Notes under the pieces: model-generated | Databases searched by the model: none | What the model saw: the letters and a program-made list of their open reading frames with translations, nothing else | Told to the model about the DNA's origin: nothing | Shown: in pieces, positions 1-51,392 of the stretch | Layout of the letters: each line of letters begins with the position of its first letter | Position numbering within the stretch: position 1 is the first letter of the stretch | IMG/VR virus record: IMGVR_UViG_3300032462_000009 | Coordinates: 1-51,392 of that record | Strand: one strand, 5' to 3' | Source: a virus | Length of the DNA: 51,392 nt | Made by a program: the position numbers and the translations under genes

Positions 1-318
1 CACCCCATGAAATATCTGTTTTTTTCTTGGGGGTTTTTTCATCATCCTCCGAATGGTCCTCAAGGTATTTTTTTAGGTTAAAACCACCCCATGAAATATC
101 TGTTTTTTTCTTGGGGGTTTTTTCATCTTCCTTTAGATCCCCATCATCCTCCGAATGGTCCTCAAGGTATTTTTTTAGGTTAAAACCACCCCATGAAATA
201 TCTGTTTTTTTCTTGGGGGTTTTTTCATCATCCTCCGAATGGTCCTCAAGGTATTTTTTTAGGTTAAAACCACCCCATGAAATATCTGTTTTTTTCTTGG
301 GGGTTTTTTCATCATCCT
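1..318 (-). repeat. 84-bp in-frame tandem repeat
   Basis: Near-identical units at 1-84, 85-186 (with an 18-bp insertion), 187-270 and a partial one at 271 to about 318. The period of 84 bp is 28 codons, so the reading frame is kept. The array may continue beyond the left edge. Confidence 0.95.
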
Positions 319-775
319 CAGAATAATCCTCACTTAAAAACCTATTCCATTCCTTTTTAATTACCTCATCTATGTTAGAAGTAACCCCAGCTTCATTTCT
401 TTCCAAGAAATCAACTATTTCGCCTTCTTTTGGTCCTTTGAAGGTTTTCCATTCCCTTATTCGGTTATCATAAATATAAATATAATTTTCACCCGAAAAT
501 ATTCTAGACATTTTCTCTACTATTGAGTAATAGTCCATTTCCTGGATAGGTTGGGAAAAATGTTTTGGAGGTTTAGAATCTGGGTAAAATTCTAAATTCC
601 CTTCCTCATCAAGAAATCTCATTTCTTTTTGTTTTGATATAAAAAGGGCCTCATTGTCGGTGTTGTATAGGTTTTTTAAGATTTTTCCAGTATGGTCTTC
701 ATAACCATCAGAGTTTACTCTAGTCCCATTTATTTGGCCATGGCCATCATAATATATAATTGCAGCAGAAGTCAT
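1..775 (-). CDS. Partial gene: phage domain plus 28-residue tandem repeats
   Basis: Reads from an ATG at 775 to the left edge without a stop, so the C-terminus lies outside the window. Residues 1-150 (start MTSAAIIYYDGHGQ) resemble by eye an N-terminal domain met in uncharacterised phage proteins; no function is known to me. From about residue 152 a 28-residue unit repeats in tandem: GGFNLKKYLEDH, then acidic SEDDE, then Lys-rich TPKKKTD. One copy carries six extra residues (18 bp). The FNLKKYL core resembles the FDLKKYL start of the four proteins at 38.6-40.5 kb. The open frame is certain; the role is unknown. Confidence 0.75.
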   Translation of the reverse strand, partial: MTSAAIIYYDGHGQINGTRVNSDGYEDHTGKILKNLYNTDNEALFISKQKEMRFLDEEGNLEFYPDSKPPKHFSQPIQEMDYYSIVEKMSRIFSGENYIYIYDNRIREWKTFKGPKEGEIVDFLERNEAGVTSNIDEVIKKEWNRFLSEDYSEDDEKTPKKKTDISWGGFNLKKYLEDHSEDDEKTPKKKTDISWGGFNLKKYLEDHSEDDGDLKEDEKTPKKKTDISWGGFNLKKYLEDHSEDDEKTPKKKTDISWG

Positions 776-796
776 ATTTTAGTTTTATTATAAATA

Positions 797-1213
797 TTAT
801 AGATTATATTTAAGTTCATATGATTTCAATACTTTGTAACCTACACCTATCTCTAGTATCTGGGCTTTAGAAGGGATACCTACTATTTTATCACAAGACA
901 AAATGTAGTCTATATTTTGATTCTTAAAGATTTTAATTTTGGTTGGGGCTTTAGGTTTGGATGAAGATTTGTATACAATAGATACAGGCATCCTACCGTA
1001 AGACTTATTCTTTTCTATTTTAGGAGATGTGAATTTATATCCTTTAGGATAATTATGTTCTACCTTATAAGGTCCAGTATTAGACTTTAATAGATCAACA
1101 AACCATTGAGTATGCCAACCTTCACCTTGAACCTTCTTACTTGCAAACTCATGAAAGTTTTGAGTATATTTCTCAAGAACTTCATCATTCTCACTGGGTC
1201 TTCCTCTACTCAT
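797..1213 (-). CDS. Hypothetical protein, 138 aa
   Basis: I do not recognise a family. The frame is open back to a TTG at 1270, but the ATG at 1213 (MSRGRPSENDEV) is preferred because a promoter-like site at 1240-1271 would place the TTG start inside the -33 box. The protein is basic, with a Lys/Pro/Ser stretch in the middle (SSSKPKAPTK) and no membrane segment. It follows the SWIM-finger gene and precedes the repeat-bearing partial gene. Confidence 0.6.
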   Translation of the reverse strand: MSRGRPSENDEVLEKYTQNFHEFASKKVQGEGWHTQWFVDLLKSNTGPYKVEHNYPKGYKFTSPKIEKNKSYGRMPVSIVYKSSSKPKAPTKIKIFKNQNIDYILSCDKIVGIPSKAQILEIGVGYKVLKSYELKYNL

Positions 1214-1239
1214 AATTTTCTTGCGTTTCTTATTATACG

Positions 1240-1271
1240 TAAATATGACATCCTTATCTTGGAGAGCCAAA
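1240..1271 (-). promoter_or_regulatory. Bacteroidota-type promoter
   Basis: On the minus strand: TTTGG at the -33 box, 20-base spacer, -7 box CATATTTA followed by CG. Lies 26 bases upstream of the ATG at 1213. Confidence 0.6.
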
Positions 1272-1278
1272 CAGGGGG

Positions 1279-1725
1279 TTATGTATTTTTTAATTTTTGT
1301 ACGTGCTTACAAGCCTTGGTTTTATCATAAGCTCTGGCGAATCCCGGACAATTACATCTATATTTAATCTCACCGTTTTCAATTGTCTCCTTTACTTTAT
1401 AAATAACACCACTTGATGAAGACTTCATCTCATGAGTTATGGTTTCAATTGGACTTTTAGGAATGGGTTTAACCCAAACAATGTCTTTCAAAGTAGTACC
1501 TTTATGAACTTCAACCCATGAAGGAACTAAGTATCTTTTTCCATCAGGGGAACTATATAGAATGGGAGGCAAATAAGAATGTTTATATTCATAAACAAAC
1601 CTTCTAACATAAACTACCCTCCCTAACCCTTTTCCTAAAGTGAGGGGTCGGCCCGGGGGAATGTTAACTATTCTAGTTCTAACATTCCCATATTTATTCA
1701 GATTTTTAAACTCCCATAAAGCCAT
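1279..1725 (-). CDS. SWIM-type zinc finger protein, 148 aa
   Basis: The C-terminus has Cys-x-Cys, a spacer of about 13 residues, then Cys-x-His (YRCNCPGF...ACKHVQ), the CxCx(n)CxH signature of SWIM zinc fingers, which bind DNA or protein. The rest is unrecognised. The frame is open to 1758, but the ATG at 1725 (MALWEFKNL) is chosen because GGAG sits just upstream of it and a promoter-like site at 1744-1775 would cut the longer form. First gene of its transcript; a promoter for the next gene lies just past its stop. Confidence 0.7.
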   Translation of the reverse strand: MALWEFKNLNKYGNVRTRIVNIPPGRPLTLGKGLGRVVYVRRFVYEYKHSYLPPILYSSPDGKRYLVPSWVEVHKGTTLKDIVWVKPIPKSPIETITHEMKSSSSGVIYKVKETIENGEIKYRCNCPGFARAYDKTKACKHVQKLKNT

Positions 1726-1743
1726 TATACTCCATTTTACGCG

Positions 1744-1775
1744 TAAATATAACATCACTCTTTGGGGGTGCCAAA
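1744..1775 (-). promoter_or_regulatory. Bacteroidota-type promoter
   Basis: Minus strand: TTTGG, 20-base spacer, -7 box TATATTTA preceded by ATGT and followed by CG. Lies 18 bases upstream of the ATG at 1725, so the 5' leader would be about a dozen bases. Confidence 0.75.
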
Positions 1776-1821
1776 CATATGATGGGGTATGAGGTAGTGG
1801 TTAAAAAGCGTTAATCCCACG

Positions 1822-1980
1822 TTAATTCACGTTACTTTTTAATGTTGATGTAATCATACCTTCAATAGTCAATAACAAACATATGCTATCAAAAGAATTT
1901 GGATTCTGTGTGAAAGAATCTATTAATTGACCGTCGGTCATATTATGGAATATGGTTTCAAAACTAAAATGAGAGGTCAT
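1822..1980 (-). CDS. Small hypothetical protein, 52 aa
   Basis: Starts MTSHFSFETIFHNMTDGQL. Its ATG overlaps the TGA of the upstream gene (ATGA), the usual coupling in this region. No recognised family or membrane segment. Called from position, overlap and plausible composition only. Confidence 0.5.
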   Translation of the reverse strand: MTSHFSFETIFHNMTDGQLIDSFTQNPNSFDSICLLLTIEGMITSTLKSNVN

Positions 1981-2285
1981 GATTTTTTTTGTTTTAGGTA
2001 ATTTATGGCTTTAACGGCTTTAGCACATTCTTCATATTCTTGAAATTTTTCTAAAGTTTTTAAGTTGAGCTCTAAAGAAGATATAAATTCCTTTCTATCT
2101 AGCCTTACATCTAATACATCACCATCATCAGTAAAATATACTTCTAATATATGAATTTTTGAATCTTTGGTATCTAAGTTGGAGATTATCCTTTTAATTA
2201 CTTCTTTAGAAATAGTTATATTTGATCCTTGAATTAGAGTCTCAAATGTTGAGGAGTTTGGGGTTTGAATGTTATAGGGTTCCAT
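1977..2285 (-). CDS. Hypothetical protein, 102 aa
   Basis: Start MEPYNIQTPNSS. Predicted mixed alpha/beta: a beta-rich centre (HILEVYFTDDGDVLDVRLD) and a helical Lys-rich end (KAVKAINYLKQKKS). No family recognised. Five bases after the 52-aa gene upstream, and its stop overlaps the next start, so it is one of a run of coupled small genes between 1.8 and 3.8 kb. Confidence 0.65.
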   Translation of the reverse strand: MEPYNIQTPNSSTFETLIQGSNITISKEVIKRIISNLDTKDSKIHILEVYFTDDGDVLDVRLDRKEFISSLELNLKTLEKFQEYEECAKAVKAINYLKQKKS

Positions 2286-2289
2286 ATGT

Positions 2290-2448
2290 TTAAAATTTAT
2301 CTAAGAATCCCGGATCTATTATTTTACCTTTTAATTTCTGGTTATGTTGGTCTTTTTGAAGCATTTGGGTTGCTAGTTTTTCTAAATGTTTGGATTTGGA
2401 AGTTTCATAATCATCAAGTATTTTTTTATGTTTTCTCTTTTTCTTCAT
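2290..2448 (-). CDS. Small basic hypothetical protein, 52 aa
   Basis: Starts MKKKRKHKKILDDYETSKS and ends DPGFLDKF. Very Lys-rich, probably helical. The ATG overlaps the TGA of the HTH/HNH-like gene (ATGA). No known family; possibly a nucleic-acid-binding accessory, which is inference from charge. Confidence 0.55.
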   Translation of the reverse strand: MKKKRKHKKILDDYETSKSKHLEKLATQMLQKDQHNQKLKGKIIDPGFLDKF

Positions 2449-3080
2449 TCTCTAGCTATAATATCATAATCATCATCATCATTTTTTCCATCTAAACCAA
2501 GTTCCTTTAATCTTTCTAAATGATAATCATCCACTTCCCAATCTATCTTAGTGTTAAACTGCTGTGTTTGATAATCTTCCAGTCCTGAAATTTGTTTGTC
2601 TGAGAATACATTCCCTATTGTAAGGAAATAACAATTATAACATAATACTTCTACATTTTCTAAATGGTAGTTTTTTTTATTTTTATCTTTAAAGTTAAAT
2701 ATAAGAGGAATTTTATAATCTAATACTCTTCTTTCTTCGAAACCACAAAGATAACATTCTTCCTTTAAATATCCTTCAGATAGCAATCTATACTTTAGTT
2801 TCTCATTACTAAAAGAAGATGGATCAGCTCGGCCTTGGATTATATCCATTATAGGGGGTTCTTTTCCTTTATTGCTTAAAAATTTAGGAATACCTATACC
2901 TGTTGGGTTTTTATGTTGTTCAAATAAATTAACAGATACTCCATCAGTTGCTTCATACAATTTCATCCATTTTTTAAGATGTTGATAAGAACAACATAAG
3001 TATCTAGCCGCGGCCCTTACTGATAAAGTATGGGACATAGCTTCTAAAATTTTTTCTTTTGGAAAGTCTTTCCTTACCAT
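2445..3080 (-). CDS. HTH plus degenerate HNH-like zinc protein, 211 aa
   Basis: Residues 10-42 read as a helix-turn-helix (LSVRAAARYLCCSYQHLKKW). Residues 105-155 have two CxxC pairs (C109/C112, C147/C150) in the layout of HNH nucleases (CYLCGF...VLCYNCYF), but the catalytic His positions look replaced (IFNF, NCYF), so nuclease activity is doubtful. The tail is Asp-rich. Similar HTH plus CxxC proteins are common in marine phages as far as I recall, probably as DNA-binding regulators or dead homing enzymes. Start overlaps the previous stop (TAATG). Confidence 0.65.
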   Translation of the reverse strand: MVRKDFPKEKILEAMSHTLSVRAAARYLCCSYQHLKKWMKLYEATDGVSVNLFEQHKNPTGIGIPKFLSNKGKEPPIMDIIQGRADPSSFSNEKLKYRLLSEGYLKEECYLCGFEERRVLDYKIPLIFNFKDKNKKNYHLENVEVLCYNCYFLTIGNVFSDKQISGLEDYQTQQFNTKIDWEVDDYHLERLKELGLDGKNDDDDYDIIARE

Positions 3081-3469
3081 TACTTTTTTAAACAGTTATG
3101 TTCTATATAATCATAAAGTTCAATAGGAGAAGTCATTATATACTCTTTTTGGTCTTCTCCTAAAAAGGGGTGTATTTTACCCTCTAGATCTAACCTTTCA
3201 TATAAATAGAAGAATACTAAATTCCCCACTTCATCCCCCCACAGTATTCTAAAAAAACCATCTATTATAGTACAATAAGGTTCTGTAAGGAAACTTATGT
3301 CAATACCGCTACAATCTAAAATAGTAAATTCTTTTTTGAGAGAGTTTTCTATTTTGGATATGGAGTCTATAAAAAATTCTTTATCTATTCTTACAGTATT
3401 ATCTATTATGTTTACTTTTGCCCTTAATATAGCTTCAAAGAGATTTTTTAGTTTTTCATTATTATTCAT
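3080..3469 (-). CDS. Hypothetical protein, 129 aa
   Basis: Start MNNNEKLKNLFEAILRAK. An N-terminal helical part is followed by a mixed segment with YCTIIDGFFRILWGDE and FFYLYERLD. No recognised family. Overlaps both neighbours by a few bases, so it is translationally coupled. Confidence 0.6.
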   Translation of the reverse strand: MNNNEKLKNLFEAILRAKVNIIDNTVRIDKEFFIDSISKIENSLKKEFTILDCSGIDISFLTEPYCTIIDGFFRILWGDEVGNLVFFYLYERLDLEGKIHPFLGEDQKEYIMTSPIELYDYIEHNCLKK

Positions 3470-3783
3470 AACAGTTTATATTTGGATTCAAGTTTTTGAA
3501 TTTCTAAACATTCTTCAAATTCTTGTTTTTCAAGGTGTAAATTTTTAATATTATCTAATATTATCTTAAAATCTTTTTTTTCAATTTCTATTAAAACCGA
3601 ATGATTATACACGTTTAAAAATTTAGCGGAGGTATGTTTATTTTTTAAGGCATCTTTTATAGAGGAGTATGCTTCCCCTATAATAAAAGTTTTAAAAGTT
3701 TCATCCACCTTTAAGGATTCTAAATCTTTATCGGTATCCCACACTAATGCTATTTTCTTTATATCTCTAAGTTTCTTTTTCAT
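3466..3783 (-). CDS. Hypothetical protein, 105 aa
   Basis: Start MKKKLRDIKKIALVWDTD. Alternating strands and helices, small alpha/beta fold. No family recognised. Last gene before a 39-base gap; its stop overlaps the next ATG. Confidence 0.6.
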   Translation of the reverse strand: MKKKLRDIKKIALVWDTDKDLESLKVDETFKTFIIGEAYSSIKDALKNKHTSAKFLNVYNHSVLIEIEKKDFKIILDNIKNLHLEKQEFEECLEIQKLESKYKLL

Positions 3784-3822
3784 ATTAAGGGGATATTAAG
3801 GGGTTTATTATACATATGAAGT

Positions 3823-4152
3823 TTAGGTTCTTAAAATACAAATAAATAATCCCCCCAAGTTAAAAGACCCTATCTTTTTTCCTTCTAAAACTTCCTCAAG
3901 GTTTTTCATATTAATATGATCCCCTATAGAATAATCTTTACTATTTACCTCTATCAGGATTTTGTTGGTTTTTAAATCTTCTAGGGTTTTTAGCTTCTCT
4001 TTTAATAATAAATTACTTCCAGAACTTCTAGTTTTCATTCTATAGAATTGGTCAGTATCCATATCAGTGTAGATTGTATGTCCTAAAGGTTCTAATATTG
4101 ATAGAAGCTCTCCATTACAATTTTCAATCACTATTCCTATATCGTATTTCAT
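3823..4152 (-). CDS. Stand-alone copy of the GT2 C-terminal domain, 109 aa
   Basis: The start KYDIGIVIENCNGELLSILE matches the C-terminal domain (from residue 269, KYNIGIMIKNC) of the 388-aa glycosyltransferase just upstream; both continue with EPLGHTIYTD / EPFYDTLYID and end in a short strand. It has no catalytic GT-A fold of its own. It looks like a duplicated accessory or substrate-binding domain. It has its own promoter-like site at 4165-4196, unlike other genes of the cluster. Confidence 0.65.
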   Translation of the reverse strand: MKYDIGIVIENCNGELLSILEPLGHTIYTDMDTDQFYRMKTRSSGSNLLLKEKLKTLEDLKTNKILIEVNSKDYSIGDHINMKNLEEVLEGKKIGSFNLGGLFICILRT

Positions 4153-4164
4153 ATTATTTTTTTT

Positions 4165-4196
4165 AAAATATAAGTATAATCTTTTACATATCCAAA
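4165..4196 (-). promoter_or_regulatory. Bacteroidota-type promoter
   Basis: Minus strand: TTTGG, 20-base spacer, -7 box TATATTTT. Twelve bases upstream of the ATG at 4152, in the gap after the GT2 gene. Confidence 0.55.
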
Positions 4197-4200
4197 CTTT

Positions 4201-5367
4201 TCAAAGATGGATTAAGGAATTTTGGTATTGGTTTACTTTGGATATTATTAAATCCCAATCTAGTAGTTTATATGTCCCCTCTCCTATATCAGAGGGTAAT
4301 ATTTTAGGGAGGATGAATATTTCTTCTGATAGAGGTTTGTTTCCATCTATTTTTATTATGATTTCATCTTTAGGGGGAGATGAGTTATATTCATAGATTT
4401 TCTTATTAAGATCTATTGAAGTTTTTTCTCTTTCATTATAAATGTAAGTTTGAATTAAAGTAGGTATCCTACTTTCATCTATATAAAGAGTATCATAAAA
4501 AGGTTCTAAAGCTTCTAGGATAGGGTAGGTACAATTTTTTATCATTATCCCTATATTATATTTTGGGGTAATAATAGGTTCCATTAAGGGAGAATGATTT
4601 ATAGTACTACCCCATTTTCTTATGAATTCCCTAGTTGAAGCCTCCATTTCCATACCCCAAAATTTATGCCTTCTAGGATCTCCTGAAAAACTACCAGCTC
4701 CCCTACCTGTAAAATGATATACTAAACTATTCCAAGGCTGGATGAAGTTATATTCGGCCAGTTTCATTCTATTAAAAATGTCCGAATCTTCTCGACAAGA
4801 TTTAAGTCTAGGATCATGTCCTCCTAAAAATTCAAAATCTTTTTTATACATCATCCAAGGGGCAAATATCCCATTAGTTATTTTATCTTTATCAAGGTTA
4901 TCTTCAACATAGGAATTAAATTTATCCTTTTTAAATACTTCAGGGTACATACCTAAATCCATCAATATTTTTTCCCCATTGTTAGGATGAATTGGAGGTT
5001 CAATTCTAGTAGAACATACTACCGTATTAGGTTTAAGATGATGAAAGGATTTTAAGTCTGCATGTTTTCCTAATATCATATCCGCATGAAATATTATGAA
5101 AATGTCTGTTATGGACTTATTTATTAAAAAATCATAAGCTCTACCTATACCATAAAGTCCAATGCCTATATCAGGGTTTATATGATATTTGATATTATAT
5201 TCATCTTTGATTTCTTCTAACCAGGCTATAGTTCCATCTTCATCAGAATCAACAAATATCAATATTTCATGGTCTTTTCTAAAAGAGTTCTCACGTATTG
5301 AAGGTATGCATGACTTTAAATACCTTAAATTAGATTTGCTTGGTATACAAAAAGTTATTTTTTCCAT
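4201..5367 (-). CDS. GT2-like glycosyltransferase, 388 aa
   Basis: Residues 1-255 fit a GT-A family 2 fold: start MEKITFCIPSKSN, acidic DSDEDG at 40-45, the metal-site-like HADM at 94-97 and the late acidic motif CREDSDIF at 191-198. It should move a sugar from a nucleotide donor; acceptor unknown. Residues 269-388 are an extra domain, repeated as a separate protein at 3823-4152. Member of the 4.2-11.8 kb sugar cluster; ends just upstream of a promoter-like site. Confidence 0.75.
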   Translation of the reverse strand: MEKITFCIPSKSNLRYLKSCIPSIRENSFRKDHEILIFVDSDEDGTIAWLEEIKDEYNIKYHINPDIGIGLYGIGRAYDFLINKSITDIFIIFHADMILGKHADLKSFHHLKPNTVVCSTRIEPPIHPNNGEKILMDLGMYPEVFKKDKFNSYVEDNLDKDKITNGIFAPWMMYKKDFEFLGGHDPRLKSCREDSDIFNRMKLAEYNFIQPWNSLVYHFTGRGAGSFSGDPRRHKFWGMEMEASTREFIRKWGSTINHSPLMEPIITPKYNIGIMIKNCTYPILEALEPFYDTLYIDESRIPTLIQTYIYNEREKTSIDLNKKIYEYNSSPPKDEIIIKIDGNKPLSEEIFILPKILPSDIGEGTYKLLDWDLIISKVNQYQNSLIHL

Positions 5368-5379
5368 TATATCATTTAT

Positions 5380-5964
5380 TTAAAACCATTTATGAACCTT
5401 AATCCCTAAATCTTCAATTTGGGAAATTAAAACCTTTCTTGAATTTTCATCTTCATCATCCATAATATGGTCATGGAATTCAACATATATTTCTTTTATT
5501 AAAGATATGGATTTTTCTTTTATAAGGTGTCTTAGAACTTTAAATTCACTCCCTTCAATATCCATTTTACATATTATATTAGAGTCTTTACTAAACCCAT
5601 AAATAAAACGGCTAAAATCTATACTTTTAATCTTCACCTGAGTATTATACCCCTTATGGTTAAAACCTATCCCATCAACAGAAGAACCCCAACCATCAAT
5701 ATCAGAGTGACCATCTGTAGGTGAGTGACTTCCACTATCTTTATGGTTTTCTTGATTAAATAATACAAACCCATCTTCTACCCAAACCGCGACTTCATAT
5801 AAATTTATACCCAGGGGAATCTGTTTTATTCTTTCTTTTATATTACATGCGGGGTTTGCTTCGAATGTATGGATTTCAAAGGAATCATCAATAATTCCCT
5901 TATTATAAAAGTCTACTAGACCTTCACATAAATGGGTCCCACAGTCTAAAAAAATATTTTTCAT
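5380..5964 (-). CDS. FkbM-family SAM-dependent methyltransferase, 194 aa
   Basis: SAM-binding motif I reads FLDCGTHLCEG (residues 5-15), EANPA is the acidic-loop motif, and CKMDIEGSEFKVL is the signature of FkbM enzymes (Methyltransf_21), which O-methylate sugars or polyketides. Its place among glycosyltransferases suggests methylation of the sugar they build. The start overlaps the stop of the 266-aa gene by four bases. Confidence 0.8.
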   Translation of the reverse strand: MKNIFLDCGTHLCEGLVDFYNKGIIDDSFEIHTFEANPACNIKERIKQIPLGINLYEVAVWVEDGFVLFNQENHKDSGSHSPTDGHSDIDGWGSSVDGIGFNHKGYNTQVKIKSIDFSRFIYGFSKDSNIICKMDIEGSEFKVLRHLIKEKSISLIKEIYVEFHDHIMDDEDENSRKVLISQIEDLGIKVHKWF

Positions 5965-6761
5965 ATTATTATTATTTGTTTATCATTAAAATGGTGATGA
6001 CATATACCCTCAACAGATAGATTCTTATAACTAGGATCATGTATTTGGTAAAACTTTATAGTTTCTAATAACATCTTATACTTTTCCTTAGGTATGAGGT
6101 GTCCTTTACTTAATTTATTTCTTTCCGTACATTGTTTTAAAAAATTTTCACAAGACCATCCATCTATATATTCCCAAATCTTACCATTATATTTAGGTAT
6201 GGTTTTTGAGAATTCATAAGTTTCATTTATATATTGTTTATCATTCAAAAAATCTACTTTTGAAGTATTTATAAAGTAAAAATTAGTTTGAGGGAAGAAA
6301 CTTTCAGATATTATTTTTTCTATATTAAAATCATATTCCCTCATCCCACCATACCCTACACCATTCATATAATAGAAGTCTTTACCTTCATCGATTTCAA
6401 TGTCTAATACAGAGGGATCAAAGATCATATCTGCTGAAGTTTTGCATAACCAATCAAACCCCAATCCATCACATTCTCTGAAAATAATATCATCTAAATC
6501 TACGGTCCCGAAATTATGGCCTCTATTAAATAATGAATCTTTTATTAGAATGTTAGGGAAATATTTTCTCCATAATTCTTCATTTTCCTTTTGTAAGGGG
6601 GAAGAGTAATTAGTAGCCACTATCTGGGCTTTAAATTCCTTTAATATTGGGAGGTTGTATATTATAAAAGATTCTAACTTTTCAAGATCCTCAATATAGT
6701 GTATATGGTTTATAACCCCATATACAGAAGTATTAATTAAACTTTTAAGAGTGGATTTCAT
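5961..6761 (-). CDS. GT-A-like putative glycosyltransferase, 266 aa
   Basis: The stretches FNRGHNFGTVDLDDI and CKTSADMIF look like the donor-binding and DxD-like parts of GT-A enzymes, but no standard family is obvious. The C-terminus is His-rich (GICHHHFND). Overlaps the GT17-like gene by 17 bases and FkbM by 4, so it is co-translated within the cluster. Confidence 0.6.
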   Translation of the reverse strand: MKSTLKSLINTSVYGVINHIHYIEDLEKLESFIIYNLPILKEFKAQIVATNYSSPLQKENEELWRKYFPNILIKDSLFNRGHNFGTVDLDDIIFRECDGLGFDWLCKTSADMIFDPSVLDIEIDEGKDFYYMNGVGYGGMREYDFNIEKIISESFFPQTNFYFINTSKVDFLNDKQYINETYEFSKTIPKYNGKIWEYIDGWSCENFLKQCTERNKLSKGHLIPKEKYKMLLETIKFYQIHDPSYKNLSVEGICHHHFNDKQIIII

Positions 6762-7560
6762 ATATAAATTGTGGATAGTTATTCATTATTTCTAATATTT
6801 CTTGAGGATATGTTTCTTTTAAATCCTTTATCGAAAAGTTCATTCCTTCTCTATTAAATATATCTTTACCCTCTTGAAGGCATTTGTTTATGTGAGGTTT
6901 ATTCCAATATTTGATGTCATTGAATTCGGTGTGGGAGAATGATTGGATCTTGTTTTTAATCATTTTCTCCCCACCTAAATATGATAAATGCCATCCTGAT
7001 GGAACTACAGTGAAATTGTTTTTTATATCCCTTAAATGTTGTATGGAGGATATTTTTTTTATAAATTCTCCTTTAGTAAGGGAGGTGCCTAACCAAAAAG
7101 GGTCTCTTGGTCCAATGCTTTTATTATTTATATAATAATAGAAAAATCCCATCGAAAAAACTGTTGGGGTAGGATAATGTCTTATGTCCTGAGGGTTGGG
7201 TATCTCATCTAAATCCCCCATTAACACTAGGGCATCATCCTCTAAAGTATCTAAACCATAAATTAAAGCATTCCTTTGTTGATATTCAAAACTCCAAGCA
7301 GGTGAAGATGGGGTATATTCTTTATCTTTTAAAGAAAAGTCTAAATCCCCAGGATCTAATTCTACAGGGAGATAAATTATTTTACCCCACCATTTTTTAA
7401 ATCTTTCGACATTATCTAAATAAAAATAAGGTTTCAGCTGGTTTGTAAAGGTTTTATTGGCCTCACATATTACAAACTTATCTACAACTTTATCTAAAAT
7501 TTTCAGTCTTAATTCTAAAACATCCAACTCATCTCTAAAAGTAAAACAATCATATATCAT
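6745..7560 (-). CDS. GT17-like glycosyltransferase, 271 aa
   Basis: Start MIYDCFTFRDELDVLELRL, then FVICEANKTFTN, FEYQQRNAL and MGDLDEIPNP, the conserved run of GT17 enzymes (beta-1,4-N-acetylglucosaminyltransferase-like); DLDE is the probable metal site. Length fits bacterial and viral members. Donor and acceptor cannot be read from sequence. The start overlaps the stop of the broken GT2 tail by four bases. Confidence 0.8.
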   Translation of the reverse strand: MIYDCFTFRDELDVLELRLKILDKVVDKFVICEANKTFTNQLKPYFYLDNVERFKKWWGKIIYLPVELDPGDLDFSLKDKEYTPSSPAWSFEYQQRNALIYGLDTLEDDALVLMGDLDEIPNPQDIRHYPTPTVFSMGFFYYYINNKSIGPRDPFWLGTSLTKGEFIKKISSIQHLRDIKNNFTVVPSGWHLSYLGGEKMIKNKIQSFSHTEFNDIKYWNKPHINKCLQEGKDIFNREGMNFSIKDLKETYPQEILEIMNNYPQFIYEIHS

Positions 7561-7781
7561 AAGGAAGTATATAATAAATTTTGTTGTTCTTGTTTTTCTA
7601 TAGTTTTATGATGGTGGATAGACCATACATCTTCCTCAGGTAAATAAGATATAGTCTCATAACCCTGTAAAGTTTCATGTACTTTGTTTATCCATTTTAT
7701 TGATCCATTATTTTTATAGATCCTTCCTTGCATGTCTGACCAATTGATTATGGGTTTATAATATTTAACTTTTATTTTCAT
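7557..7781 (-). CDS. C-terminal fragment of a GT2-like glycosyltransferase, 74 aa
   Basis: NWSDMQGRIYKNN, WINKVHE and a late HHHKTIEKQEQQN match the tail of GT2 enzymes of the type at 7918-8442, where the tail directly follows the WGW motif. Here it sits 136 bases downstream in another frame with its own ATG. It may be a separately made half or a decayed piece. The ATG at 7781 has no strong ribosome site. Confidence 0.6.
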   Translation of the reverse strand: MKIKVKYYKPIINWSDMQGRIYKNNGSIKWINKVHETLQGYETISYLPEEDVWSIHHHKTIEKQEQQNLLYTSL

Positions 7782-7917
7782 TTCCTAACATTTTTATTTA
7801 ACATGGATTGGGGGATTTTTTAATATTCTTTTCTTTTTGGTTTAATATTTTTTTCAATTTCACCGTTTTTAAACCCTCAAAGAAATCCTAATTAAAATAT
7901 AGGAGAAATCCGGAAAA
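7782..7917. other. Spacer between the two GT2 pieces
   Basis: 136 bases, very AT-rich, no ORF of note. I looked for group I intron core pieces and did not see any. It may be the rest of an insertion that broke the GT2 gene. Confidence 0.4.
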
Positions 7918-8442
7918 TTAACCCTCCCTAATAATTAAATCGTAGATCTTTAAAAGGTTATACTCCTCTAAATCTCGTAGGTTACTTAAATTAAATTCTT
8001 TTTCTTCTATATGAGATTCTAGTTTTGAAACCCTCCACCCCCACTTATCTATATGTTCTTTAGTAATTCCTTTTATAGTATTAATACGAGGTACCGATAT
8101 AAGATCTATAGGGTTTGTTTCAATAACCGTTTTAATATGTTTTATGAAAAGAGGGTTAACCATTTCATCAGCATCAAGGTTTATTATATAATCCCCACAG
8201 CATGATTTAGTTAGTTTATTTTTCATATCTGAAAAGTTTCCTTCAAAAGGGAAGGGAAACCATCTAAAGGAATTGTTGACGGAGTGGGATCTAAGATATT
8301 CTTCTACTTTTGGAGATCCATTTTTAGAATCAAATAAAATAACGATTTCATCTTCAAGATCTTTATGTTCTAAGAGAAGTGATACTAATCTTTGGATTTC
8401 AGTTATTTCTTTACATACAGTAATAGCGAAGGAAAGTTTCAT
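7918..8442 (-). CDS. N-terminal part of a broken GT2-like glycosyltransferase, 174 aa
   Basis: Start MKLSFAITVCKEITEIQRL, acidic ILFDSKNGS at 35-43 and the DxD-type INLDADE at 87-93 define a GT2 catalytic domain. Homology is clear to WGWRVS (residue 139); the last 35 residues (EEKEFNLSNLRDLEE...IIREG) do not fit the family and look acquired. The missing C-terminal piece is at 7557-7781. Driven by a promoter-like site at 8464-8495. Confidence 0.7.
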   Translation of the reverse strand: MKLSFAITVCKEITEIQRLVSLLLEHKDLEDEIVILFDSKNGSPKVEEYLRSHSVNNSFRWFPFPFEGNFSDMKNKLTKSCCGDYIINLDADEMVNPLFIKHIKTVIETNPIDLISVPRINTIKGITKEHIDKWGWRVSKLESHIEEKEFNLSNLRDLEEYNLLKIYDLIIREG

Positions 8443-8463
8443 GATTAAGATTTTAATATATAG

Positions 8464-8495
8464 TTAATATATGATCTTAATCTTAGGTTTCCAAA
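8464..8495 (-). promoter_or_regulatory. Bacteroidota-type promoter
   Basis: Minus strand: TTTGG, 20-base spacer, -7 box TATATTAA; 21 bases upstream of the ATG at 8442 and overlapping the end of the zinc-ribbon gene. Confidence 0.55.
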
Positions 8496-8956
8496 TTTTC
8501 ATTAAAAACCCCTATAAAATCCATAGCTTCTATAAAATCTTCTCTTTCAAACATTTTAAGAGATTTTATGTCGGTCTTATGGGTATAAAACTGATTTTTC
8601 TTTCCTGGTATAGGAAATTTTTTCTTTTCCTTTTTTGTTATAGGTACAGCTTTAACAGCCCCCCATTTCCAAGTCTCAACATCAACCCCATTAACAAAGA
8701 CCATACCCACTTCCGGTATATTATAGGTTGAAGGGAACCATACTTTCCCTTCCTTGTCTTCATACATCAAATCTACATAGATGTTAGGGAGGATTTCTTT
8801 TTGTTTTTCATAGAATTCCTCTCCCACTCTCATTAGTGAGTTTGTTTGGAACCCGCAGGACCAACACATCCAATTAGAAACTTTGTCTGATATTTCTTGT
8901 TTGAAGGCTGCATCTCCTCCACATTTATCACATATAGTTAATTGCCCTTGATCCAT
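8483..8956 (-). CDS. Zinc-ribbon protein, 157 aa
   Basis: Two CxxC pairs (C9/C12 in ICDKCGG, C31/C34 in WMCWSCGFQ) form a zinc ribbon. The rest (residues 45-157) is a beta-rich domain with WKWGAVKAVPITKKEKKKF. Conserved phage proteins of this shape exist, but I know no function. It sits between the GT4-like and GT2 genes, three bases after the former. Confidence 0.65.
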   Translation of the reverse strand: MDQGQLTICDKCGGDAAFKQEISDKVSNWMCWSCGFQTNSLMRVGEEFYEKQKEILPNIYVDLMYEDKEGKVWFPSTYNIPEVGMVFVNGVDVETWKWGAVKAVPITKKEKKKFPIPGKKNQFYTHKTDIKSLKMFEREDFIEAMDFIGVFNENLET

Positions 8957-8959
8957 AAT

Positions 8960-10273
8960 TTAAGTAATTTTTGTTAATTTAGGTAGTTGATTTTTAATTG
9001 AAGGGAGAGTAGGTAATTTTAATTGTACTATAGATGGAAGTTTAATTATATGTTGGTTAAAAACATCTCCCAACTTGGAAGTCATTTTTTCTTTGTTAAA
9101 TCTATCTCTATTATGTTTCCCCTGTTTTTTTCCTTTAACCTCCCATGTTTTATAATTTTTAAATATATCTAAGAAGAAATGACCTACTTGACCATGATCT
9201 ACTGAAAACCATTGAGAACCCTCTATGAGCATTTCTTTTTCTTGAGCTGTTGGATGGATAGGAGTTAATGATCCTCCTATTAAAGCTGAAGTTGAGGGGT
9301 TTAAGAAATCAAGATGTCCTGAAAATCCACTAACCATTATAGGTTTTCCTGTAAATGAAAATTCTAATAGGGGTCTACCGAATCCTTCCCCTTTTGTGAG
9401 ACTAACCATAGTTTTTATTTTTGGATGATTGTATATTTCACATATATCCTCATCATTAATATCCCCATGTAAGAGATAGACATTAGGTAGAGGTTTTGAA
9501 GATTTAGAGGTCTTTTTTAAGGAATTAATTCTATTCATAATTTCCCTCCGGTCCATATATGAACCTTTACCACAGCTGGTTTTTAATAATAGAGCCGGTG
9601 GATTTTTTTCTTTCTTAAAAGTCTCATAAAATGACTTAACTAACAAACCTACATTTTTTCTATCTTCCCCAAAGTCTCCCTTAAGCCAATGCCCTACAAA
9701 AAGAAAGACGTTTTTATTAGGAATTGAATCTATAGTATTAAAGAGGGATTCATTTTTAAATTTTTTCTTTTTAGGGTCATAAATTTTAAGATCAGCACCT
9801 TCAAATATAACTTCTATAGGAGTATTTAGTTCTAAAACTTTTTGATCATCCCCGACTTTATATTTAGTACTTTCAAATACTTTTTTGGAATGTTCAGAAG
9901 GGACTATTATTAAATCCATTCTGTTACATCCTTCTAACCATTGAGGGGAACATATTGTAGTTTCTATTCCAGCTGTAATAAGACAATTCCATCTTCCTAT
10001 TCTTTGAGCTTCTGAAGGGATAGTTATCCAGAACATATAATCTGGTTGATAATTTAAAGGTTCATTTAAAATGTAAGAGTTTAAGAAACCCCATTCCTCT
10101 TTATGGTCTTCAATAAACCCTGAAGTAGTATTACCCCAAGGACAAGAAATAATTTTTATATCCCACTCTTCTCCTTTTAATTCTATTATAGATTTAATTT
10201 TATCTCTAGAATTAGAAGAATAGCCACTATAACAATCTATAGGTGCGTATATAACACAAGTGTTTTTGTTCAT
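8960..10273 (-). CDS. GT4-like glycosyltransferase, 437 aa
   Basis: GT-B fold of the group 1 type: N-terminal half starts with TCVIYAPIDCYSGYSSN, the middle has IVPSEHSKKVFE, and the C-terminal half has VSLTKGEGFGRPLLEFSF, matching the E-x7-E donor-binding motif region. The tail (residues 405-437, repeated LPSI/LPTL) is low-complexity. Overlaps the upstream GT4-like gene by four bases. Confidence 0.75.
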   Translation of the reverse strand: MNKNTCVIYAPIDCYSGYSSNSRDKIKSIIELKGEEWDIKIISCPWGNTTSGFIEDHKEEWGFLNSYILNEPLNYQPDYMFWITIPSEAQRIGRWNCLITAGIETTICSPQWLEGCNRMDLIIVPSEHSKKVFESTKYKVGDDQKVLELNTPIEVIFEGADLKIYDPKKKKFKNESLFNTIDSIPNKNVFLFVGHWLKGDFGEDRKNVGLLVKSFYETFKKEKNPPALLLKTSCGKGSYMDRREIMNRINSLKKTSKSSKPLPNVYLLHGDINDEDICEIYNHPKIKTMVSLTKGEGFGRPLLEFSFTGKPIMVSGFSGHLDFLNPSTSALIGGSLTPIHPTAQEKEMLIEGSQWFSVDHGQVGHFFLDIFKNYKTWEVKGKKQGKHNRDRFNKEKMTSKLGDVFNQHIIKLPSIVQLKLPTLPSIKNQLPKLTKIT

Positions 10274-11763
10274 ATATATAAAAGTTTATGATTTAAAGTT
10301 CTAGGTTTGAATTCATCATCCTTATAAAATTCGTATTTTTCTCTGGGGGACCAAGTTTTAAATAGTTCCTCCATCCCTTCTATTACTCTTTCTCCCATTC
10401 TTGAAGATGTGAAACCTATATTCTCTTTTAAAGCCCATTTCATCCCTTCTTCCCCATATAATTTTCTATCAAAAGGTTGAGTATTATATAGAGACTTTAT
10501 AGCACCTAAAATGTCTTTAATATCACATCTACTATCGAATATATAAGGAGTTTGAGGTGAGCCTACTAAGGATAATGATTTTGGAAATATAGGATAAGCC
10601 CAACTCCCATGATTTAAATAGGTTTTTTGATGGTTTGAAGGTACATCTTTATCGTTTACATATAATTCCCCTCTATTATCTTTAAAACCCATTTGGTCTT
10701 GCATCCCTCCCGTTACAGTGGCTATGAAAGGAGTAGCAGTTAATAAAGCTTCTGTTAAACTTAAACCCCAACCTTCAGCAGATGAAGGTAATATTACTCC
10801 ATCCGAACAATTATAAAGATAATTCATATATTTTGGAGGTAATTTGCCTCCAGAGAGAGCTACATTATTACAGTCCCTACTAAACAAATATTCTATAGTT
10901 GCTTGAAGGTCAGTTCCTTCATTAGATATAGGTTCTGTATGGCAAATTAATAAACATTTATCTTGTTGTTCTTTAGGGAGTGAATCTGTAAATTCTTTCC
11001 ATGCTCCTAAAATGTCAGGGATTGATTTTCTTCTTATGTTTCTCGAATTTAATAACAAGACAAAGTTCTTTTCAAGGCCTTTAAATAATTCAGATTTGAA
11101 TTTTTCAAATTCTTCATCTTCTCCTTTTATTGGATAGAAAGTTTTTTCATCTAAACCATGAGGGATATATTTTAAGAGAATTGGTGTTTTTCTATTACCC
11201 GCCCCAAAAAAGTAATTAATACCAGAATCCATATCTTTATGGGAAACTTTATTATTTTCTAAACATAAATGATTTATTACTTTGGTTTGTTTATTTATAG
11301 AAAATAAAGCATCACAAGATTCATAAAATTCCGAGTTATATAAAGGAACAGGCATATCATCCCATATATTAAGGTAGGCTATAGGAATATCTTTTCTAAT
11401 TTCATTTTCCATCATAAATAACCATTCAAAATATCTAGGGTCGGTTATTAAGAATATGGCTTCTATTTTCTCTTTCTTTATTATTTCTAATATAAGTGAT
11501 GGGGTACCATAACCTTTAACAGGATAGGAGATAAATGAAGCGTCCGCCACTTTAGATCCTTCAACAATCATACTAGATAAATCTAATCTTTTACCTTGGT
11601 CAGGATGGTTTATACTTCCCGCAATTTGGACCCAATTATATTTATGACAAGTATTATATATAATTTCCCTCCCTATATGCCCCACACCACTATGGGATCT
11701 TATATCATCCGTTATGAGAAGGATTTTCTTCCTTTCGTCTTTTTTAATTTGGTCTTTTTTCAT
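10270..11763 (-). CDS. GT4-like glycosyltransferase, 497 aa
   Basis: N-terminal motif ILLITDDIRSHSGVGHIGRE (Gly-rich acceptor side), KYIPHGLDEKTFYP before the donor domain, and LPSSAEGWGLSLTEALLTA with the E-x7-E motif are typical of group 1 (GT4) enzymes. Probably the first enzyme gene of the sugar cluster, starting ten bases after the stop of a small RHH-like gene. Confidence 0.8.
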   Translation of the reverse strand: MKKDQIKKDERKKILLITDDIRSHSGVGHIGREIIYNTCHKYNWVQIAGSINHPDQGKRLDLSSMIVEGSKVADASFISYPVKGYGTPSLILEIIKKEKIEAIFLITDPRYFEWLFMMENEIRKDIPIAYLNIWDDMPVPLYNSEFYESCDALFSINKQTKVINHLCLENNKVSHKDMDSGINYFFGAGNRKTPILLKYIPHGLDEKTFYPIKGEDEEFEKFKSELFKGLEKNFVLLLNSRNIRRKSIPDILGAWKEFTDSLPKEQQDKCLLICHTEPISNEGTDLQATIEYLFSRDCNNVALSGGKLPPKYMNYLYNCSDGVILPSSAEGWGLSLTEALLTATPFIATVTGGMQDQMGFKDNRGELYVNDKDVPSNHQKTYLNHGSWAYPIFPKSLSLVGSPQTPYIFDSRCDIKDILGAIKSLYNTQPFDRKLYGEEGMKWALKENIGFTSSRMGERVIEGMEELFKTWSPREKYEFYKDDEFKPRTLNHKLLYI

Positions 11764-11772
11764 TTGTATAAT

Positions 11773-11946
11773 TTAAGGTTTTATATCTACCTGATGAATC
11801 ATTTTTCTAAATTCTGGGTCTTTATTGTATAAATAAATAACCCTATCTGATAGTTTTTGGAAGCTAAATTTATACCTTATAGTATTAATTTTAAATTCAT
11901 CCCAAGAAATATCATCTATTTTAACGCTCGTTAATCTTTGCCCCAT
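11773..11946 (-). CDS. Small ribbon-helix-helix-like protein, 57 aa
   Basis: Starts MGQRLTSVKIDDISWDEFKI. A short strand (TSVKID) then two helices (WDEFKINTIRYK, FQKLSDRVIYLY) match the ribbon-helix-helix layout of small DNA-binding repressors. I recall similar proteins in marine phages. Could regulate the sugar genes downstream, which is inference. Lies in the 213-base gap between the nuclease and GT4 genes. Confidence 0.6.
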   Translation of the reverse strand: MGQRLTSVKIDDISWDEFKINTIRYKFSFQKLSDRVIYLYNKDPEFRKMIHQVDIKP

Positions 11947-11976
11947 AATGTTAATTGTTTATATATAAATATATAA

Positions 11977-12978
11977 CTATTCTTCATAAGTAACAGAACA
12001 GAGTTTTGTTTTATAAAAAGGACACCAGTGACAGTTATTATTTATGATAGGTTTATGATCTGCATCTTTATATCCTTGCTGGTCAAAGGCTTCTGTTATA
12101 AATTTTTCTAAAGCCTTAGAAGCCTTCCCTAATTTAATTTTACCTGATGGAGGTGAAAATCTTTGAATTTTAGGTATATTATATTCAGGATGGTCATATA
12201 CTTTTCTCTTAAGAATAAAGAATTCAATTTTTATTTTATCTAAATTAATCCCAAACATTTCAGAAAAAAACTTCTTATATAAAATAAGTTGAAACTGTTT
12301 ATTTTCATCCTTTTTAGCTTTGTCATTCCATCCTCTGGTACTGGTTTTTAAGTCGATTATATGAAATACCCCTGTAGGTTCATGGAATAATACGACATCT
12401 AAGTAACCCTGGTAAATAACGCGTTTAAAGCGGTGATTAGGCGTTAAAGTTATAGGTAACTCACATGCAACTAAATACCATCCGCGTTTGCTAAAATATT
12501 TGCTCCTATTCTTGACTATATGGTTAATAATCCCTTCCCCATCTTCAAAGAATTCTCCTAGTTCTTCTGGAGTACTAAAATGGGAATTATTGTTTTTGAC
12601 ATATTGTTTTTTATATTCTTTTCTTAAGGCCTCTTCAAATATACCTAATATATCCTCTCTGTCAGCTTCTGCCCCACTTTTTTCATACATGATGGTTAAA
12701 TAATGTTGGAGGGCTTCATGCAAGGCTGTTCCAAACACTGTATGAATGGTAGAGTTGAAAGTTTTATGACCTTCTACATAATTTAATGACCACTTTTTAG
12801 GGCATTCATTAAACATAGAAAATTGAGAATAAGAAATATTTTTTTGGAAAGTATAATCTATTTCTATAGGAGTATAGTTTTGAATAGCTTCTATAAGTTT
12901 AGGGATGTACTTCTTTTTTTTCTTATTCTTAAGAGTAGGTTTATACTTTTCAGGGAACGAAAATAAATTATTTTCCAT
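11977..12978 (-). CDS. PD-(D/E)XK nuclease, RecB/Cas4-like, 333 aa
   Basis: GTALHE (H87), GYLDVV (D194), IIDLKT (D209, K211) and QFQLILYK are the ordered motifs of RecB-family nucleases. Cys59 plus a C-terminal cluster CHWCPFYKTKLC (C316, C319, C327) match the 4Fe-4S arrangement of AddB/Cas4-type enzymes. Likely a 5' or 3' end-processing exonuclease in recombination or replication, next to the clamp-loader genes. Its ATG overlaps the stop of the 58-aa gene (TAATG). Confidence 0.8.
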   Translation of the reverse strand: MENNLFSFPEKYKPTLKNKKKKKYIPKLIEAIQNYTPIEIDYTFQKNISYSQFSMFNECPKKWSLNYVEGHKTFNSTIHTVFGTALHEALQHYLTIMYEKSGAEADREDILGIFEEALRKEYKKQYVKNNNSHFSTPEELGEFFEDGEGIINHIVKNRSKYFSKRGWYLVACELPITLTPNHRFKRVIYQGYLDVVLFHEPTGVFHIIDLKTSTRGWNDKAKKDENKQFQLILYKKFFSEMFGINLDKIKIEFFILKRKVYDHPEYNIPKIQRFSPPSGKIKLGKASKALEKFITEAFDQQGYKDADHKPIINNNCHWCPFYKTKLCSVTYEE

Positions 12979-13154
12979 TATCTAGGACCAATTAATAAGC
13001 CTCTACTGTCTTTGGTTTTTTTATAGGTAAGAATTTGAATCATTTCATAGGTCTCCTTAATCTCTAAACTCTTAGATAAATCACCATCATTATAATGATC
13101 AATAAGAGAACTTAAGTGAGATTCTAATTCCTCTATTTTTTCTCCTATGCTCAT
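12978..13154 (-). CDS. Small hypothetical protein, 58 aa
   Basis: Starts MSIGEKIEELESHLSSLID; acidic helix then MIQILTYKKTKDSRGLL. Both ends overlap neighbours (ATGA with the 79-aa gene, TAATG with the nuclease gene), strong positional support for translation. Function unknown; its place among replication genes suggests a small accessory factor. Confidence 0.65.
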   Translation of the reverse strand: MSIGEKIEELESHLSSLIDHYNDGDLSKSLEIKETYEMIQILTYKKTKDSRGLLIGPR

Positions 13155-13390
13155 ATTACATGTTTTGAATATTCTTCTCTAAGGTCAGCAGGTATAGTAT
13201 CCTTTATTATTTTATTAGTTATAGGATCATAAAAAACAGGGATTGGTAATAAACCATCTTCCTCCCCACCAGAAAGGAATTTTGAGACTTTTCTTAATAT
13301 TACTCCTTGCTGGAATATCACTCCACCTTCAGGGGTTTCAATACTGGTGGTGGATTTTAAATCCAAATTCATTTGAGGTACTTGTTCCAT
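13151..13390 (-). CDS. Hypothetical protein, 79 aa
   Basis: Contains IFQQGVILRKVSKFLSGGEE then LLPIPVFYDPITNKII. By eye this resembles a short conserved marine-phage protein that usually carries a zinc ribbon; here the cysteines are absent. Role unknown. Packed between the gp62-like gene and the 58-aa gene. Confidence 0.6.
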   Translation of the reverse strand: MEQVPQMNLDLKSTTSIETPEGGVIFQQGVILRKVSKFLSGGEEDGLLPIPVFYDPITNKIIKDTIPADLREEYSKHVI

Positions 13391-13391
13391 T

Positions 13392-13844
13392 TTATTTTGT
13401 TTTTAATAAATTTTTAGCTTCTTTTCCATCTATCCCATAATCCTCTAAGATTTGACTAAACCATTCTTTAGGCATTATTCTTAAATAATCATTAGATTCT
13501 TTTATTGAGATATCAAATAAATTAGATATCAGTTTTAATTTATCTTCATTTAGTTTTGAAGATTTTGATTTTATATATGGTGAATATGTTCTATTGTTCT
13601 TAGGTATAAGATTTGAATATATTCTATATAGTTTTTCTTTGTCTGAAGTTAGGGATTGTATTTCATCTATAAGTTCAATATATGAGGGGTTCATACTTAA
13701 AAATAAACTTATCATATATGGATCAAAAGTTTTCCATTGTTCAGGAGTAAAAGATTTATAATCGGATTTAGTTTTGATTATTTCTTCTAACCATGAAAAT
13801 ATATTCCATTTTTTATTCTTCACCATCAATATTCTTGATTTCAA
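13392..13844 (-). CDS. Probable clamp-loader small subunit (gp62-like), 150 aa
   Basis: The order of features matches marine T4-type gp62: FDPYMISLFLSMNPSYIELI, then LYRIYSNLIPKNNRTYSPY, then a helical end with ISIKESNDYLRIMPKE. It directly follows the gp44-like ATPase, as in T4. gp62 joins gp44 to load the sliding clamp. Similarity is weak and judged by eye. Start could instead be Met7 (13826). Confidence 0.6.
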   Translation of the reverse strand: MKSRILMVKNKKWNIFSWLEEIIKTKSDYKSFTPEQWKTFDPYMISLFLSMNPSYIELIDEIQSLTSDKEKLYRIYSNLIPKNNRTYSPYIKSKSSKLNEDKLKLISNLFDISIKESNDYLRIMPKEWFSQILEDYGIDGKEAKNLLKTK

Positions 13845-13848
13845 CCCT

Positions 13849-14769
13849 TCATGAAATTACTTTTAGAAGTTTAGCTAAAGTAGATACTATGTTGATCTCT
13901 TTATTTAATCTACTTTGGGTCTTATATAAACCCTCCTCTATTAAAATTATAATTTCAGCAGTGTCTCCTTTTTTGTCATATTCCTCTATATTTTCATATA
14001 AGAATCTATATACATCCTCAAAATCATTTTTATTAGCATCAACTAATATTTGTCTTAGATTTTTTAATGAACTTCTATCTGGGGATTTAAGTATATCTAA
14101 TACTAATTCTTTCCAATTATCTTGTGAATTTGTTATTTTTCCTAATTTTATTTCACCTTTTAAAGTAAATTGATCACAAAGGTTATACATACTCCTCAAA
14201 TCAGGATAAGTACTATTTATGATGGTAACTAAATCCTCCTTACTATATTTTATTTCTTGTTGATCTAATATTTCCATTAAACGTTTTCCTACTACCTGTT
14301 TTGATGGAGGTAATAATTCAAATTCTTGTAAACGGCTCCTAAGAGGTTCTATTAATCTTTCAGGAAAGTTACCTGTTAATATGAACCTAGTATTTAAACT
14401 AAAAGTTTCCATCATATTTAAAAGCAATACTTGACTCGCTTCTAGAATATGAGTTGCTTCATCTAGAATAACTATTTTTAGAGGTTTAAATGAACCCGCA
14501 GAGGCAAAAGATCCTACTTTTTCTTTTATAGAATCCATCCCCCTATTATCCATAGCATTCAAATATAAAAAATCACAATCTATATTTTTGGCTAAAATTT
14601 TGGATAAAGTAGACTTCCCACATCCTGGAAGTTTAGAGAACAAACCTATATGAGGTATGTCTTGTTTCTCTATATATTCCTCAAATTTATTTTTCTGATC
14701 TTCATCACAAATGAAACCTTTTAAAGTATCAGGTCTAGCAAGCTCATTAAGAATTGTATGTTTCTTCAT
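13849..14769 (-). CDS. Clamp-loader ATPase (gp44-like, AAA+), 306 aa
   Basis: Walker A GCGKST (49-54), Walker B VILDEATH (100-107), sensor 1 ILTGNF and the Arg-finger-like EPLRSR are those of RFC/gp44 clamp-loader ATPases. It opens the gp45-like clamp (17363-18097) on primer ends for the polymerase. The -7 box of its promoter ends only four bases before the ATG, so the mRNA may be almost leaderless. Confidence 0.85.
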   Translation of the reverse strand: MKKHTILNELARPDTLKGFICDEDQKNKFEEYIEKQDIPHIGLFSKLPGCGKSTLSKILAKNIDCDFLYLNAMDNRGMDSIKEKVGSFASAGSFKPLKIVILDEATHILEASQVLLLNMMETFSLNTRFILTGNFPERLIEPLRSRLQEFELLPPSKQVVGKRLMEILDQQEIKYSKEDLVTIINSTYPDLRSMYNLCDQFTLKGEIKLGKITNSQDNWKELVLDILKSPDRSSLKNLRQILVDANKNDFEDVYRFLYENIEEYDKKGDTAEIIILIEEGLYKTQSRLNKEINIVSTLAKLLKVIS

Positions 14770-14773
14770 ATAT

Positions 14774-14805
14774 TTAATATAACATAAATTTAATTAAAGG
14801 CCAAA
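14774..14805 (-). promoter_or_regulatory. Bacteroidota-type promoter
   Basis: Minus strand: TTTGG, 20-base spacer, -7 box TATATTAA preceded by ATGT. The ATG at 14769 begins only five bases past the box. Confidence 0.6.
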
Positions 14806-15087
14806 TTATATACCTTGTTTAAATGTACCATAGATACTATATTCTTTAGGGGGAGATGGTGGGTGTACTTCTACTTCCTCTATATTTACCGAATATAAGT
14901 TTCCTCCTATAGGGTCTAAGTAAAAAGCTTTATTAAATCCTGTATTTTGGAAGTATGCTTCTAAAGCTTCTGTAAGGGAATTATATACCGTAAGGGATGA
15001 TTTTAATACCCAATTATCTCCATTTGTCCCTTTGAGAGGTCTTCTGGTAGCTATAAGGACTTTTGACTCTATTATTTCTTTTTCCAT
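14806..15087 (-). CDS. Hypothetical protein, 93 aa
   Basis: Start MEKEIIESKVLIATRRPLKG. Mostly beta: VLKSSLTVYNSLTEALEAYF, FYLDPIGGNLYSVNIEEVEV. A Pro-rich stretch (HPPSPPKEY) near the end. No family recognised. Lies between groEL and the clamp loader, one base after the groEL stop. Confidence 0.6.
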   Translation of the reverse strand: MEKEIIESKVLIATRRPLKGTNGDNWVLKSSLTVYNSLTEALEAYFQNTGFNKAFYLDPIGGNLYSVNIEEVEVHPPSPPKEYSIYGTFKQGI

Positions 15088-15088
15088 A

Positions 15089-16741
15089 TTAATACATACT
15101 TTGCATCATATTCTGAGATGATTCTTCTGATTTATCTTCGGGAATATCTATTATTACAGCTTCTGTAAGTAATACTATTCCTGCCACAGAACAAGCATTT
15201 TCTAATGCTACTCTACAAACTTTAGTAGGGTCTATAATCCCTTTTTCAATCATGTTAACTACGGTTTCTGTTTTTAAATCAAAACCAAAATGAGGAGATG
15301 AACCTGCTTTACCTTTTTTTAGGATTTCATCAGTTATACTAAATATTTCTTGAAGAGAATATCCGGCATTTTCTAATATTTTATTAAAGGGGGATGAACA
15401 TGCTCTATAAACTATACTTTGACCTGTTTTGAAACTTTTACTACTACTTTTATCTTCAATTATAGCTTCTTTAGCAAACAATAAAGCAACTCCTCCTCCA
15501 GGTATAATTCCTTCTTCTAAAGCGGCTTTGGTCGCATGTAAAGCATCATCAACGCGGTCCTTCTTCTCTTTCATTTCCGTTTCACTATTCCCACCAACAT
15601 GGATTATAGATACTCCTCCTACCATTTTAGCTAATCTATCTTGCACTTGTTCCTTCTCAAATGGTGACTTTGAAATGTCTATTTGGTTTTGAAGTTCTTC
15701 CACTCTAGAATTAATAGCTTCTTCATCTCCCTTCCCATCAATTATAGTTGTTTGATCTTTAGTAATGTTGGCTACTCTGGCCTCACCAAACCATTCATAA
15801 CTAAACTTATCAAGTTTCATACCTTTACTTTTACTAAAAACTTGACCTCCTGTAAGAGTAGCTATATCTTCTAATATAAGTTTTCTTCTATCTCCAAAGT
15901 CTGGAGCTTTGACAGCACATACTTTTATAGTTCCTCTTGCTTTGTTAACTATAAGGGTAGCTAAGGCTTCATGGTCTATGTCTTCCGCTATAATTAAAAG
16001 AGATTTATTGCTGGAAGATACAGACTCTAATATAGGAAGAAGTTCTTTAACTTGAGTAAATTTTTCATCTGCAATTAATATATATGGGTTTTCTAAAGTA
16101 CAAGACATTTCATTATTGTTGGTGACAAAGAAATGGGATTTATATCCTCTATCAAACTGCATACCTTCTACATTTTCAAGAAAAGTCTCTCCTGTTTTTG
16201 ATTCTTCTATATGTACTATTCCATCTTTCCCTACTGTTTTTACAGCTAAAGAAATAAGTTTCCCTACTTCAACATCATTATTAGCAGAAATCATAGCTAC
16301 TTGTTCTAGTTGGAAGTCTTGAGAAATATCTTTTGATATATGTTTTTTCAAATGATCAATAACTTGAGAAACCGCATTGTCAATTCCTCTTTTAACCTCT
16401 ACAGAATTAACTAAGGGATTAATTTCTTCCGCCCCCAGGTTTACCATTTGTTGAGTTAGTAGTGTAGAGGTAGTAGTTCCATCCCCGGCTTTATCCGAAG
16501 TGTTAATTGATGCTTGCTTTACCATCTGCGCTCCTATATCTTCTACAGGATCATCAAGTTTTTCTATAGCTTTAGCAACAGATACTCCATCCTTGGTAGA
16601 AGTAACTTCTCCATTTTTAATATAGACGGCGTTTCTACCATTAGGTCCTAATGTTGATACTACAGCGTCTGCTAACTGGTTTATCCCTTTTATAAGTTTA
16701 GTTCTTCCTTGGGTTGAAAGATGTATTTTTTGTTTTTTCAT
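15089..16741 (-). CDS. groEL: GroEL-type chaperonin, 550 aa
   Basis: Full-length Hsp60: [21 protein letters not shown]-site [41 protein letters not shown] and [13 protein letters not shown] are all present. It lacks the bacterial C-terminal Gly-Gly-Met repeats and ends MMQSMY. It should form the folding cage, probably for capsid proteins or the large polymerase. Follows groES by ten bases, the usual order. Confidence 0.97.
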
Positions 16742-16751
16742 GTTTTGTTTC

Positions 16752-17054
16752 TTATTTAATAACAGCTAATATTTGTTTCTCTGGACCTATAAAATATTCT
16801 TGTCCTTTAAATTCGAACCTGGTAAAACCCATAGTAGGAAGAACAACTACATCCCCTATATTAATTCGGGTTGGGATAAGATTTCCCATAACCGAATAAC
16901 TTCCGGGCCCTACATCTACTACAGTTCCTTTCTTATTTATATCTTTCCCTAAATCTGGTACTATAATAGAACCATGAGATTCTTCTTCATCCTCAAAGGG
17001 TAATACTATAACGGCATCAAAGAGGGCAGTGAGTTTTTGTTCTTTTTTATTCAT
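16752..17054 (-). CDS. groES: GroES-type co-chaperonin, 100 aa
   Basis: FDAVIVLPFEDEEESHGSI, VPDLGKDINKKGTVVDVGPG, IGDVVVLPTMGFTRFEFKG and EYFIGPEKQILAVIK follow the co-chaperonin fold, including the mobile loop region with IIVPD. Normal length. Overlaps the upstream 101-aa gene by eight bases and precedes groEL. Confidence 0.92.
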   Translation of the reverse strand: MNKKEQKLTALFDAVIVLPFEDEEESHGSIIVPDLGKDINKKGTVVDVGPGSYSVMGNLIPTRINIGDVVVLPTMGFTRFEFKGQEYFIGPEKQILAVIK

Positions 17055-17352
17055 CTATTTTTAATTTTTCCATTAAAGTTTTCAATTCGTCATTTATATT
17101 TTGAAAAGTTTGAAGGTAGGAATTAATTGAGGTATATTCCTTTTGATCCTCTTGAACTTTTATAGTGCTTATTTTTTTAAGTACATCACCTAATTTAGGA
17201 TAAAAACCTAATTTAGAATCAGAAGAAACATAATATTTCCCTTTTGTTCTACTTTTAAATATAGTATAACAATATCTATCTTTAGATAGATAATAGGGGT
17301 CTAGATTCTTATCTTTTATAATAACATTAAGTTGGACTTTACCTCTACTCAT
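17047..17352 (-). CDS. Hypothetical protein, 101 aa
   Basis: Start MSRGKVQLNVIIKDKNLDPY; a beta-rich first half with a Lys/Arg/Tyr-rich loop (KSRTKGKYYVSSDSK) and a helical end (LKTLMEKLKIDE). No family recognised. Sits between the sliding clamp and groES in the same transcript. Confidence 0.65.
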   Translation of the reverse strand: MSRGKVQLNVIIKDKNLDPYYLSKDRYCYTIFKSRTKGKYYVSSDSKLGFYPKLGDVLKKISTIKVQEDQKEYTSINSYLQTFQNINDELKTLMEKLKIDE

Positions 17353-17362
17353 TTTTTAATTT

Positions 17363-18097
17363 TTAAAAATTATTATCACTTTTTCTTACAATAAAATACT
17401 CACTCTCTACTCCATCAACTATAAATTCTAATTTCATTAGGCCTTTATTACTTATAAAAAGCTTACCTCCATTTGGGTTTTTATTAACATGGAGAATAGT
17501 TCTAAAAATTTCTGAATTAAAAGGGAGCCTAATGTTTAGTTCTTTAATTTTCCCTGTAACGGAATATGAAATTTTGTTATTATGCCCTTCTTCATCCCCA
17601 AAAATAAATTCACATACGTTATCCCCAACCAATGAAGTAGTAGTATGTATTAACATATTGTCAACTTCCCCTAAAGCGGCTTTAGCTTTAGTAAGATTTA
17701 AAACATCCTTTTCTTCTAGATTTAATTCTACTTCCCATTCAGGAATGTTAACAGTCCCCACTTTAGATATAAGTAGAGGTTCGGCTAAAGCATAAGTAAG
17801 ATTAAAATCTTGATCTGAAATATGGAGTTTAGTGAATTTAGATTGATGTTTTTCTAAATCCAAAGAAATATCTTGACTACATATAGATATCAAACCTGAT
17901 AGTTTTTTAGTATCAAATATAGCTAACTTACTATCAATCAAATTGAAATTGGGGCATTTAACCTTACCAATAACATCCCTTGTAGGGGTCATAAAGTCTA
18001 TATTAAGAGAATTATTCTTAATTTCCCACATTACAGATTCATTTATCTTTAAATAATACTTATCTATTATAGAAGAAAGTAGAGATTTATTTATCAT
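17363..18097 (-). CDS. Sliding clamp (T4 gp45-like), 244 aa
   Basis: Length and strand pattern fit a trimeric T4-type clamp; the tail SEYFIVRKSDNNF resembles the gp45 C-terminus, and YALAEPLLISK is plausible for an interdomain strand. It should hold the polymerase on DNA and may touch late transcription. Located directly after the polymerase genes, with its own promoter-like site. Identity by eye, hence moderate confidence. Confidence 0.75.
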   Translation of the reverse strand: MINKSLLSSIIDKYYLKINESVMWEIKNNSLNIDFMTPTRDVIGKVKCPNFNLIDSKLAIFDTKKLSGLISICSQDISLDLEKHQSKFTKLHISDQDFNLTYALAEPLLISKVGTVNIPEWEVELNLEEKDVLNLTKAKAALGEVDNMLIHTTTSLVGDNVCEFIFGDEEGHNNKISYSVTGKIKELNIRLPFNSEIFRTILHVNKNPNGGKLFISNKGLMKLEFIVDGVESEYFIVRKSDNNF

Positions 18098-18112
18098 ATC
18101 TTATATTATATT

Positions 18113-18144
18113 TAAATATAACATCTTATTTTACGTAAACCAAA
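18113..18144 (-). promoter_or_regulatory. Bacteroidota-type promoter
   Basis: Minus strand: TTTGG, 20-base spacer, -7 box TATATTTA preceded by ATGT; 16 bases upstream of the clamp ATG. Confidence 0.75.
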
Positions 18145-18145
18145 C

Positions 18146-19075
18146 TTAAAAATTAAAAAATATATCTATATGTTCGTTAGTATTAAAAACCCATTCTAGG
18201 TCACTATATAAACCTTCAAGTTTATTTAATAATATAGATTCAAATATTTTCTTTCTATTTACGTATGTTTCTATAAATGTTAAAATTTCAGGGGATATAT
18301 CATAATCCAAAAAAGCTATAGCCTCTATATGGTAAGGATTAGATTTTAAATAAACCCATTTTACTTTATCCCCAGGGGAAATAGTTTTGTGTTTTTTATT
18401 TAAATCCCAGAAATTTAATAAATCATTATGTCGGGCTACTGCTCTTACGGCGGCGGGCGTTCTTTTTTTTAATTTAGATAGAATTTCTCCTTTTTTAGGT
18501 TTTGAATCTAAGTATTTAGTGAGTGTTTTTACTGAAGTTGGATTACCTAATTTGTTAATAGATATCTCCCCATCTAATATTTGGTTTTTATATTTTTTAA
18601 TTCTCTTATCTATTTCATTTTGAGATTGGCCTTTTAATATATCGATTAAGGCTTCTCTAAAGAACTTACCAAAATCTGGAGGGAAATTTGCTTTTTTAAA
18701 TTCTAAACCTTTTATATCTAATTCATCAACATCTATCCCTTCCTTTTTAGTAATCCATTGAGCATATCTTCTAGTAGATCTAAAGTAAGCGGATCGAATT
18801 ACAGCTTCCGTTTTCATCTCTAATCTATGTTCTTCAACATTAAAACATTCCCGGGTTAAAGAATTATAAGATTCATTTATTATATCTTGATACTCAAGAG
18901 CTATTTTCTCTAAACGTTTATCTTTATCCTTTTCATCTAAGTTATCAAAATCAGGGTATAAATATCTTAGGAGGGGTTCTGCATGTACATAAATTGAGTC
19001 AGTGTCTGAGTAGATTACATAATTTTTTAAACTTGAAGGGCAAATAAATTCAGGGATTTCTTGTAAATGTTTCAT
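18146..19075 (-). CDS. Family-B DNA polymerase, C-terminal subunit (motif C and thumb), 309 aa
   Basis: Begins about 20 residues before motif C, IYSDTDSIYV (residues 21-30), which supplies catalytic aspartates. TEAVIRSAYFRSTRRYAQW corresponds to the KxY region, and the rest is thumb. Motifs A and B are in the upstream gene. The ATG lies two bases after that gene's TAA, in a different frame (-1), so translation is probably coupled. Both parts must join to make an active site. Confidence 0.85.
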   Translation of the reverse strand: MKHLQEIPEFICPSSLKNYVIYSDTDSIYVHAEPLLRYLYPDFDNLDEKDKDKRLEKIALEYQDIINESYNSLTRECFNVEEHRLEMKTEAVIRSAYFRSTRRYAQWITKKEGIDVDELDIKGLEFKKANFPPDFGKFFREALIDILKGQSQNEIDKRIKKYKNQILDGEISINKLGNPTSVKTLTKYLDSKPKKGEILSKLKKRTPAAVRAVARHNDLLNFWDLNKKHKTISPGDKVKWVYLKSNPYHIEAIAFLDYDISPEILTFIETYVNRKKIFESILLNKLEGLYSDLEWVFNTNEHIDIFFNF

Positions 19076-19077
19076 TT

Positions 19078-21897
19078 TTATGTTTTTATAACTTCATTCA
19101 TTCTCCTGTTGATGGTCAAAGCGGATTCTTGGATAATTCTGTGACCACTAAGTGTTATAGCTTCACTTAGAAGAGCATGGTTCATCCCATAACGGAAAGA
19201 AGGTTGACTAGTAGCACCATAAAGACTGTTCAGTAGAATCTTTACTGTATATTGGTACATATGATAAGTTTCAGCATCCACTTTGTTCCCGGATTTATAT
19301 GCTTCTTTCATTAAGGTTTTATATTTAACCCTTTCATTAAACCATTTTTTTAATATGATAGATAATACAGATTCTCTCTCTTTTGTAAAGAAAACACCAT
19401 TAGCGGAAATTGATAAATTTTGGGATACTATAAGGTTAATAAGATCCAAAACTTTTATTTCAGTTCTTTTCCCTTTATTATTTTCTATTATAAGTTTTTC
19501 TTTTGGATCTTTAAGTTTTAAATCATTTAACCCTAAACGATTATTTCTATCATCGGTATCAATGATCCTGCCTACCAAAGTTTCTTTCCCTATATTGAGG
19601 GTCATTATTATTTTAGGATATAGGGAAACTAAATCTTCATCATACACATATTTATAAATTCCGGCTTTAGGGCAAAACAAATAACCTCCAGCATAATCTT
19701 TTTTAGGTATTTGGTTTCTTTCTCTTGATGGAGGAATAATATTTTTATCTAAAAGGTAAGCTGAAATAGCTCCATCTTGAGTTTTAGTATTAGCATATAC
19801 TTCACTATAATTATGTTTTCCTTTATGGGATAGATTTTTAACTAAGGTTAAATAATTCCATTTGGGGTCTAATAAAACTAATATTTCCACGTCTCTGAAA
19901 CCATATTGGATAAAGGTTTCTATATCATTTTCATATAGTTCATCTAAGTTTCCGGCCTCAATCTTTTTTAGATTTACATATTTTTCCCCTATGTCATCTA
20001 ATTTAAAGGATATTTCATCCTCCCAACTGAATTTTTTATGTAACCTCATAAAATCTAAAGATTCAACTCCTACTATTTGGATATATTGATCATCATACCA
20101 AGGTGTTTCTCTTATTTTATTTATAGGAGAAAGATAAGATGTAATTTCCTCTCCTAATATTCTACACATTCTATAATAGGTATAAGGTACATCAAAGAAA
20201 TCACAGTTATGGGTTTTTACTCCTTCATAAGTAAAATAACTTGTTGAGGTAGTTATATCACACATATCTACCTCCTCCTTAGTATCTATAATTTCTCTTA
20301 CCCTAACTAGGACTTTATCTTTAAGAACATACTTTTTAGTATTACATGAGGGTTTGTTTTTAAATTCAAAATATTTTATTTTATTTTTTTGTTGGTTATT
20401 CTTGTACCCTCTCAAACATAAACCCTCAATGAAGGTTTTGTTATTGAAGATATTGGTGTATGGTATATTTAAATTATTCTCGGAAGATTCAATTGTAGAA
20501 TAAACACCATTCCATAATAACAACTCATGAAATTTATGGATGTTGTTTTCATAATTACAAAAAGATAAAAATTTATTATTAACACTACCATCCCCATCGA
20601 TACACCCTGAAAAGAATGATGAAAATTGTTTTTTAGAAAGTTTAGATAGTAAATTTATATTAAGTGATTTTTCATCATTCCCCCCATAAATTAACTTTTT
20701 TAATAACTTAAACTTACCATCATGTGAATTTTTACTAAACATTCTAAAATTATAATTAGGTTTAGCATTAGGGTAAAGTTTTGATATGGAGGGTTTTAAT
20801 TGATCAATATTCTCAATTTGGGATGATTCTCGCCTATAAATATTTGCTAGAGGTATAATATTTTCAATTAGCTCCTTACAACTATTAGATACACTAATAG
20901 AGTTAGTGTCACCCTTCCCTTCACTGTGATACCAACCATCAGTAAATATAAGACCTAACAGATATAAATCATCATTAGTTATAGGTACAGTATCTTTACC
21001 CCCTACTAAACTCATATTTTGATTATTGTTAGGATTATTACCTTTAATAACTTCTAGATATAAATCATTGTTATTACCTATCATATCCTTTACAGATTTA
21101 TCGGATACATTCTCTAGTATAGGGTTTAATGATTGATAGGTTGATGTTTTTTCATATACTGGGAAGATATGGTCTATACTACTTTTTATAGTGTTACCAT
21201 TTTCTAATAGAAGATTATATTGGTTCTTCATTTTTGATGATACATATCGAAGTACTCTGTTATCCACACCATGTAATGGGGTATTATTGGGTATATTTTC
21301 GATTTCTACAATTTCATCCTCTTTCCATATTCTGGATGTTTTTGGAATACAATTCCATCCTACTATTATGTCGGGATCTATCTCTCTGAACCTTTCTAAG
21401 AATATTAACAGGAGTTCTTTTTCCGTTCTGCAAGGTATTATTTCTTTATTTCTATGTTTGGTGTGGGCTACTTTACCTGTAGGGTCTAAGATTAATAGAC
21501 CCCACATATCTAGTTGTTTATCGTACCAAGCGATTTGGGTGATTTTTTTAGCTGCTTCTTTTATACTTTCAGGGGTTAGAGATTCTAACATCTCAGTTTC
21601 TATATCCCAAAAGAATTCTCTGTGGGTTTTAGAGGGTTCATCATTTATTCCATATTTTTCAATAAGGAATTTTTGGTGAGGGGTAATATCATGGAAATGT
21701 AGTCTTGGATTATCTTTATCCCATTCATTAACTTTTTTTAGAAATTCCCCATTTAACCCTCGATGAGTATGAATAGATTCAGAGCATTCTATAAAGGCCC
21801 AATTATTCCATTTTATTTTTTCATACCCTCGATCATCCCAAAGATGGATGAGACATTTATTGCCCCCTAACCCCTGGGAAAAACATTTCTTATACAT
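19078..21897 (-). CDS. Family-B DNA polymerase, N-terminal subunit with intein, 939 aa
   Basis: Exo I FFWDIETE (D98, E100); Exo II GWN-CDFFDVPY is interrupted by an intein at residues 183-564; Exo III YGFRDV (about 665-670); motif A DLVSLYPKI (755-763); motif B KILLNSLYGAT (886-896). The frame stops after NEVIKT, before motif C, which is in the next gene. After splicing the subunit is 557 residues. Replicative polymerase acting with the gp45-like clamp. The intein leaves Exo II broken unless it splices. Confidence 0.92.
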   Translation of the reverse strand: MYKKCFSQGLGGNKCLIHLWDDRGYEKIKWNNWAFIECSESIHTHRGLNGEFLKKVNEWDKDNPRLHFHDITPHQKFLIEKYGINDEPSKTHREFFWDIETEMLESLTPESIKEAAKKITQIAWYDKQLDMWGLLILDPTGKVAHTKHRNKEIIPCRTEKELLLIFLERFREIDPDIIVGWNCIPKTSRIWKEDEIVEIENIPNNTPLHGVDNRVLRYVSSKMKNQYNLLLENGNTIKSSIDHIFPVYEKTSTYQSLNPILENVSDKSVKDMIGNNNDLYLEVIKGNNPNNNQNMSLVGGKDTVPITNDDLYLLGLIFTDGWYHSEGKGDTNSISVSNSCKELIENIIPLANIYRRESSQIENIDQLKPSISKLYPNAKPNYNFRMFSKNSHDGKFKLLKKLIYGGNDEKSLNINLLSKLSKKQFSSFFSGCIDGDGSVNNKFLSFCNYENNIHKFHELLLWNGVYSTIESSENNLNIPYTNIFNNKTFIEGLCLRGYKNNQQKNKIKYFEFKNKPSCNTKKYVLKDKVLVRVREIIDTKEEVDMCDITTSTSYFTYEGVKTHNCDFFDVPYTYYRMCRILGEEITSYLSPINKIRETPWYDDQYIQIVGVESLDFMRLHKKFSWEDEISFKLDDIGEKYVNLKKIEAGNLDELYENDIETFIQYGFRDVEILVLLDPKWNYLTLVKNLSHKGKHNYSEVYANTKTQDGAISAYLLDKNIIPPSRERNQIPKKDYAGGYLFCPKAGIYKYVYDEDLVSLYPKIIMTLNIGKETLVGRIIDTDDRNNRLGLNDLKLKDPKEKLIIENNKGKRTEIKVLDLINLIVSQNLSISANGVFFTKERESVLSIILKKWFNERVKYKTLMKEAYKSGNKVDAETYHMYQYTVKILLNSLYGATSQPSFRYGMNHALLSEAITLSGHRIIQESALTINRRMNEVIKT
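20206..21351 (-). other. Intein with LAGLIDADG-type endonuclease domain, 382 aa
   Basis: First residue Cys183, last His563-Asn564, followed by Cys565 as +1 residue. The N-terminal splicing block has IKSSIDHIFPVY (block B His); block F has VDMCDITTSTSYFTYEG before VKTHN. In between, two dodecapeptide-like motifs, LLGLIFTDGWY (313-323) and FFSGCIDGDGSV (428-439), mark a homing endonuclease. Removing it joins GWN to CDFFDVPY and rebuilds Exo II. Confidence 0.93.
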
Positions 21898-21909
21898 GTA
21901 AATAGATTT

Positions 21910-22452
21910 TTATTTTTTACAAGAATCAATTTCGTCTTGGGTAAAGAATTTTTTCAAGTCAGGGGAGAAATAATTAATAGATTTCATTACCTTCATATCG
22001 TGAGTTCTGAAGACTACATATCCATAATCTGTTTTAACATAACGGCAAGGTGTTCCTTGTTGTAATGATCTTACTCTAACGGTTTCTTCAGCTTCATATA
22101 ATGTATTGCATATTTTGGATAAATTAGAAGCTTGAACTTCAGCATATCCCGCTTCAATTTTATCCTTTAAACCAAAAACTAAAGCACCATTCCCTAACCC
22201 TACATAAACTATATCTAATATCCCATCAAATATTTTTACTATATCCTTTTCATCAACTGCTTCTTTTAATTCATCTAACTCCTCTTGAATAAAATCAATT
22301 ACAAATTTGGCATCCTTAAGGTCAATGGTAGGGGTTGTTCTGTTTTGCCAACTCTTATTCATAAGTTCATTAAACTCTTCTACTTCCGAAATGAAAGGTA
22401 TCTTATTTTTCATATTTATTTCGATATTTGTTTTGGTATTTGTTTTTAACAT
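21910..22452 (-). CDS. MazG-like NTP pyrophosphohydrolase, 180 aa
   Basis: FIQEELDELKEAVDEKD then IFDGILDIVYVGLG matches the ExxE...ExxD metal-binding helices of all-alpha NTP pyrophosphatases (MazG/HisE type), which clear abnormal or excess NTPs. The C-terminal 60 residues (GTPCRYVKTDYGYVVFRTHD) are an extra beta part seen in phage and cyanobacterial members. Met14 (22413) is an alternative start since the first 13 residues are low-complexity. Confidence 0.75.
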   Translation of the reverse strand: MLKTNTKTNIEINMKNKIPFISEVEEFNELMNKSWQNRTTPTIDLKDAKFVIDFIQEELDELKEAVDEKDIVKIFDGILDIVYVGLGNGALVFGLKDKIEAGYAEVQASNLSKICNTLYEAEETVRVRSLQQGTPCRYVKTDYGYVVFRTHDMKVMKSINYFSPDLKKFFTQDEIDSCKK

Positions 22453-22493
22453 ATTGAAATTTATTATCCATTTTAATATTCTCGTCTTTCAAC

Positions 22494-22525
22494 ATAATAT
22501 ACATTTTCTTTTTGTAAATTCCAAA
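22494..22525 (-). promoter_or_regulatory. Bacteroidota-type promoter
   Basis: Minus strand: TTTGG, 20-base spacer, -7 box TATATTAT; 41 bases upstream of the MazG-like ATG. Confidence 0.5.
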
Positions 22526-22584
22526 TTATTTTTTTTGATATTCCTAGATATAACACTTTTTATATAAGAATACAAATACAGGAA

Positions 22585-23349
22585 TTATCTTGAGGGAGAT
22601 ATTTTCAACATATCAAAAACTTCTTGTTTAGCTGTTTTATTATGGTCTAAAAACACACCACTCCCACAACTGGTTATCATAGAACTATTAATATCACGAA
22701 CTCCCCTACATTTCACACAATTATGAGAATTTTCCATTATTACTAAGGTACCCAAATTATTCTCACAAATTTTATCTATTGCTTTTTGTATCGCTAGTGT
22801 TAAGTCTTCTTGAATACATCCACGAGAGGCAAAATAACTACAAATTCTATTAAGTTTACTTAAACCAATCACCCTATTATCTTCCCCCCCGGGGATATAA
22901 GCGATATGACAATACCCAATTACACTTTCATGATGATGAGAACATTTACTATAAATACCAATATTTTTTTCTAAAATTATACCTGTATAATTACTAGGGA
23001 AACTTGAGATATCACTTAAAAGGTTATATCTTCCCTTAAAAGCATCTTCAACATAAGCTTTGCTTACACGATGTGGGGTGTTATCAGAATTGGGGTCATT
23101 TTCCCAATCTACCCCAAGTGCTGTTAAGAACTTACCATAATGTTTGGCAGCCTCATTTATTATTTCCTCCTTCTCTTTTTGATTTAAAGAACGACATTCT
23201 CCACTCTCAAGCAAATTATGGAGTTGTGTAGAAATACCATTAGCATATCCGGCTTTGGCAATTTCTAACTCTTGACTGGAGATAGTTTTTTTGGTACTTC
23301 CTTCTACACCATTTGCCTTTTTAAGTAATTCAATTTCGTTTTTAATCAT
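22585..23349 (-). CDS. folE: GTP cyclohydrolase I, 254 aa
   Basis: CSHHHESVIGYCHIAYIPGG, GLSKLNRI, RGCIQEDLT and HNCVKCRGVRD carry the zinc (Cys, His, Cys) and catalytic residues of FolE. It converts GTP to dihydroneopterin triphosphate, first step of the 7-deazaguanine route and of folate. With QueD, QueE, QueC here, the deazaguanine route is the natural reading. A strong AAAGGAG sits upstream of the ATG. Confidence 0.93.
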   Translation of the reverse strand: MIKNEIELLKKANGVEGSTKKTISSQELEIAKAGYANGISTQLHNLLESGECRSLNQKEKEEIINEAAKHYGKFLTALGVDWENDPNSDNTPHRVSKAYVEDAFKGRYNLLSDISSFPSNYTGIILEKNIGIYSKCSHHHESVIGYCHIAYIPGGEDNRVIGLSKLNRICSYFASRGCIQEDLTLAIQKAIDKICENNLGTLVIMENSHNCVKCRGVRDINSSMITSCGSGVFLDHNKTAKQEVFDMLKISPSR

Positions 23350-23383
23350 AATTTTATTCTCCTTTTATGTTTATTTATTTGTA

Positions 23384-23415
23384 TTAATATATGAATTTTA
23401 TTTACAAAGGCCAAA
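23384..23415 (-). promoter_or_regulatory. Bacteroidota-type promoter
   Basis: Minus strand: TTTGG, 20-base spacer, -7 box TATATTAA; 34 bases upstream of the folE ATG. Confidence 0.5.
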
Positions 23416-23454
23416 GTAATGGTGAATTTATATTATGTTTAATTTATTGGGATA

Positions 23455-24000
23455 TTACATCACCGCATATCTTAATAATCCTCCTCTGAATCCTGTCTGT
23501 AGGTATTCCTCAGGATTACTTAGTACCTTTTCTAACATATCACGAATCATTTGTTTTTCCTGTTCATAGGTAAGTGGGGGTGTATCTATGTATTGTGTGA
23601 TAGAGGGTGACCATGTTAGAGTAATACTCTTCGAAGGTTCATATGTTTTTGGGTTATAAGTAATAGGTGAAATTACACACCCATCTTTAACTGGAGTGTG
23701 GATATCTAATGGTGAATACATTTTTGGGGTAAACGATATGGTGTAAACATATCCTACTTTATTTTTGTAGGTTGGGTTTTCTGAATCTGATAGAATTGTT
23801 TCGTCAGCAACCAATAAGGTAATACCATCCTCCAATAATACCGAAGGGGCAGACATCCAAATGATTTTTTCAAACTCAAAATGATTAATGAGTTCGGTTT
23901 CTGCTAGAATACGTTGTTCTTCCGTTAAGTTGTGAATACCCATTACCTCATAAGGTTCATTAAGTATGGATAATAATTTTTGAGTTATACTTACTTTCAT
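23455..24000 (-). CDS. Hypothetical protein, paralogue of 28709-29254, 181 aa
   Basis: Shares with the 28.7 kb gene NLTEEQ, HFEF-KI-WM, NPTYK-KVGY-YT, FTPKMY, TPVKDGC, SITLTWSP and KQMIRDMLEKVL-NPEEY; over half the residues match by eye and lengths are equal. Same fold, unknown role. Sits between folE and the queE/queD genes. Probably a duplicate within this early region. Confidence 0.75.
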   Translation of the reverse strand: MKVSITQKLLSILNEPYEVMGIHNLTEEQRILAETELINHFEFEKIIWMSAPSVLLEDGITLLVADETILSDSENPTYKNKVGYVYTISFTPKMYSPLDIHTPVKDGCVISPITYNPKTYEPSKSITLTWSPSITQYIDTPPLTYEQEKQMIRDMLEKVLSNPEEYLQTGFRGGLLRYAVM

Positions 24001-24007
24001 TTTTCTT

Positions 24008-24230
24008 TTATTTATTTATGTATTTTTCTATTTTATCCAACAATTCTAGTACTTCATCAGGTTCCATTGTTATAGCACAACAAAGGTTTATATTTTCTTT
24101 TATTTTATCTAAGATATGAAGTATTTCTTGTTTATCCAAAATATTTTTTATTTTTAACCCATCCCTGATTATGCCCTTCAATTCTTCATATTTAATTTGG
24201 AAGTTCTACAACTAAAAGAGGTTTTGTCAT
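24008..24230 (-). pseudogene. Frameshifted small gene
   Basis: From the ATG at 24230 the frame reads MTKPLLVVELPN and stops. A second frame continues with FQIKYEELKGIIRDGLK...CCAITMEPDEVLELLDKIE to a stop at 24008. Removing one base near CTTCC would join them to a protein of about 73 residues. Could be a true pseudogene, a frameshift, or a sequence error. If the downstream part is made alone it needs a TTG start. Confidence 0.45.
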
Positions 24231-24252
24231 TTTATTTTATATTAATTCATCA

Positions 24253-25149
24253 TCAAACCTCTCTCATCTCATCGAATGCAATTATATGTGGGCGAGGTGA
24301 GAATTTATATCCTCTATCCTTACACATATTCATTACAGGACCATAACTTTCAATTAATTGTTCTCTAGTAGCTCCGGCGGGCATCATCCATGTCTTAGAC
24401 TTAACCATATTATGAATTCCTTCAAGATCAAACCTAACATAAGAATTAATATATTTGGGGGATGATAAGAGGCCGGTAGATAACCTTTCTAAAAAATCTT
24501 CAACTTCTCCCATTATCGTGAGGTCCTTATCAATTACGGGCTTTATATGGTAATCGTGATGGTAGTTGATAGAATCGATTATATTCGCGTAATTTAGACG
24601 GAACTTATTATGTTGTTTAACCATCCTTTCATCTACTATAGCCCCCAATGGAGTTTTTTCTCCTTTTATAGGTATAGAATTAGAAAATTTAGGACTAATA
24701 GATAATAAGTTTATAGGGTGATCTGTTTCTAGGAAATGAGACCCTTCAGTTTCCATAGTTATAAATATTTTGTTTTGGTAAGCAAAATGAGTAAGTTCAT
24801 TTACTAAGGAAGGATGCATTGAAGGTGAACCTCCAGTTAACATCATCTCTTTTATATGAGGGTTAGATTTATACATATCAATTATTGATTGAAAATTATG
24901 CGTACCCTTTTCTGGGTGGATAGAGGTATACCAGCTATCGCACCATCCACCTTCCCCAAAAAAACATCTGTGGGTGCATCCAGTGGTTCTGATTACTATG
25001 GTAGGATAACCTGCTCTAGACCCTTCTGACTGGATTGCTGTGTAAACTTCTAAGATAGGTAAAACCTTATCATAATCTTCTATACGGTCTAATTTTTTAT
25101 GTTCCATAATTTTTCTGATATTTTCTTCTGGGATTTCAATTTTCTTCAT
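24253..25149 (-). CDS. queE: 7-carboxy-7-deazaguanine synthase-like radical SAM enzyme, 298 aa
   Basis: TTGCTHRCFFGEGGWCD carries three cysteines for the 4Fe-4S cluster, with a longer gap before the third than in usual CxxxCxxC. MLTGGSPSMHPSL is the GGxP-like motif and METEGSHFLE a later one. It should convert 6-carboxytetrahydropterin to 7-carboxy-7-deazaguanine. The ATG at 25149 (MKKIEIPEEN) is preferred to 25212; it overlaps the queD end by 14 bases. Confidence 0.85.
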   Translation of the reverse strand: MKKIEIPEENIRKIMEHKKLDRIEDYDKVLPILEVYTAIQSEGSRAGYPTIVIRTTGCTHRCFFGEGGWCDSWYTSIHPEKGTHNFQSIIDMYKSNPHIKEMMLTGGSPSMHPSLVNELTHFAYQNKIFITMETEGSHFLETDHPINLLSISPKFSNSIPIKGEKTPLGAIVDERMVKQHNKFRLNYANIIDSINYHHDYHIKPVIDKDLTIMGEVEDFLERLSTGLLSSPKYINSYVRFDLEGIHNMVKSKTWMMPAGATREQLIESYGPVMNMCKDRGYKFSPRPHIIAFDEMREV

Positions 25150-25615
25150 ATATCCCTGAATTTTTGCTGTTTTCGAATACTTCCACTTTAATAGCTTTAC
25201 ATCTATTAGCATCTATTTTTGAAAAAACATCATTGAATTTTTCTAATATAAATTTAGCTAAATATTCGGCACCCATCTTTTCCATAAAATGCACTTTACA
25301 TATTCCTTCCATAGCCATAGTTTCGAATAAATCCCTATAAGGATCATCTTTTTCAACTAGTAAAGTATGGTCCAATAAACCATCTAACCAATTTTTTAAA
25401 CCATTACCTTCAGGTTGAGCCTTAAATGAACCAAAATCAACTATCCAATTCATAGAGTCAAGCTGTTTATCTATTTCAGGTTCATTAGAAGCAAACCAAA
25501 CCTTCACCTCAAAGGAGTACCCATGAAGCAATTGACAATGTGAATGTTTGGCCTTCCATTGTCTTATAGCTATTGAAAAATTATCGAATTTCTTAGTTGA
25601 AATATATCTTGGCAT
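25136..25615 (-). CDS. queD: QueD-like 6-carboxytetrahydropterin synthase, 159 aa
   Basis: HSHCQLLHGYSFEVKVWF contains the catalytic Cys and part of the zinc site; NWIVDFGSFK and DHTLLVEKDDP match later conserved parts. Compared with the textbook enzyme, the first zinc His seems to be Ile (FSIAI) and HGH is HGY, so it belongs to a divergent phage-type subfamily. Makes the substrate for QueE. Overlaps queE. Confidence 0.8.
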   Translation of the reverse strand: MPRYISTKKFDNFSIAIRQWKAKHSHCQLLHGYSFEVKVWFASNEPEIDKQLDSMNWIVDFGSFKAQPEGNGLKNWLDGLLDHTLLVEKDDPYRDLFETMAMEGICKVHFMEKMGAEYLAKFILEKFNDVFSKIDANRCKAIKVEVFENSKNSGIYEEN

Positions 25616-25633
25616 TTGTTTTGTTTTTAAATA

Positions 25634-25819
25634 TTAATATGTTATAGTGAAAGGATTATAAGGATTAGTAGGAGGATTATAAGGGATATTATAAGGATAA
25701 AAGAGATTTATCCTACTAGATTCGATTTCAGCTTTCAACAATATAACAGCCTCTTGAGGTGTTATAGAGTTTTGTTTAAGTAGTTTTTCTACTATGGAAG
25801 TTATTGTATCATTATTCAT
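25634..25819 (-). CDS. Small hypothetical protein, 61 aa
   Basis: N-terminal helical part (SIVEKLLKQNSITPQEAVIL) followed by a Pro/Tyr/Asn-rich tail (YPYNIPYNPPTNPYNPF). No family recognised. Overlaps the stop of the UvrB-like N-half by eight bases. Confidence 0.6.
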   Translation of the reverse strand: MNNDTITSIVEKLLKQNSITPQEAVILLKAEIESSRINLFYPYNIPYNPPTNPYNPFTITY

Positions 25820-26669
25820 TGTTGTAAAAATTTAATACATTGTTTTTGATAACATTACTTATATAAAATCCTTTATCTACTAACTTTGTTGATCTAGCTT
25901 TATTAGCACTAGGTAACGCCTTTAATTGTAATAATGTTAAATGGGATTCATCAATAAATAAATTTGGTTTGGATTTTTTGAAATAATCTGTTAAATAAAA
26001 ATCTCCTAATTTTTCCCCTAAAAGTGCAATCACATCAGTATTGTAATATTCACTATCTGAAGGTAACAACATATTAATGGTATGATCTATATGATTTTCT
26101 AATCGTTCAGCTTCTTCCAATCTACCTTCCCTATTAAAATCTCTAACTTGTTTAACCATCTCTTCATTCAATCTCCTGATGATGAAACTTTTATGTTCAG
26201 TAATTAACTCTGGCAATTGTTTTTCAAAAGTTGGAAATAAAATAGTACTGGAGCATATTAAAATAGCTTTATCGGAATAATCTAAGAAATCTTTAACTGC
26301 GTAACGTAAATCCTTATTTTCTTGATTAACAACTACTGTACCTCCTACTTTCTTATTAAGAATGTTGTGAAAATATGGTGGTATATAAATATCATAGTTA
26401 GATACATAATATCCAACAAAGTTATCGGGGAACATTGCTACTAATTCATTATATAGCTGATATGCTAATACCTTATTAGGTGCTAAAACACTCGCGGGTT
26501 TATTTTCTCTATCGATAACATTCCCTAATACAAATGTTTTTCCTGAACCTGTTATTCCTTTTAAAGTTTGTTGTTTGTACTTACCAATTCCATCTAATAA
26601 ACCATCAATTGAATTATATTGATCTTTAGTAGGAGTGAAATCGGATTTTAAATTAAATCCATTTTGCAT
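25812..26669 (-). CDS. UvrB-like helicase, N-terminal half, 285 aa
   Basis: Walker A GITGSGKT (38-45), VLAPNKVLAYQLYNEL (motif Ia), YYVSNYDIYIPPYF (88-100, the UvrB beta-hairpin region), and FIDESH (238-243, motif II) follow UvrB closely. It stops at VIKNNVLNFYNNE, where UvrB would continue into the second helicase domain. That domain (SAT, motifs IV-VI) is encoded at 29878-30722, upstream in transcription order. Preceded by a promoter-like site and a shared early leader. Confidence 0.85.
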   Translation of the reverse strand: MQNGFNLKSDFTPTKDQYNSIDGLLDGIGKYKQQTLKGITGSGKTFVLGNVIDRENKPASVLAPNKVLAYQLYNELVAMFPDNFVGYYVSNYDIYIPPYFHNILNKKVGGTVVVNQENKDLRYAVKDFLDYSDKAILICSSTILFPTFEKQLPELITEHKSFIIRRLNEEMVKQVRDFNREGRLEEAERLENHIDHTINMLLPSDSEYYNTDVIALLGEKLGDFYLTDYFKKSKPNLFIDESHLTLLQLKALPSANKARSTKLVDKGFYISNVIKNNVLNFYNNE

Positions 26670-26692
26670 AACTCTTATTTTTAAATTAACGT

Positions 26693-26704
26693 GGCTTCCT
26701 TACC
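26693..26704 (-). promoter_or_regulatory. Short 5'-leader hairpin-like element
   Basis: GGTAAGGAAGCC on the minus strand near the expected transcript start, followed by an A-rich run before ATG. Weak 3-bp stem; similar elements lie at 27696-27708 and 29743-29756. Confidence 0.3.
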
Positions 26705-26710
26705 AACACG

Positions 26711-26742
26711 TAAAGATACGAAAGATAGCTCGGGTATCCAAA
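26711..26742 (-). promoter_or_regulatory. Bacteroidota-type promoter, TTTCGTA subclass
   Basis: Minus strand: TTTGG, 20-base spacer ending TTTCG, -7 box TATCTTTA. 42 bases upstream of the UvrB-like N-half ATG. Confidence 0.7.
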
Positions 26743-26774
26743 TTTTTATACCATTATAGTTTAAGTAGGCAACT

Positions 26775-26870
26775 CTATTTACCTTTATTTAATTTATATA
26801 GTTCATTGTATATACCTGCAAGCAGGATATAAAGGGGTAAAAATATAACCCATAGGTCTAGTGGAGTCAT
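26775..26870 (-). CDS. Possible small membrane peptide, 31 aa
   Basis: MTPLDLWVIFLPLYILLAGI then YNELYKLNKGK: one membrane segment with a basic tail. Located between two genes of the early region, just before a promoter. Short, so only moderately supported. Confidence 0.4.
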   Translation of the reverse strand: MTPLDLWVIFLPLYILLAGIYNELYKLNKGK

Positions 26871-26892
26871 AATATTAATTTATTTAGTTTAA

Positions 26893-27447
26893 TTATTTTA
26901 ACGAGCTTCTGTATCTGTAATGTAAACACTGAATATCACCCCCGCATAAGGTTCCGTAGGTAACAAATTGTTTACCATCAACTATAGCATTTACTTCAGC
27001 ACCATCATTCCCCTTTCTAATTACGATATCACTTGCAATCATGTCATTGGTTAAGTGTTTTGCTAAAGCACGTTGTAACTTAAACATATTTACTGATATA
27101 AAGGTCTCCATATATTTTTCCTCCCAATTAGGACGTAACTGGTTCTCTAAGGTAGATATGTAATATGTTAAATTGCCATTGTTTCTAATTGCCTTATATG
27201 CATCCTTTTCGATATATTGTTCAGGTAAGTCATAACTGGTACCACTCCAAGTCCTATGTTCGGTCATATAAACAAACCTCTTTATACCTGTATACTGACA
27301 TGCAACGCCATATCTTATTACTTCCCCATTCTCCTTAACCCATTCCTGGTGCTTAGTAAAATCAGCTTTCATGTCATTGACCTGCTTGGTAGCTAAATCT
27401 GTAACAATAACTTTAGCCTCTTCTGAAATTTTATCTAATGCGTTCAT
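26893..27447 (-). CDS. Hypothetical protein, 184 aa
   Basis: Start MNALDKISEEAKVIVTDLAT. Helical first third, then ENGEVIRYGVACQYTGIKRF, SGTSYDLPEQYIEKDAYKAI and YISTLENQLRPNWEEKYMET. No family recognised. Five bases after the 72-aa gene and with the same GGTTATG-type start context as its neighbours, so an early-region protein. Confidence 0.65.
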   Translation of the reverse strand: MNALDKISEEAKVIVTDLATKQVNDMKADFTKHQEWVKENGEVIRYGVACQYTGIKRFVYMTEHRTWSGTSYDLPEQYIEKDAYKAIRNNGNLTYYISTLENQLRPNWEEKYMETFISVNMFKLQRALAKHLTNDMIASDIVIRKGNDGAEVNAIVDGKQFVTYGTLCGGDIQCLHYRYRSSLK

Positions 27448-27452
27448 AACCT

Positions 27453-27671
27453 TTATTTTACAACACCAATTACTCTATATTTCTCACTGTATCTTGTTTT
27501 GGTACAATCCCATACCATAACCTTACATTCAACTTTTTTCCCAAAATATTCTCTAACATCGGTAAATTTATCTTCATTAATTAGTATCGAATCACCTATT
27601 TCTACATCTAGGAAATAGAATATACACTCCATAAACTCCTCCATTATTACTCTTCCAAATATAGTCTCCAT
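27453..27671 (-). CDS. Hypothetical protein, 72 aa
   Basis: Start METIFGRVIMEEFMECIFYF; acidic first half, beta-rich second half (CKVMVWDCTKTRYSEKYRVI). No family recognised. First gene after a TTTCGTA-type promoter with a leader hairpin. Confidence 0.65.
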   Translation of the reverse strand: METIFGRVIMEEFMECIFYFLDVEIGDSILINEDKFTDVREYFGKKVECKVMVWDCTKTRYSEKYRVIGVVK

Positions 27672-27695
27672 AACCTTTATTTTTAATTATAATAT

Positions 27696-27708
27696 GGGCT
27701 TCTTGCCC
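27696..27708 (-). promoter_or_regulatory. 5'-leader hairpin
   Basis: GGGCAAGAAGCCC: 4-bp stem and 5-base loop, near the expected transcript 5' end, followed by an A/T-rich run and AAAGGTTATG. Confidence 0.45.
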
Positions 27709-27719
27709 TTATTTATGCG

Positions 27720-27751
27720 TAAATATACGAAAGCTTTTTCGGGTATCCAAG
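27720..27751 (-). promoter_or_regulatory. Bacteroidota-type promoter, TTTCGTA subclass
   Basis: Minus strand: CTTGG, 20-base spacer ending TTTCG, -7 box TATATTTA followed by CG. Overlaps a block shared with 29767-29798. Confidence 0.7.
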
Positions 27752-27774
27752 CTTCCTGTGCATTACTGTTAATC

Positions 27775-28317
27775 TCATTCAGATAAAAATTCACCAAATA
27801 ATTGCATATATCTCCCTTCCTCTATCTCATTTTCAAAATATTTATTTGATGGTGTTTTAATAGAAAAATCATCTCCATCAATAGAGAATACTGCTTTTTT
27901 ATAACCTTTTACATATAAATCGTATCTACCATCTCCTTTATCTATAAATTTATTATATTTAGGGTTTGATTTATGGATTCCTTGTGCTTTTACATTTTTA
28001 TAACCAAAAATCTTATCCATCAACATTTTCCAAGCATCACCATGTGGTTTGGGATCACATCCAGCCGTTTCCGGTCCTAATTTAAAATAATGATGGTCAT
28101 AAGCGTGACAAAGCTCATGTGCAATGGTATCTTTTTCCAATTCTGTATCCAATATAAAGGATGATAAACTGATTAAATAATGATTTGGTCCTATATACTT
28201 ACAATGTCCAAATTTAGATTTTGCCTTTGTAGATACTTCATATTTAATCTTAAGCTTCTCAACACCTAAATCATTTGATATTTTAGTGTTTAAATTTTCT
28301 AATAATTTATTCTCCAT
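27775..28317 (-). CDS. SprT-like zinc metalloprotease, 180 aa
   Basis: DTIAHELCHAYDHHYF carries the HExxH zinc motif; a basic N-terminal part (YEVSTKAKSKFGHCKY) fits SprT-type proteins, which cleave DNA-crosslinked proteins in eukaryotes (Spartan). Role in phage unknown. Its 5' and 3' ends recur as remnants at 29347-29478 and about 29795-29858. Confidence 0.75.
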   Translation of the reverse strand: MENKLLENLNTKISNDLGVEKLKIKYEVSTKAKSKFGHCKYIGPNHYLISLSSFILDTELEKDTIAHELCHAYDHHYFKLGPETAGCDPKPHGDAWKMLMDKIFGYKNVKAQGIHKSNPKYNKFIDKGDGRYDLYVKGYKKAVFSIDGDDFSIKTPSNKYFENEIEEGRYMQLFGEFLSE

Positions 28318-28376
28318 CTTGATTTATATAAACTATGTTAATAAGTGTGCTACTTCCCAGACTTTTTTCAATTTTC

Positions 28377-28652
28377 TTATTTTGAAATTTCATCTACATC
28401 TACATTAATGTGTATTCCTAACTCCTTTAATTGTTCCGGTGATAATGGTTTTACGAGTGAGGGTTGATGTTGTTTAGGATATTCTCTTTTTAGTGGATCT
28501 TTCTTAAAGAAAAATCCTGTTATATCCGCATATCGAAGAAGTTCTTTATCTCCCTCTATAATGGTATTTCCTGATTTTGCTTTAAGCATTACAATCTTAA
28601 ATCCTAATTTATTTGTAAGCCATTTGATAAATAGTAAAGATAATCTTTCCAT
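28377..28652 (-). CDS. Hypothetical protein, 91 aa
   Basis: Start MERLSLLFIKWLTNKLGFKI; then ADITGFFFKKDPLKREYP and a C-terminal SPEQLKELGIHINVDVDE. No family recognised. Start context AAAAGTTATGG is shared with neighbouring early genes. Confidence 0.6.
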   Translation of the reverse strand: MERLSLLFIKWLTNKLGFKIVMLKAKSGNTIIEGDKELLRYADITGFFFKKDPLKREYPKQHQPSLVKPLSPEQLKELGIHINVDVDEISK

Positions 28653-28708
28653 AACTTTTATTTTTAAAATTTATAATTTTTATATGTTAGTTTATTAATC
28701 TTATATCA

Positions 28709-29254
28709 TTATACAGCTGCAAATCTTACTATGCATCCTGTATGTTCAACTGGTCTATACTCTTCAGGATTATCCAATACTTTTTCTAACATATCACGAA
28801 TCATTTGTTTATCATCTTCATATGTTCTTTGTGGAGCCTCAATATCTTGAGGAAAGTCAGGTGACCAAGTTAGAGTAATACTTTGTTTAGGTTTATATGT
28901 TTCTGGATTGTAAGTGGTGGGGGCAAATACACATCCATCTTTTACTGGGGTATATATTGTATCCGACTCATACATTTTTGGAGTAAACATTAAAGTATAG
29001 ATGTATCCTACTTTATGTTTATAAGTTGGGTTATCTGTATCTGATATTTTTATTGATTTTATAACAATTGGGGTTGATTTATCTTCTGTTAGTCCACCCT
29101 GAGATTTCATCCAAACAATTTTATCGAATTCAAAGTGTTTAATAAGTTCTGCCTCTACTTGTATGAGTTGTTCTTCGGTTAAGTTGTTAATACTCAAGGC
29201 GTCCATAGAGTAACCGCAAATATCTACTAGTTTTTCTGTTAAATTTGATTTCAT
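28709..29254 (-). CDS. Hypothetical protein, paralogue of 23455-24000, 181 aa
   Basis: Equal in length and over half identical by eye to the 23.5 kb gene (shared NLTEEQ, TPVKDGC, SITLTWSP, KQMIRDMLEKVL-NPEEY). The ATG at 29254 is the only one in frame among three near-identical ATGAAATC copies (29254, 29262, 29270). Upstream lies a 9-bp A/T tandem repeat and a promoter, giving an unusually long leader of about 90 bases. Confidence 0.75.
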   Translation of the reverse strand: MKSNLTEKLVDICGYSMDALSINNLTEEQLIQVEAELIKHFEFDKIVWMKSQGGLTEDKSTPIVIKSIKISDTDNPTYKHKVGYIYTLMFTPKMYESDTIYTPVKDGCVFAPTTYNPETYKPKQSITLTWSPDFPQDIEAPQRTYEDDKQMIRDMLEKVLDNPEEYRPVEHTGCIVRFAAV

Positions 29255-29270
29255 GATTTCATGATTTCAT
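29247..29270. repeat. 8-bp tandem repeat over the start codon
   Basis: Three copies of an 8-mer, reading ATGAAATC on the minus strand, span the start of the 181-aa gene. Only one ATG is in frame, so copy changes leave frame unaffected but add decoy starts. Confidence 0.85.
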
Positions 29271-29275
29271 GATTT

Positions 29276-29338
29276 TATTATTTTTATTATTTTTATTATT
29301 TTTATTATTTTTATTATTTTTATTATTTTTATTATTTT
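29276..29338. repeat. 9-bp A/T tandem repeat, about 7 units
   Basis: Perfect period-9 array of the unit ATTATTTTT in the leader of the 181-aa gene. A candidate for copy-number change. Confidence 0.9.
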
Positions 29339-29346
29339 AAAATATA

Positions 29347-29478
29347 CTATAAATGTACGAAAGATAATCCGAGTAACCAAACCTCCCTTGTAGATACCTC
29401 GTATTTAATCTTAAGTTTCTCAACACCTAAATCATCTGAGATTTTAGTGTTTAATTTTTCCAGTAATATATTTTTCAT
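29347..29478 (-). pseudogene. Truncated copy of the SprT-like N-terminus, 43 aa
   Basis: MKNILLEKLNTKISDDLG then VEKLKIKYEVST match the first 30 residues of the SprT-like protein, then the frame diverges and stops. It overlaps the next promoter. Remnant of a duplication. Confidence 0.7.
29350..29381 (-). promoter_or_regulatory. Bacteroidota-type promoter, TTTCGTA subclass
   Basis: Minus strand: TTTGG, 20-base spacer ending TTTCG, -7 box TACATTTA. Upstream of the 181-aa paralogue. Confidence 0.65.
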
Positions 29479-29492
29479 TTTCTTTTATTTAC

Positions 29493-29717
29493 TTAATCCC
29501 TAATAATAAATTCATCACCTACAATACAATCTCCATTATCAATAAAATGTAAAATTTTATTTTTCAAACCATCACTTTTATTATCACATTCTATAATCTC
29601 TTTAGTTAATAAATTCTGAACAACACAACTTTCAACATAACTAGAATGTGTACAATTAAAATGTCCCTTTACTTCTTCTATTACATTTTTTACTTCTAAT
29701 ACTTTAAATCTTTCCAT
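29493..29717 (-). CDS. Hypothetical protein, 74 aa
   Basis: Start MERFKVLEVKNVIEEVKGHF; ESCVVQNLLTKEIIECDN and a C-terminal CIVGDEFIIRD. Beta-rich, no family recognised. Own promoter and hairpin leader; flanked by SprT remnants on both sides. Confidence 0.6.
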   Translation of the reverse strand: MERFKVLEVKNVIEEVKGHFNCTHSSYVESCVVQNLLTKEIIECDNKSDGLKNKILHFIDNGDCIVGDEFIIRD

Positions 29718-29742
29718 AACTTTTATTTTTTAATTATCAATT

Positions 29743-29756
29743 GGGCTTCTAACCCC
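29743..29756 (-). promoter_or_regulatory. 5'-leader hairpin-like element
   Basis: GGGGTTAGAAGCCC: 3-bp GGG/CCC stem near the expected transcript start, then A/T-rich leader and AAAAGTTATGG. Variant of the 27696-27708 element. Confidence 0.4.
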
Positions 29757-29766
29757 TCTTACCCTA

Positions 29767-29798
29767 TGAAGATACGAACCCTATTTGAGGTAGTCAAG
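29767..29798 (-). promoter_or_regulatory. Bacteroidota-type promoter, TTCGTA subclass
   Basis: Minus strand: CTTGA, 20-base spacer ending TTCG, -7 box TATCTTCA. The most divergent of the set, kept for its spacing and its homology to 27720-27751. Confidence 0.5.
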
Positions 29799-29858
29799 CT
29801 TCCGGTGTATTACTGTTAGATTTTATCAAACAAAAATTCACTAAATAGTTACCCACTT
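29795..29858 (-). pseudogene. Remnant of the SprT-like 3' end
   Basis: The block from the -33 box through ACTGTTA...AAAAATTCAC matches 27748-27806, which holds the promoter and the last codons of the SprT-like gene. Non-coding here. Confidence 0.6.
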
Positions 29859-29877
29859 CAATAAAAAATACTAATTT

Positions 29878-30722
29878 TTAAATACTACCTATTAAACTTA
29901 ATTGTTTTTCCCTCCTATATTCAATCTCTTCAATTGCTCCCTCTAATGAAGATGATATATGATTACAACACATAAAAACTTCTCCATTTGTATTTCTAGC
30001 AGCTCTACCTGATACTTGAATTAAACATGATTTAGTACGTAGAAAATTATTTCTACTAGCTTGCTCAACAATAACTAAGGAACATTGTTTTACATCAATC
30101 CCCTCACGTAACATATTAATACCAATAATAACATTAATTTTACCACTACGTAAATCTCTTAAAATCTCTTTACGTTTATTTTGTTTTATTTTGAAATGTA
30201 TAACTTCACTATCAATATTATTGTATGAGAGTAAAATATGAATATCATTAACTGATCTTCTAGATATACAGTTTATAAAAACAGTTTCACCTTTTTTTAC
30301 TATATTTTTAATATCATTAATCATAACATTACTTCCAAAATAATCCCCCTCCTTAAGAGTTAATTTAGGATCTACTATATTATTAGGACGGGTTAATAAT
30401 TCCGAAATATATTCACTATTTTCTAATTCAAATTTTGATGGAGTAGCGGACATATAAGTTATTGTGTTTACTCTATCTTTTAAATCATCAAAATTTAATA
30501 TTTGTTCTTTATTTAACATTCCTATAGTTCTTTGAATTTCTACTCCATCTTTTAATAGGATTAAACATGGAATATTTTTAACGTGATATTTTACACGTAA
30601 TTGACTTTCTAGATCTACATCTACTCTTGTAAATGATATTTGATTGGAAAGAGAATCCCTGATGGGGCTTAAGGTTTTGCATGGTAAACACCAATCTGAC
30701 GTAAAGTATAATATTTTTTCAT
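29878..30722 (-). CDS. Thioredoxin fused to UvrB-like helicase C-terminal half
   Basis: The frame is open from 30750. Its first part is a thioredoxin: KILYFTSDWCLPCKTLSP (active site WCLPC), RVDVDLES, NIPCLILLKDGVEIQ. It runs without a stop into MLNKEQILNFDDLKDRV, then UvrB motifs TITYMSATP (III), GINMLREGIDV (V) and QVSGRAARN (VI). No ATG is in frame; the one at 30722 is one base out, and one more A in the A6 run after it would give MKKILYFTSDWC. Internal Met at 30519 would give helicase only. The N-terminal half is at 25812-26669. Confidence 0.7.
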
Positions 30723-30728
30723 TATATT

Positions 30729-30760
30729 TTAATATAATTAATATAAGGTATTAAGCCAAT
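30729..30760 (-). promoter_or_regulatory. Bacteroidota-type promoter
   Basis: Minus strand: ATTGG, 20-base spacer, -7 box TATATTAA. The box ends six bases before the ATG at 30722, so the mRNA would be almost leaderless. Confidence 0.5.
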
Positions 30761-30816
30761 TTATCTTTTAAAAGCTCGTGAAGATATTTCTTTTTCTTTA
30801 TCGTTTTCCATAATTT

Positions 30817-31425
30817 TCAATTACTTAGTTTCAGTTTTATGTTTGGATGGTTTTCATATCCGTTTAGGTAAAAATCGCTTATTTCTAGGTTATTAATAAA
30901 TTCAACTCCTTTTCTATCTGGGTTCCAGAATTCATCATTTATAACAAGTGTTGGTAAATCGTATGGTTCCCTAGTTAATTGTTCTTTAAGTCCATCTTTA
31001 TGATTGTTATAGATATGAGTATCTCCTAAACTGCCAACCAACATATCAGGGACCATATTAACTTCTTTTGCAATTATTGATAATAATAAACCATATGAAG
31101 CTATGTTATAGGGTAAACCCAACCCAACATCAACTGATCTTTGATTCCATATTAAGGAGATTGCTCTTGTTGGGACACGGTTAGCTCTCATATCGTCTTC
31201 TTCATTCTCTAAACCAGCTTCTAAATGTTCTAAAATGACATTGTTTTGTAGGCACCAATTTCTTCGCTCACCCATAGACAATTTTCTTGTATAAACTTGA
31301 AATCCATAATGGCATGGTGGTAATACTTGCTTACCTTCAGTTATATTTTTTAATCCATACCTTTTGTTAAATTTAATATTACATTTTAATTCTTTTAAGA
31401 ATGCTTCTTTATTTAAAGGCTTCAT
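30817..31425 (-). CDS. thyA: Thymidylate synthase, C-terminal part, 202 aa
   Basis: LPPCHYGFQVYTRKLS holds the catalytic Cys38; ISLIWNQRSVDVGLGLPYN and LLVxx-type SLGDTHIYNNH are dUMP and folate site motifs. It has about 33 extra N-terminal residues (from MKPLNKEAFLKELKC) absent in normal ThyA. The Arg-bearing N-terminal part is the gene just upstream, 20 bases away. The two must associate to make dTMP. Confidence 0.85.
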   Translation of the reverse strand: MKPLNKEAFLKELKCNIKFNKRYGLKNITEGKQVLPPCHYGFQVYTRKLSMGERRNWCLQNNVILEHLEAGLENEEDDMRANRVPTRAISLIWNQRSVDVGLGLPYNIASYGLLLSIIAKEVNMVPDMLVGSLGDTHIYNNHKDGLKEQLTREPYDLPTLVINDEFWNPDRKGVEFINNLEISDFYLNGYENHPNIKLKLSN

Positions 31426-31445
31426 ATATTTTATATTTTTAAAAT

Positions 31446-32078
31446 TTATTGCTTTTTTGATTGGGTAAAATCTTTTAAATATATTTGATAAAGTTCATCA
31501 GATGTTCTATTATCTGTTACGGGTAAATCCGCGGGGTTCCATGCCGATACTAACATCCTACGAGAATCTGGATTGGTTCTTAGTTCGTGTATTATGTCGG
31601 AGATCTGATCTATTGAATCCTTTATTGTAAGGGAATACGCTTTATTTTGAATGGCAGGATGGTTTGTGTCAAAACGTATATTCCAATTCCTCCATTGTTT
31701 ACCATATATGGGACCTAGTTCCCCCCACTTCTTTGCGAATTCGATATTAGTTTTTATCTCATGTATAAATTCTTTTCTAGTAAGTGGTTTACCATCCTTT
31801 AGATAATTAGAGAAGCAATCCCCCACCCAAATATTATTCCCATTCTCCACCAAGTATTTAATGTTCGTGTCACCTCTCAAAAACCAAATAAGTTCTGATA
31901 CAATGTTCTCAAAATTGATTTCCTTTGTTGTAAGTATAGGAAATCCATCTTTCATGTTATGTGTTATATGCATACCAAATATGCTGGAAGTTCCGGTCCC
32001 CGTCCTATCTGATTTATCGTAACCATTCAATAGAATATGTTCTACTAAATCTAGATATTGTTTGTCTAGTTTATTCAA
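31446..32078 (-). CDS. thyA: Thymidylate synthase, N-terminal part, 210 aa
   Basis: DKSDRTGTGTSSIFG (phosphate-binding Arg25), ELIWFLRGDTNIKYL, GPIYGKQWRNW and SRRMLVSAWNPADLP are canonical ThyA up to just before the catalytic Cys loop. It then carries about 20 unrelated residues and stops. The Cys loop opens the next gene. Overlaps the 110-aa gene by four bases. Confidence 0.88.
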   Translation of the reverse strand: MNKLDKQYLDLVEHILLNGYDKSDRTGTGTSSIFGMHITHNMKDGFPILTTKEINFENIVSELIWFLRGDTNIKYLVENGNNIWVGDCFSNYLKDGKPLTRKEFIHEIKTNIEFAKKWGELGPIYGKQWRNWNIRFDTNHPAIQNKAYSLTIKDSIDQISDIIHELRTNPDSRRMLVSAWNPADLPVTDNRTSDELYQIYLKDFTQSKKQ

Positions 32079-32407
32079 AATCCTTTAAAAATTTCAGGTT
32101 CATTTTTCATCTTTTTATCAAACTCCTTTCTAATCTTTTCATTCCAAGGTCTATTTATACGAGTTAACTCATTTGCTACTAATAGCAAGTTATGTTCAGT
32201 CCAATAACCACTATTTAAGCCCCTCGCATAATAGAACCCATCAACATCCATTACAAACTCACAAAGGGTTTTTCTGTTTTCATAAACCACCTCATAAGTA
32301 TGAAGATTTATAGGTTTTAGAGATAGATCTGATTTTTTAGTTGGAGATGGTGAAGGAACAGAACCTTTTAGAGGGTCATTAGAAGGTTTGATGTTAATCT
32401 TACTCAT
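32075..32407 (-). CDS. Hypothetical protein, 110 aa
   Basis: Pro/Ser-rich N-terminus (SVPSPSPTKKSDLSLKP), then HTYEVVYENRKTLCEFVMDV and a helical basic end. No family recognised. Start overlaps the queC stop and its end overlaps the ThyA N-part, so it belongs to this nucleotide operon. Confidence 0.6.
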   Translation of the reverse strand: MSKINIKPSNDPLKGSVPSPSPTKKSDLSLKPINLHTYEVVYENRKTLCEFVMDVDGFYYARGLNSGYWTEHNLLLVANELTRINRPWNEKIRKEFDKKMKNEPEIFKGF

Positions 32408-33284
32408 ATATTTTTTTAAACATTTTAAAAGTTTTTTCTTGAAGGTGGTTCTTAAGAACTTCCATCACATGGTTCTTTGCAGTTTCCCATTTAACCGGTC
32501 CATTTTGGTCGGCATAAAGTGTTGGGTCTTTTTTATCTAATTTTATAAAAGCTTCAATCCTCTCGACACTAGAAGCGGATTTATAGTCACTATAAACTTT
32601 CCCTTCTATTGTTATTGGTTTATAAGAGGTTATAGTTCTTTTATAAATTTCTTTGAATTTTAAACCTAATTCTTCACATAACCTAACACCATCCTTTAAG
32701 ATATCTATTTTCATCCCTTCAAGATAAGGGGTAAAATATTTTACGTTTTCCCAATTCCAATTTCCTAATCTGAAAGCTTTTTGGTCTGCATCTCTGAATT
32801 CAGGTCTACAGTCTGGGTATATATTAAAATCTCCAGCATGGATCCCCATTGCTATATCACAACATTCTTCCGTTTCATTAGCTATGGATAAAGCTATAGA
32901 TTGTATTATAGATGAGAATAATTTATTTCGGTTAGGAACAACAGTTTCTTTCATGTTAGACTGTTCATAATGACCTTCTGGTACTTCTGTTCCTCCTTCT
33001 ATTAACCCACTAACCAAAAGTTCGGATAGGCCTTTTAATTCTATTACACGATGTTTAGTTTGAGGATAGTTGATTGTTACTTTTGAAGGTGTAATAAAAC
33101 TCCTATGAGGATTCAAATTTAAATATTCTACTAGTTCCCTAGCTTTATTTAATTCCTCTTTATGTTTTTGACCATAGTCAAATGAAACACAAACTATATT
33201 TTCATATTCATTTAAACATCTAAGTAACAAGGTGCTAGAATCCATCCCTCCGGAGAGTGAAAGTACTACATTTTTCTTTTTCAT
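32400..33284 (-). CDS. queC: QueC-like 7-cyano-7-deazaguanine synthase, 294 aa
   Basis: VLSLSGGMDSSTLL is the ATP PP-loop; SFDYGQKHKEEL, VVPNRNKLF, AMGIHAGDF and YPDCRPEF match QueC. It should turn 7-carboxy-7-deazaguanine via the amide into preQ0. The C-terminal zinc site (four Cys) is absent: the equivalent stretch is KVYSDYKSASSVERIEAF. This may change stability or stop the reaction at the amide. Adjacent to small genes and the DpdA-like gene. Confidence 0.88.
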   Translation of the reverse strand: MKKKNVVLSLSGGMDSSTLLLRCLNEYENIVCVSFDYGQKHKEELNKARELVEYLNLNPHRSFITPSKVTINYPQTKHRVIELKGLSELLVSGLIEGGTEVPEGHYEQSNMKETVVPNRNKLFSSIIQSIALSIANETEECCDIAMGIHAGDFNIYPDCRPEFRDADQKAFRLGNWNWENVKYFTPYLEGMKIDILKDGVRLCEELGLKFKEIYKRTITSYKPITIEGKVYSDYKSASSVERIEAFIKLDKKDPTLYADQNGPVKWETAKNHVMEVLKNHLQEKTFKMFKKIYE

Positions 33285-33469
33285 ATTTTGGATTTGTTTG
33301 AAATTATTTCTAAAGCCTCTTCCCTATCTTTAGATAGGAAGGGTTCTATAACTCTCCAAACAAAAGGAGATTCATAAGCCTCTTCTAAGTCTCTTTTGTC
33401 AAGGTATCTTTTGGTTTGTATACTACCATTTTTATGAATATAACCCCACCATAAATTTTCAGTATTCAT
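33281..33469 (-). CDS. Small hypothetical protein, 62 aa
   Basis: NLWWGYIHKNGSIQTKRYLD then ESPFVWRVIEPFLSKDREEA. Similar small proteins occur in other phages as I recall; function unknown. Overlaps queC and the 63-aa gene by four bases each. Confidence 0.65.
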   Translation of the reverse strand: MNTENLWWGYIHKNGSIQTKRYLDKRDLEEAYESPFVWRVIEPFLSKDREEALEIISNKSKI

Positions 33470-33657
33470 AATCTGTCGGATATTTTTTTTATTAATTCTT
33501 CCTCTTCTAGGGTTAATAGGTGTCTATTATCTGCTAATATATATATAATATTTTCCCATTCCAAATCTATCCAACCCATTCTTCGAGAGTTTGAATATAT
33601 TATTTTTTTAACATAAGGATGCATTGTTCGTGTAAATTCTTTTCTGTTTAATCTCAT
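33466..33657 (-). CDS. Small hypothetical protein, 63 aa
   Basis: Start MRLNRKEFTRTMHPYVKKII; mostly helical, basic first half, acidic end. No family recognised. Overlaps both neighbours by four bases. Confidence 0.6.
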   Translation of the reverse strand: MRLNRKEFTRTMHPYVKKIIYSNSRRMGWIDLEWENIIYILADNRHLLTLEEEELIKKISDRL

Positions 33658-34439
33658 CTTATTATTTGTTTAAAAAGATCTATATTATGATATAATAATG
33701 GTAAATTAATATCATTTTTATCAATTTCAAAACTTAGGTTTAAATTAGATAAAGGTTTTTTAAATAAACCCATAGGACCATAAATTAATCCCTCTATGGA
33801 AGCCATAATAGGGTTGGAAGTATCTATACTTTCAATATTATATTCAACACCCCTATATAAACCAAATTCAAAAGCACAATATGTTCCTAAAAGGTGAATC
33901 CTATCTCCTTTTTTTATAGTACCATTTAAATACAACCTATTAAGAAGATAATTTCTCCCTAAAACCCCTCCTATCGATCTATTAGCATGAGGAAATAGAC
34001 TGTTATAATAAGAACTACCATAAGGGAATGCTATTTTCTCATATCCCACTTTTTTATATTCTTGGTAACAAATCTCAGCCTCATTTAAAGTATTGGCTTG
34101 AATTATAGCTATAGGAGTTGTTTCTACAGGGTAGGCTTTTCTGCTCCATTCTAAAGCATTTTTTAGAGTCTCATTAGCGTTTCCCCATACATCAGGAACA
34201 AAAACATGTTCTGGTTTTAGTTTTTCTATCCATTTCAATAAAATATCTCCCCCTACCGCTGTTCCTAACTCGTGTAGACTATTATCTAAATATATAGGGA
34301 TTCCTTCTTCTTTACATTGGAGGAAATGTTGTTCATATTCCTTATCTTTTTCTAAGAGATGGACTAAAGCATATTGATAGTCATTAAATTTTTTGCTTTC
34401 TTCAAGGAGGCATCTTGGAACTTCATGGGATATTTTCAT
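33654..34439 (-). CDS. DpdA/TGT-like base-exchange enzyme, 261 aa
   Basis: PIYLDNSLHELG, HVFVPDVWGN, IAFPYGSSYYN and IHLLGTYCAFEFGLY resemble phage DpdA proteins, relatives of tRNA-guanine transglycosylase that swap guanine in DNA for a 7-deazaguanine. The two Asp-bearing motifs would be the catalytic ones. The complete FolE-QueD-QueE-QueC set supports this. Judged by eye; a TIM-barrel of unrelated role cannot be excluded. Confidence 0.65.
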   Translation of the reverse strand: MKISHEVPRCLLEESKKFNDYQYALVHLLEKDKEYEQHFLQCKEEGIPIYLDNSLHELGTAVGGDILLKWIEKLKPEHVFVPDVWGNANETLKNALEWSRKAYPVETTPIAIIQANTLNEAEICYQEYKKVGYEKIAFPYGSSYYNSLFPHANRSIGGVLGRNYLLNRLYLNGTIKKGDRIHLLGTYCAFEFGLYRGVEYNIESIDTSNPIMASIEGLIYGPMGLFKKPLSNLNLSFEIDKNDINLPLLYHNIDLFKQIIR

Positions 34440-35011
34440 GGTATGTATAAATTTGTTGGGTTGTCTTTATGAATCTCAATATCGGGGTATGTTTTTTTGA
34501 AATAATCTACCCTAAATGGAGAGGTTATTATATGGATGCCGTTTAATGATGGTATTTCAACATAGACTTCACCACCAAGTGTTTCGATATACTCTATGAT
34601 TGTGGATGCTCTCAATACATCAGCAGGTTCATCAATATCAACTATCCATTTTCTAACCTTCTCTGAATGATGGTTGCCTGCAACTTTGTCATGGACTTTC
34701 CTAAGAGCTTTGTATTGACCATCTCTTATTAGTTCTGTTGTTTTAACCATAACCTCTAGGGATAAATCCTTGAAGTTTCTTCTGTTGAGTCTTATATAGG
34801 CTCTACAATTTGAAACATTACAAAATATGATGATTTCTTCCATACATTCCTTCAATTTCTCAAGTGAAGTTATATTGTATTTCTTGATAATATTCAGATT
34901 TCTTGAGATTGAAGGATTTTCCTTCCTTCTCTGAATAAGTTCAATTATATAGAAATCGTTAACATCCGAAAAATTAAGTAATGGTTCTATTAGTTCAAAA
35001 TTATTAGTCAT
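34436..35011 (-). CDS. Conserved phage protein, possibly AEP primase-like, 191 aa
   Basis: SNCRAYIRLNRRNFKDLSLE, KWIVDIDEPADVLR and SLNGIHIITSPFRVDYF then HKDNPTNLY. The acidic VDIDE and the GIHII run resemble archaeo-eukaryotic primase-type cores, but I am not certain. No other primase is visible in the window. Overlaps the DpdA-like gene by four bases. Confidence 0.5.
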   Translation of the reverse strand: MTNNFELIEPLLNFSDVNDFYIIELIQRRKENPSISRNLNIIKKYNITSLEKLKECMEEIIIFCNVSNCRAYIRLNRRNFKDLSLEVMVKTTELIRDGQYKALRKVHDKVAGNHHSEKVRKWIVDIDEPADVLRASTIIEYIETLGGEVYVEIPSLNGIHIITSPFRVDYFKKTYPDIEIHKDNPTNLYIP

Positions 35012-35153
35012 CTTTTTTAAATTTAAAATAGACAGCTTTGATATTCATTAACATCATATTAAAATCAATCCCCATTTCCCCAAAAAGAAATACCAAAACA
35101 TTAGGGTGAGATTCCCCACATATTCCTAGAAAATGCATCATAAATTCAATCAT
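35004..35153 (-). CDS. Small hypothetical protein, 49 aa
   Basis: MIEFMMHFLGICGESHPNVL; hydrophobic, ends FKFKKDD. Overlaps the stop of the 55-aa gene upstream and the start of the 191-aa gene downstream by a few bases each, which supports it. No family recognised. Confidence 0.55.
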   Translation of the reverse strand: MIEFMMHFLGICGESHPNVLVFLFGEMGIDFNMMLMNIKAVYFKFKKDD

Positions 35154-35317
35154 TGTTTAAGTTTTATTTCAAAAAGTTTGTTAAAGATTTTCACTCCTAA
35201 TTTTTTCCTTTCCATAAAGATCCTCTCAGCATCTAAATAGTTAGAGGCATTACAAGAGTCAATAGGCTCTCGTTTGCTATCATTCCGGGAATAATATATG
35301 TAGTTTTTGAAACTCAT
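35150..35317 (-). CDS. Small basic hypothetical protein, 55 aa
   Basis: MSFKNYIYYSRNDSKREPID then ERIFMERKKLGVKIFNKLF. First gene downstream of a strong promoter-like site (35333-35364) and coupled to the next gene. No family recognised. Confidence 0.6.
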   Translation of the reverse strand: MSFKNYIYYSRNDSKREPIDSCNASNYLDAERIFMERKKLGVKIFNKLFEIKLKQ

Positions 35318-35332
35318 AATTTATTTATAATA

Positions 35333-35364
35333 TAAATATAACATCCTTATCCTGGAAGGCCAAA
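35333..35364 (-). promoter_or_regulatory. Bacteroidota-type promoter
   Basis: Minus strand: TTTGG, 20-base spacer, -7 box TATATTTA preceded by ATGT; 15 bases upstream of the ATG at 35317. Probably drives the run down to QueC and ThyA. Confidence 0.75.
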
Positions 35365-35370
35365 CATTTT

Positions 35371-36384
35371 TTAGTTGTAGGTTTTACCTGAAGAGAAATC
35401 ATCCTTTTTGGATTTTTCTCTAGCGATTTTATTTTTCCTCCAACCCGATAAAGAAGGATCTATATATTCCTCTTCCTTTACTTTTTTAGGGGTTATAGTT
35501 GGGGGTTCAGGTTTAGGTTTTTTTTTTAGGAGGGGGGGGTCTGTTGAGGTAGGAGGGGTTATTATCTCCTCTCCCTGCAAGTTTGTTTTAATTTTAATTT
35601 GGGAGAAGGCAAAGTTAGCCGCTAATATTAAAGCAATGGCTAGAGGGTCAAACACAAATATTATAATTAATAACAACCAGTTTATAACTTGGTTCATCCC
35701 CATCCCTGTTAATTCTGCTAAATATTTTAGGGGGCCTAATTCTGAGGTTATTCCATTATTAGTTTTAATATCCATAACTTGAGAATTCAAAGAAAATATT
35801 TCAGAATTTATTTCATCTATCTTGATATTAAGTTGAGATTGCCTTTCAAAAGATTGAGTTAACTGTTTTTCTAATGATGTCCTTGTTGAACTTGAAGTAG
35901 TATTTATTATATTTCCTTGTTTATCCTTATATTGGATTTTATTGTTTGATAACCCCCCTCTTAAAGAAGATACACCTTCATCTATTGAGGTTTTTTCTTG
36001 GGTATATAATACTAATTGAGATTGAAAATTTTCTTTTTTGTTTTCTAAAAGTTCTATTTGGAAATCTACATTTTGATCCTTATTTGCTACCTCCTGGTAA
36101 GCACTACTAAGATATCCATAGATGCCTATAGAGGTGATTCCCATTAATATTACAGTAGCCATTATTAAATAATATTTTAAAAATGAAGGAATGGTTTTTC
36201 TGTAAGTGTATAAGAGGGAAGCTGCTACAAGTTTTGAGAATTCAAGAGATCCAGCCATTATCATTACTGTAAGAGAGGCACCGGCAAACAGTTTAGAAAG
36301 ACCTATAACTGAATATAAGGCAGCAGAAATGGAGATAGATAAACCTGAGAGAAGAATTAGAATTGGTAATATATACTTTTTCAT
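35371..36384 (-). CDS. Membrane protein with coiled coil, 337 aa
   Basis: About four membrane segments (from ILPILILLSGLSISISAALY; LTVMIMAGSLEFSKLVAASL; YYLIMATVILMGITSIGIYG; NWLLLIIIFVFDPLAIALIL) enclose a long helical part of residues about 100-210. The C-terminus is Pro/Lys-rich (TSTDPPLLKKKPKPEPP). Follows the lysis genes; role unknown, perhaps holin-like or envelope remodelling. Overlaps the upstream gene by one base. Confidence 0.65.
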   Translation of the reverse strand: MKKYILPILILLSGLSISISAALYSVIGLSKLFAGASLTVMIMAGSLEFSKLVAASLLYTYRKTIPSFLKYYLIMATVILMGITSIGIYGYLSSAYQEVANKDQNVDFQIELLENKKENFQSQLVLYTQEKTSIDEGVSSLRGGLSNNKIQYKDKQGNIINTTSSSTRTSLEKQLTQSFERQSQLNIKIDEINSEIFSLNSQVMDIKTNNGITSELGPLKYLAELTGMGMNQVINWLLLIIIFVFDPLAIALILAANFAFSQIKIKTNLQGEEIITPPTSTDPPLLKKKPKPEPPTITPKKVKEEEYIDPSLSGWRKNKIAREKSKKDDFSSGKTYN

Positions 36385-36926
36385 TATGGGGTTTGTATTA
36401 ATTGGTATATTTTAATACCACAATAAGTTCCTACTAGGAAACTTCCTGTTCCTATGAGAACTATGGTTATATTTTTGTTTTTGTTTTTCTTGTCAAATTT
36501 TTCGGCAAGTTCTATTCCTTTAACCCACCCCGATTGAGTGTTCTTAAGATATTTAGAACCATATAGTAAATAATTTTCTAATACTTCAGTATTACCTAAG
36601 AGGGTATCTATAAGGGCTATATTTTTACTGTTAGCTTCTACAAATTCTAATAAACTTCCTTTGTAATATTCAGAATATCCTTGGTTTATCAAAAGTTGTT
36701 CTTCTTGAAGGGGGGTAAAGACAACCATCTTCCGTCCATTTAAGGTAATTCTTTCTGGCATGAGAGAATAATCTATAGGGTAGTAATTTATTACTATAGC
36801 CCCTATAGTATCATTCCTTTGGGGTAAGGGTGTAGTTGGGAGAAGTTGAGATTTTTGCCCAAAGAGCGTCACGTTCCCTATCAGAATAAGAACCAATGTT
36901 ATTAATATCTTTCTTAAGAATGTCAT
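36384..36926 (-). CDS. Possible outer spanin-like protein, 180 aa
   Basis: N-terminal signal-like segment (RKILITLVLILIGNVTLFG, then Q) without a lipobox Cys, a periplasmic-type middle, and a C-terminal membrane segment (ITIVLIGTGSFLVGTYCGI). It overlaps the inner-spanin-like gene by 116 bases in another frame, a layout known from Rz/Rz1. A lone-spanin-like topology is possible, but the missing lipobox argues against a standard Rz1. Confidence 0.5.
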   Translation of the reverse strand: MTFLRKILITLVLILIGNVTLFGQKSQLLPTTPLPQRNDTIGAIVINYYPIDYSLMPERITLNGRKMVVFTPLQEEQLLINQGYSEYYKGSLLEFVEANSKNIALIDTLLGNTEVLENYLLYGSKYLKNTQSGWVKGIELAEKFDKKNKNKNITIVLIGTGSFLVGTYCGIKIYQLIQTP

Positions 36927-37203
36927 TTCTTTTCTTTTGAGTTTGTTTAATTGAAGATTGTATTTCGGAGTTTTGGTCTTTGACAGAAATAGATAAATCC
37001 TCTGAAGTTTTTAATATACTATCAACTTCATATATCCATTTAGAATTTATTTCTATCTGATTATTCAGTTCTTGGATTTGGTCTTGAAGTTTTGAGGATT
37101 GAGGTTTGGGAGATAAATATGACCATCCTGTAAAGATTATAATCCCTATAATTATTAACCGTATTTCAATGGGTATTTTATAATACCAATTATTACTTGT
37201 CAT
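36811..37203 (-). CDS. Inner spanin-like (Rz-like) protein, 130 aa
   Basis: One N-terminal membrane segment (IRLIIIGIIIFTGWSYL) then a long coiled coil (LQDQIQELNNQIEINSKWIY) to the end. Directly downstream of the amidase endolysin, overlapping its stop by four bases. This is the typical i-spanin position and shape; it would span the periplasm to help fuse the membranes at lysis. Confidence 0.65.
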   Translation of the reverse strand: MTSNNWYYKIPIEIRLIIIGIIIFTGWSYLSPKPQSSKLQDQIQELNNQIEINSKWIYEVDSILKTSEDLSISVKDQNSEIQSSIKQTQKKRNDILKKDINNIGSYSDRERDALWAKISTSPNYTLTPKE

Positions 37204-37676
37204 TTTATTATCTTGTTATAAAAATTAATTTCCTTTAACCATTTATTAACATCAAATGAAGGACATAACTTAACCCATTCATTTGGGGTTATAATTCCGT
37301 TTCTATCTAGGTCTGGGGATAAATCCCTATGACCTACAACAGGTAATATACCTAAAATATCTGGTGAAACCAATTCTAAAAGAAGATTTTCTAATTCTGC
37401 TTTTTGAGCGTCAGTTCTATCATCTCCTCTAGCCCCCCCTATATATGAAATATGAACTGAATCCCAATTATAATTTTTAACCCCATTTGTTGGGGATTTT
37501 AAATTAGATAAGATATGTCTTTCCCCATTTACTCCTATTATATAATGATATCCTACATGCTTCCATTTTAGAACCTTAGACCAATAGTTTATGATACTAT
37601 CTACTGTAGCCTTTTGGGAAGTAGCGGTACAATGAAGTACTATACGATTTATAGGTCTTCCGAAATTTATAGGCAT
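37200..37676 (-). CDS. N-acetylmuramoyl-L-alanine amidase endolysin, 158 aa
   Basis: RIVLHCTATS (zinc His15), HVGYHYIIGVNGER, GHRDLSPDLDRNG (zinc His) and KLCPSFDV (zinc Cys) are the amidase_2 / T7 lysozyme motifs, with length near T7 lysozyme (151 aa). No signal peptide, so it needs a holin. Cuts the amide bond between muramic acid and the peptide stem. Confidence 0.9.
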   Translation of the reverse strand: MPINFGRPINRIVLHCTATSQKATVDSIINYWSKVLKWKHVGYHYIIGVNGERHILSNLKSPTNGVKNYNWDSVHISYIGGARGDDRTDAQKAELENLLLELVSPDILGILPVVGHRDLSPDLDRNGIITPNEWVKLCPSFDVNKWLKEINFYNKIIK

Positions 37677-37734
37677 AATTTATTTTTTATTGGTTATCTA
37701 TTCTTACTGATTTGATTGTTTTGGTTTTTAGTTT

Positions 37735-38070
37735 TTATAGTGGGATATCTTCAGGGTCAGATTCATCCTCAAATCCCGGGGTTTCGTTTTTATATCTAGT
37801 TTGGTTGACTATGTTTATAGCTTGACCCCCCATTCCTCCTAAAGCATTCATTACTCCTCCCCCCATCATACCCCCACGACTAAAAGTATTTAAACCTATA
37901 TACCCTCCCCCTATAGCTGCTATAGCATATAAAGCGGTGTGGATCACTTCTGGCCAGTCTTTATATTCTGCTATGTAAGTTACCCAACCTATATATAATA
38001 TACAAGTAAGGGCTATAACTAATCGAGTACTATTCCATTTAGATGGAGGGGTTGGTTGGTGTTGTTTCAT
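37735..38070 (-). CDS. Holin-like membrane protein, 111 aa
   Basis: Two membrane segments (RLVIALTCILYIGWVTYI; IHTALYAIAAIGGGYIGL), a Gly/Met-rich linker (GGMMGGGVMNALGGMGG) and an acidic end. Size, topology and position just upstream of the endolysin suggest a holin; sequence alone does not prove it. Confidence 0.55.
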   Translation of the reverse strand: MKQHQPTPPSKWNSTRLVIALTCILYIGWVTYIAEYKDWPEVIHTALYAIAAIGGGYIGLNTFSRGGMMGGGVMNALGGMGGQAINIVNQTRYKNETPGFEDESDPEDIPL

Positions 38071-38143
38071 CGTTTGATGGTTTAAATATATCTTTATTGA
38101 GTCCTAAAAAGATTCCTATAGCAACTCCTGAAAGGAAATACAT
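38039..38143 (-). CDS. Possible small membrane peptide, 34 aa
   Basis: MYFLSGVAIGIFLGLNKDIF, then a polar Thr/Pro tail. The open frame extends upstream with more hydrophobic residues (IIFLISGILLGFFK) but without an ATG. Overlaps the holin-like gene start by 32 bases in another frame. Weakly supported. Confidence 0.35.
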   Translation of the reverse strand: MYFLSGVAIGIFLGLNKDIFKPSNDETTPTNPSI

Positions 38144-38210
38144 TTTAAAAAATCCTAATAAGATTCCTGAGATTAGGAATATAATTTATTTTAATATGTT
38201 TTGTCAGATT

Positions 38211-38477
38211 TTAGCTTAACTCTATTATTTCATATTCATTATAATTTTCCCCATCCTCTGGGTTATGATAATGATATTTGGTTTCATATCTATAATCTCC
38301 ATCTTTATATACTTCTACTTGTTCATCCCATTCTTGTCCATTAGCAAACGATATAGATTCCCTTTTAGAATTAAAGATTTGGGAGTACTTAGCCTCTTCA
38401 CCATTACCATAAAAAACAACTTGAAATTGATTTTGGTTCTCATTTAAATATTTTCTAAATGTGTTTAGTTCTTCCAT
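38211..38477 (-). CDS. Hypothetical protein with related N-terminus, 88 aa
   Basis: MEELNTFRKYLNENQNQF resembles the F-LKKYL-E peptide of the four genes that follow upstream, with LNE-N in place of LVE-G. The rest is beta-rich, acidic and Tyr-rich (DGDYRYETKYHYHNPEDGEN). May be a diverged member of that family. Confidence 0.6.
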   Translation of the reverse strand: MEELNTFRKYLNENQNQFQVVFYGNGEEAKYSQIFNSKRESISFANGQEWDEQVEVYKDGDYRYETKYHYHNPEDGENYNEYEIIELS

Positions 38478-38553
38478 TATACTTCAATTATTTTATGTGT
38501 TTCTTATTTTATACCCCCAAACACCTTCACCTATTGTATTACCTGCTTATTGG

Positions 38554-38623
38554 ATATTATTCTTGTCTTCTAAAAATTTAGTAAGCTCTTTATGTATCCT
38601 TTGAGCATCATTAGATGTAATTA
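38554..38623. repeat. 70-bp direct repeat, copy 1
   Basis: Identical to 40313-40382. This copy lies after the 138-aa gene and supplies its TAA stop; it looks like a fragment of the 40078-40494 gene left by duplication. Confidence 0.9.
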
Positions 38624-39037
38624 AGGCCTATCAATTGTTCTAAGTCTATCTAATGAAGCTTGATATTCACCCTCTTCTGAATCTTTAAAATCCTCATTTT
38701 CCCTACCAATCATTCCTTTAAGATCTTCTAAATCTACGGTAATCATAACATAATCACCTAATGCTTCAACTTCAGTAGGTATTTGACTTGATATTTTTGT
38801 GAATGCATGATCTAGACCTAATATATCTTTCCAGTTATCTTCATCAAATTCCATTCCATCTCTATCATCTTCATCATCATATACTACTGAAAATGATACT
38901 TTACCATCTTTTATTTCACCATTATAATCACCAGAATCAGCTGTTAATTCTACGGATTGGTCGTAGATTTCAAGATCCATATTTTCTTTTAATAGCTTTC
39001 CTTCCACTAAGTACTTTTTTAAATCGAAATTGTCCAT
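38621..39037 (-). CDS. Putative capsid-targeted protein A, 138 aa
   Basis: Starts with the shared peptide MDNFDLKKYLVEGKLLKE. LVE-G fits the T4 prohead-protease cleavage rule (L/I-x-E, then A/G). After it, an acidic domain (SVVYDDEDDRDGMEFDEDNW). Likely a virion-internal protein released after cleavage, by analogy with T4 internal proteins; the protease is not in the window. The 3' end runs into a 70-bp repeat. Confidence 0.65.
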   Translation of the reverse strand: MDNFDLKKYLVEGKLLKENMDLEIYDQSVELTADSGDYNGEIKDGKVSFSVVYDDEDDRDGMEFDEDNWKDILGLDHAFTKISSQIPTEVEALGDYVMITVDLEDLKGMIGRENEDFKDSEEGEYQASLDRLRTIDRP

Positions 39038-39046
39038 TTTATTTTA
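38985..39046 (-). repeat. Shared 5' repeat, copy 1
   Basis: About 60 bases covering the upstream leader and first 20 codons of this gene recur nearly unchanged at 39280-39341, 39990-40049 and 40442-40503. Confidence 0.85.
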
Positions 39047-39047
39047 T

Positions 39048-39332
39048 TTATACTATATTTATTAAATCTGATTCTTTTACTCTATAACTCATTACCATAT
39101 TTCCTCTATAATTATCATGTTCAACAACATAAACATACTCACCATCTTTTATTTCTAGATTTTCAGGTTCATTCATGTAAACATCCCAAATAATACCCTT
39201 AAAACCTTTACCTAGACCTGATTGGGGTGTTGTTGTAACTTTATCACCAATTTTGAATTTAGGTTCTGGTTTGTTTTCCTCTTTTAATAGCTTCCCTTCC
39301 ACTAAGTACTTTTTTAAATCGAAATTGTCCAT
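39048..39332 (-). CDS. Putative capsid-targeted protein B, 94 aa
   Basis: Same start peptide (MDNFDLKKYLVEGKLLKEE), then PKFKIGDKVTTTPQSGLGKG, a small beta-barrel-like domain (KOW/SH3-like by eye), then YVYVVEHDNYRGNMVMSYRV. Expected to be cut after LVE. Short gap to the neighbour on each side. Confidence 0.65.
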   Translation of the reverse strand: MDNFDLKKYLVEGKLLKEENKPEPKFKIGDKVTTTPQSGLGKGFKGIIWDVYMNEPENLEIKDGEYVYVVEHDNYRGNMVMSYRVKESDLINIV

Positions 39333-39341
39333 TTTATTTTA
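39280..39341 (-). repeat. Shared 5' repeat, copy 2
   Basis: See copy 1 at 38985-39046; only scattered differences. Confidence 0.85.
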
Positions 39342-39349
39342 TTTTATTT

Positions 39350-40042
39350 TTAACCGGCATGTGAGTTAAAAGGAACATTAAACTTAGTAAACAATTTGTC
39401 TACTTCCCCCTCCCAATCTTCAACATCTCTTATGATTTGTTGGTATTTGTGGGCCATACCATCATATTCATCTTCATGTCTAAATTCTCTAGGCCAATCT
39501 GAATGGAAATATAATTCTTCATATCGATCATTATCTAAAAAACTCTTATGTTCAAATCCTGCTCTTTTAGCATTATTTGGGTATTTAAGATATAATTCTT
39601 TATATGCAGCTTTTAATTTTTCAATGTCTCCACTATCTTCTTTTATATTAAGAAATTCTTCATCTCTTTCTTTATCTCGTCCAATGGTATTTCCAGGGTT
39701 GATGAAATCATCTGACTTATCACCACCGAACTCTTTAAGTTTTTTATCTCTTAATTTGTTAACCCCCTCAATGATGCTATCTATAAATAGGTTAATATCT
39801 TCTTTACTTTCAAATTCACTATTCATCATATCATCCTCAATCTGATCAGTAAGATATTTAGAATTTTGATCTACAATGTAATCATCTATGTTTTCTTTAA
39901 TTTTGTTTTTAGCTTCGTAAGCTGCTTTAACATTTTCTAATGTTGGTAAAGCTTCACCTTGTTTTCGGGTGTCGTATCCCGGTGCATTTTCTTTTAATAG
40001 CCTACCTTCAGCTAAATACTTTTTTAAATCGAAATTGTTCAT
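39350..40042 (-). CDS. Putative capsid-targeted protein C, 230 aa
   Basis: Start MNNFDLKKYLAEGRLLKENA: LAE-G is again a fitting cleavage site. The body is helical, acidic and Lys-rich (AYEAKNKIKENIDDY; LKAAYKELYLKYPNNAKRAG). Largest member of the family. No enzymatic motif seen. Confidence 0.65.
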   Translation of the reverse strand: MNNFDLKKYLAEGRLLKENAPGYDTRKQGEALPTLENVKAAYEAKNKIKENIDDYIVDQNSKYLTDQIEDDMMNSEFESKEDINLFIDSIIEGVNKLRDKKLKEFGGDKSDDFINPGNTIGRDKERDEEFLNIKEDSGDIEKLKAAYKELYLKYPNNAKRAGFEHKSFLDNDRYEELYFHSDWPREFRHEDEYDGMAHKYQQIIRDVEDWEGEVDKLFTKFNVPFNSHAG

Positions 40043-40049
40043 TTTATTT
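39990..40049 (-). repeat. Shared 5' repeat, copy 3
   Basis: Most diverged of the four copies at the nucleotide level (MNNF, LAE, GRL variants) but same layout. Confidence 0.75.
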
Positions 40050-40077
40050 TTGTTTTAATTTGTGGATTTAGATTCAT

Positions 40078-40494
40078 TCATATCGTAATGATCCAGTTGT
40101 TTTTGAACTTATATAAACGAGCTTCTAAATCATTTAATTCGTTACCATATCTATTAGCTATTTCTCCTCCTTCGGGTTCAGCTTCCTGCTCCATATCAAT
40201 GAACAGCTGTTCAATTTCATCTTCTAATTCTCTTTTTTCTCCTCTTAAATCTAAAACCCCATCATAATCTATTTCAGTTAACGCAGAACCTCCTACATTA
40301 TCAGGTTGTTTAATATTATTCTTGTCTTCTAAAAATTTAGTAAGCTCTTTATGTATCCTTTGAGCATCATTAGATGTAATTACTTTATTTGATTCTAAAA
40401 AATCCAAGATTTGATTACTTAAAATAGTTGCACTTTTGTCTTCTTTTAATAGCCTTCCTTCCACTAAGTATTTTTTTAAATCGAAATTGTCCAT
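40078..40494 (-). CDS. Putative capsid-targeted protein D, 138 aa
   Basis: Start MDNFDLKKYLVEGRLLKED, then helical (QILDFLESNKVITSNDAQRI; LRGEKRELEDEIEQLFIDME). First gene of the family in transcription order. Part of its coding sequence (40313-40382) recurs as a fragment at 38554-38623. Confidence 0.65.
   Translation of the reverse strand: MDNFDLKKYLVEGRLLKEDKSATILSNQILDFLESNKVITSNDAQRIHKELTKFLEDKNNIKQPDNVGGSALTEIDYDGVLDLRGEKRELEDEIEQLFIDMEQEAEPEGGEIANRYGNELNDLEARLYKFKNNWIITI
40313..40382. repeat. 70-bp direct repeat, copy 2 (in gene D)
   Basis: Identical to 38554-38623; here it is coding sequence of gene D and probably the source copy. Confidence 0.9.
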
Positions 40495-40503
40495 TTTATT
40501 TTA
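40442..40503 (-). repeat. Shared 5' repeat, copy 4
   Basis: Covers leader and first 20 codons of gene D; see 38985-39046. Confidence 0.85.
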
Positions 40504-40581
40504 TTTTATTATACATATGTAATTTTTGAGTTAGGTATAAAGTGTAAACCCAACAAGGTTTTCCTAAATAAGTATATTCTA

Positions 40582-42807
40582 TCATATTACTTCACATGAG
40601 GATCCTTGACATGCAATACTTCCCATAGTATCAATATCAGCATATGAAGGTTTAGTTAATACTGAAGTGTAATCTATTAAAGATATGTTTTGGGTTATTT
40701 GATTCCATTTATGCCATAGATGAACATCCTTCATACAATATATAGTTTTTTCTAAATCTTTTTTGAAATAATTAGAAGCAAATTTCTTTACTCTTCTTAT
40801 CCAATCTTTTTTAAGAAGGACTTGGGTTCTAGAACCTTCTATCGTCATATTTTTATCTTGGACGTGTTGTGTAGCTTTCCATAAATTATCATTAAAATAA
40901 TGTAAACCATCCACAATTAACCCTGCCATAAAAATCACCCCATCTCCATATTTATTAACTAGCTCTTGAGTAGTAAGTACTGAAGTAAATGGGGCTTGAG
41001 CATAATCTTTATCCCCTGTTTGGGGTAAGAAAGATACGGCAGCGAATTCATTTTGATGTTTAAAGATATAATCTGTCATTTCATTCATATCATCAATGAT
41101 TATAGTATTAGATACATTATGGGAAGTTTCTGGTAAATAACATAGCTCTTTATTTTTTCCTCCTTTAATCCAGGAATTTTGGACTAAGCGGATCAGTTCT
41201 AGATGTTTTACCCCCATCATTTCACTTTTATATAAGGTACCTTTAGGATTTTCAAAAGGACAATATACAACATAATCGGTGTTTGTAGCAGACCAAGAGG
41301 ATTCTTCTAACATTTCGGGATTATGTATTTCTAAATATTTAGCCGTCTCACTGTCCTTATTTAACTGCATTATTCTAAAATAATTTTGGGAATGTTCGGG
41401 ATGGATTCCTGAGGGAGATTTTAAAATCACAGAAGCATTACCCGATGGTTTTACTGTTGTACATCTAGCCGCTTGGTTAATTCCTAAAAATTCAGCAACT
41501 TCCTTATTAGTATCTTTTACTATTTGAGCCCCTTTAATTAATATTTCCTTATTAAAAAGTTCTGGTCGAGCCATCCACCCCGTTATAGAAACTCCTAATA
41601 AAGCCTCTCCAGCTACTATTTCTTCTGTTTCTTTTCCTAAGTAAGGGAATGAAGTATATCCGGCCTGTAAAGTCCCAACAATAGAAGCATTTCTGCAAAT
41701 TTTGTAAAATGTTTCTTCATTAAACTTGTTGTTGGTTTTGTTAGAACATGAGAGGGCATCTATTTCATTTAAATTGCAAAACTGGAAAACTGATTCGTTT
41801 AGGTTTTTTATTTTGGTATAAAAATTGAATTGGATTTCAAAACATGGATTAAACATATCATCTTCATGAGACATGAAAACAAAACCTAAATCACTATCTC
41901 CTTGATTAATTTCAACTAGATTTAAAAATTCCTCTTTCGAGAACTTACCTCTAAGAAGACCCACAGAATTATTACTTCTAGCTCTTTGAGGGTTATCTAT
42001 ATACCATGTTCCCGTTTTAGCGTTTATTAGATCAGTATCGTCTTGATCCATTATTATATTCATAGCACTTCTTCTTACTCCACCTGACAACACCGCATCT
42101 GATAAATGCATAAAGATATCATATATTAGTATAGATTTAAAGGGAATTTGAAGTTTGTCTCCTAAAGCAGAATTTATTAAATTTTCTATTTTTTCTAAAG
42201 CTTGTTTTAACCCTTCGGGTCCTGGGGCTTTAAACCCTCCAGAAATCAAAGACCCTTTGGGTCTTACTAGAGAGTAATCAAATTTTATTTGATACCCAAA
42301 ATATTCTTCATATAATGATGGATGGGAACAAAAGGAAGATATTAGTACTTTACAAGCTTCAGACCACCCCTCCACTGAGTCTTCTACTATATGCTGTTTA
42401 GCTTCTTTTGAGTCTCTTTTTACTAATGGAGGTAATAAACTTACATATTTATTTTTTAGAGATATTCCCAACCCTGTACCTGCTAAAAGAACGAAAAATC
42501 CTTTATTAAAAATATCTGGAGAGTAGGCATATGTAACACAACAGTTATACATCCTAGCATGGTTTTTTAGTAAATGTTTCCCTCTAAATTGGAGATTTCT
42601 TTGAGAAGCTAGGAATTCTTTTTCTTTATATGATTCCATAACTTCATCAAGATAGGGTTGTATTTTATCCCCATATTTCATGGTATGGGTGTTTAATACT
42701 CCTTCAACCGCTTCATTCCATGTTTCATAACGATTTAGGGATTCATCCCATTTTAAATAATCGGTGTATAGTTTTAGTTGAGATAAAAATTCTTTTCCTT
42801 TTGACAT
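40582..42807 (-). CDS. Class II (adenosylcobalamin) ribonucleotide reductase, 741 aa
   Basis: Matches the single-chain B12-dependent triphosphate reductase: MNIIMDQDD after SGGVRRSA, NPCFEIQFN with FCNLNEID (active-site Cys and Glu), ARCTTVKPSGNASVIL, and a C-terminal redox pair CQGSSC. Length is like Lactobacillus RTPR. It supplies dNTPs without a separate radical subunit but depends on B12 supply. Separated from the helicase gene by 47 bases. Confidence 0.9.
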   Translation of the reverse strand: MSKGKEFLSQLKLYTDYLKWDESLNRYETWNEAVEGVLNTHTMKYGDKIQPYLDEVMESYKEKEFLASQRNLQFRGKHLLKNHARMYNCCVTYAYSPDIFNKGFFVLLAGTGLGISLKNKYVSLLPPLVKRDSKEAKQHIVEDSVEGWSEACKVLISSFCSHPSLYEEYFGYQIKFDYSLVRPKGSLISGGFKAPGPEGLKQALEKIENLINSALGDKLQIPFKSILIYDIFMHLSDAVLSGGVRRSAMNIIMDQDDTDLINAKTGTWYIDNPQRARSNNSVGLLRGKFSKEEFLNLVEINQGDSDLGFVFMSHEDDMFNPCFEIQFNFYTKIKNLNESVFQFCNLNEIDALSCSNKTNNKFNEETFYKICRNASIVGTLQAGYTSFPYLGKETEEIVAGEALLGVSITGWMARPELFNKEILIKGAQIVKDTNKEVAEFLGINQAARCTTVKPSGNASVILKSPSGIHPEHSQNYFRIMQLNKDSETAKYLEIHNPEMLEESSWSATNTDYVVYCPFENPKGTLYKSEMMGVKHLELIRLVQNSWIKGGKNKELCYLPETSHNVSNTIIIDDMNEMTDYIFKHQNEFAAVSFLPQTGDKDYAQAPFTSVLTTQELVNKYGDGVIFMAGLIVDGLHYFNDNLWKATQHVQDKNMTIEGSRTQVLLKKDWIRRVKKFASNYFKKDLEKTIYCMKDVHLWHKWNQITQNISLIDYTSVLTKPSYADIDTMGSIACQGSSCEVI

Positions 42808-42854
42808 ATAATCTTGTATTGTTAATTTTTGGGCGTAATTATAAATATATAATT

Positions 42855-44213
42855 TTATTTATTCATACCTAATTCAAAAAACTTTTCACGTAATTTCTTT
42901 TTCTCAGATTTTTCTATATCTGTAGTTTGGGTCTTTTGAGCGTATTCTAATTCCTCTTCATCCATTTCATCTTCTTCGATTTCAAACTTGCCCATTGATG
43001 TATCTATATAAGGAGAATAGAAAGTACATCCATCTTTACCATATCTGTTTCCCATAAAGTGCCACCTACCTGTACCATCAAGTCTATCTTTTCTCCCTCT
43101 TGATAGTGATATTATTATATCTCCTATCATTAATTTATCAAAACTGCCTGCAATGTGAGTACTTTCTAAGATAGCTTTATCTGCTCCTGATCTGTTTGCT
43201 TGTGATGGTGATATTATAGGAATGTTTAGTTCTTTAGCTAATCCTTTAGCGTCTGTAAATATGTCATCTATTTCATCTTTTCTTTCACCTCTAATTTGTC
43301 TTCCTTTTAATAAATCTAGATAATCTATTATAATGAAGTCTGGTTTGAAATCTAAACTATTTAAGTGGGCTTCTATAGTACTTAATGAAGCTCTTTTTGG
43401 TGAGTATGATTTGATTACTAATCTTCCAGGTAAGGAATCAGCTATCATTTCTATTTTTTCTCTATGTTGTCCTAAATCGTCTACAGGAATTTCTGCTAAA
43501 CAGGCGTCCATTCTTCTACCTACATATTCTTCACCTAATTCTAGAGAATAATATACTCCGTTATATCCGGCTTTCAAGGCTTCGGCGGCCATGGCTACTA
43601 CCGCCCATGATTTTCCTCCTTTAGGATTACCAAATATTAATACTAAATCTCCACCCCCATAACCTCCTTGAGTTATGTTATTAAAGGAGTCCCAGGGAAA
43701 AGGAATTGCCTTTCTAGAGTTTTCTCTAAATCTAGCTTCTACATCTTTCTCATATTCATGTCCTACACTCCTATCAGCTCCCGCTTTCAGGGCTTTATCT
43801 ACTATATGCCTTATAGAATCATATTCCCCATTAGATAATAAATCTACACTTTCTATTAAAGCTGATTTCAGTTGTTGGTTCTTACAAAAAGTAGAAAATT
43901 CTTTCTTTACATAATCTAAATCATCTTTACTAGTTTCGTAAGCCAACCTTAATTGTTCTTTAACTGAGATTTTTAATATATCATTAGGGATTTTTTGGAG
44001 TTCTACTTTTAATATCTCCATTGATATTGTATTATGATAATCCTCATAATATTTCAATATTTTTTCTATTATCCAAGAGTGGGCGGGATTGTCCCAGTCT
44101 TCAGGTCTAACTATATCATATATATTATTTAAAAAATCTTTATGGGTTAACAAAGATGATATAACTTTGATTTGGAATGAGGGCCCATAAGCTTGTATAT
44201 TGGAAAGAGTCAT
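42855..44213 (-). CDS. DnaB-family replicative helicase (gp41-like), 452 aa
   Basis: N-terminal helical domain (to about 150), then RecA-like ATPase with Walker A GNPKGGKS (195-202), Walker B FIIIDYLDLL, and SPSQANRSGADKA as motif H3-like. Acidic Glu-rich tail before KKKLREKFFELG. Unwinds the fork as a hexamer. Overlaps the FEN-family gene by four bases. Confidence 0.9.
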   Translation of the reverse strand: MTLSNIQAYGPSFQIKVISSLLTHKDFLNNIYDIVRPEDWDNPAHSWIIEKILKYYEDYHNTISMEILKVELQKIPNDILKISVKEQLRLAYETSKDDLDYVKKEFSTFCKNQQLKSALIESVDLLSNGEYDSIRHIVDKALKAGADRSVGHEYEKDVEARFRENSRKAIPFPWDSFNNITQGGYGGGDLVLIFGNPKGGKSWAVVAMAAEALKAGYNGVYYSLELGEEYVGRRMDACLAEIPVDDLGQHREKIEMIADSLPGRLVIKSYSPKRASLSTIEAHLNSLDFKPDFIIIDYLDLLKGRQIRGERKDEIDDIFTDAKGLAKELNIPIISPSQANRSGADKAILESTHIAGSFDKLMIGDIIISLSRGRKDRLDGTGRWHFMGNRYGKDGCTFYSPYIDTSMGKFEIEEDEMDEEELEYAQKTQTTDIEKSEKKKLREKFFELGMNK

Positions 44214-45235
44214 TTATTTTTTATTTTTTCAAAGGTTGTTTTAATCCATAAATCTACATTATTAATAATATTACCTAATTGGTCTTTTTTATAAAACTGT
44301 AAAAATTGTTCAGGGTCATAATTTAATTTTTTATTTTTAATAATTTCATTTAAATAATCTTCATCTTGTAAACTTAACATAGGTTTTGATAAATCCATAA
44401 CTTTATGACTTTTTTCTAACTCTGTTATTGTTTTTAATATTTTAGGATAAATGATATGATCCTTTATATTAGATTCACATATAGAACATATATCCTCTAA
44501 TGTTGTCTTCTTTGAGGTTAATGTAGGAAAGAGTTTAAATAGTTTTTTAGGACCTAAACCTTTAACTCCTTTTAGTTTATCGGAGGTATCCCCCATTAAT
44601 GTTTTATATATAAGAAAATTTTCAGGGTAAACATTAAATTTATCTTTTACAGATTCCTTAGTATAGAATTCTTTCTCTATAGGTCTATAGACTGTGACAT
44701 TTGAATTTATAAGTTGGAGGAAATCTTGGTCTGAGGAAACTATGAATATTTTATCCTTTGGTTTTTTAGGGAGGTTGGTACTTAGGAATGCTATAACATC
44801 ATCAGCTTCAACTTTATCTATTATTATAGTTTTCACTGGGAGGGTTTTTAAATAATGTGTTATTCTTACTATTTGGTCTATTTTGGAATCGTTTTCCTCA
44901 TCTCGATCATCAAATACAAAAGTATTAACTCTCATAGTATCTCTTCCTGATTTATATTCAGATATTAAATTTTTTCTGCTTTTAGAGGAATCTAAACCAT
45001 CAAAAACTACATAGACCTCATACGGGTCCATAGTTTTTATCAGAAACCCTAAAGACCTAAAAAAACCCCCAAGACCTCCTATATGAGAACCTTGAGGGTT
45101 TACCATATTTAATACTGCAAAATTCCTGAAAAATAAATTCAAACCATCAATAATGAGAACTCTTTTCCCTTCAACAGTCTCTTTTCCTTCTTCCTTAACG
45201 TTATTAAGGAGATTAAATAAATTTTTTTTGTTCAT
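44210..45235 (-). CDS. 5'-3' exonuclease / RNase H of the FEN family, 341 aa
   Basis: VLIIDGLNLFFRNF, VFDGLDSSKSRK, VEADDVIAFLST, IVSSDQDFLQL and MGDTSDKLKGVKGLGPKKLF show the acidic metal sites and helix-hairpin-helix of T4 Rnh-type nucleases. It would remove RNA primers and flaps on the lagging strand. Preceded by a promoter-like site. Confidence 0.9.
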   Translation of the reverse strand: MNKKNLFNLLNNVKEEGKETVEGKRVLIIDGLNLFFRNFAVLNMVNPQGSHIGGLGGFFRSLGFLIKTMDPYEVYVVFDGLDSSKSRKNLISEYKSGRDTMRVNTFVFDDRDEENDSKIDQIVRITHYLKTLPVKTIIIDKVEADDVIAFLSTNLPKKPKDKIFIVSSDQDFLQLINSNVTVYRPIEKEFYTKESVKDKFNVYPENFLIYKTLMGDTSDKLKGVKGLGPKKLFKLFPTLTSKKTTLEDICSICESNIKDHIIYPKILKTITELEKSHKVMDLSKPMLSLQDEDYLNEIIKNKKLNYDPEQFLQFYKKDQLGNIINNVDLWIKTTFEKIKNK

Positions 45236-45254
45236 AAAATGTTTTGTATATTGA

Positions 45255-45286
45255 TAAATATATAAAACTCTTATAGTAAAGCCAAT
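45255..45286 (-). promoter_or_regulatory. Bacteroidota-type promoter
   Basis: Minus strand: ATTGG, 20-base spacer, -7 box TATATTTA; 19 bases upstream of the ATG at 45235. Confidence 0.55.
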
Positions 45287-46369
45287 TTATTCAGGTTCAG
45301 AAGTAAAAGAATCTATATTATCATCATATTGATCATCCTCTTCCACTATATTAAAATCTCCCCCACCTAAGATAGCGGCCCAAGTTTCAGAGTTGTCATC
45401 TTTATATTTTTTAAGGGATTTTTCATTATCTAAAATAAAACCATGAGGGGTCATTACTATTTTACCTCTAGTAGTAACTCCATTTATGTGATTCTTATCA
45501 ATTTGGATATTTACTCTTTTAGCGAATTCCACCTGTTTCCCGCTTTTGATAGCTTTTATTTTAGAAGTACCAGCATTTGATATATTTCCAAAAGTAACTA
45601 CAAAGGCAGCATCAAACCACATAGCAAAACCTCCTTTATTCATCAGCTTAGGTTTACCCATAGGAGATTCAGCCTTAGCGGTCCATACTTTGTTTATACA
45701 GACTAGGGTGTTTATGTAAGGATAGGATTCCTTTCGAGATAGTACTATTCTTTGGTTAACATTGTTCCCAAATTGAGTAGACATAGCTCCAGCATTCCAT
45801 TCATTGTTGTTTTTGTTAGATCTTAGAGAAAGTTCACAAGGAACTGATCCTATTGAATCCCAAAGAAATAATAAATCCCAAGGTAGATTTCCTTTCTTTT
45901 GTTCATCTATCAAATCCAATATAAAGATAGCAACATCCTCTATGGAATTTATACTTTCTCTATCTATATAAATAAAATCCCCAGTATAGTCTACAATTTC
46001 TCCAGTATCAGGATCTTTTACTTCATTTACTTCGAGACCCATTTGGATAGCATGTTCCCAATTCCACTTCATCTCCGTAATAATAAATACAGGTAGTACT
46101 TTTCTTTTCTGGGCAGACACCGCCGCCTCTAAAAGGGCGGTTGTTTTTCCCGTATCCGAATGACCTCTGAGCAAACTAATTTGCCCTTGAGGGATTCCTG
46201 GGGTTGATGTTATTTCTTGATAGGCTTCAGAAAGAGGGATCCAAGTTTGTTCTTTAAATTTGGAATTTGAAGCTAGACCCTTCTTATTCTTAAAACTATC
46301 TAAATTAAATTTATTTTTAATTTCTGAAGAAATAGCTTTTTTTAAATCTTGTGATTGTTTTTTAGCCAT
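45287..46369 (-). CDS. RecA/UvsX-like recombinase, 360 aa
   Basis: Walker A GHSDTGKT (69-76), LLFLWDSIGSVPCE as Walker B region, QRIVLSRKESYPYINTLVCI and MNKGGFAMWF follow T4-type UvsX, with an Asp/Glu-rich tail (EEDDQYDDNIDSF). Catalyses strand exchange for recombination-dependent replication. Directly downstream of the SSB. Confidence 0.88.
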   Translation of the reverse strand: MAKKQSQDLKKAISSEIKNKFNLDSFKNKKGLASNSKFKEQTWIPLSEAYQEITSTPGIPQGQISLLRGHSDTGKTTALLEAAVSAQKRKVLPVFIITEMKWNWEHAIQMGLEVNEVKDPDTGEIVDYTGDFIYIDRESINSIEDVAIFILDLIDEQKKGNLPWDLLFLWDSIGSVPCELSLRSNKNNNEWNAGAMSTQFGNNVNQRIVLSRKESYPYINTLVCINKVWTAKAESPMGKPKLMNKGGFAMWFDAAFVVTFGNISNAGTSKIKAIKSGKQVEFAKRVNIQIDKNHINGVTTRGKIVMTPHGFILDNEKSLKKYKDDNSETWAAILGGGDFNIVEEDDQYDDNIDSFTSEPE

Positions 46370-46379
46370 TTTTTAAAAA

Positions 46380-47186
46380 TTAAAAGGGTAGATCATCTTC
46401 TGGTGTTCCCTCCACATCATTTCCTTTAAATAAAGAATTGAATTTTTCGGAATCAGAGGATTTCTTTTTAAGATTATAATTAGTTGGGGGGGCTGTTTCT
46501 GTCACTAATTCACTATCATCATCTTCATCAGGTTGTAACCATTCTTCTAGAGAAGCTTTCATTTCGTCAAAAGAGTAAGCTTTAAATACAGACAAAGGAT
46601 CTGTTTGTTCTTCTAAGAACTTTTCCACTTCTTCTTTTTTAGCTGATAGAGGAGACATTTTTAGGGATGGTGAGATTGTGGTTTTATTATAAGTGGTACC
46701 CGTTATTTCTGGACCTACAGTGTTTAACTTGATATCCCTACCATTTACTATGTCAGTATAGTCTCCTATTTCATCATCAACAGCCATTGTAAGAAAAGCT
46801 TCATAGATTTCTTTTCCAAACTGCCATAATTTAACTCCTTTATCTTCTTCTCCTCTTATGATTACGGGGACAAAAGTTCTTACTTTAGCATCCAGTTTTT
46901 TAGCTAGTCTCCAATTTTCTTTATCATTACTATTTCTTAAAGATTTAGCGAATTCAAAAATAGGATCTTTATCTCCCCAATTTAAAGGAGAAGCCATTAC
47001 TTTTTTACTTCCAATCCCATAGTAAAATTTCATTTCTTTGAAAGGCATTTTAGGGTTGAATTTTGAAGGAACGACTCTTATAACCTCTTTCCCTGGAGTA
47101 GGTTTCCAAAATAGGTTTTTATCATAACCTCCAGTAGATTGATTGTTCAAAGAATCTAATTTGGTTTTTATTGCTTTTATATCCAT
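46380..47186 (-). CDS. Single-stranded DNA-binding protein (gp32-like), 268 aa
   Basis: Residues 20-160 match marine T4-type gp32 (FWKPTPGKEVIRVVPSK, FYYGIGSKK, GKEIYEAFLTMAVDDEIG). The zinc site of T4 gp32 is not evident. The acidic C-terminus ends EDDLPF, like the DDDIPF tip of bacterial SSB. Coats ssDNA for polymerase, UvsX and helicase. Own promoter of the TTTCGTA type. Confidence 0.85.
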   Translation of the reverse strand: MDIKAIKTKLDSLNNQSTGGYDKNLFWKPTPGKEVIRVVPSKFNPKMPFKEMKFYYGIGSKKVMASPLNWGDKDPIFEFAKSLRNSNDKENWRLAKKLDAKVRTFVPVIIRGEEDKGVKLWQFGKEIYEAFLTMAVDDEIGDYTDIVNGRDIKLNTVGPEITGTTYNKTTISPSLKMSPLSAKKEEVEKFLEEQTDPLSVFKAYSFDEMKASLEEWLQPDEDDDSELVTETAPPTNYNLKKKSSDSEKFNSLFKGNDVEGTPEDDLPF

Positions 47187-47215
47187 AGCGTATTTATGTT
47201 TTATTTATTATATGT

Positions 47216-47247
47216 TAAATATACGAAAGTCTTTTATCCCCGCCAAA
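47216..47247 (-). promoter_or_regulatory. Bacteroidota-type promoter, TTTCGTA subclass
   Basis: Minus strand: TTTGG, 20-base spacer ending TTTCG, -7 box TATATTTA; 30 bases upstream of the SSB ATG. Confidence 0.75.
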
Positions 47248-47263
47248 CTATAATGAATCCTTT

Positions 47264-48529
47264 TTAACGCATTTCATCATAATTATACCCTTCCTTTACC
47301 TTAAATTTAAGATTATGTTTAATGAAAATATCTTTGATTTTATCGATTACCTCTTTGTCCTCATCAAGGGTATCGAATAAAAAGCTGTCATACGTATAAA
47401 GCACTAATTTTGTGGTTTTATCGTATAATATTTGTGACATATCCCATAACAATATCACATTAAGGTCTGTTTCTGTAGCTTGTAATATATAGTTTAATAG
47501 TTTTTGAGGATTCATATCTTTTAAAATAGAATTTTCAAATCTTTTTTTAGATATAGGACATTCTATAAATCCTTCTTTTTCAAATTTTTCCCATGTAGAA
47601 TTAATATATTTATCTACTTCTTGGAAGAATTTTAAATGTTGATATTTTTCAAAGACCCCACCATATAACTGTTGGAAAGTTATTTCTTTAGCTTTATCAT
47701 AACTCACTTCATATAAATCCGCAAAATATTGATGAATATCTTTACCTCTAAAATCATAATTTATTATTTTGGAAAGTATTGTTGGATGATAAGCACTAAT
47801 ATCTATTTCTATAAATTTTTGGTTTTGAGGGATGAAGCTTTCTCTGCTTTTGTTACTTTTGTTTAAAGCCGCATAGTTTATATTATTGAAAGAATTAGAT
47901 GGTCTGCCCGTTGTAGTTTTTAAATTGTAATTAGTATAAATGTGTTTTTCTTCTGTTGGGTAAAAAATATTTGAAAATTTAACAGGATCTATTTTAATTC
48001 CATTTTTTTCTATAAAGTTAAAAACTACAGATGATTTATTATTTAAAAATGTATTATGTTGTGACTTTATATAGGGTTTAAGATCGTTATAGATTTTTTC
48101 ACAATACTCATAATGTTTTACTATGGGGATTATTAAATTGAGGTCCTTTTTATTTTCATATTTTCTTTGGAAGAAATTATAAACTGTGGGGAGAGTTAAT
48201 TTATAATTTATATTATGGAAGGTTAAATCCATTATTTTAGGATGAATAATGTAATGTAAAAATTCCTTTTTATCTCTTACATATAAGGTTGAGAATGTTT
48301 CTAAAATTGAGATTGGAATCTCTTCTGACAGTAAAAAAGCCTCACTATGGTTAATGGGAAATATAAACCCCTTAGTAGAATTTAAAGGTCTTATATAAAT
48401 TAGAGAAATAGAGTTAGTTATAGGATGTTGGAATGAGTTATAAGGAATAATTTCTACAAAACCTTCCTTATACCCTTCAGACTTAAAATTTTTTACTTGT
48501 TCCTCTGTCTCTACTAACCAATACATCAA
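47264..48529 (-). CDS. Small PolA-like DNA polymerase, 421 aa
   Basis: TTGRPSN (206-212), motif A IEIDISAYHPTIL (240-252), motif B-like KEITFQQLYGGVF (281-293) and motif C-like LYTYDSFLFD fit family-A palms, with YDS in place of HDE. The N-terminal 160 residues look like a worn 3'-5' exonuclease domain without the acidic residues. May act in repair, gap filling or bypass besides the split PolB. Polymerase activity is inference. Confidence 0.72.
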   Translation of the reverse strand: MMYWLVETEEQVKNFKSEGYKEGFVEIIPYNSFQHPITNSISLIYIRPLNSTKGFIFPINHSEAFLLSEEIPISILETFSTLYVRDKKEFLHYIIHPKIMDLTFHNINYKLTLPTVYNFFQRKYENKKDLNLIIPIVKHYEYCEKIYNDLKPYIKSQHNTFLNNKSSVVFNFIEKNGIKIDPVKFSNIFYPTEEKHIYTNYNLKTTTGRPSNSFNNINYAALNKSNKSRESFIPQNQKFIEIDISAYHPTILSKIINYDFRGKDIHQYFADLYEVSYDKAKEITFQQLYGGVFEKYQHLKFFQEVDKYINSTWEKFEKEGFIECPISKKRFENSILKDMNPQKLLNYILQATETDLNVILLWDMSQILYDKTTKLVLYTYDSFLFDTLDEDKEVIDKIKDIFIKHNLKFKVKEGYNYDEMR

Positions 48530-48545
48530 TATAGGATTTATACTT

Positions 48546-48577
48546 TAAATATATAATCCTTTAAACTAAAAACCAAA
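48546..48577 (-). promoter_or_regulatory. Bacteroidota-type promoter
   Basis: Minus strand: TTTGG, 20-base spacer, -7 box TATATTTA; 16 bases upstream of the PolA-like ATG. Confidence 0.7.
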
Positions 48578-48578
48578 C

Positions 48579-50735
48579 TTAACCATCACCATCAACTATA
48601 GTCCAAAAATGATCATTTCTTAAGGAGGCTCGAGCTGTTATTCCCTTACCTGATGGGGTTGATGATCCACCATGAAAGGTGACATTCTTTAATACAGATT
48701 GAGATTCCCAACCAACCAATGTAGAATTATAATTAACAGTGGATAATGAATTACTTGTAAACATGGATTCAGCATTTTCTAGTAAAGTTACGATCCAGTT
48801 TCCTAAACTATAATTAAATATTATATTAAAAGCAAACATGAAGCTTGTATTCTCTAAGGCGGGAGTGTTCCATATTCCTATATCTTGGTTAAATTTTAAA
48901 GCATTGGAAAACATATAAGCCATACTCTCCACTTTAATAGTATTCCATAAAGTTATGTCTTGGTTAAATTCAAGAGCAGCAAAAAACATATTACTCATTG
49001 TTATAACCTCAGCAGTATCCCATCCTCCTATATAAATGTCAAATATCGCAGCTCCAGCGAACATTCCCCCCATATTATTTACCTTTGAGGTTATCCAGTT
49101 TGTTATTAAAGAATTAAACTTTGTAGTTATCCCAAAGGTACCTTCCATATTAACCACTTCTGAAGTATTCCAACTATTTAAATTTTGGTTAAAGTCAACC
49201 GCACTATAAAACATGTAAGAAATGTTGAGGTTTTTTGACATATCCCAACGGTCCATAGGTTTATTATACTTTCTAGCATTTATAAACATATAAGAGGTAC
49301 TTAACAGAGCAGAAGTAATCCAGTTTTCTATAGATTGATTGTATATTAAAGCATTGTTAAACATCGAAACCATATATTTAACTTTACGTACATCCCAATC
49401 CCCTATATATTGGTTATATTCCCAACATAGATAAAACATGGAACTCATATCTATAACATTCGAAGTATTCCAATCCCCTATATATTGATTGAACTTTTTG
49501 CACCCCGAAAACATATAAGCCATATCAAGACAGGCTACGGTATTGAAACCATTAATACCATTAAATTCATTTAATATAAAACAGTTTAGGAACATACTAT
49601 TTAGGGAAGTAGCTTCATCTACTGAAAGGAAATCATTAGTTTCCACAGTCATGTTACTGCATCCATTAAATACATTAACCCCATCTATTCCTATATCTAG
49701 GCAACCCCAATTTAGGATTTTTCTTACTTTTAAAGAATCAGCCACTCCCTCGAATTTCAAACCTCTTAAAATCCCTGTTATCCTTATAATATAAGTACCT
49801 TCTGTATCGTATGTATGGGTTTTAGATAGGTCTGAATGGGAAGTAACTGTACCTGTAGTGGAATCCCCCCAATTTACTATAAAATTATATGAGCTGTCTA
49901 TTCCAGGAGTTGTAGGTATGGTAAAATCTAAACTTGAATTATTTACTTGTACCTCAAACATAAAGGATGAGGGATCAAATGGAGGGTTTAAGTTAGGGAT
50001 ATAAACTTCAAAAATTTCAGGTATATCAGGAGAATTGTTTGTTTTTTTAGAAAAAATTTCCTTAGATATTATAGGAGGTTTCCAAAATTTTAACCAATTA
50101 TTGTTTAAAAAAGTAGAAAGGTTTGATTGTTTAAGCCTTCTTTCTTGGAGAAGTGTTATTTTTCTATTTACATTATATACTTCTTCCCTTTCCCCTACTA
50201 TGGTCCAAGGCATGAAAAAAGTATTATATACCCCCCAATACCAATTTGGGTCTTGATCATTTAATTTATCATAGGTTTCCTTACTAATTTCAGTATATAT
50301 AGGTTGGTTTATTTTAAGGCAAAAAAATCTGTTAATAGATCCCTTCTCATAACTATCATCAGTAGGGGAAGGATAATATTGAGGGGGTAATAATTTATTT
50401 GTAGGCCTTAGGAGATTTATATTTTTTAAAAAAACATAATCTAATATTTCTTTTTGATTGTACCCCATAGTATCTAACGAATCAAATACCGTAGGGAAAT
50501 CCCCATAAGCTATTTGAGTTTGTAAGGTTTGGGGTTGGAAACTCTCCTCTACATTTGAAGGAAATGTTATAGGAAGGTTAGGAGGAGAATCAGGAGAAAC
50601 CCCAGTAAAAAATTTTCCATTGGAAGTTTTATAATAAGGTCCTATATAAGGGATTTGACTTCCTTCATATACTAAAAAGTTATTATTACTGCTAAATAAA
50701 CCAGTAGTTATTTTATTTTTGGGAGTATAAGCCAT
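48579..50735 (-). CDS. BspA-like repeat protein with PKD-like domain, 718 aa
   Basis: About a dozen 25-residue repeats of the BspA/DUF285 type, each like FNQDIGIWNTPALENTSFMF, fill residues about 340-680. Before them a PKD-like domain: NFIVNWGDSTTGTVTSH, then THTYDTEGTYIIRITG. The N-terminal 250 residues look phage-specific. No signal peptide, so a virion fibre or tail part is likely, used for adhesion. Overlaps the upstream hydrolase gene by one base. Confidence 0.8.
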   Translation of the reverse strand: MAYTPKNKITTGLFSSNNNFLVYEGSQIPYIGPYYKTSNGKFFTGVSPDSPPNLPITFPSNVEESFQPQTLQTQIAYGDFPTVFDSLDTMGYNQKEILDYVFLKNINLLRPTNKLLPPQYYPSPTDDSYEKGSINRFFCLKINQPIYTEISKETYDKLNDQDPNWYWGVYNTFFMPWTIVGEREEVYNVNRKITLLQERRLKQSNLSTFLNNNWLKFWKPPIISKEIFSKKTNNSPDIPEIFEVYIPNLNPPFDPSSFMFEVQVNNSSLDFTIPTTPGIDSSYNFIVNWGDSTTGTVTSHSDLSKTHTYDTEGTYIIRITGILRGLKFEGVADSLKVRKILNWGCLDIGIDGVNVFNGCSNMTVETNDFLSVDEATSLNSMFLNCFILNEFNGINGFNTVACLDMAYMFSGCKKFNQYIGDWNTSNVIDMSSMFYLCWEYNQYIGDWDVRKVKYMVSMFNNALIYNQSIENWITSALLSTSYMFINARKYNKPMDRWDMSKNLNISYMFYSAVDFNQNLNSWNTSEVVNMEGTFGITTKFNSLITNWITSKVNNMGGMFAGAAIFDIYIGGWDTAEVITMSNMFFAALEFNQDITLWNTIKVESMAYMFSNALKFNQDIGIWNTPALENTSFMFAFNIIFNYSLGNWIVTLLENAESMFTSNSLSTVNYNSTLVGWESQSVLKNVTFHGGSSTPSGKGITARASLRNDHFWTIVDGDG

Positions 50736-51392
50736 TAGGTTGAAGGTGCTTTAAATATATAAAAATCCCAAAAATTACTATCTGTTGAACCATATATAAA
50801 TTCAGCTCCATAATTAAGTCGAAGAGAAGAAGACCATTGAACTGGATTTATGTCTCCCACACATATTTGAGTGTGGCCAAGCTCTCTATGGCTTCCCTCT
50901 CCATCATTAGCATAATATACTACAACATCTCCATATTCATAATAATAAGGGGGATTAATAAGGGCTGCTAATCTTTCTTTAGATATATTAGTACCAATTT
51001 TATGTTGAGTATATCCTATCTTTGTTAGGTTGGACCAATATTCTAAATTTTGATTAGCAGCCCCTCCGGAGGGTATTTGGGTCATTGGTGGGAATTGATC
51101 TTTCAGGAACCTAACATAGTTATAAGCCATATTATAGGTCCATCTAGCACACCACCCTTTCTTCTCTCCGTCTCTCTTGAATACAAAATTATAACTTTTT
51201 TGCATGGCATCTCTTCTATTCTGTGAAAATAGTGCTGATGGGAGAGAAGGAACAATTTTATAAAAATCGGAATTTTCACTGGTAGGTAGTAGGTTATTTT
51301 CTCTTATAGAAGCTTTTGGATTTATGTTAGACATTAAAGGAGAAATAGGCGGTAATTTACCTTTAGTAAAAGAAGGAGTTGCTAAGGTATCA
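50735..51392 (-). CDS. CHAP/NlpC-like hydrolase, partial at right edge
   Basis: GWCARWTYNMAYNYV (candidate catalytic Cys) and GDVVVYYANDGEG then LGHTQICVG (candidate His) suggest a papain-like peptidoglycan peptidase or amidase. From the first in-window Met (51334) it is 199 residues, but the frame is open to the edge and reads a linker-like ATPSFTKGKLPPISPL, so it may be the tail of a larger tail-tip lysin. The catalytic assignment is by eye. Confidence 0.65.
   Translation of the reverse strand, partial: DTLATPSFTKGKLPPISPLMSNINPKASIRENNLLPTSENSDFYKIVPSLPSALFSQNRRDAMQKSYNFVFKRDGEKKGWCARWTYNMAYNYVRFLKDQFPPMTQIPSGGAANQNLEYWSNLTKIGYTQHKIGTNISKERLAALINPPYYYEYGDVVVYYANDGEGSHRELGHTQICVGDINPVQWSSSLRLNYGAEFIYGSTDSNFWDFYIFKAPST

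Follow-up and report, generated by a model that had tools for sequence, protein, structure and literature searches.

Elements of the nifD type in cyanobacteria, which sit in coding DNA and are removed by excision, carry 11-bp repeats. Shuffling of promoter early stem-loops (PeSLs) and the formation of mini-circles were reportedly described in T4-type phages by Arbiol et al. 2010; in PeSL systems the circles serve as vectors, and it has been proposed that large lytic phages exchange genes by way of mini-circles. Passages of two papers cite the PeSL work on T4-type phages (PMC4503421; PMC3950731), and one of them judges a mechanism of this type unlikely for its own cyanophage (PMC4503421). For insertions made through a circular intermediate, such as those behind colour sidedness in cattle and human segmental duplications, a flip in the order of the inserted blocks is given as the signature (PMC7450558).

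Here, we analyse a locus in a stretch of viral DNA of 51,392 nucleotides (IMG/VR record IMGVR_UViG_3300032462_000009, hereafter 'the window') in which a UvrB-like helicase gene is split, its two parts stand in reversed order, and each is joined to a piece of a thioredoxin gene.

A UvrB-like helicase gene in two parts

The features are given below in window coordinates, with the basis of each assignment in brackets. U1 and U2 are the parts of the helicase, T1 and T2 those of the thioredoxin gene, S is the inserted segment, and P is a donor-type promoter/leader element.

30490..30720 (-): T1, the 5' part of the thioredoxin gene (ILYFTSDWCLPC...KEQILNF), without in-frame start codon (Pfam, relatives, frame)
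30490..30500 (-): T1/U2 junction, with copy 1 of the 11-bp word common to both genes (junction comparison)
25827..30489 (-): S, the whole inserted segment, 4,663 bp, from U2 to U1 (junctions, leaders)
29878..30489 (-): U2, the helicase from SATP through GRAARN to its C-terminus; its own ORF runs from Met at 30519 (ORF, Pfam, alignment)
29715..29802 (-): P before the 74-aa gene (leader/element search)
29493..29717 (-): 74-aa gene (p74), 96% identical to the gene after the intact uvrB in L005 (comparison with relatives)
29347..29484 (-): remnant of another sprT-like gene, with 84% identity to the full copy over 31 aa (frame, comparison)
28709..29254 (-): 181-aa gene, 56% identical to a paralogue at 23455-24000, outside S (ORF, comparison)
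28377..28652 (-): 91-aa gene with donor-type leader (ORF, leader search)
27775..28317 (-): gene for a sprT-like metallopeptidase; the gene that follows the intact uvrB in L003 is 93% identical (Pfam, comparison)
27669..27755 (-): P before the 72-aa gene (element/leader search)
27453..27671 (-): 72-aa gene (ORF list)
26893..27447 (-): 184-aa gene (p184), with an 80% identical counterpart in L003, located there downstream of uvrB-sprT (comparison)
26667..26745 (-): P before U1 (element/leader search)
25827..26669 (-): U1, the helicase from its N-terminus, with the hairpin and motifs I, Ia and II (ORF, Pfam, alignment)
25827..25837 (-): U1/T2 junction, with copy 2 of the 11-bp word (junction comparison)
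25812..25826 (-): T2, last four codons (YNNE) and stop of the thioredoxin gene (match to relatives' thioredoxin ends)
25634..25819 (-): 61-aa ORF overlapping the trx end, followed by queD at 25136-25615 (ORF list)

An earlier note on this DNA had placed motifs I, Ia and II and the hairpin in the N-half, and motifs III-VI in a thioredoxin-linked C-half; motifs of both sets were confirmed in their frames, and the Pfam domains agree. The ORF at 26669..25812(-) contains GITGSGKT, the hairpin stretch YYVSNYDIYIPPY and DESH, and matches ResIII at 25.9 bits (cut-off 22.5). The frame at 30750..29878(-) contains WCLPC, SATP and the motif VI stretch GRAARN, and matches Helicase_C at 61.6 bits and Thioredoxin (PF00085) at 51 bits (cut-off 23.5 for each), the CxxC of the latter being kept as WCLPC. 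As had also been noted, the C-half is transcribed ahead of the N-half, and the two breakpoints coincide at a single position of the helicase. U1 amounts to 281 aa plus 4 and U2 to 213 aa counted from Met 30519; all helicase motifs are kept across the two, and neither has an internal stop. Among 5 phage and 42 bacterial rows, the columns GITGSGKTF, DESH, SATP and GR..R of the UvrB-kind motifs I, II, III and VI are invariant.

Structure prediction from this 47-row alignment reached a mean pLDDT of 89.3 (a poor prediction from the five phage proteins alone, mean pLDDT 37.5, was set aside), and the predicted fold of the intact relative matches UvrB PDB 1c4o over its full length (Z 40.0, 477 residues, rmsd 3.2). 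The intact phage protein resembles UvrB (excinuclease subunit B, which acts with UvrA and UvrC in excision repair; 1c4o and others) in its full-length fold and its helicase motifs, but has 484 aa, is about 95 residues short at domain 2, and has nothing past about residue 584: 93 residues within 146-256 of the UvrB fragment L106 are without counterpart in the five phage proteins, the structure matches to UvrB stop at about residue 579-584, and the phage protein has no C-terminal UVR domain. We take the missing stretch to be domain 2, the site of contact with UvrA, and the missing end to be the C-terminal UVR domain. The intact relative L003 scores below the UvrB equivalog cut-offs (TIGR00631, 342.1 vs 750.1 bits; NF003673, 350.9 vs 743). 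Bacterial UvrBs are at most 36% identical among the best 80 of 536 confirmed, and among the phage records searched the two halves matched 27 and 69 records, respectively, none closely and every one below 60% identity.

The thioredoxin gene is incomplete at this locus, with no in-frame ATG, GTG or TTG before Met 30519 and with its last four codons 4.66 kb distant. The ATG at 30722, at which the earlier note had ended its fusion, belongs to another frame that stops after 17 codons, and L006 and L007 are identical to the window around it. The thioredoxins of relatives end in NFYNN, SFYNG, DLYNR and NLYNK. The final four codons and stop of the N-half ORF are such a gene end, a point that had been overlooked. 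In 22 of 70 related queD loci a thioredoxin gene precedes queD by no more than 75 bp (20 of them by at most 60 bp, two by 74 bp); the reconstructed site differs, with a distance of 197 bp from trx to queD and the 61-aa ORF in between.

The split and permuted helicase is real and recurs in further contigs. A search of related phages found the arrangement whole in IMGVR_UViG_3300027976_000007, an assembly possibly not independent of the window's (16.9 kb compared, with a 9-bp repeat as the single difference). Another contig, 3300007516_000184, differs by 6 SNPs over 9.5 kb; it has the Trx-helicase junction and stops before the second one. The phage that received the insertion seems to be of flavobacterial type.

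Junctions and source of the inserted segment

Both junctions carry the same 11-bp word, TATTAAATTTT, identical in its two copies and forming a direct repeat inside coding genes. They are the reciprocal halves of one exchange (T1.U2 ... U1.T2): the joined flanks give a gapless 485-codon UvrB-like frame and a thioredoxin ending in KEQILNFYNNE and stop, and the intact helicase of L003 has identical DNA on either side of the word. This word is the single longest common to both genes, and 12 of the 343,144 possible junction pairs lie in a shared run of 11. A 28-base junction pattern for the empty-site allele of the window phage had 0 exact matches in viral_contigs. Splitting by an intron was rejected as the cause, since a scan of the window at the Rfam gathering thresholds gave 0 matches; inteins were assessed by eye.

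An intact UvrB-like helicase is present in five of the seven records searched, the remaining two being the window phage. The earlier note had held that intact UvrB at this spot in related phages, free of the fusion, would count against its reading; none of the five has the fusion, and their helicase genes lie at a different place in the genome. Intact thioredoxin genes occur at other related loci, and a single related contig with both genes intact was not found.

U1 and L003 share 98.9% DNA identity, and other genes that this phage shares with L101 and L102, outside S, show 33-69% protein identity. Because this closeness lies far above that of the other shared genes, we favour transfer from outside. 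A simple move within one genome is disfavoured on the same ground and because, in the 142-kb contig, the place near the structural genes that the helicase occupies in relatives is taken by two other ORFs, neither matching a gene of S. The nearest sources of S are L003 and L005, each matching in parts, and the helicase allele itself is a mosaic, which resembles L003 as far as nt 897 and L005 from nt 912 onwards. The split is at nt 843, and 9 of the 10 informative sites between it and nt 897 agree with L003. Since the allele boundary lies past the split, U1 and U2 were once one gene; an origin of the halves from two donors was rejected, the allele change falling 18 to 23 codons past the split. 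The gene order is U1-U2-sprT-..-p184 in L003 vs U2-..-sprT-..-p184-U1 in the window, and the genes between differ.

The leaders of S, like its helicase alleles, are foreign. All five exact copies of the leader AAATAARRGTTATG in the 142-kb phage lie inside S; beyond the donor group there is one copy in L070 and two each in L090 and L091. The window has three strong P elements, all inside S, and each of the five intact helicase genes is immediately preceded by one. The hairpin z-scores of the three copies are 0.50, -2.31 and -0.13 and give a hairpin no general support; the promoter presumably follows the Bacteroidetes pattern. In the three genes looked at (U1, p184 and p74), likeness to relatives begins at the leader, some 13-14 bp away from the start codon.

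Insertion mechanism and rival readings

We consider it probable that a mini-circle-like foreign cassette was inserted into the thioredoxin gene by microhomology, leaving a rearrangement scar of two broken genes. The source would have been a related but distinct phage lineage, in which the 4.66-kb segment carried one intact UvrB-like helicase, sprT-like and small genes, and its own promoter/leader elements. The incoming DNA would have been a circle, or circle-like (e.g. a tandem repeat), and one reciprocal crossover at the 11-bp word would have brought it into the thioredoxin gene of the host phage. Because the circle would have been opened at the word inside the helicase, the C-part would come first and the N-part last, each joined to one thioredoxin piece, and the order flip is found relative to L003. 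The circle may have formed by recombination at the repeated leader elements, by analogy with the promoter stem-loop mini-circles of T4-type phages. Both genes are now probably non-functional or nearly so. The earlier statement that an insertion cannot explain the locus was mistaken, as the opening of a circle inside the helicase gene would account for it in one step; of the two readings offered there, the rearrangement scar gains from the intact relatives and the exact reciprocal exchange, and the redox-linked helicase loses from the lack of a start and the split within the motor domain.

An unlikely alternative is a working two-part helicase, with U1 and U2 both made, assembling, and tolerating the split. 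The motifs and open frames of the two pieces would fit, as would the donor-type leader and P element of U1, the in-frame internal ATG of U2, and the persistence of T1.U2 in the population with SNPs. The halves are, however, close to intact alleles, so that youth could explain the open frames; in the predicted model, moreover, the split lies just ahead of the SATP strand (residues 291-295), inside the first motor domain and not between domains. U1 also bears the window-lineage replacements I60S, E109G and L260S, two of which affect positions that are uniform in the other five, and the L003 lineage has no replacement. Helicase residues unique to one sequence number 3 in the window, vs 0 in L003, 3 in L010, 6 in L004, 8 in L005 and 17 in L011, which makes for a weak decay test; a loss of function would rest on few changes.

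A linear donor fragment with two tandem helicase copies, entering by two crossovers at the same word, would produce an identical final sequence, and the second sprT fragment hints at tandem duplication; we think it improbable, as two independent crossovers at one 11-bp word would be required and none of the 7 records searched has two full helicase copies.

It is very unlikely that S is an excisable element or a reversible two-gene switch, leaving as a circle by recombination of the 11-bp repeats in the manner of DNA elements that are excised during development. If it were, excision would rebuild the helicase on the circle and a joined thioredoxin in the genome, both functions being stored broken until needed. 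The direct repeats in coding genes, with both genes joined in frame at the word upon excision, agree with this, but the thioredoxin start would still be out of frame, the joined trx word is absent from viral_contigs, and a search for two families, Phage_integrase (PF00589) and Resolvase (PF00239), found no match in the 7 records, which include the 142-kb contig and several fragments. Elements of the nifD type are likewise placed in a coding gene between 11-bp direct repeats, and their removal would rejoin the gene; here, no integrase or resolvase was found, and a second gene contributes its two parts to the outer ends of the element.

The earlier note's redox-linked helicase, a Trx-helicase fusion protein partnered by a separate N-half, is hardly credible: the frame is indeed open from thioredoxin into U2, with the CxxC kept, but it lacks an in-frame start before thioredoxin (the ATG at 30722 reads the other frame, as in L006 and L007), no such fusion was seen among relatives, and the join lies at the shared word, as recombination predicts. 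A literature search gave nothing to the point by title on a thioredoxin-UvrB fusion or split gene, or on phage UvrB with thioredoxin. An assembly chimera, which metagenomic contigs and an 11-bp repeat at both junctions might suggest, is equally hard to credit, given that the T1/U2 junction occurs in three contigs (one with SNPs) and the U1/T2 junction in two, and that the word is shorter than usual assembly k-mers.

Comparison with known systems and meaning for phage gene exchange

Insertion of a circle-like cassette, the preferred reading, brings the locus close to circular-intermediate insertions, in which blocks ordered A-B/C-D are rearranged so that B and C form the outer ends and A and D, formerly the ends, meet in the interior, and in which short homology can mark the joins (PMC7450558). 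There, the insert is a copy of an own locus with 1-2 bp and short indels at the joins, whereas here foreign DNA entered a phage by a reciprocal 11-bp exchange without indels, the opening and landing sites both lying in coding genes. As with the PeSLs of T4-type phages, small genes each have a repeated promoter/leader element, and relatedness starts at the elements; here, however, the promoter is of another type, the leader has 14 bp, the hairpin is weak, and the landing was at a chance coding word rather than at an element. The likeness of P to promoter stem-loops is partial.

Domain tools would label the C-half a thioredoxin-helicase fusion, and annotators should be warned that it is most likely a scar. 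Such exchange is usually seen once sorting has left its end product; in this locus, a landing that took place in nature would be readable at the single-base level, including the source lineages, the opening and landing points, the word used and the order flip. The scar points not to a new kind of enzyme but to how such phages may trade genes.

Structure of the interrupted locus

On the minus strand, transcription passes through thyA, T1.U2, six ORFs of at least 60 aa, U1.T2, a 61-aa ORF, queD, and queE (gene names assigned by likeness to the annotated Flavobacterium phage immuto). The parts are:

30490..30720 (-), T1, first part of the thioredoxin gene (trx), encoding the thioredoxin body
29878..30489 (-), U2, C-terminal part of a UvrB-like helicase
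25827..26669 (-), U1, N-terminal part of the helicase
25812..25826 (-), T2, last part of trx
25827..30489 (-), S, the inserted segment U2...U1 (4,663 bp)

The earlier note correctly named the helicase motifs and the permuted order of the halves; T2 was absent from it: the N-half ORF terminates in YNNE*, which is the end of trx. When the flanks of S are joined, thioredoxin ends in KEQILNFYNNE* and the helicase frame has 485 codons (counting the stop), with neither loss nor gain of residues at the join compared with the intact helicases of contigs L003, L004, and L005 (484 aa each). The 11-bp word TATTAAATTTT lies exactly at both joins (minus strand, 30500-30490 and 25837-25827), with two further copies on the opposite strand (42175 and 44963), against an expected mean of 1.22 copies, both strands summed, in 50 simulated windows. 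The longest run common to both joined genes is 11, and 12 of the 343,144 possible junction pairs between them fall inside this shared run. In L003, the word has the left flank of U1 and the right flank of U2.

Reproducibility can be judged from two contigs of the window's own phage. Across 16.9 kb, L007 is identical to the window except for one 9-bp repeat (these assemblies may not be independent). L006 derives from a different metagenome; it differs by six SNPs in 9.5 kb, shares the T1.U2 join, and ends before the second join. At the disrupted starts and frames of trx and thyA, both contigs match the window.

Directly upstream, thyA (30817-32078) is likewise out of frame, with an extra ~65 residues before the LPPCH motif compared with L088, part of which (KPLNKEAFLKELKCNIKFNKRYGL...) resembles, by eye, a diverged duplicate of a preceding part of thyA. 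The thyA of a related phage (L020, 4644-6856) is interrupted by ~0.9 kb near residue 95, a region without Rfam matches up to E 0.5. The 7-deazaguanine genes folE, queE, queD, and queC surround the locus (22585-33284), as in immuto. Elsewhere, the window encodes a Cpn60/TCP1-type chaperonin (15089-16741), a family B DNA polymerase (19078-21897) whose residues 311-347 match LAGLIDADG_3 and perhaps belong to an intein, and a 718-aa protein with three DUF285 stretches (48579-50735); near-perfect 102-bp and 84-bp tandem repeats occupy 40-332.

Relatives and origin of the inserted segment

IMG/VR scans, queried with the two helicase halves and the intact family, found an intact helicase gene in five contigs (L003, L004, L005, L010, and L011) and also matched the two contigs of the window's own phage. 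These five contigs, which are fragments, contain no matching thioredoxin, and 70 queD loci (the window's phage left out; many may repeat the same phage populations) contain no helicase. Thioredoxin lies at most 60 bp upstream of queD in 20/70, at 74 bp in L070 and L076, and elsewhere in 16/70; in 32/70, it was not found. At the reconstructed site, trx would lie 197 bp upstream of queD, separated from it by the 61-aa ORF, a gene order that resembles but does not match that of these 22 loci. The closest thioredoxin by identity, that of L070, starts MKKILYFSSSWC and ends SFYNG.

The window's helicase allele resembles L003 up to and including nt 897 and L005 from nt 912 onward, whereas the split falls after nt 843; from split to nt 897, informative sites agree 9/10 with L003 and 1/10 with L005. 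Because separately arriving halves would be expected to show the allele change at the split, both halves formed one gene beforehand. At the DNA level, identity to L003 is 98.9% for U1, 92% for the metallopeptidase-like gene sprT, and 85% for the 184-aa gene of S, whereas other genes shared with L101/L102 reach 33-69% protein identity; S, or at least its helicase, was thus recently acquired from another lineage. The 181-, 91-, and 72-aa genes of S have no close match among the helicase contigs. The window holds two 181-aa paralogues, 56% identical, one outside S (23455-24000) and one inside (28709-29254).

Five exact copies of the leader AAATAARRGTTATG are present in the window, one ahead of U1 and one ahead of each of the 74-, 91-, 72-, and 184-aa genes; all five are in S, and the rest of the phage's 142-kb contig (covered by the window and L095-L100) has none. 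Allowing one mismatch adds a single window match, at 19447. Related loci carry 4 (L101, L103), 5 (L105), 3 (L005), 2 (L090, L091), 1 (L011, L070), or zero (L102, L104) copies. A profile search for a longer promoter/leader element returned three strong window copies, all in S, and a weak one (1776-1703); in all five contigs with an intact helicase, the gene has one such element immediately ahead of it. For U1 and the 184- and 74-aa genes, similarity to relatives sets in at the leader, ~13-14 bp from the start codon, and phages of this group therefore seem to exchange single genes there.

Predicted properties of the pieces

In predicted structure (pLDDT 89.3), the intact relative has a UvrB fold minus most of one domain, its best match being 1c4o (Z 40.0, 477 residues, rmsd 3.2). 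The phage helicase lacks 93 residues within stretch 146-256 of a bacterial UvrB fragment, a domain that we take to be UvrA-contact domain 2; ‘UvrB-like’ is used because the intact relative scores below the NCBIfam UvrB cut-off. The split, after residue 281, falls in the model at a short helix preceding strand 291-295, which carries SATP, so that U1 lacks this strand of its own motor domain. Met 30519 is available as a start for U2; in-frame ATG, GTG, and TTG codons are absent from T1. The window's U1 has acquired three replacements (I60S, E109G, and L260S) and that of L003 none, which suggests relaxed constraint on the former, although the numbers are small and private replacements in L004, L005, and L011 outnumber those of the window's helicase.

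Proposed route of insertion

The locus is most likely a rearrangement scar, a foreign cassette seen after breaking one gene and itself. The order in L003 is U1-U2-sprT-(two genes)-p184 (the 184-aa gene); that in the window is U2-...-sprT-(72-aa gene)-p184-U1, the previous ends now being joined inside. PMC7450558 describes a corresponding order flip as specific to circular intermediates. One crossover joining a circle to trx would account for the entire arrangement. A tandem-repeat donor with two crossovers would give the same sequence, and a second sprT fragment (29347-29484) hints at some duplication history; the cassette was most likely a mini-circle. Between this fragment and the 181-aa gene lie 9-bp and 8-bp tandem repeats (29246-29338), one 9-bp unit of which differs between the window and L007; these repeats may mark where the circle closed. 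Site-specific recombination is less favoured than a general or microhomology-driven process, since seven records, mostly fragments, gave no integrase or resolvase family matches.

Events of this kind are already known, as circular intermediates and as promoter-element shuffling in large phages; the clean two-gene, in-frame reciprocal form is, as far as we found in a limited literature search, new.
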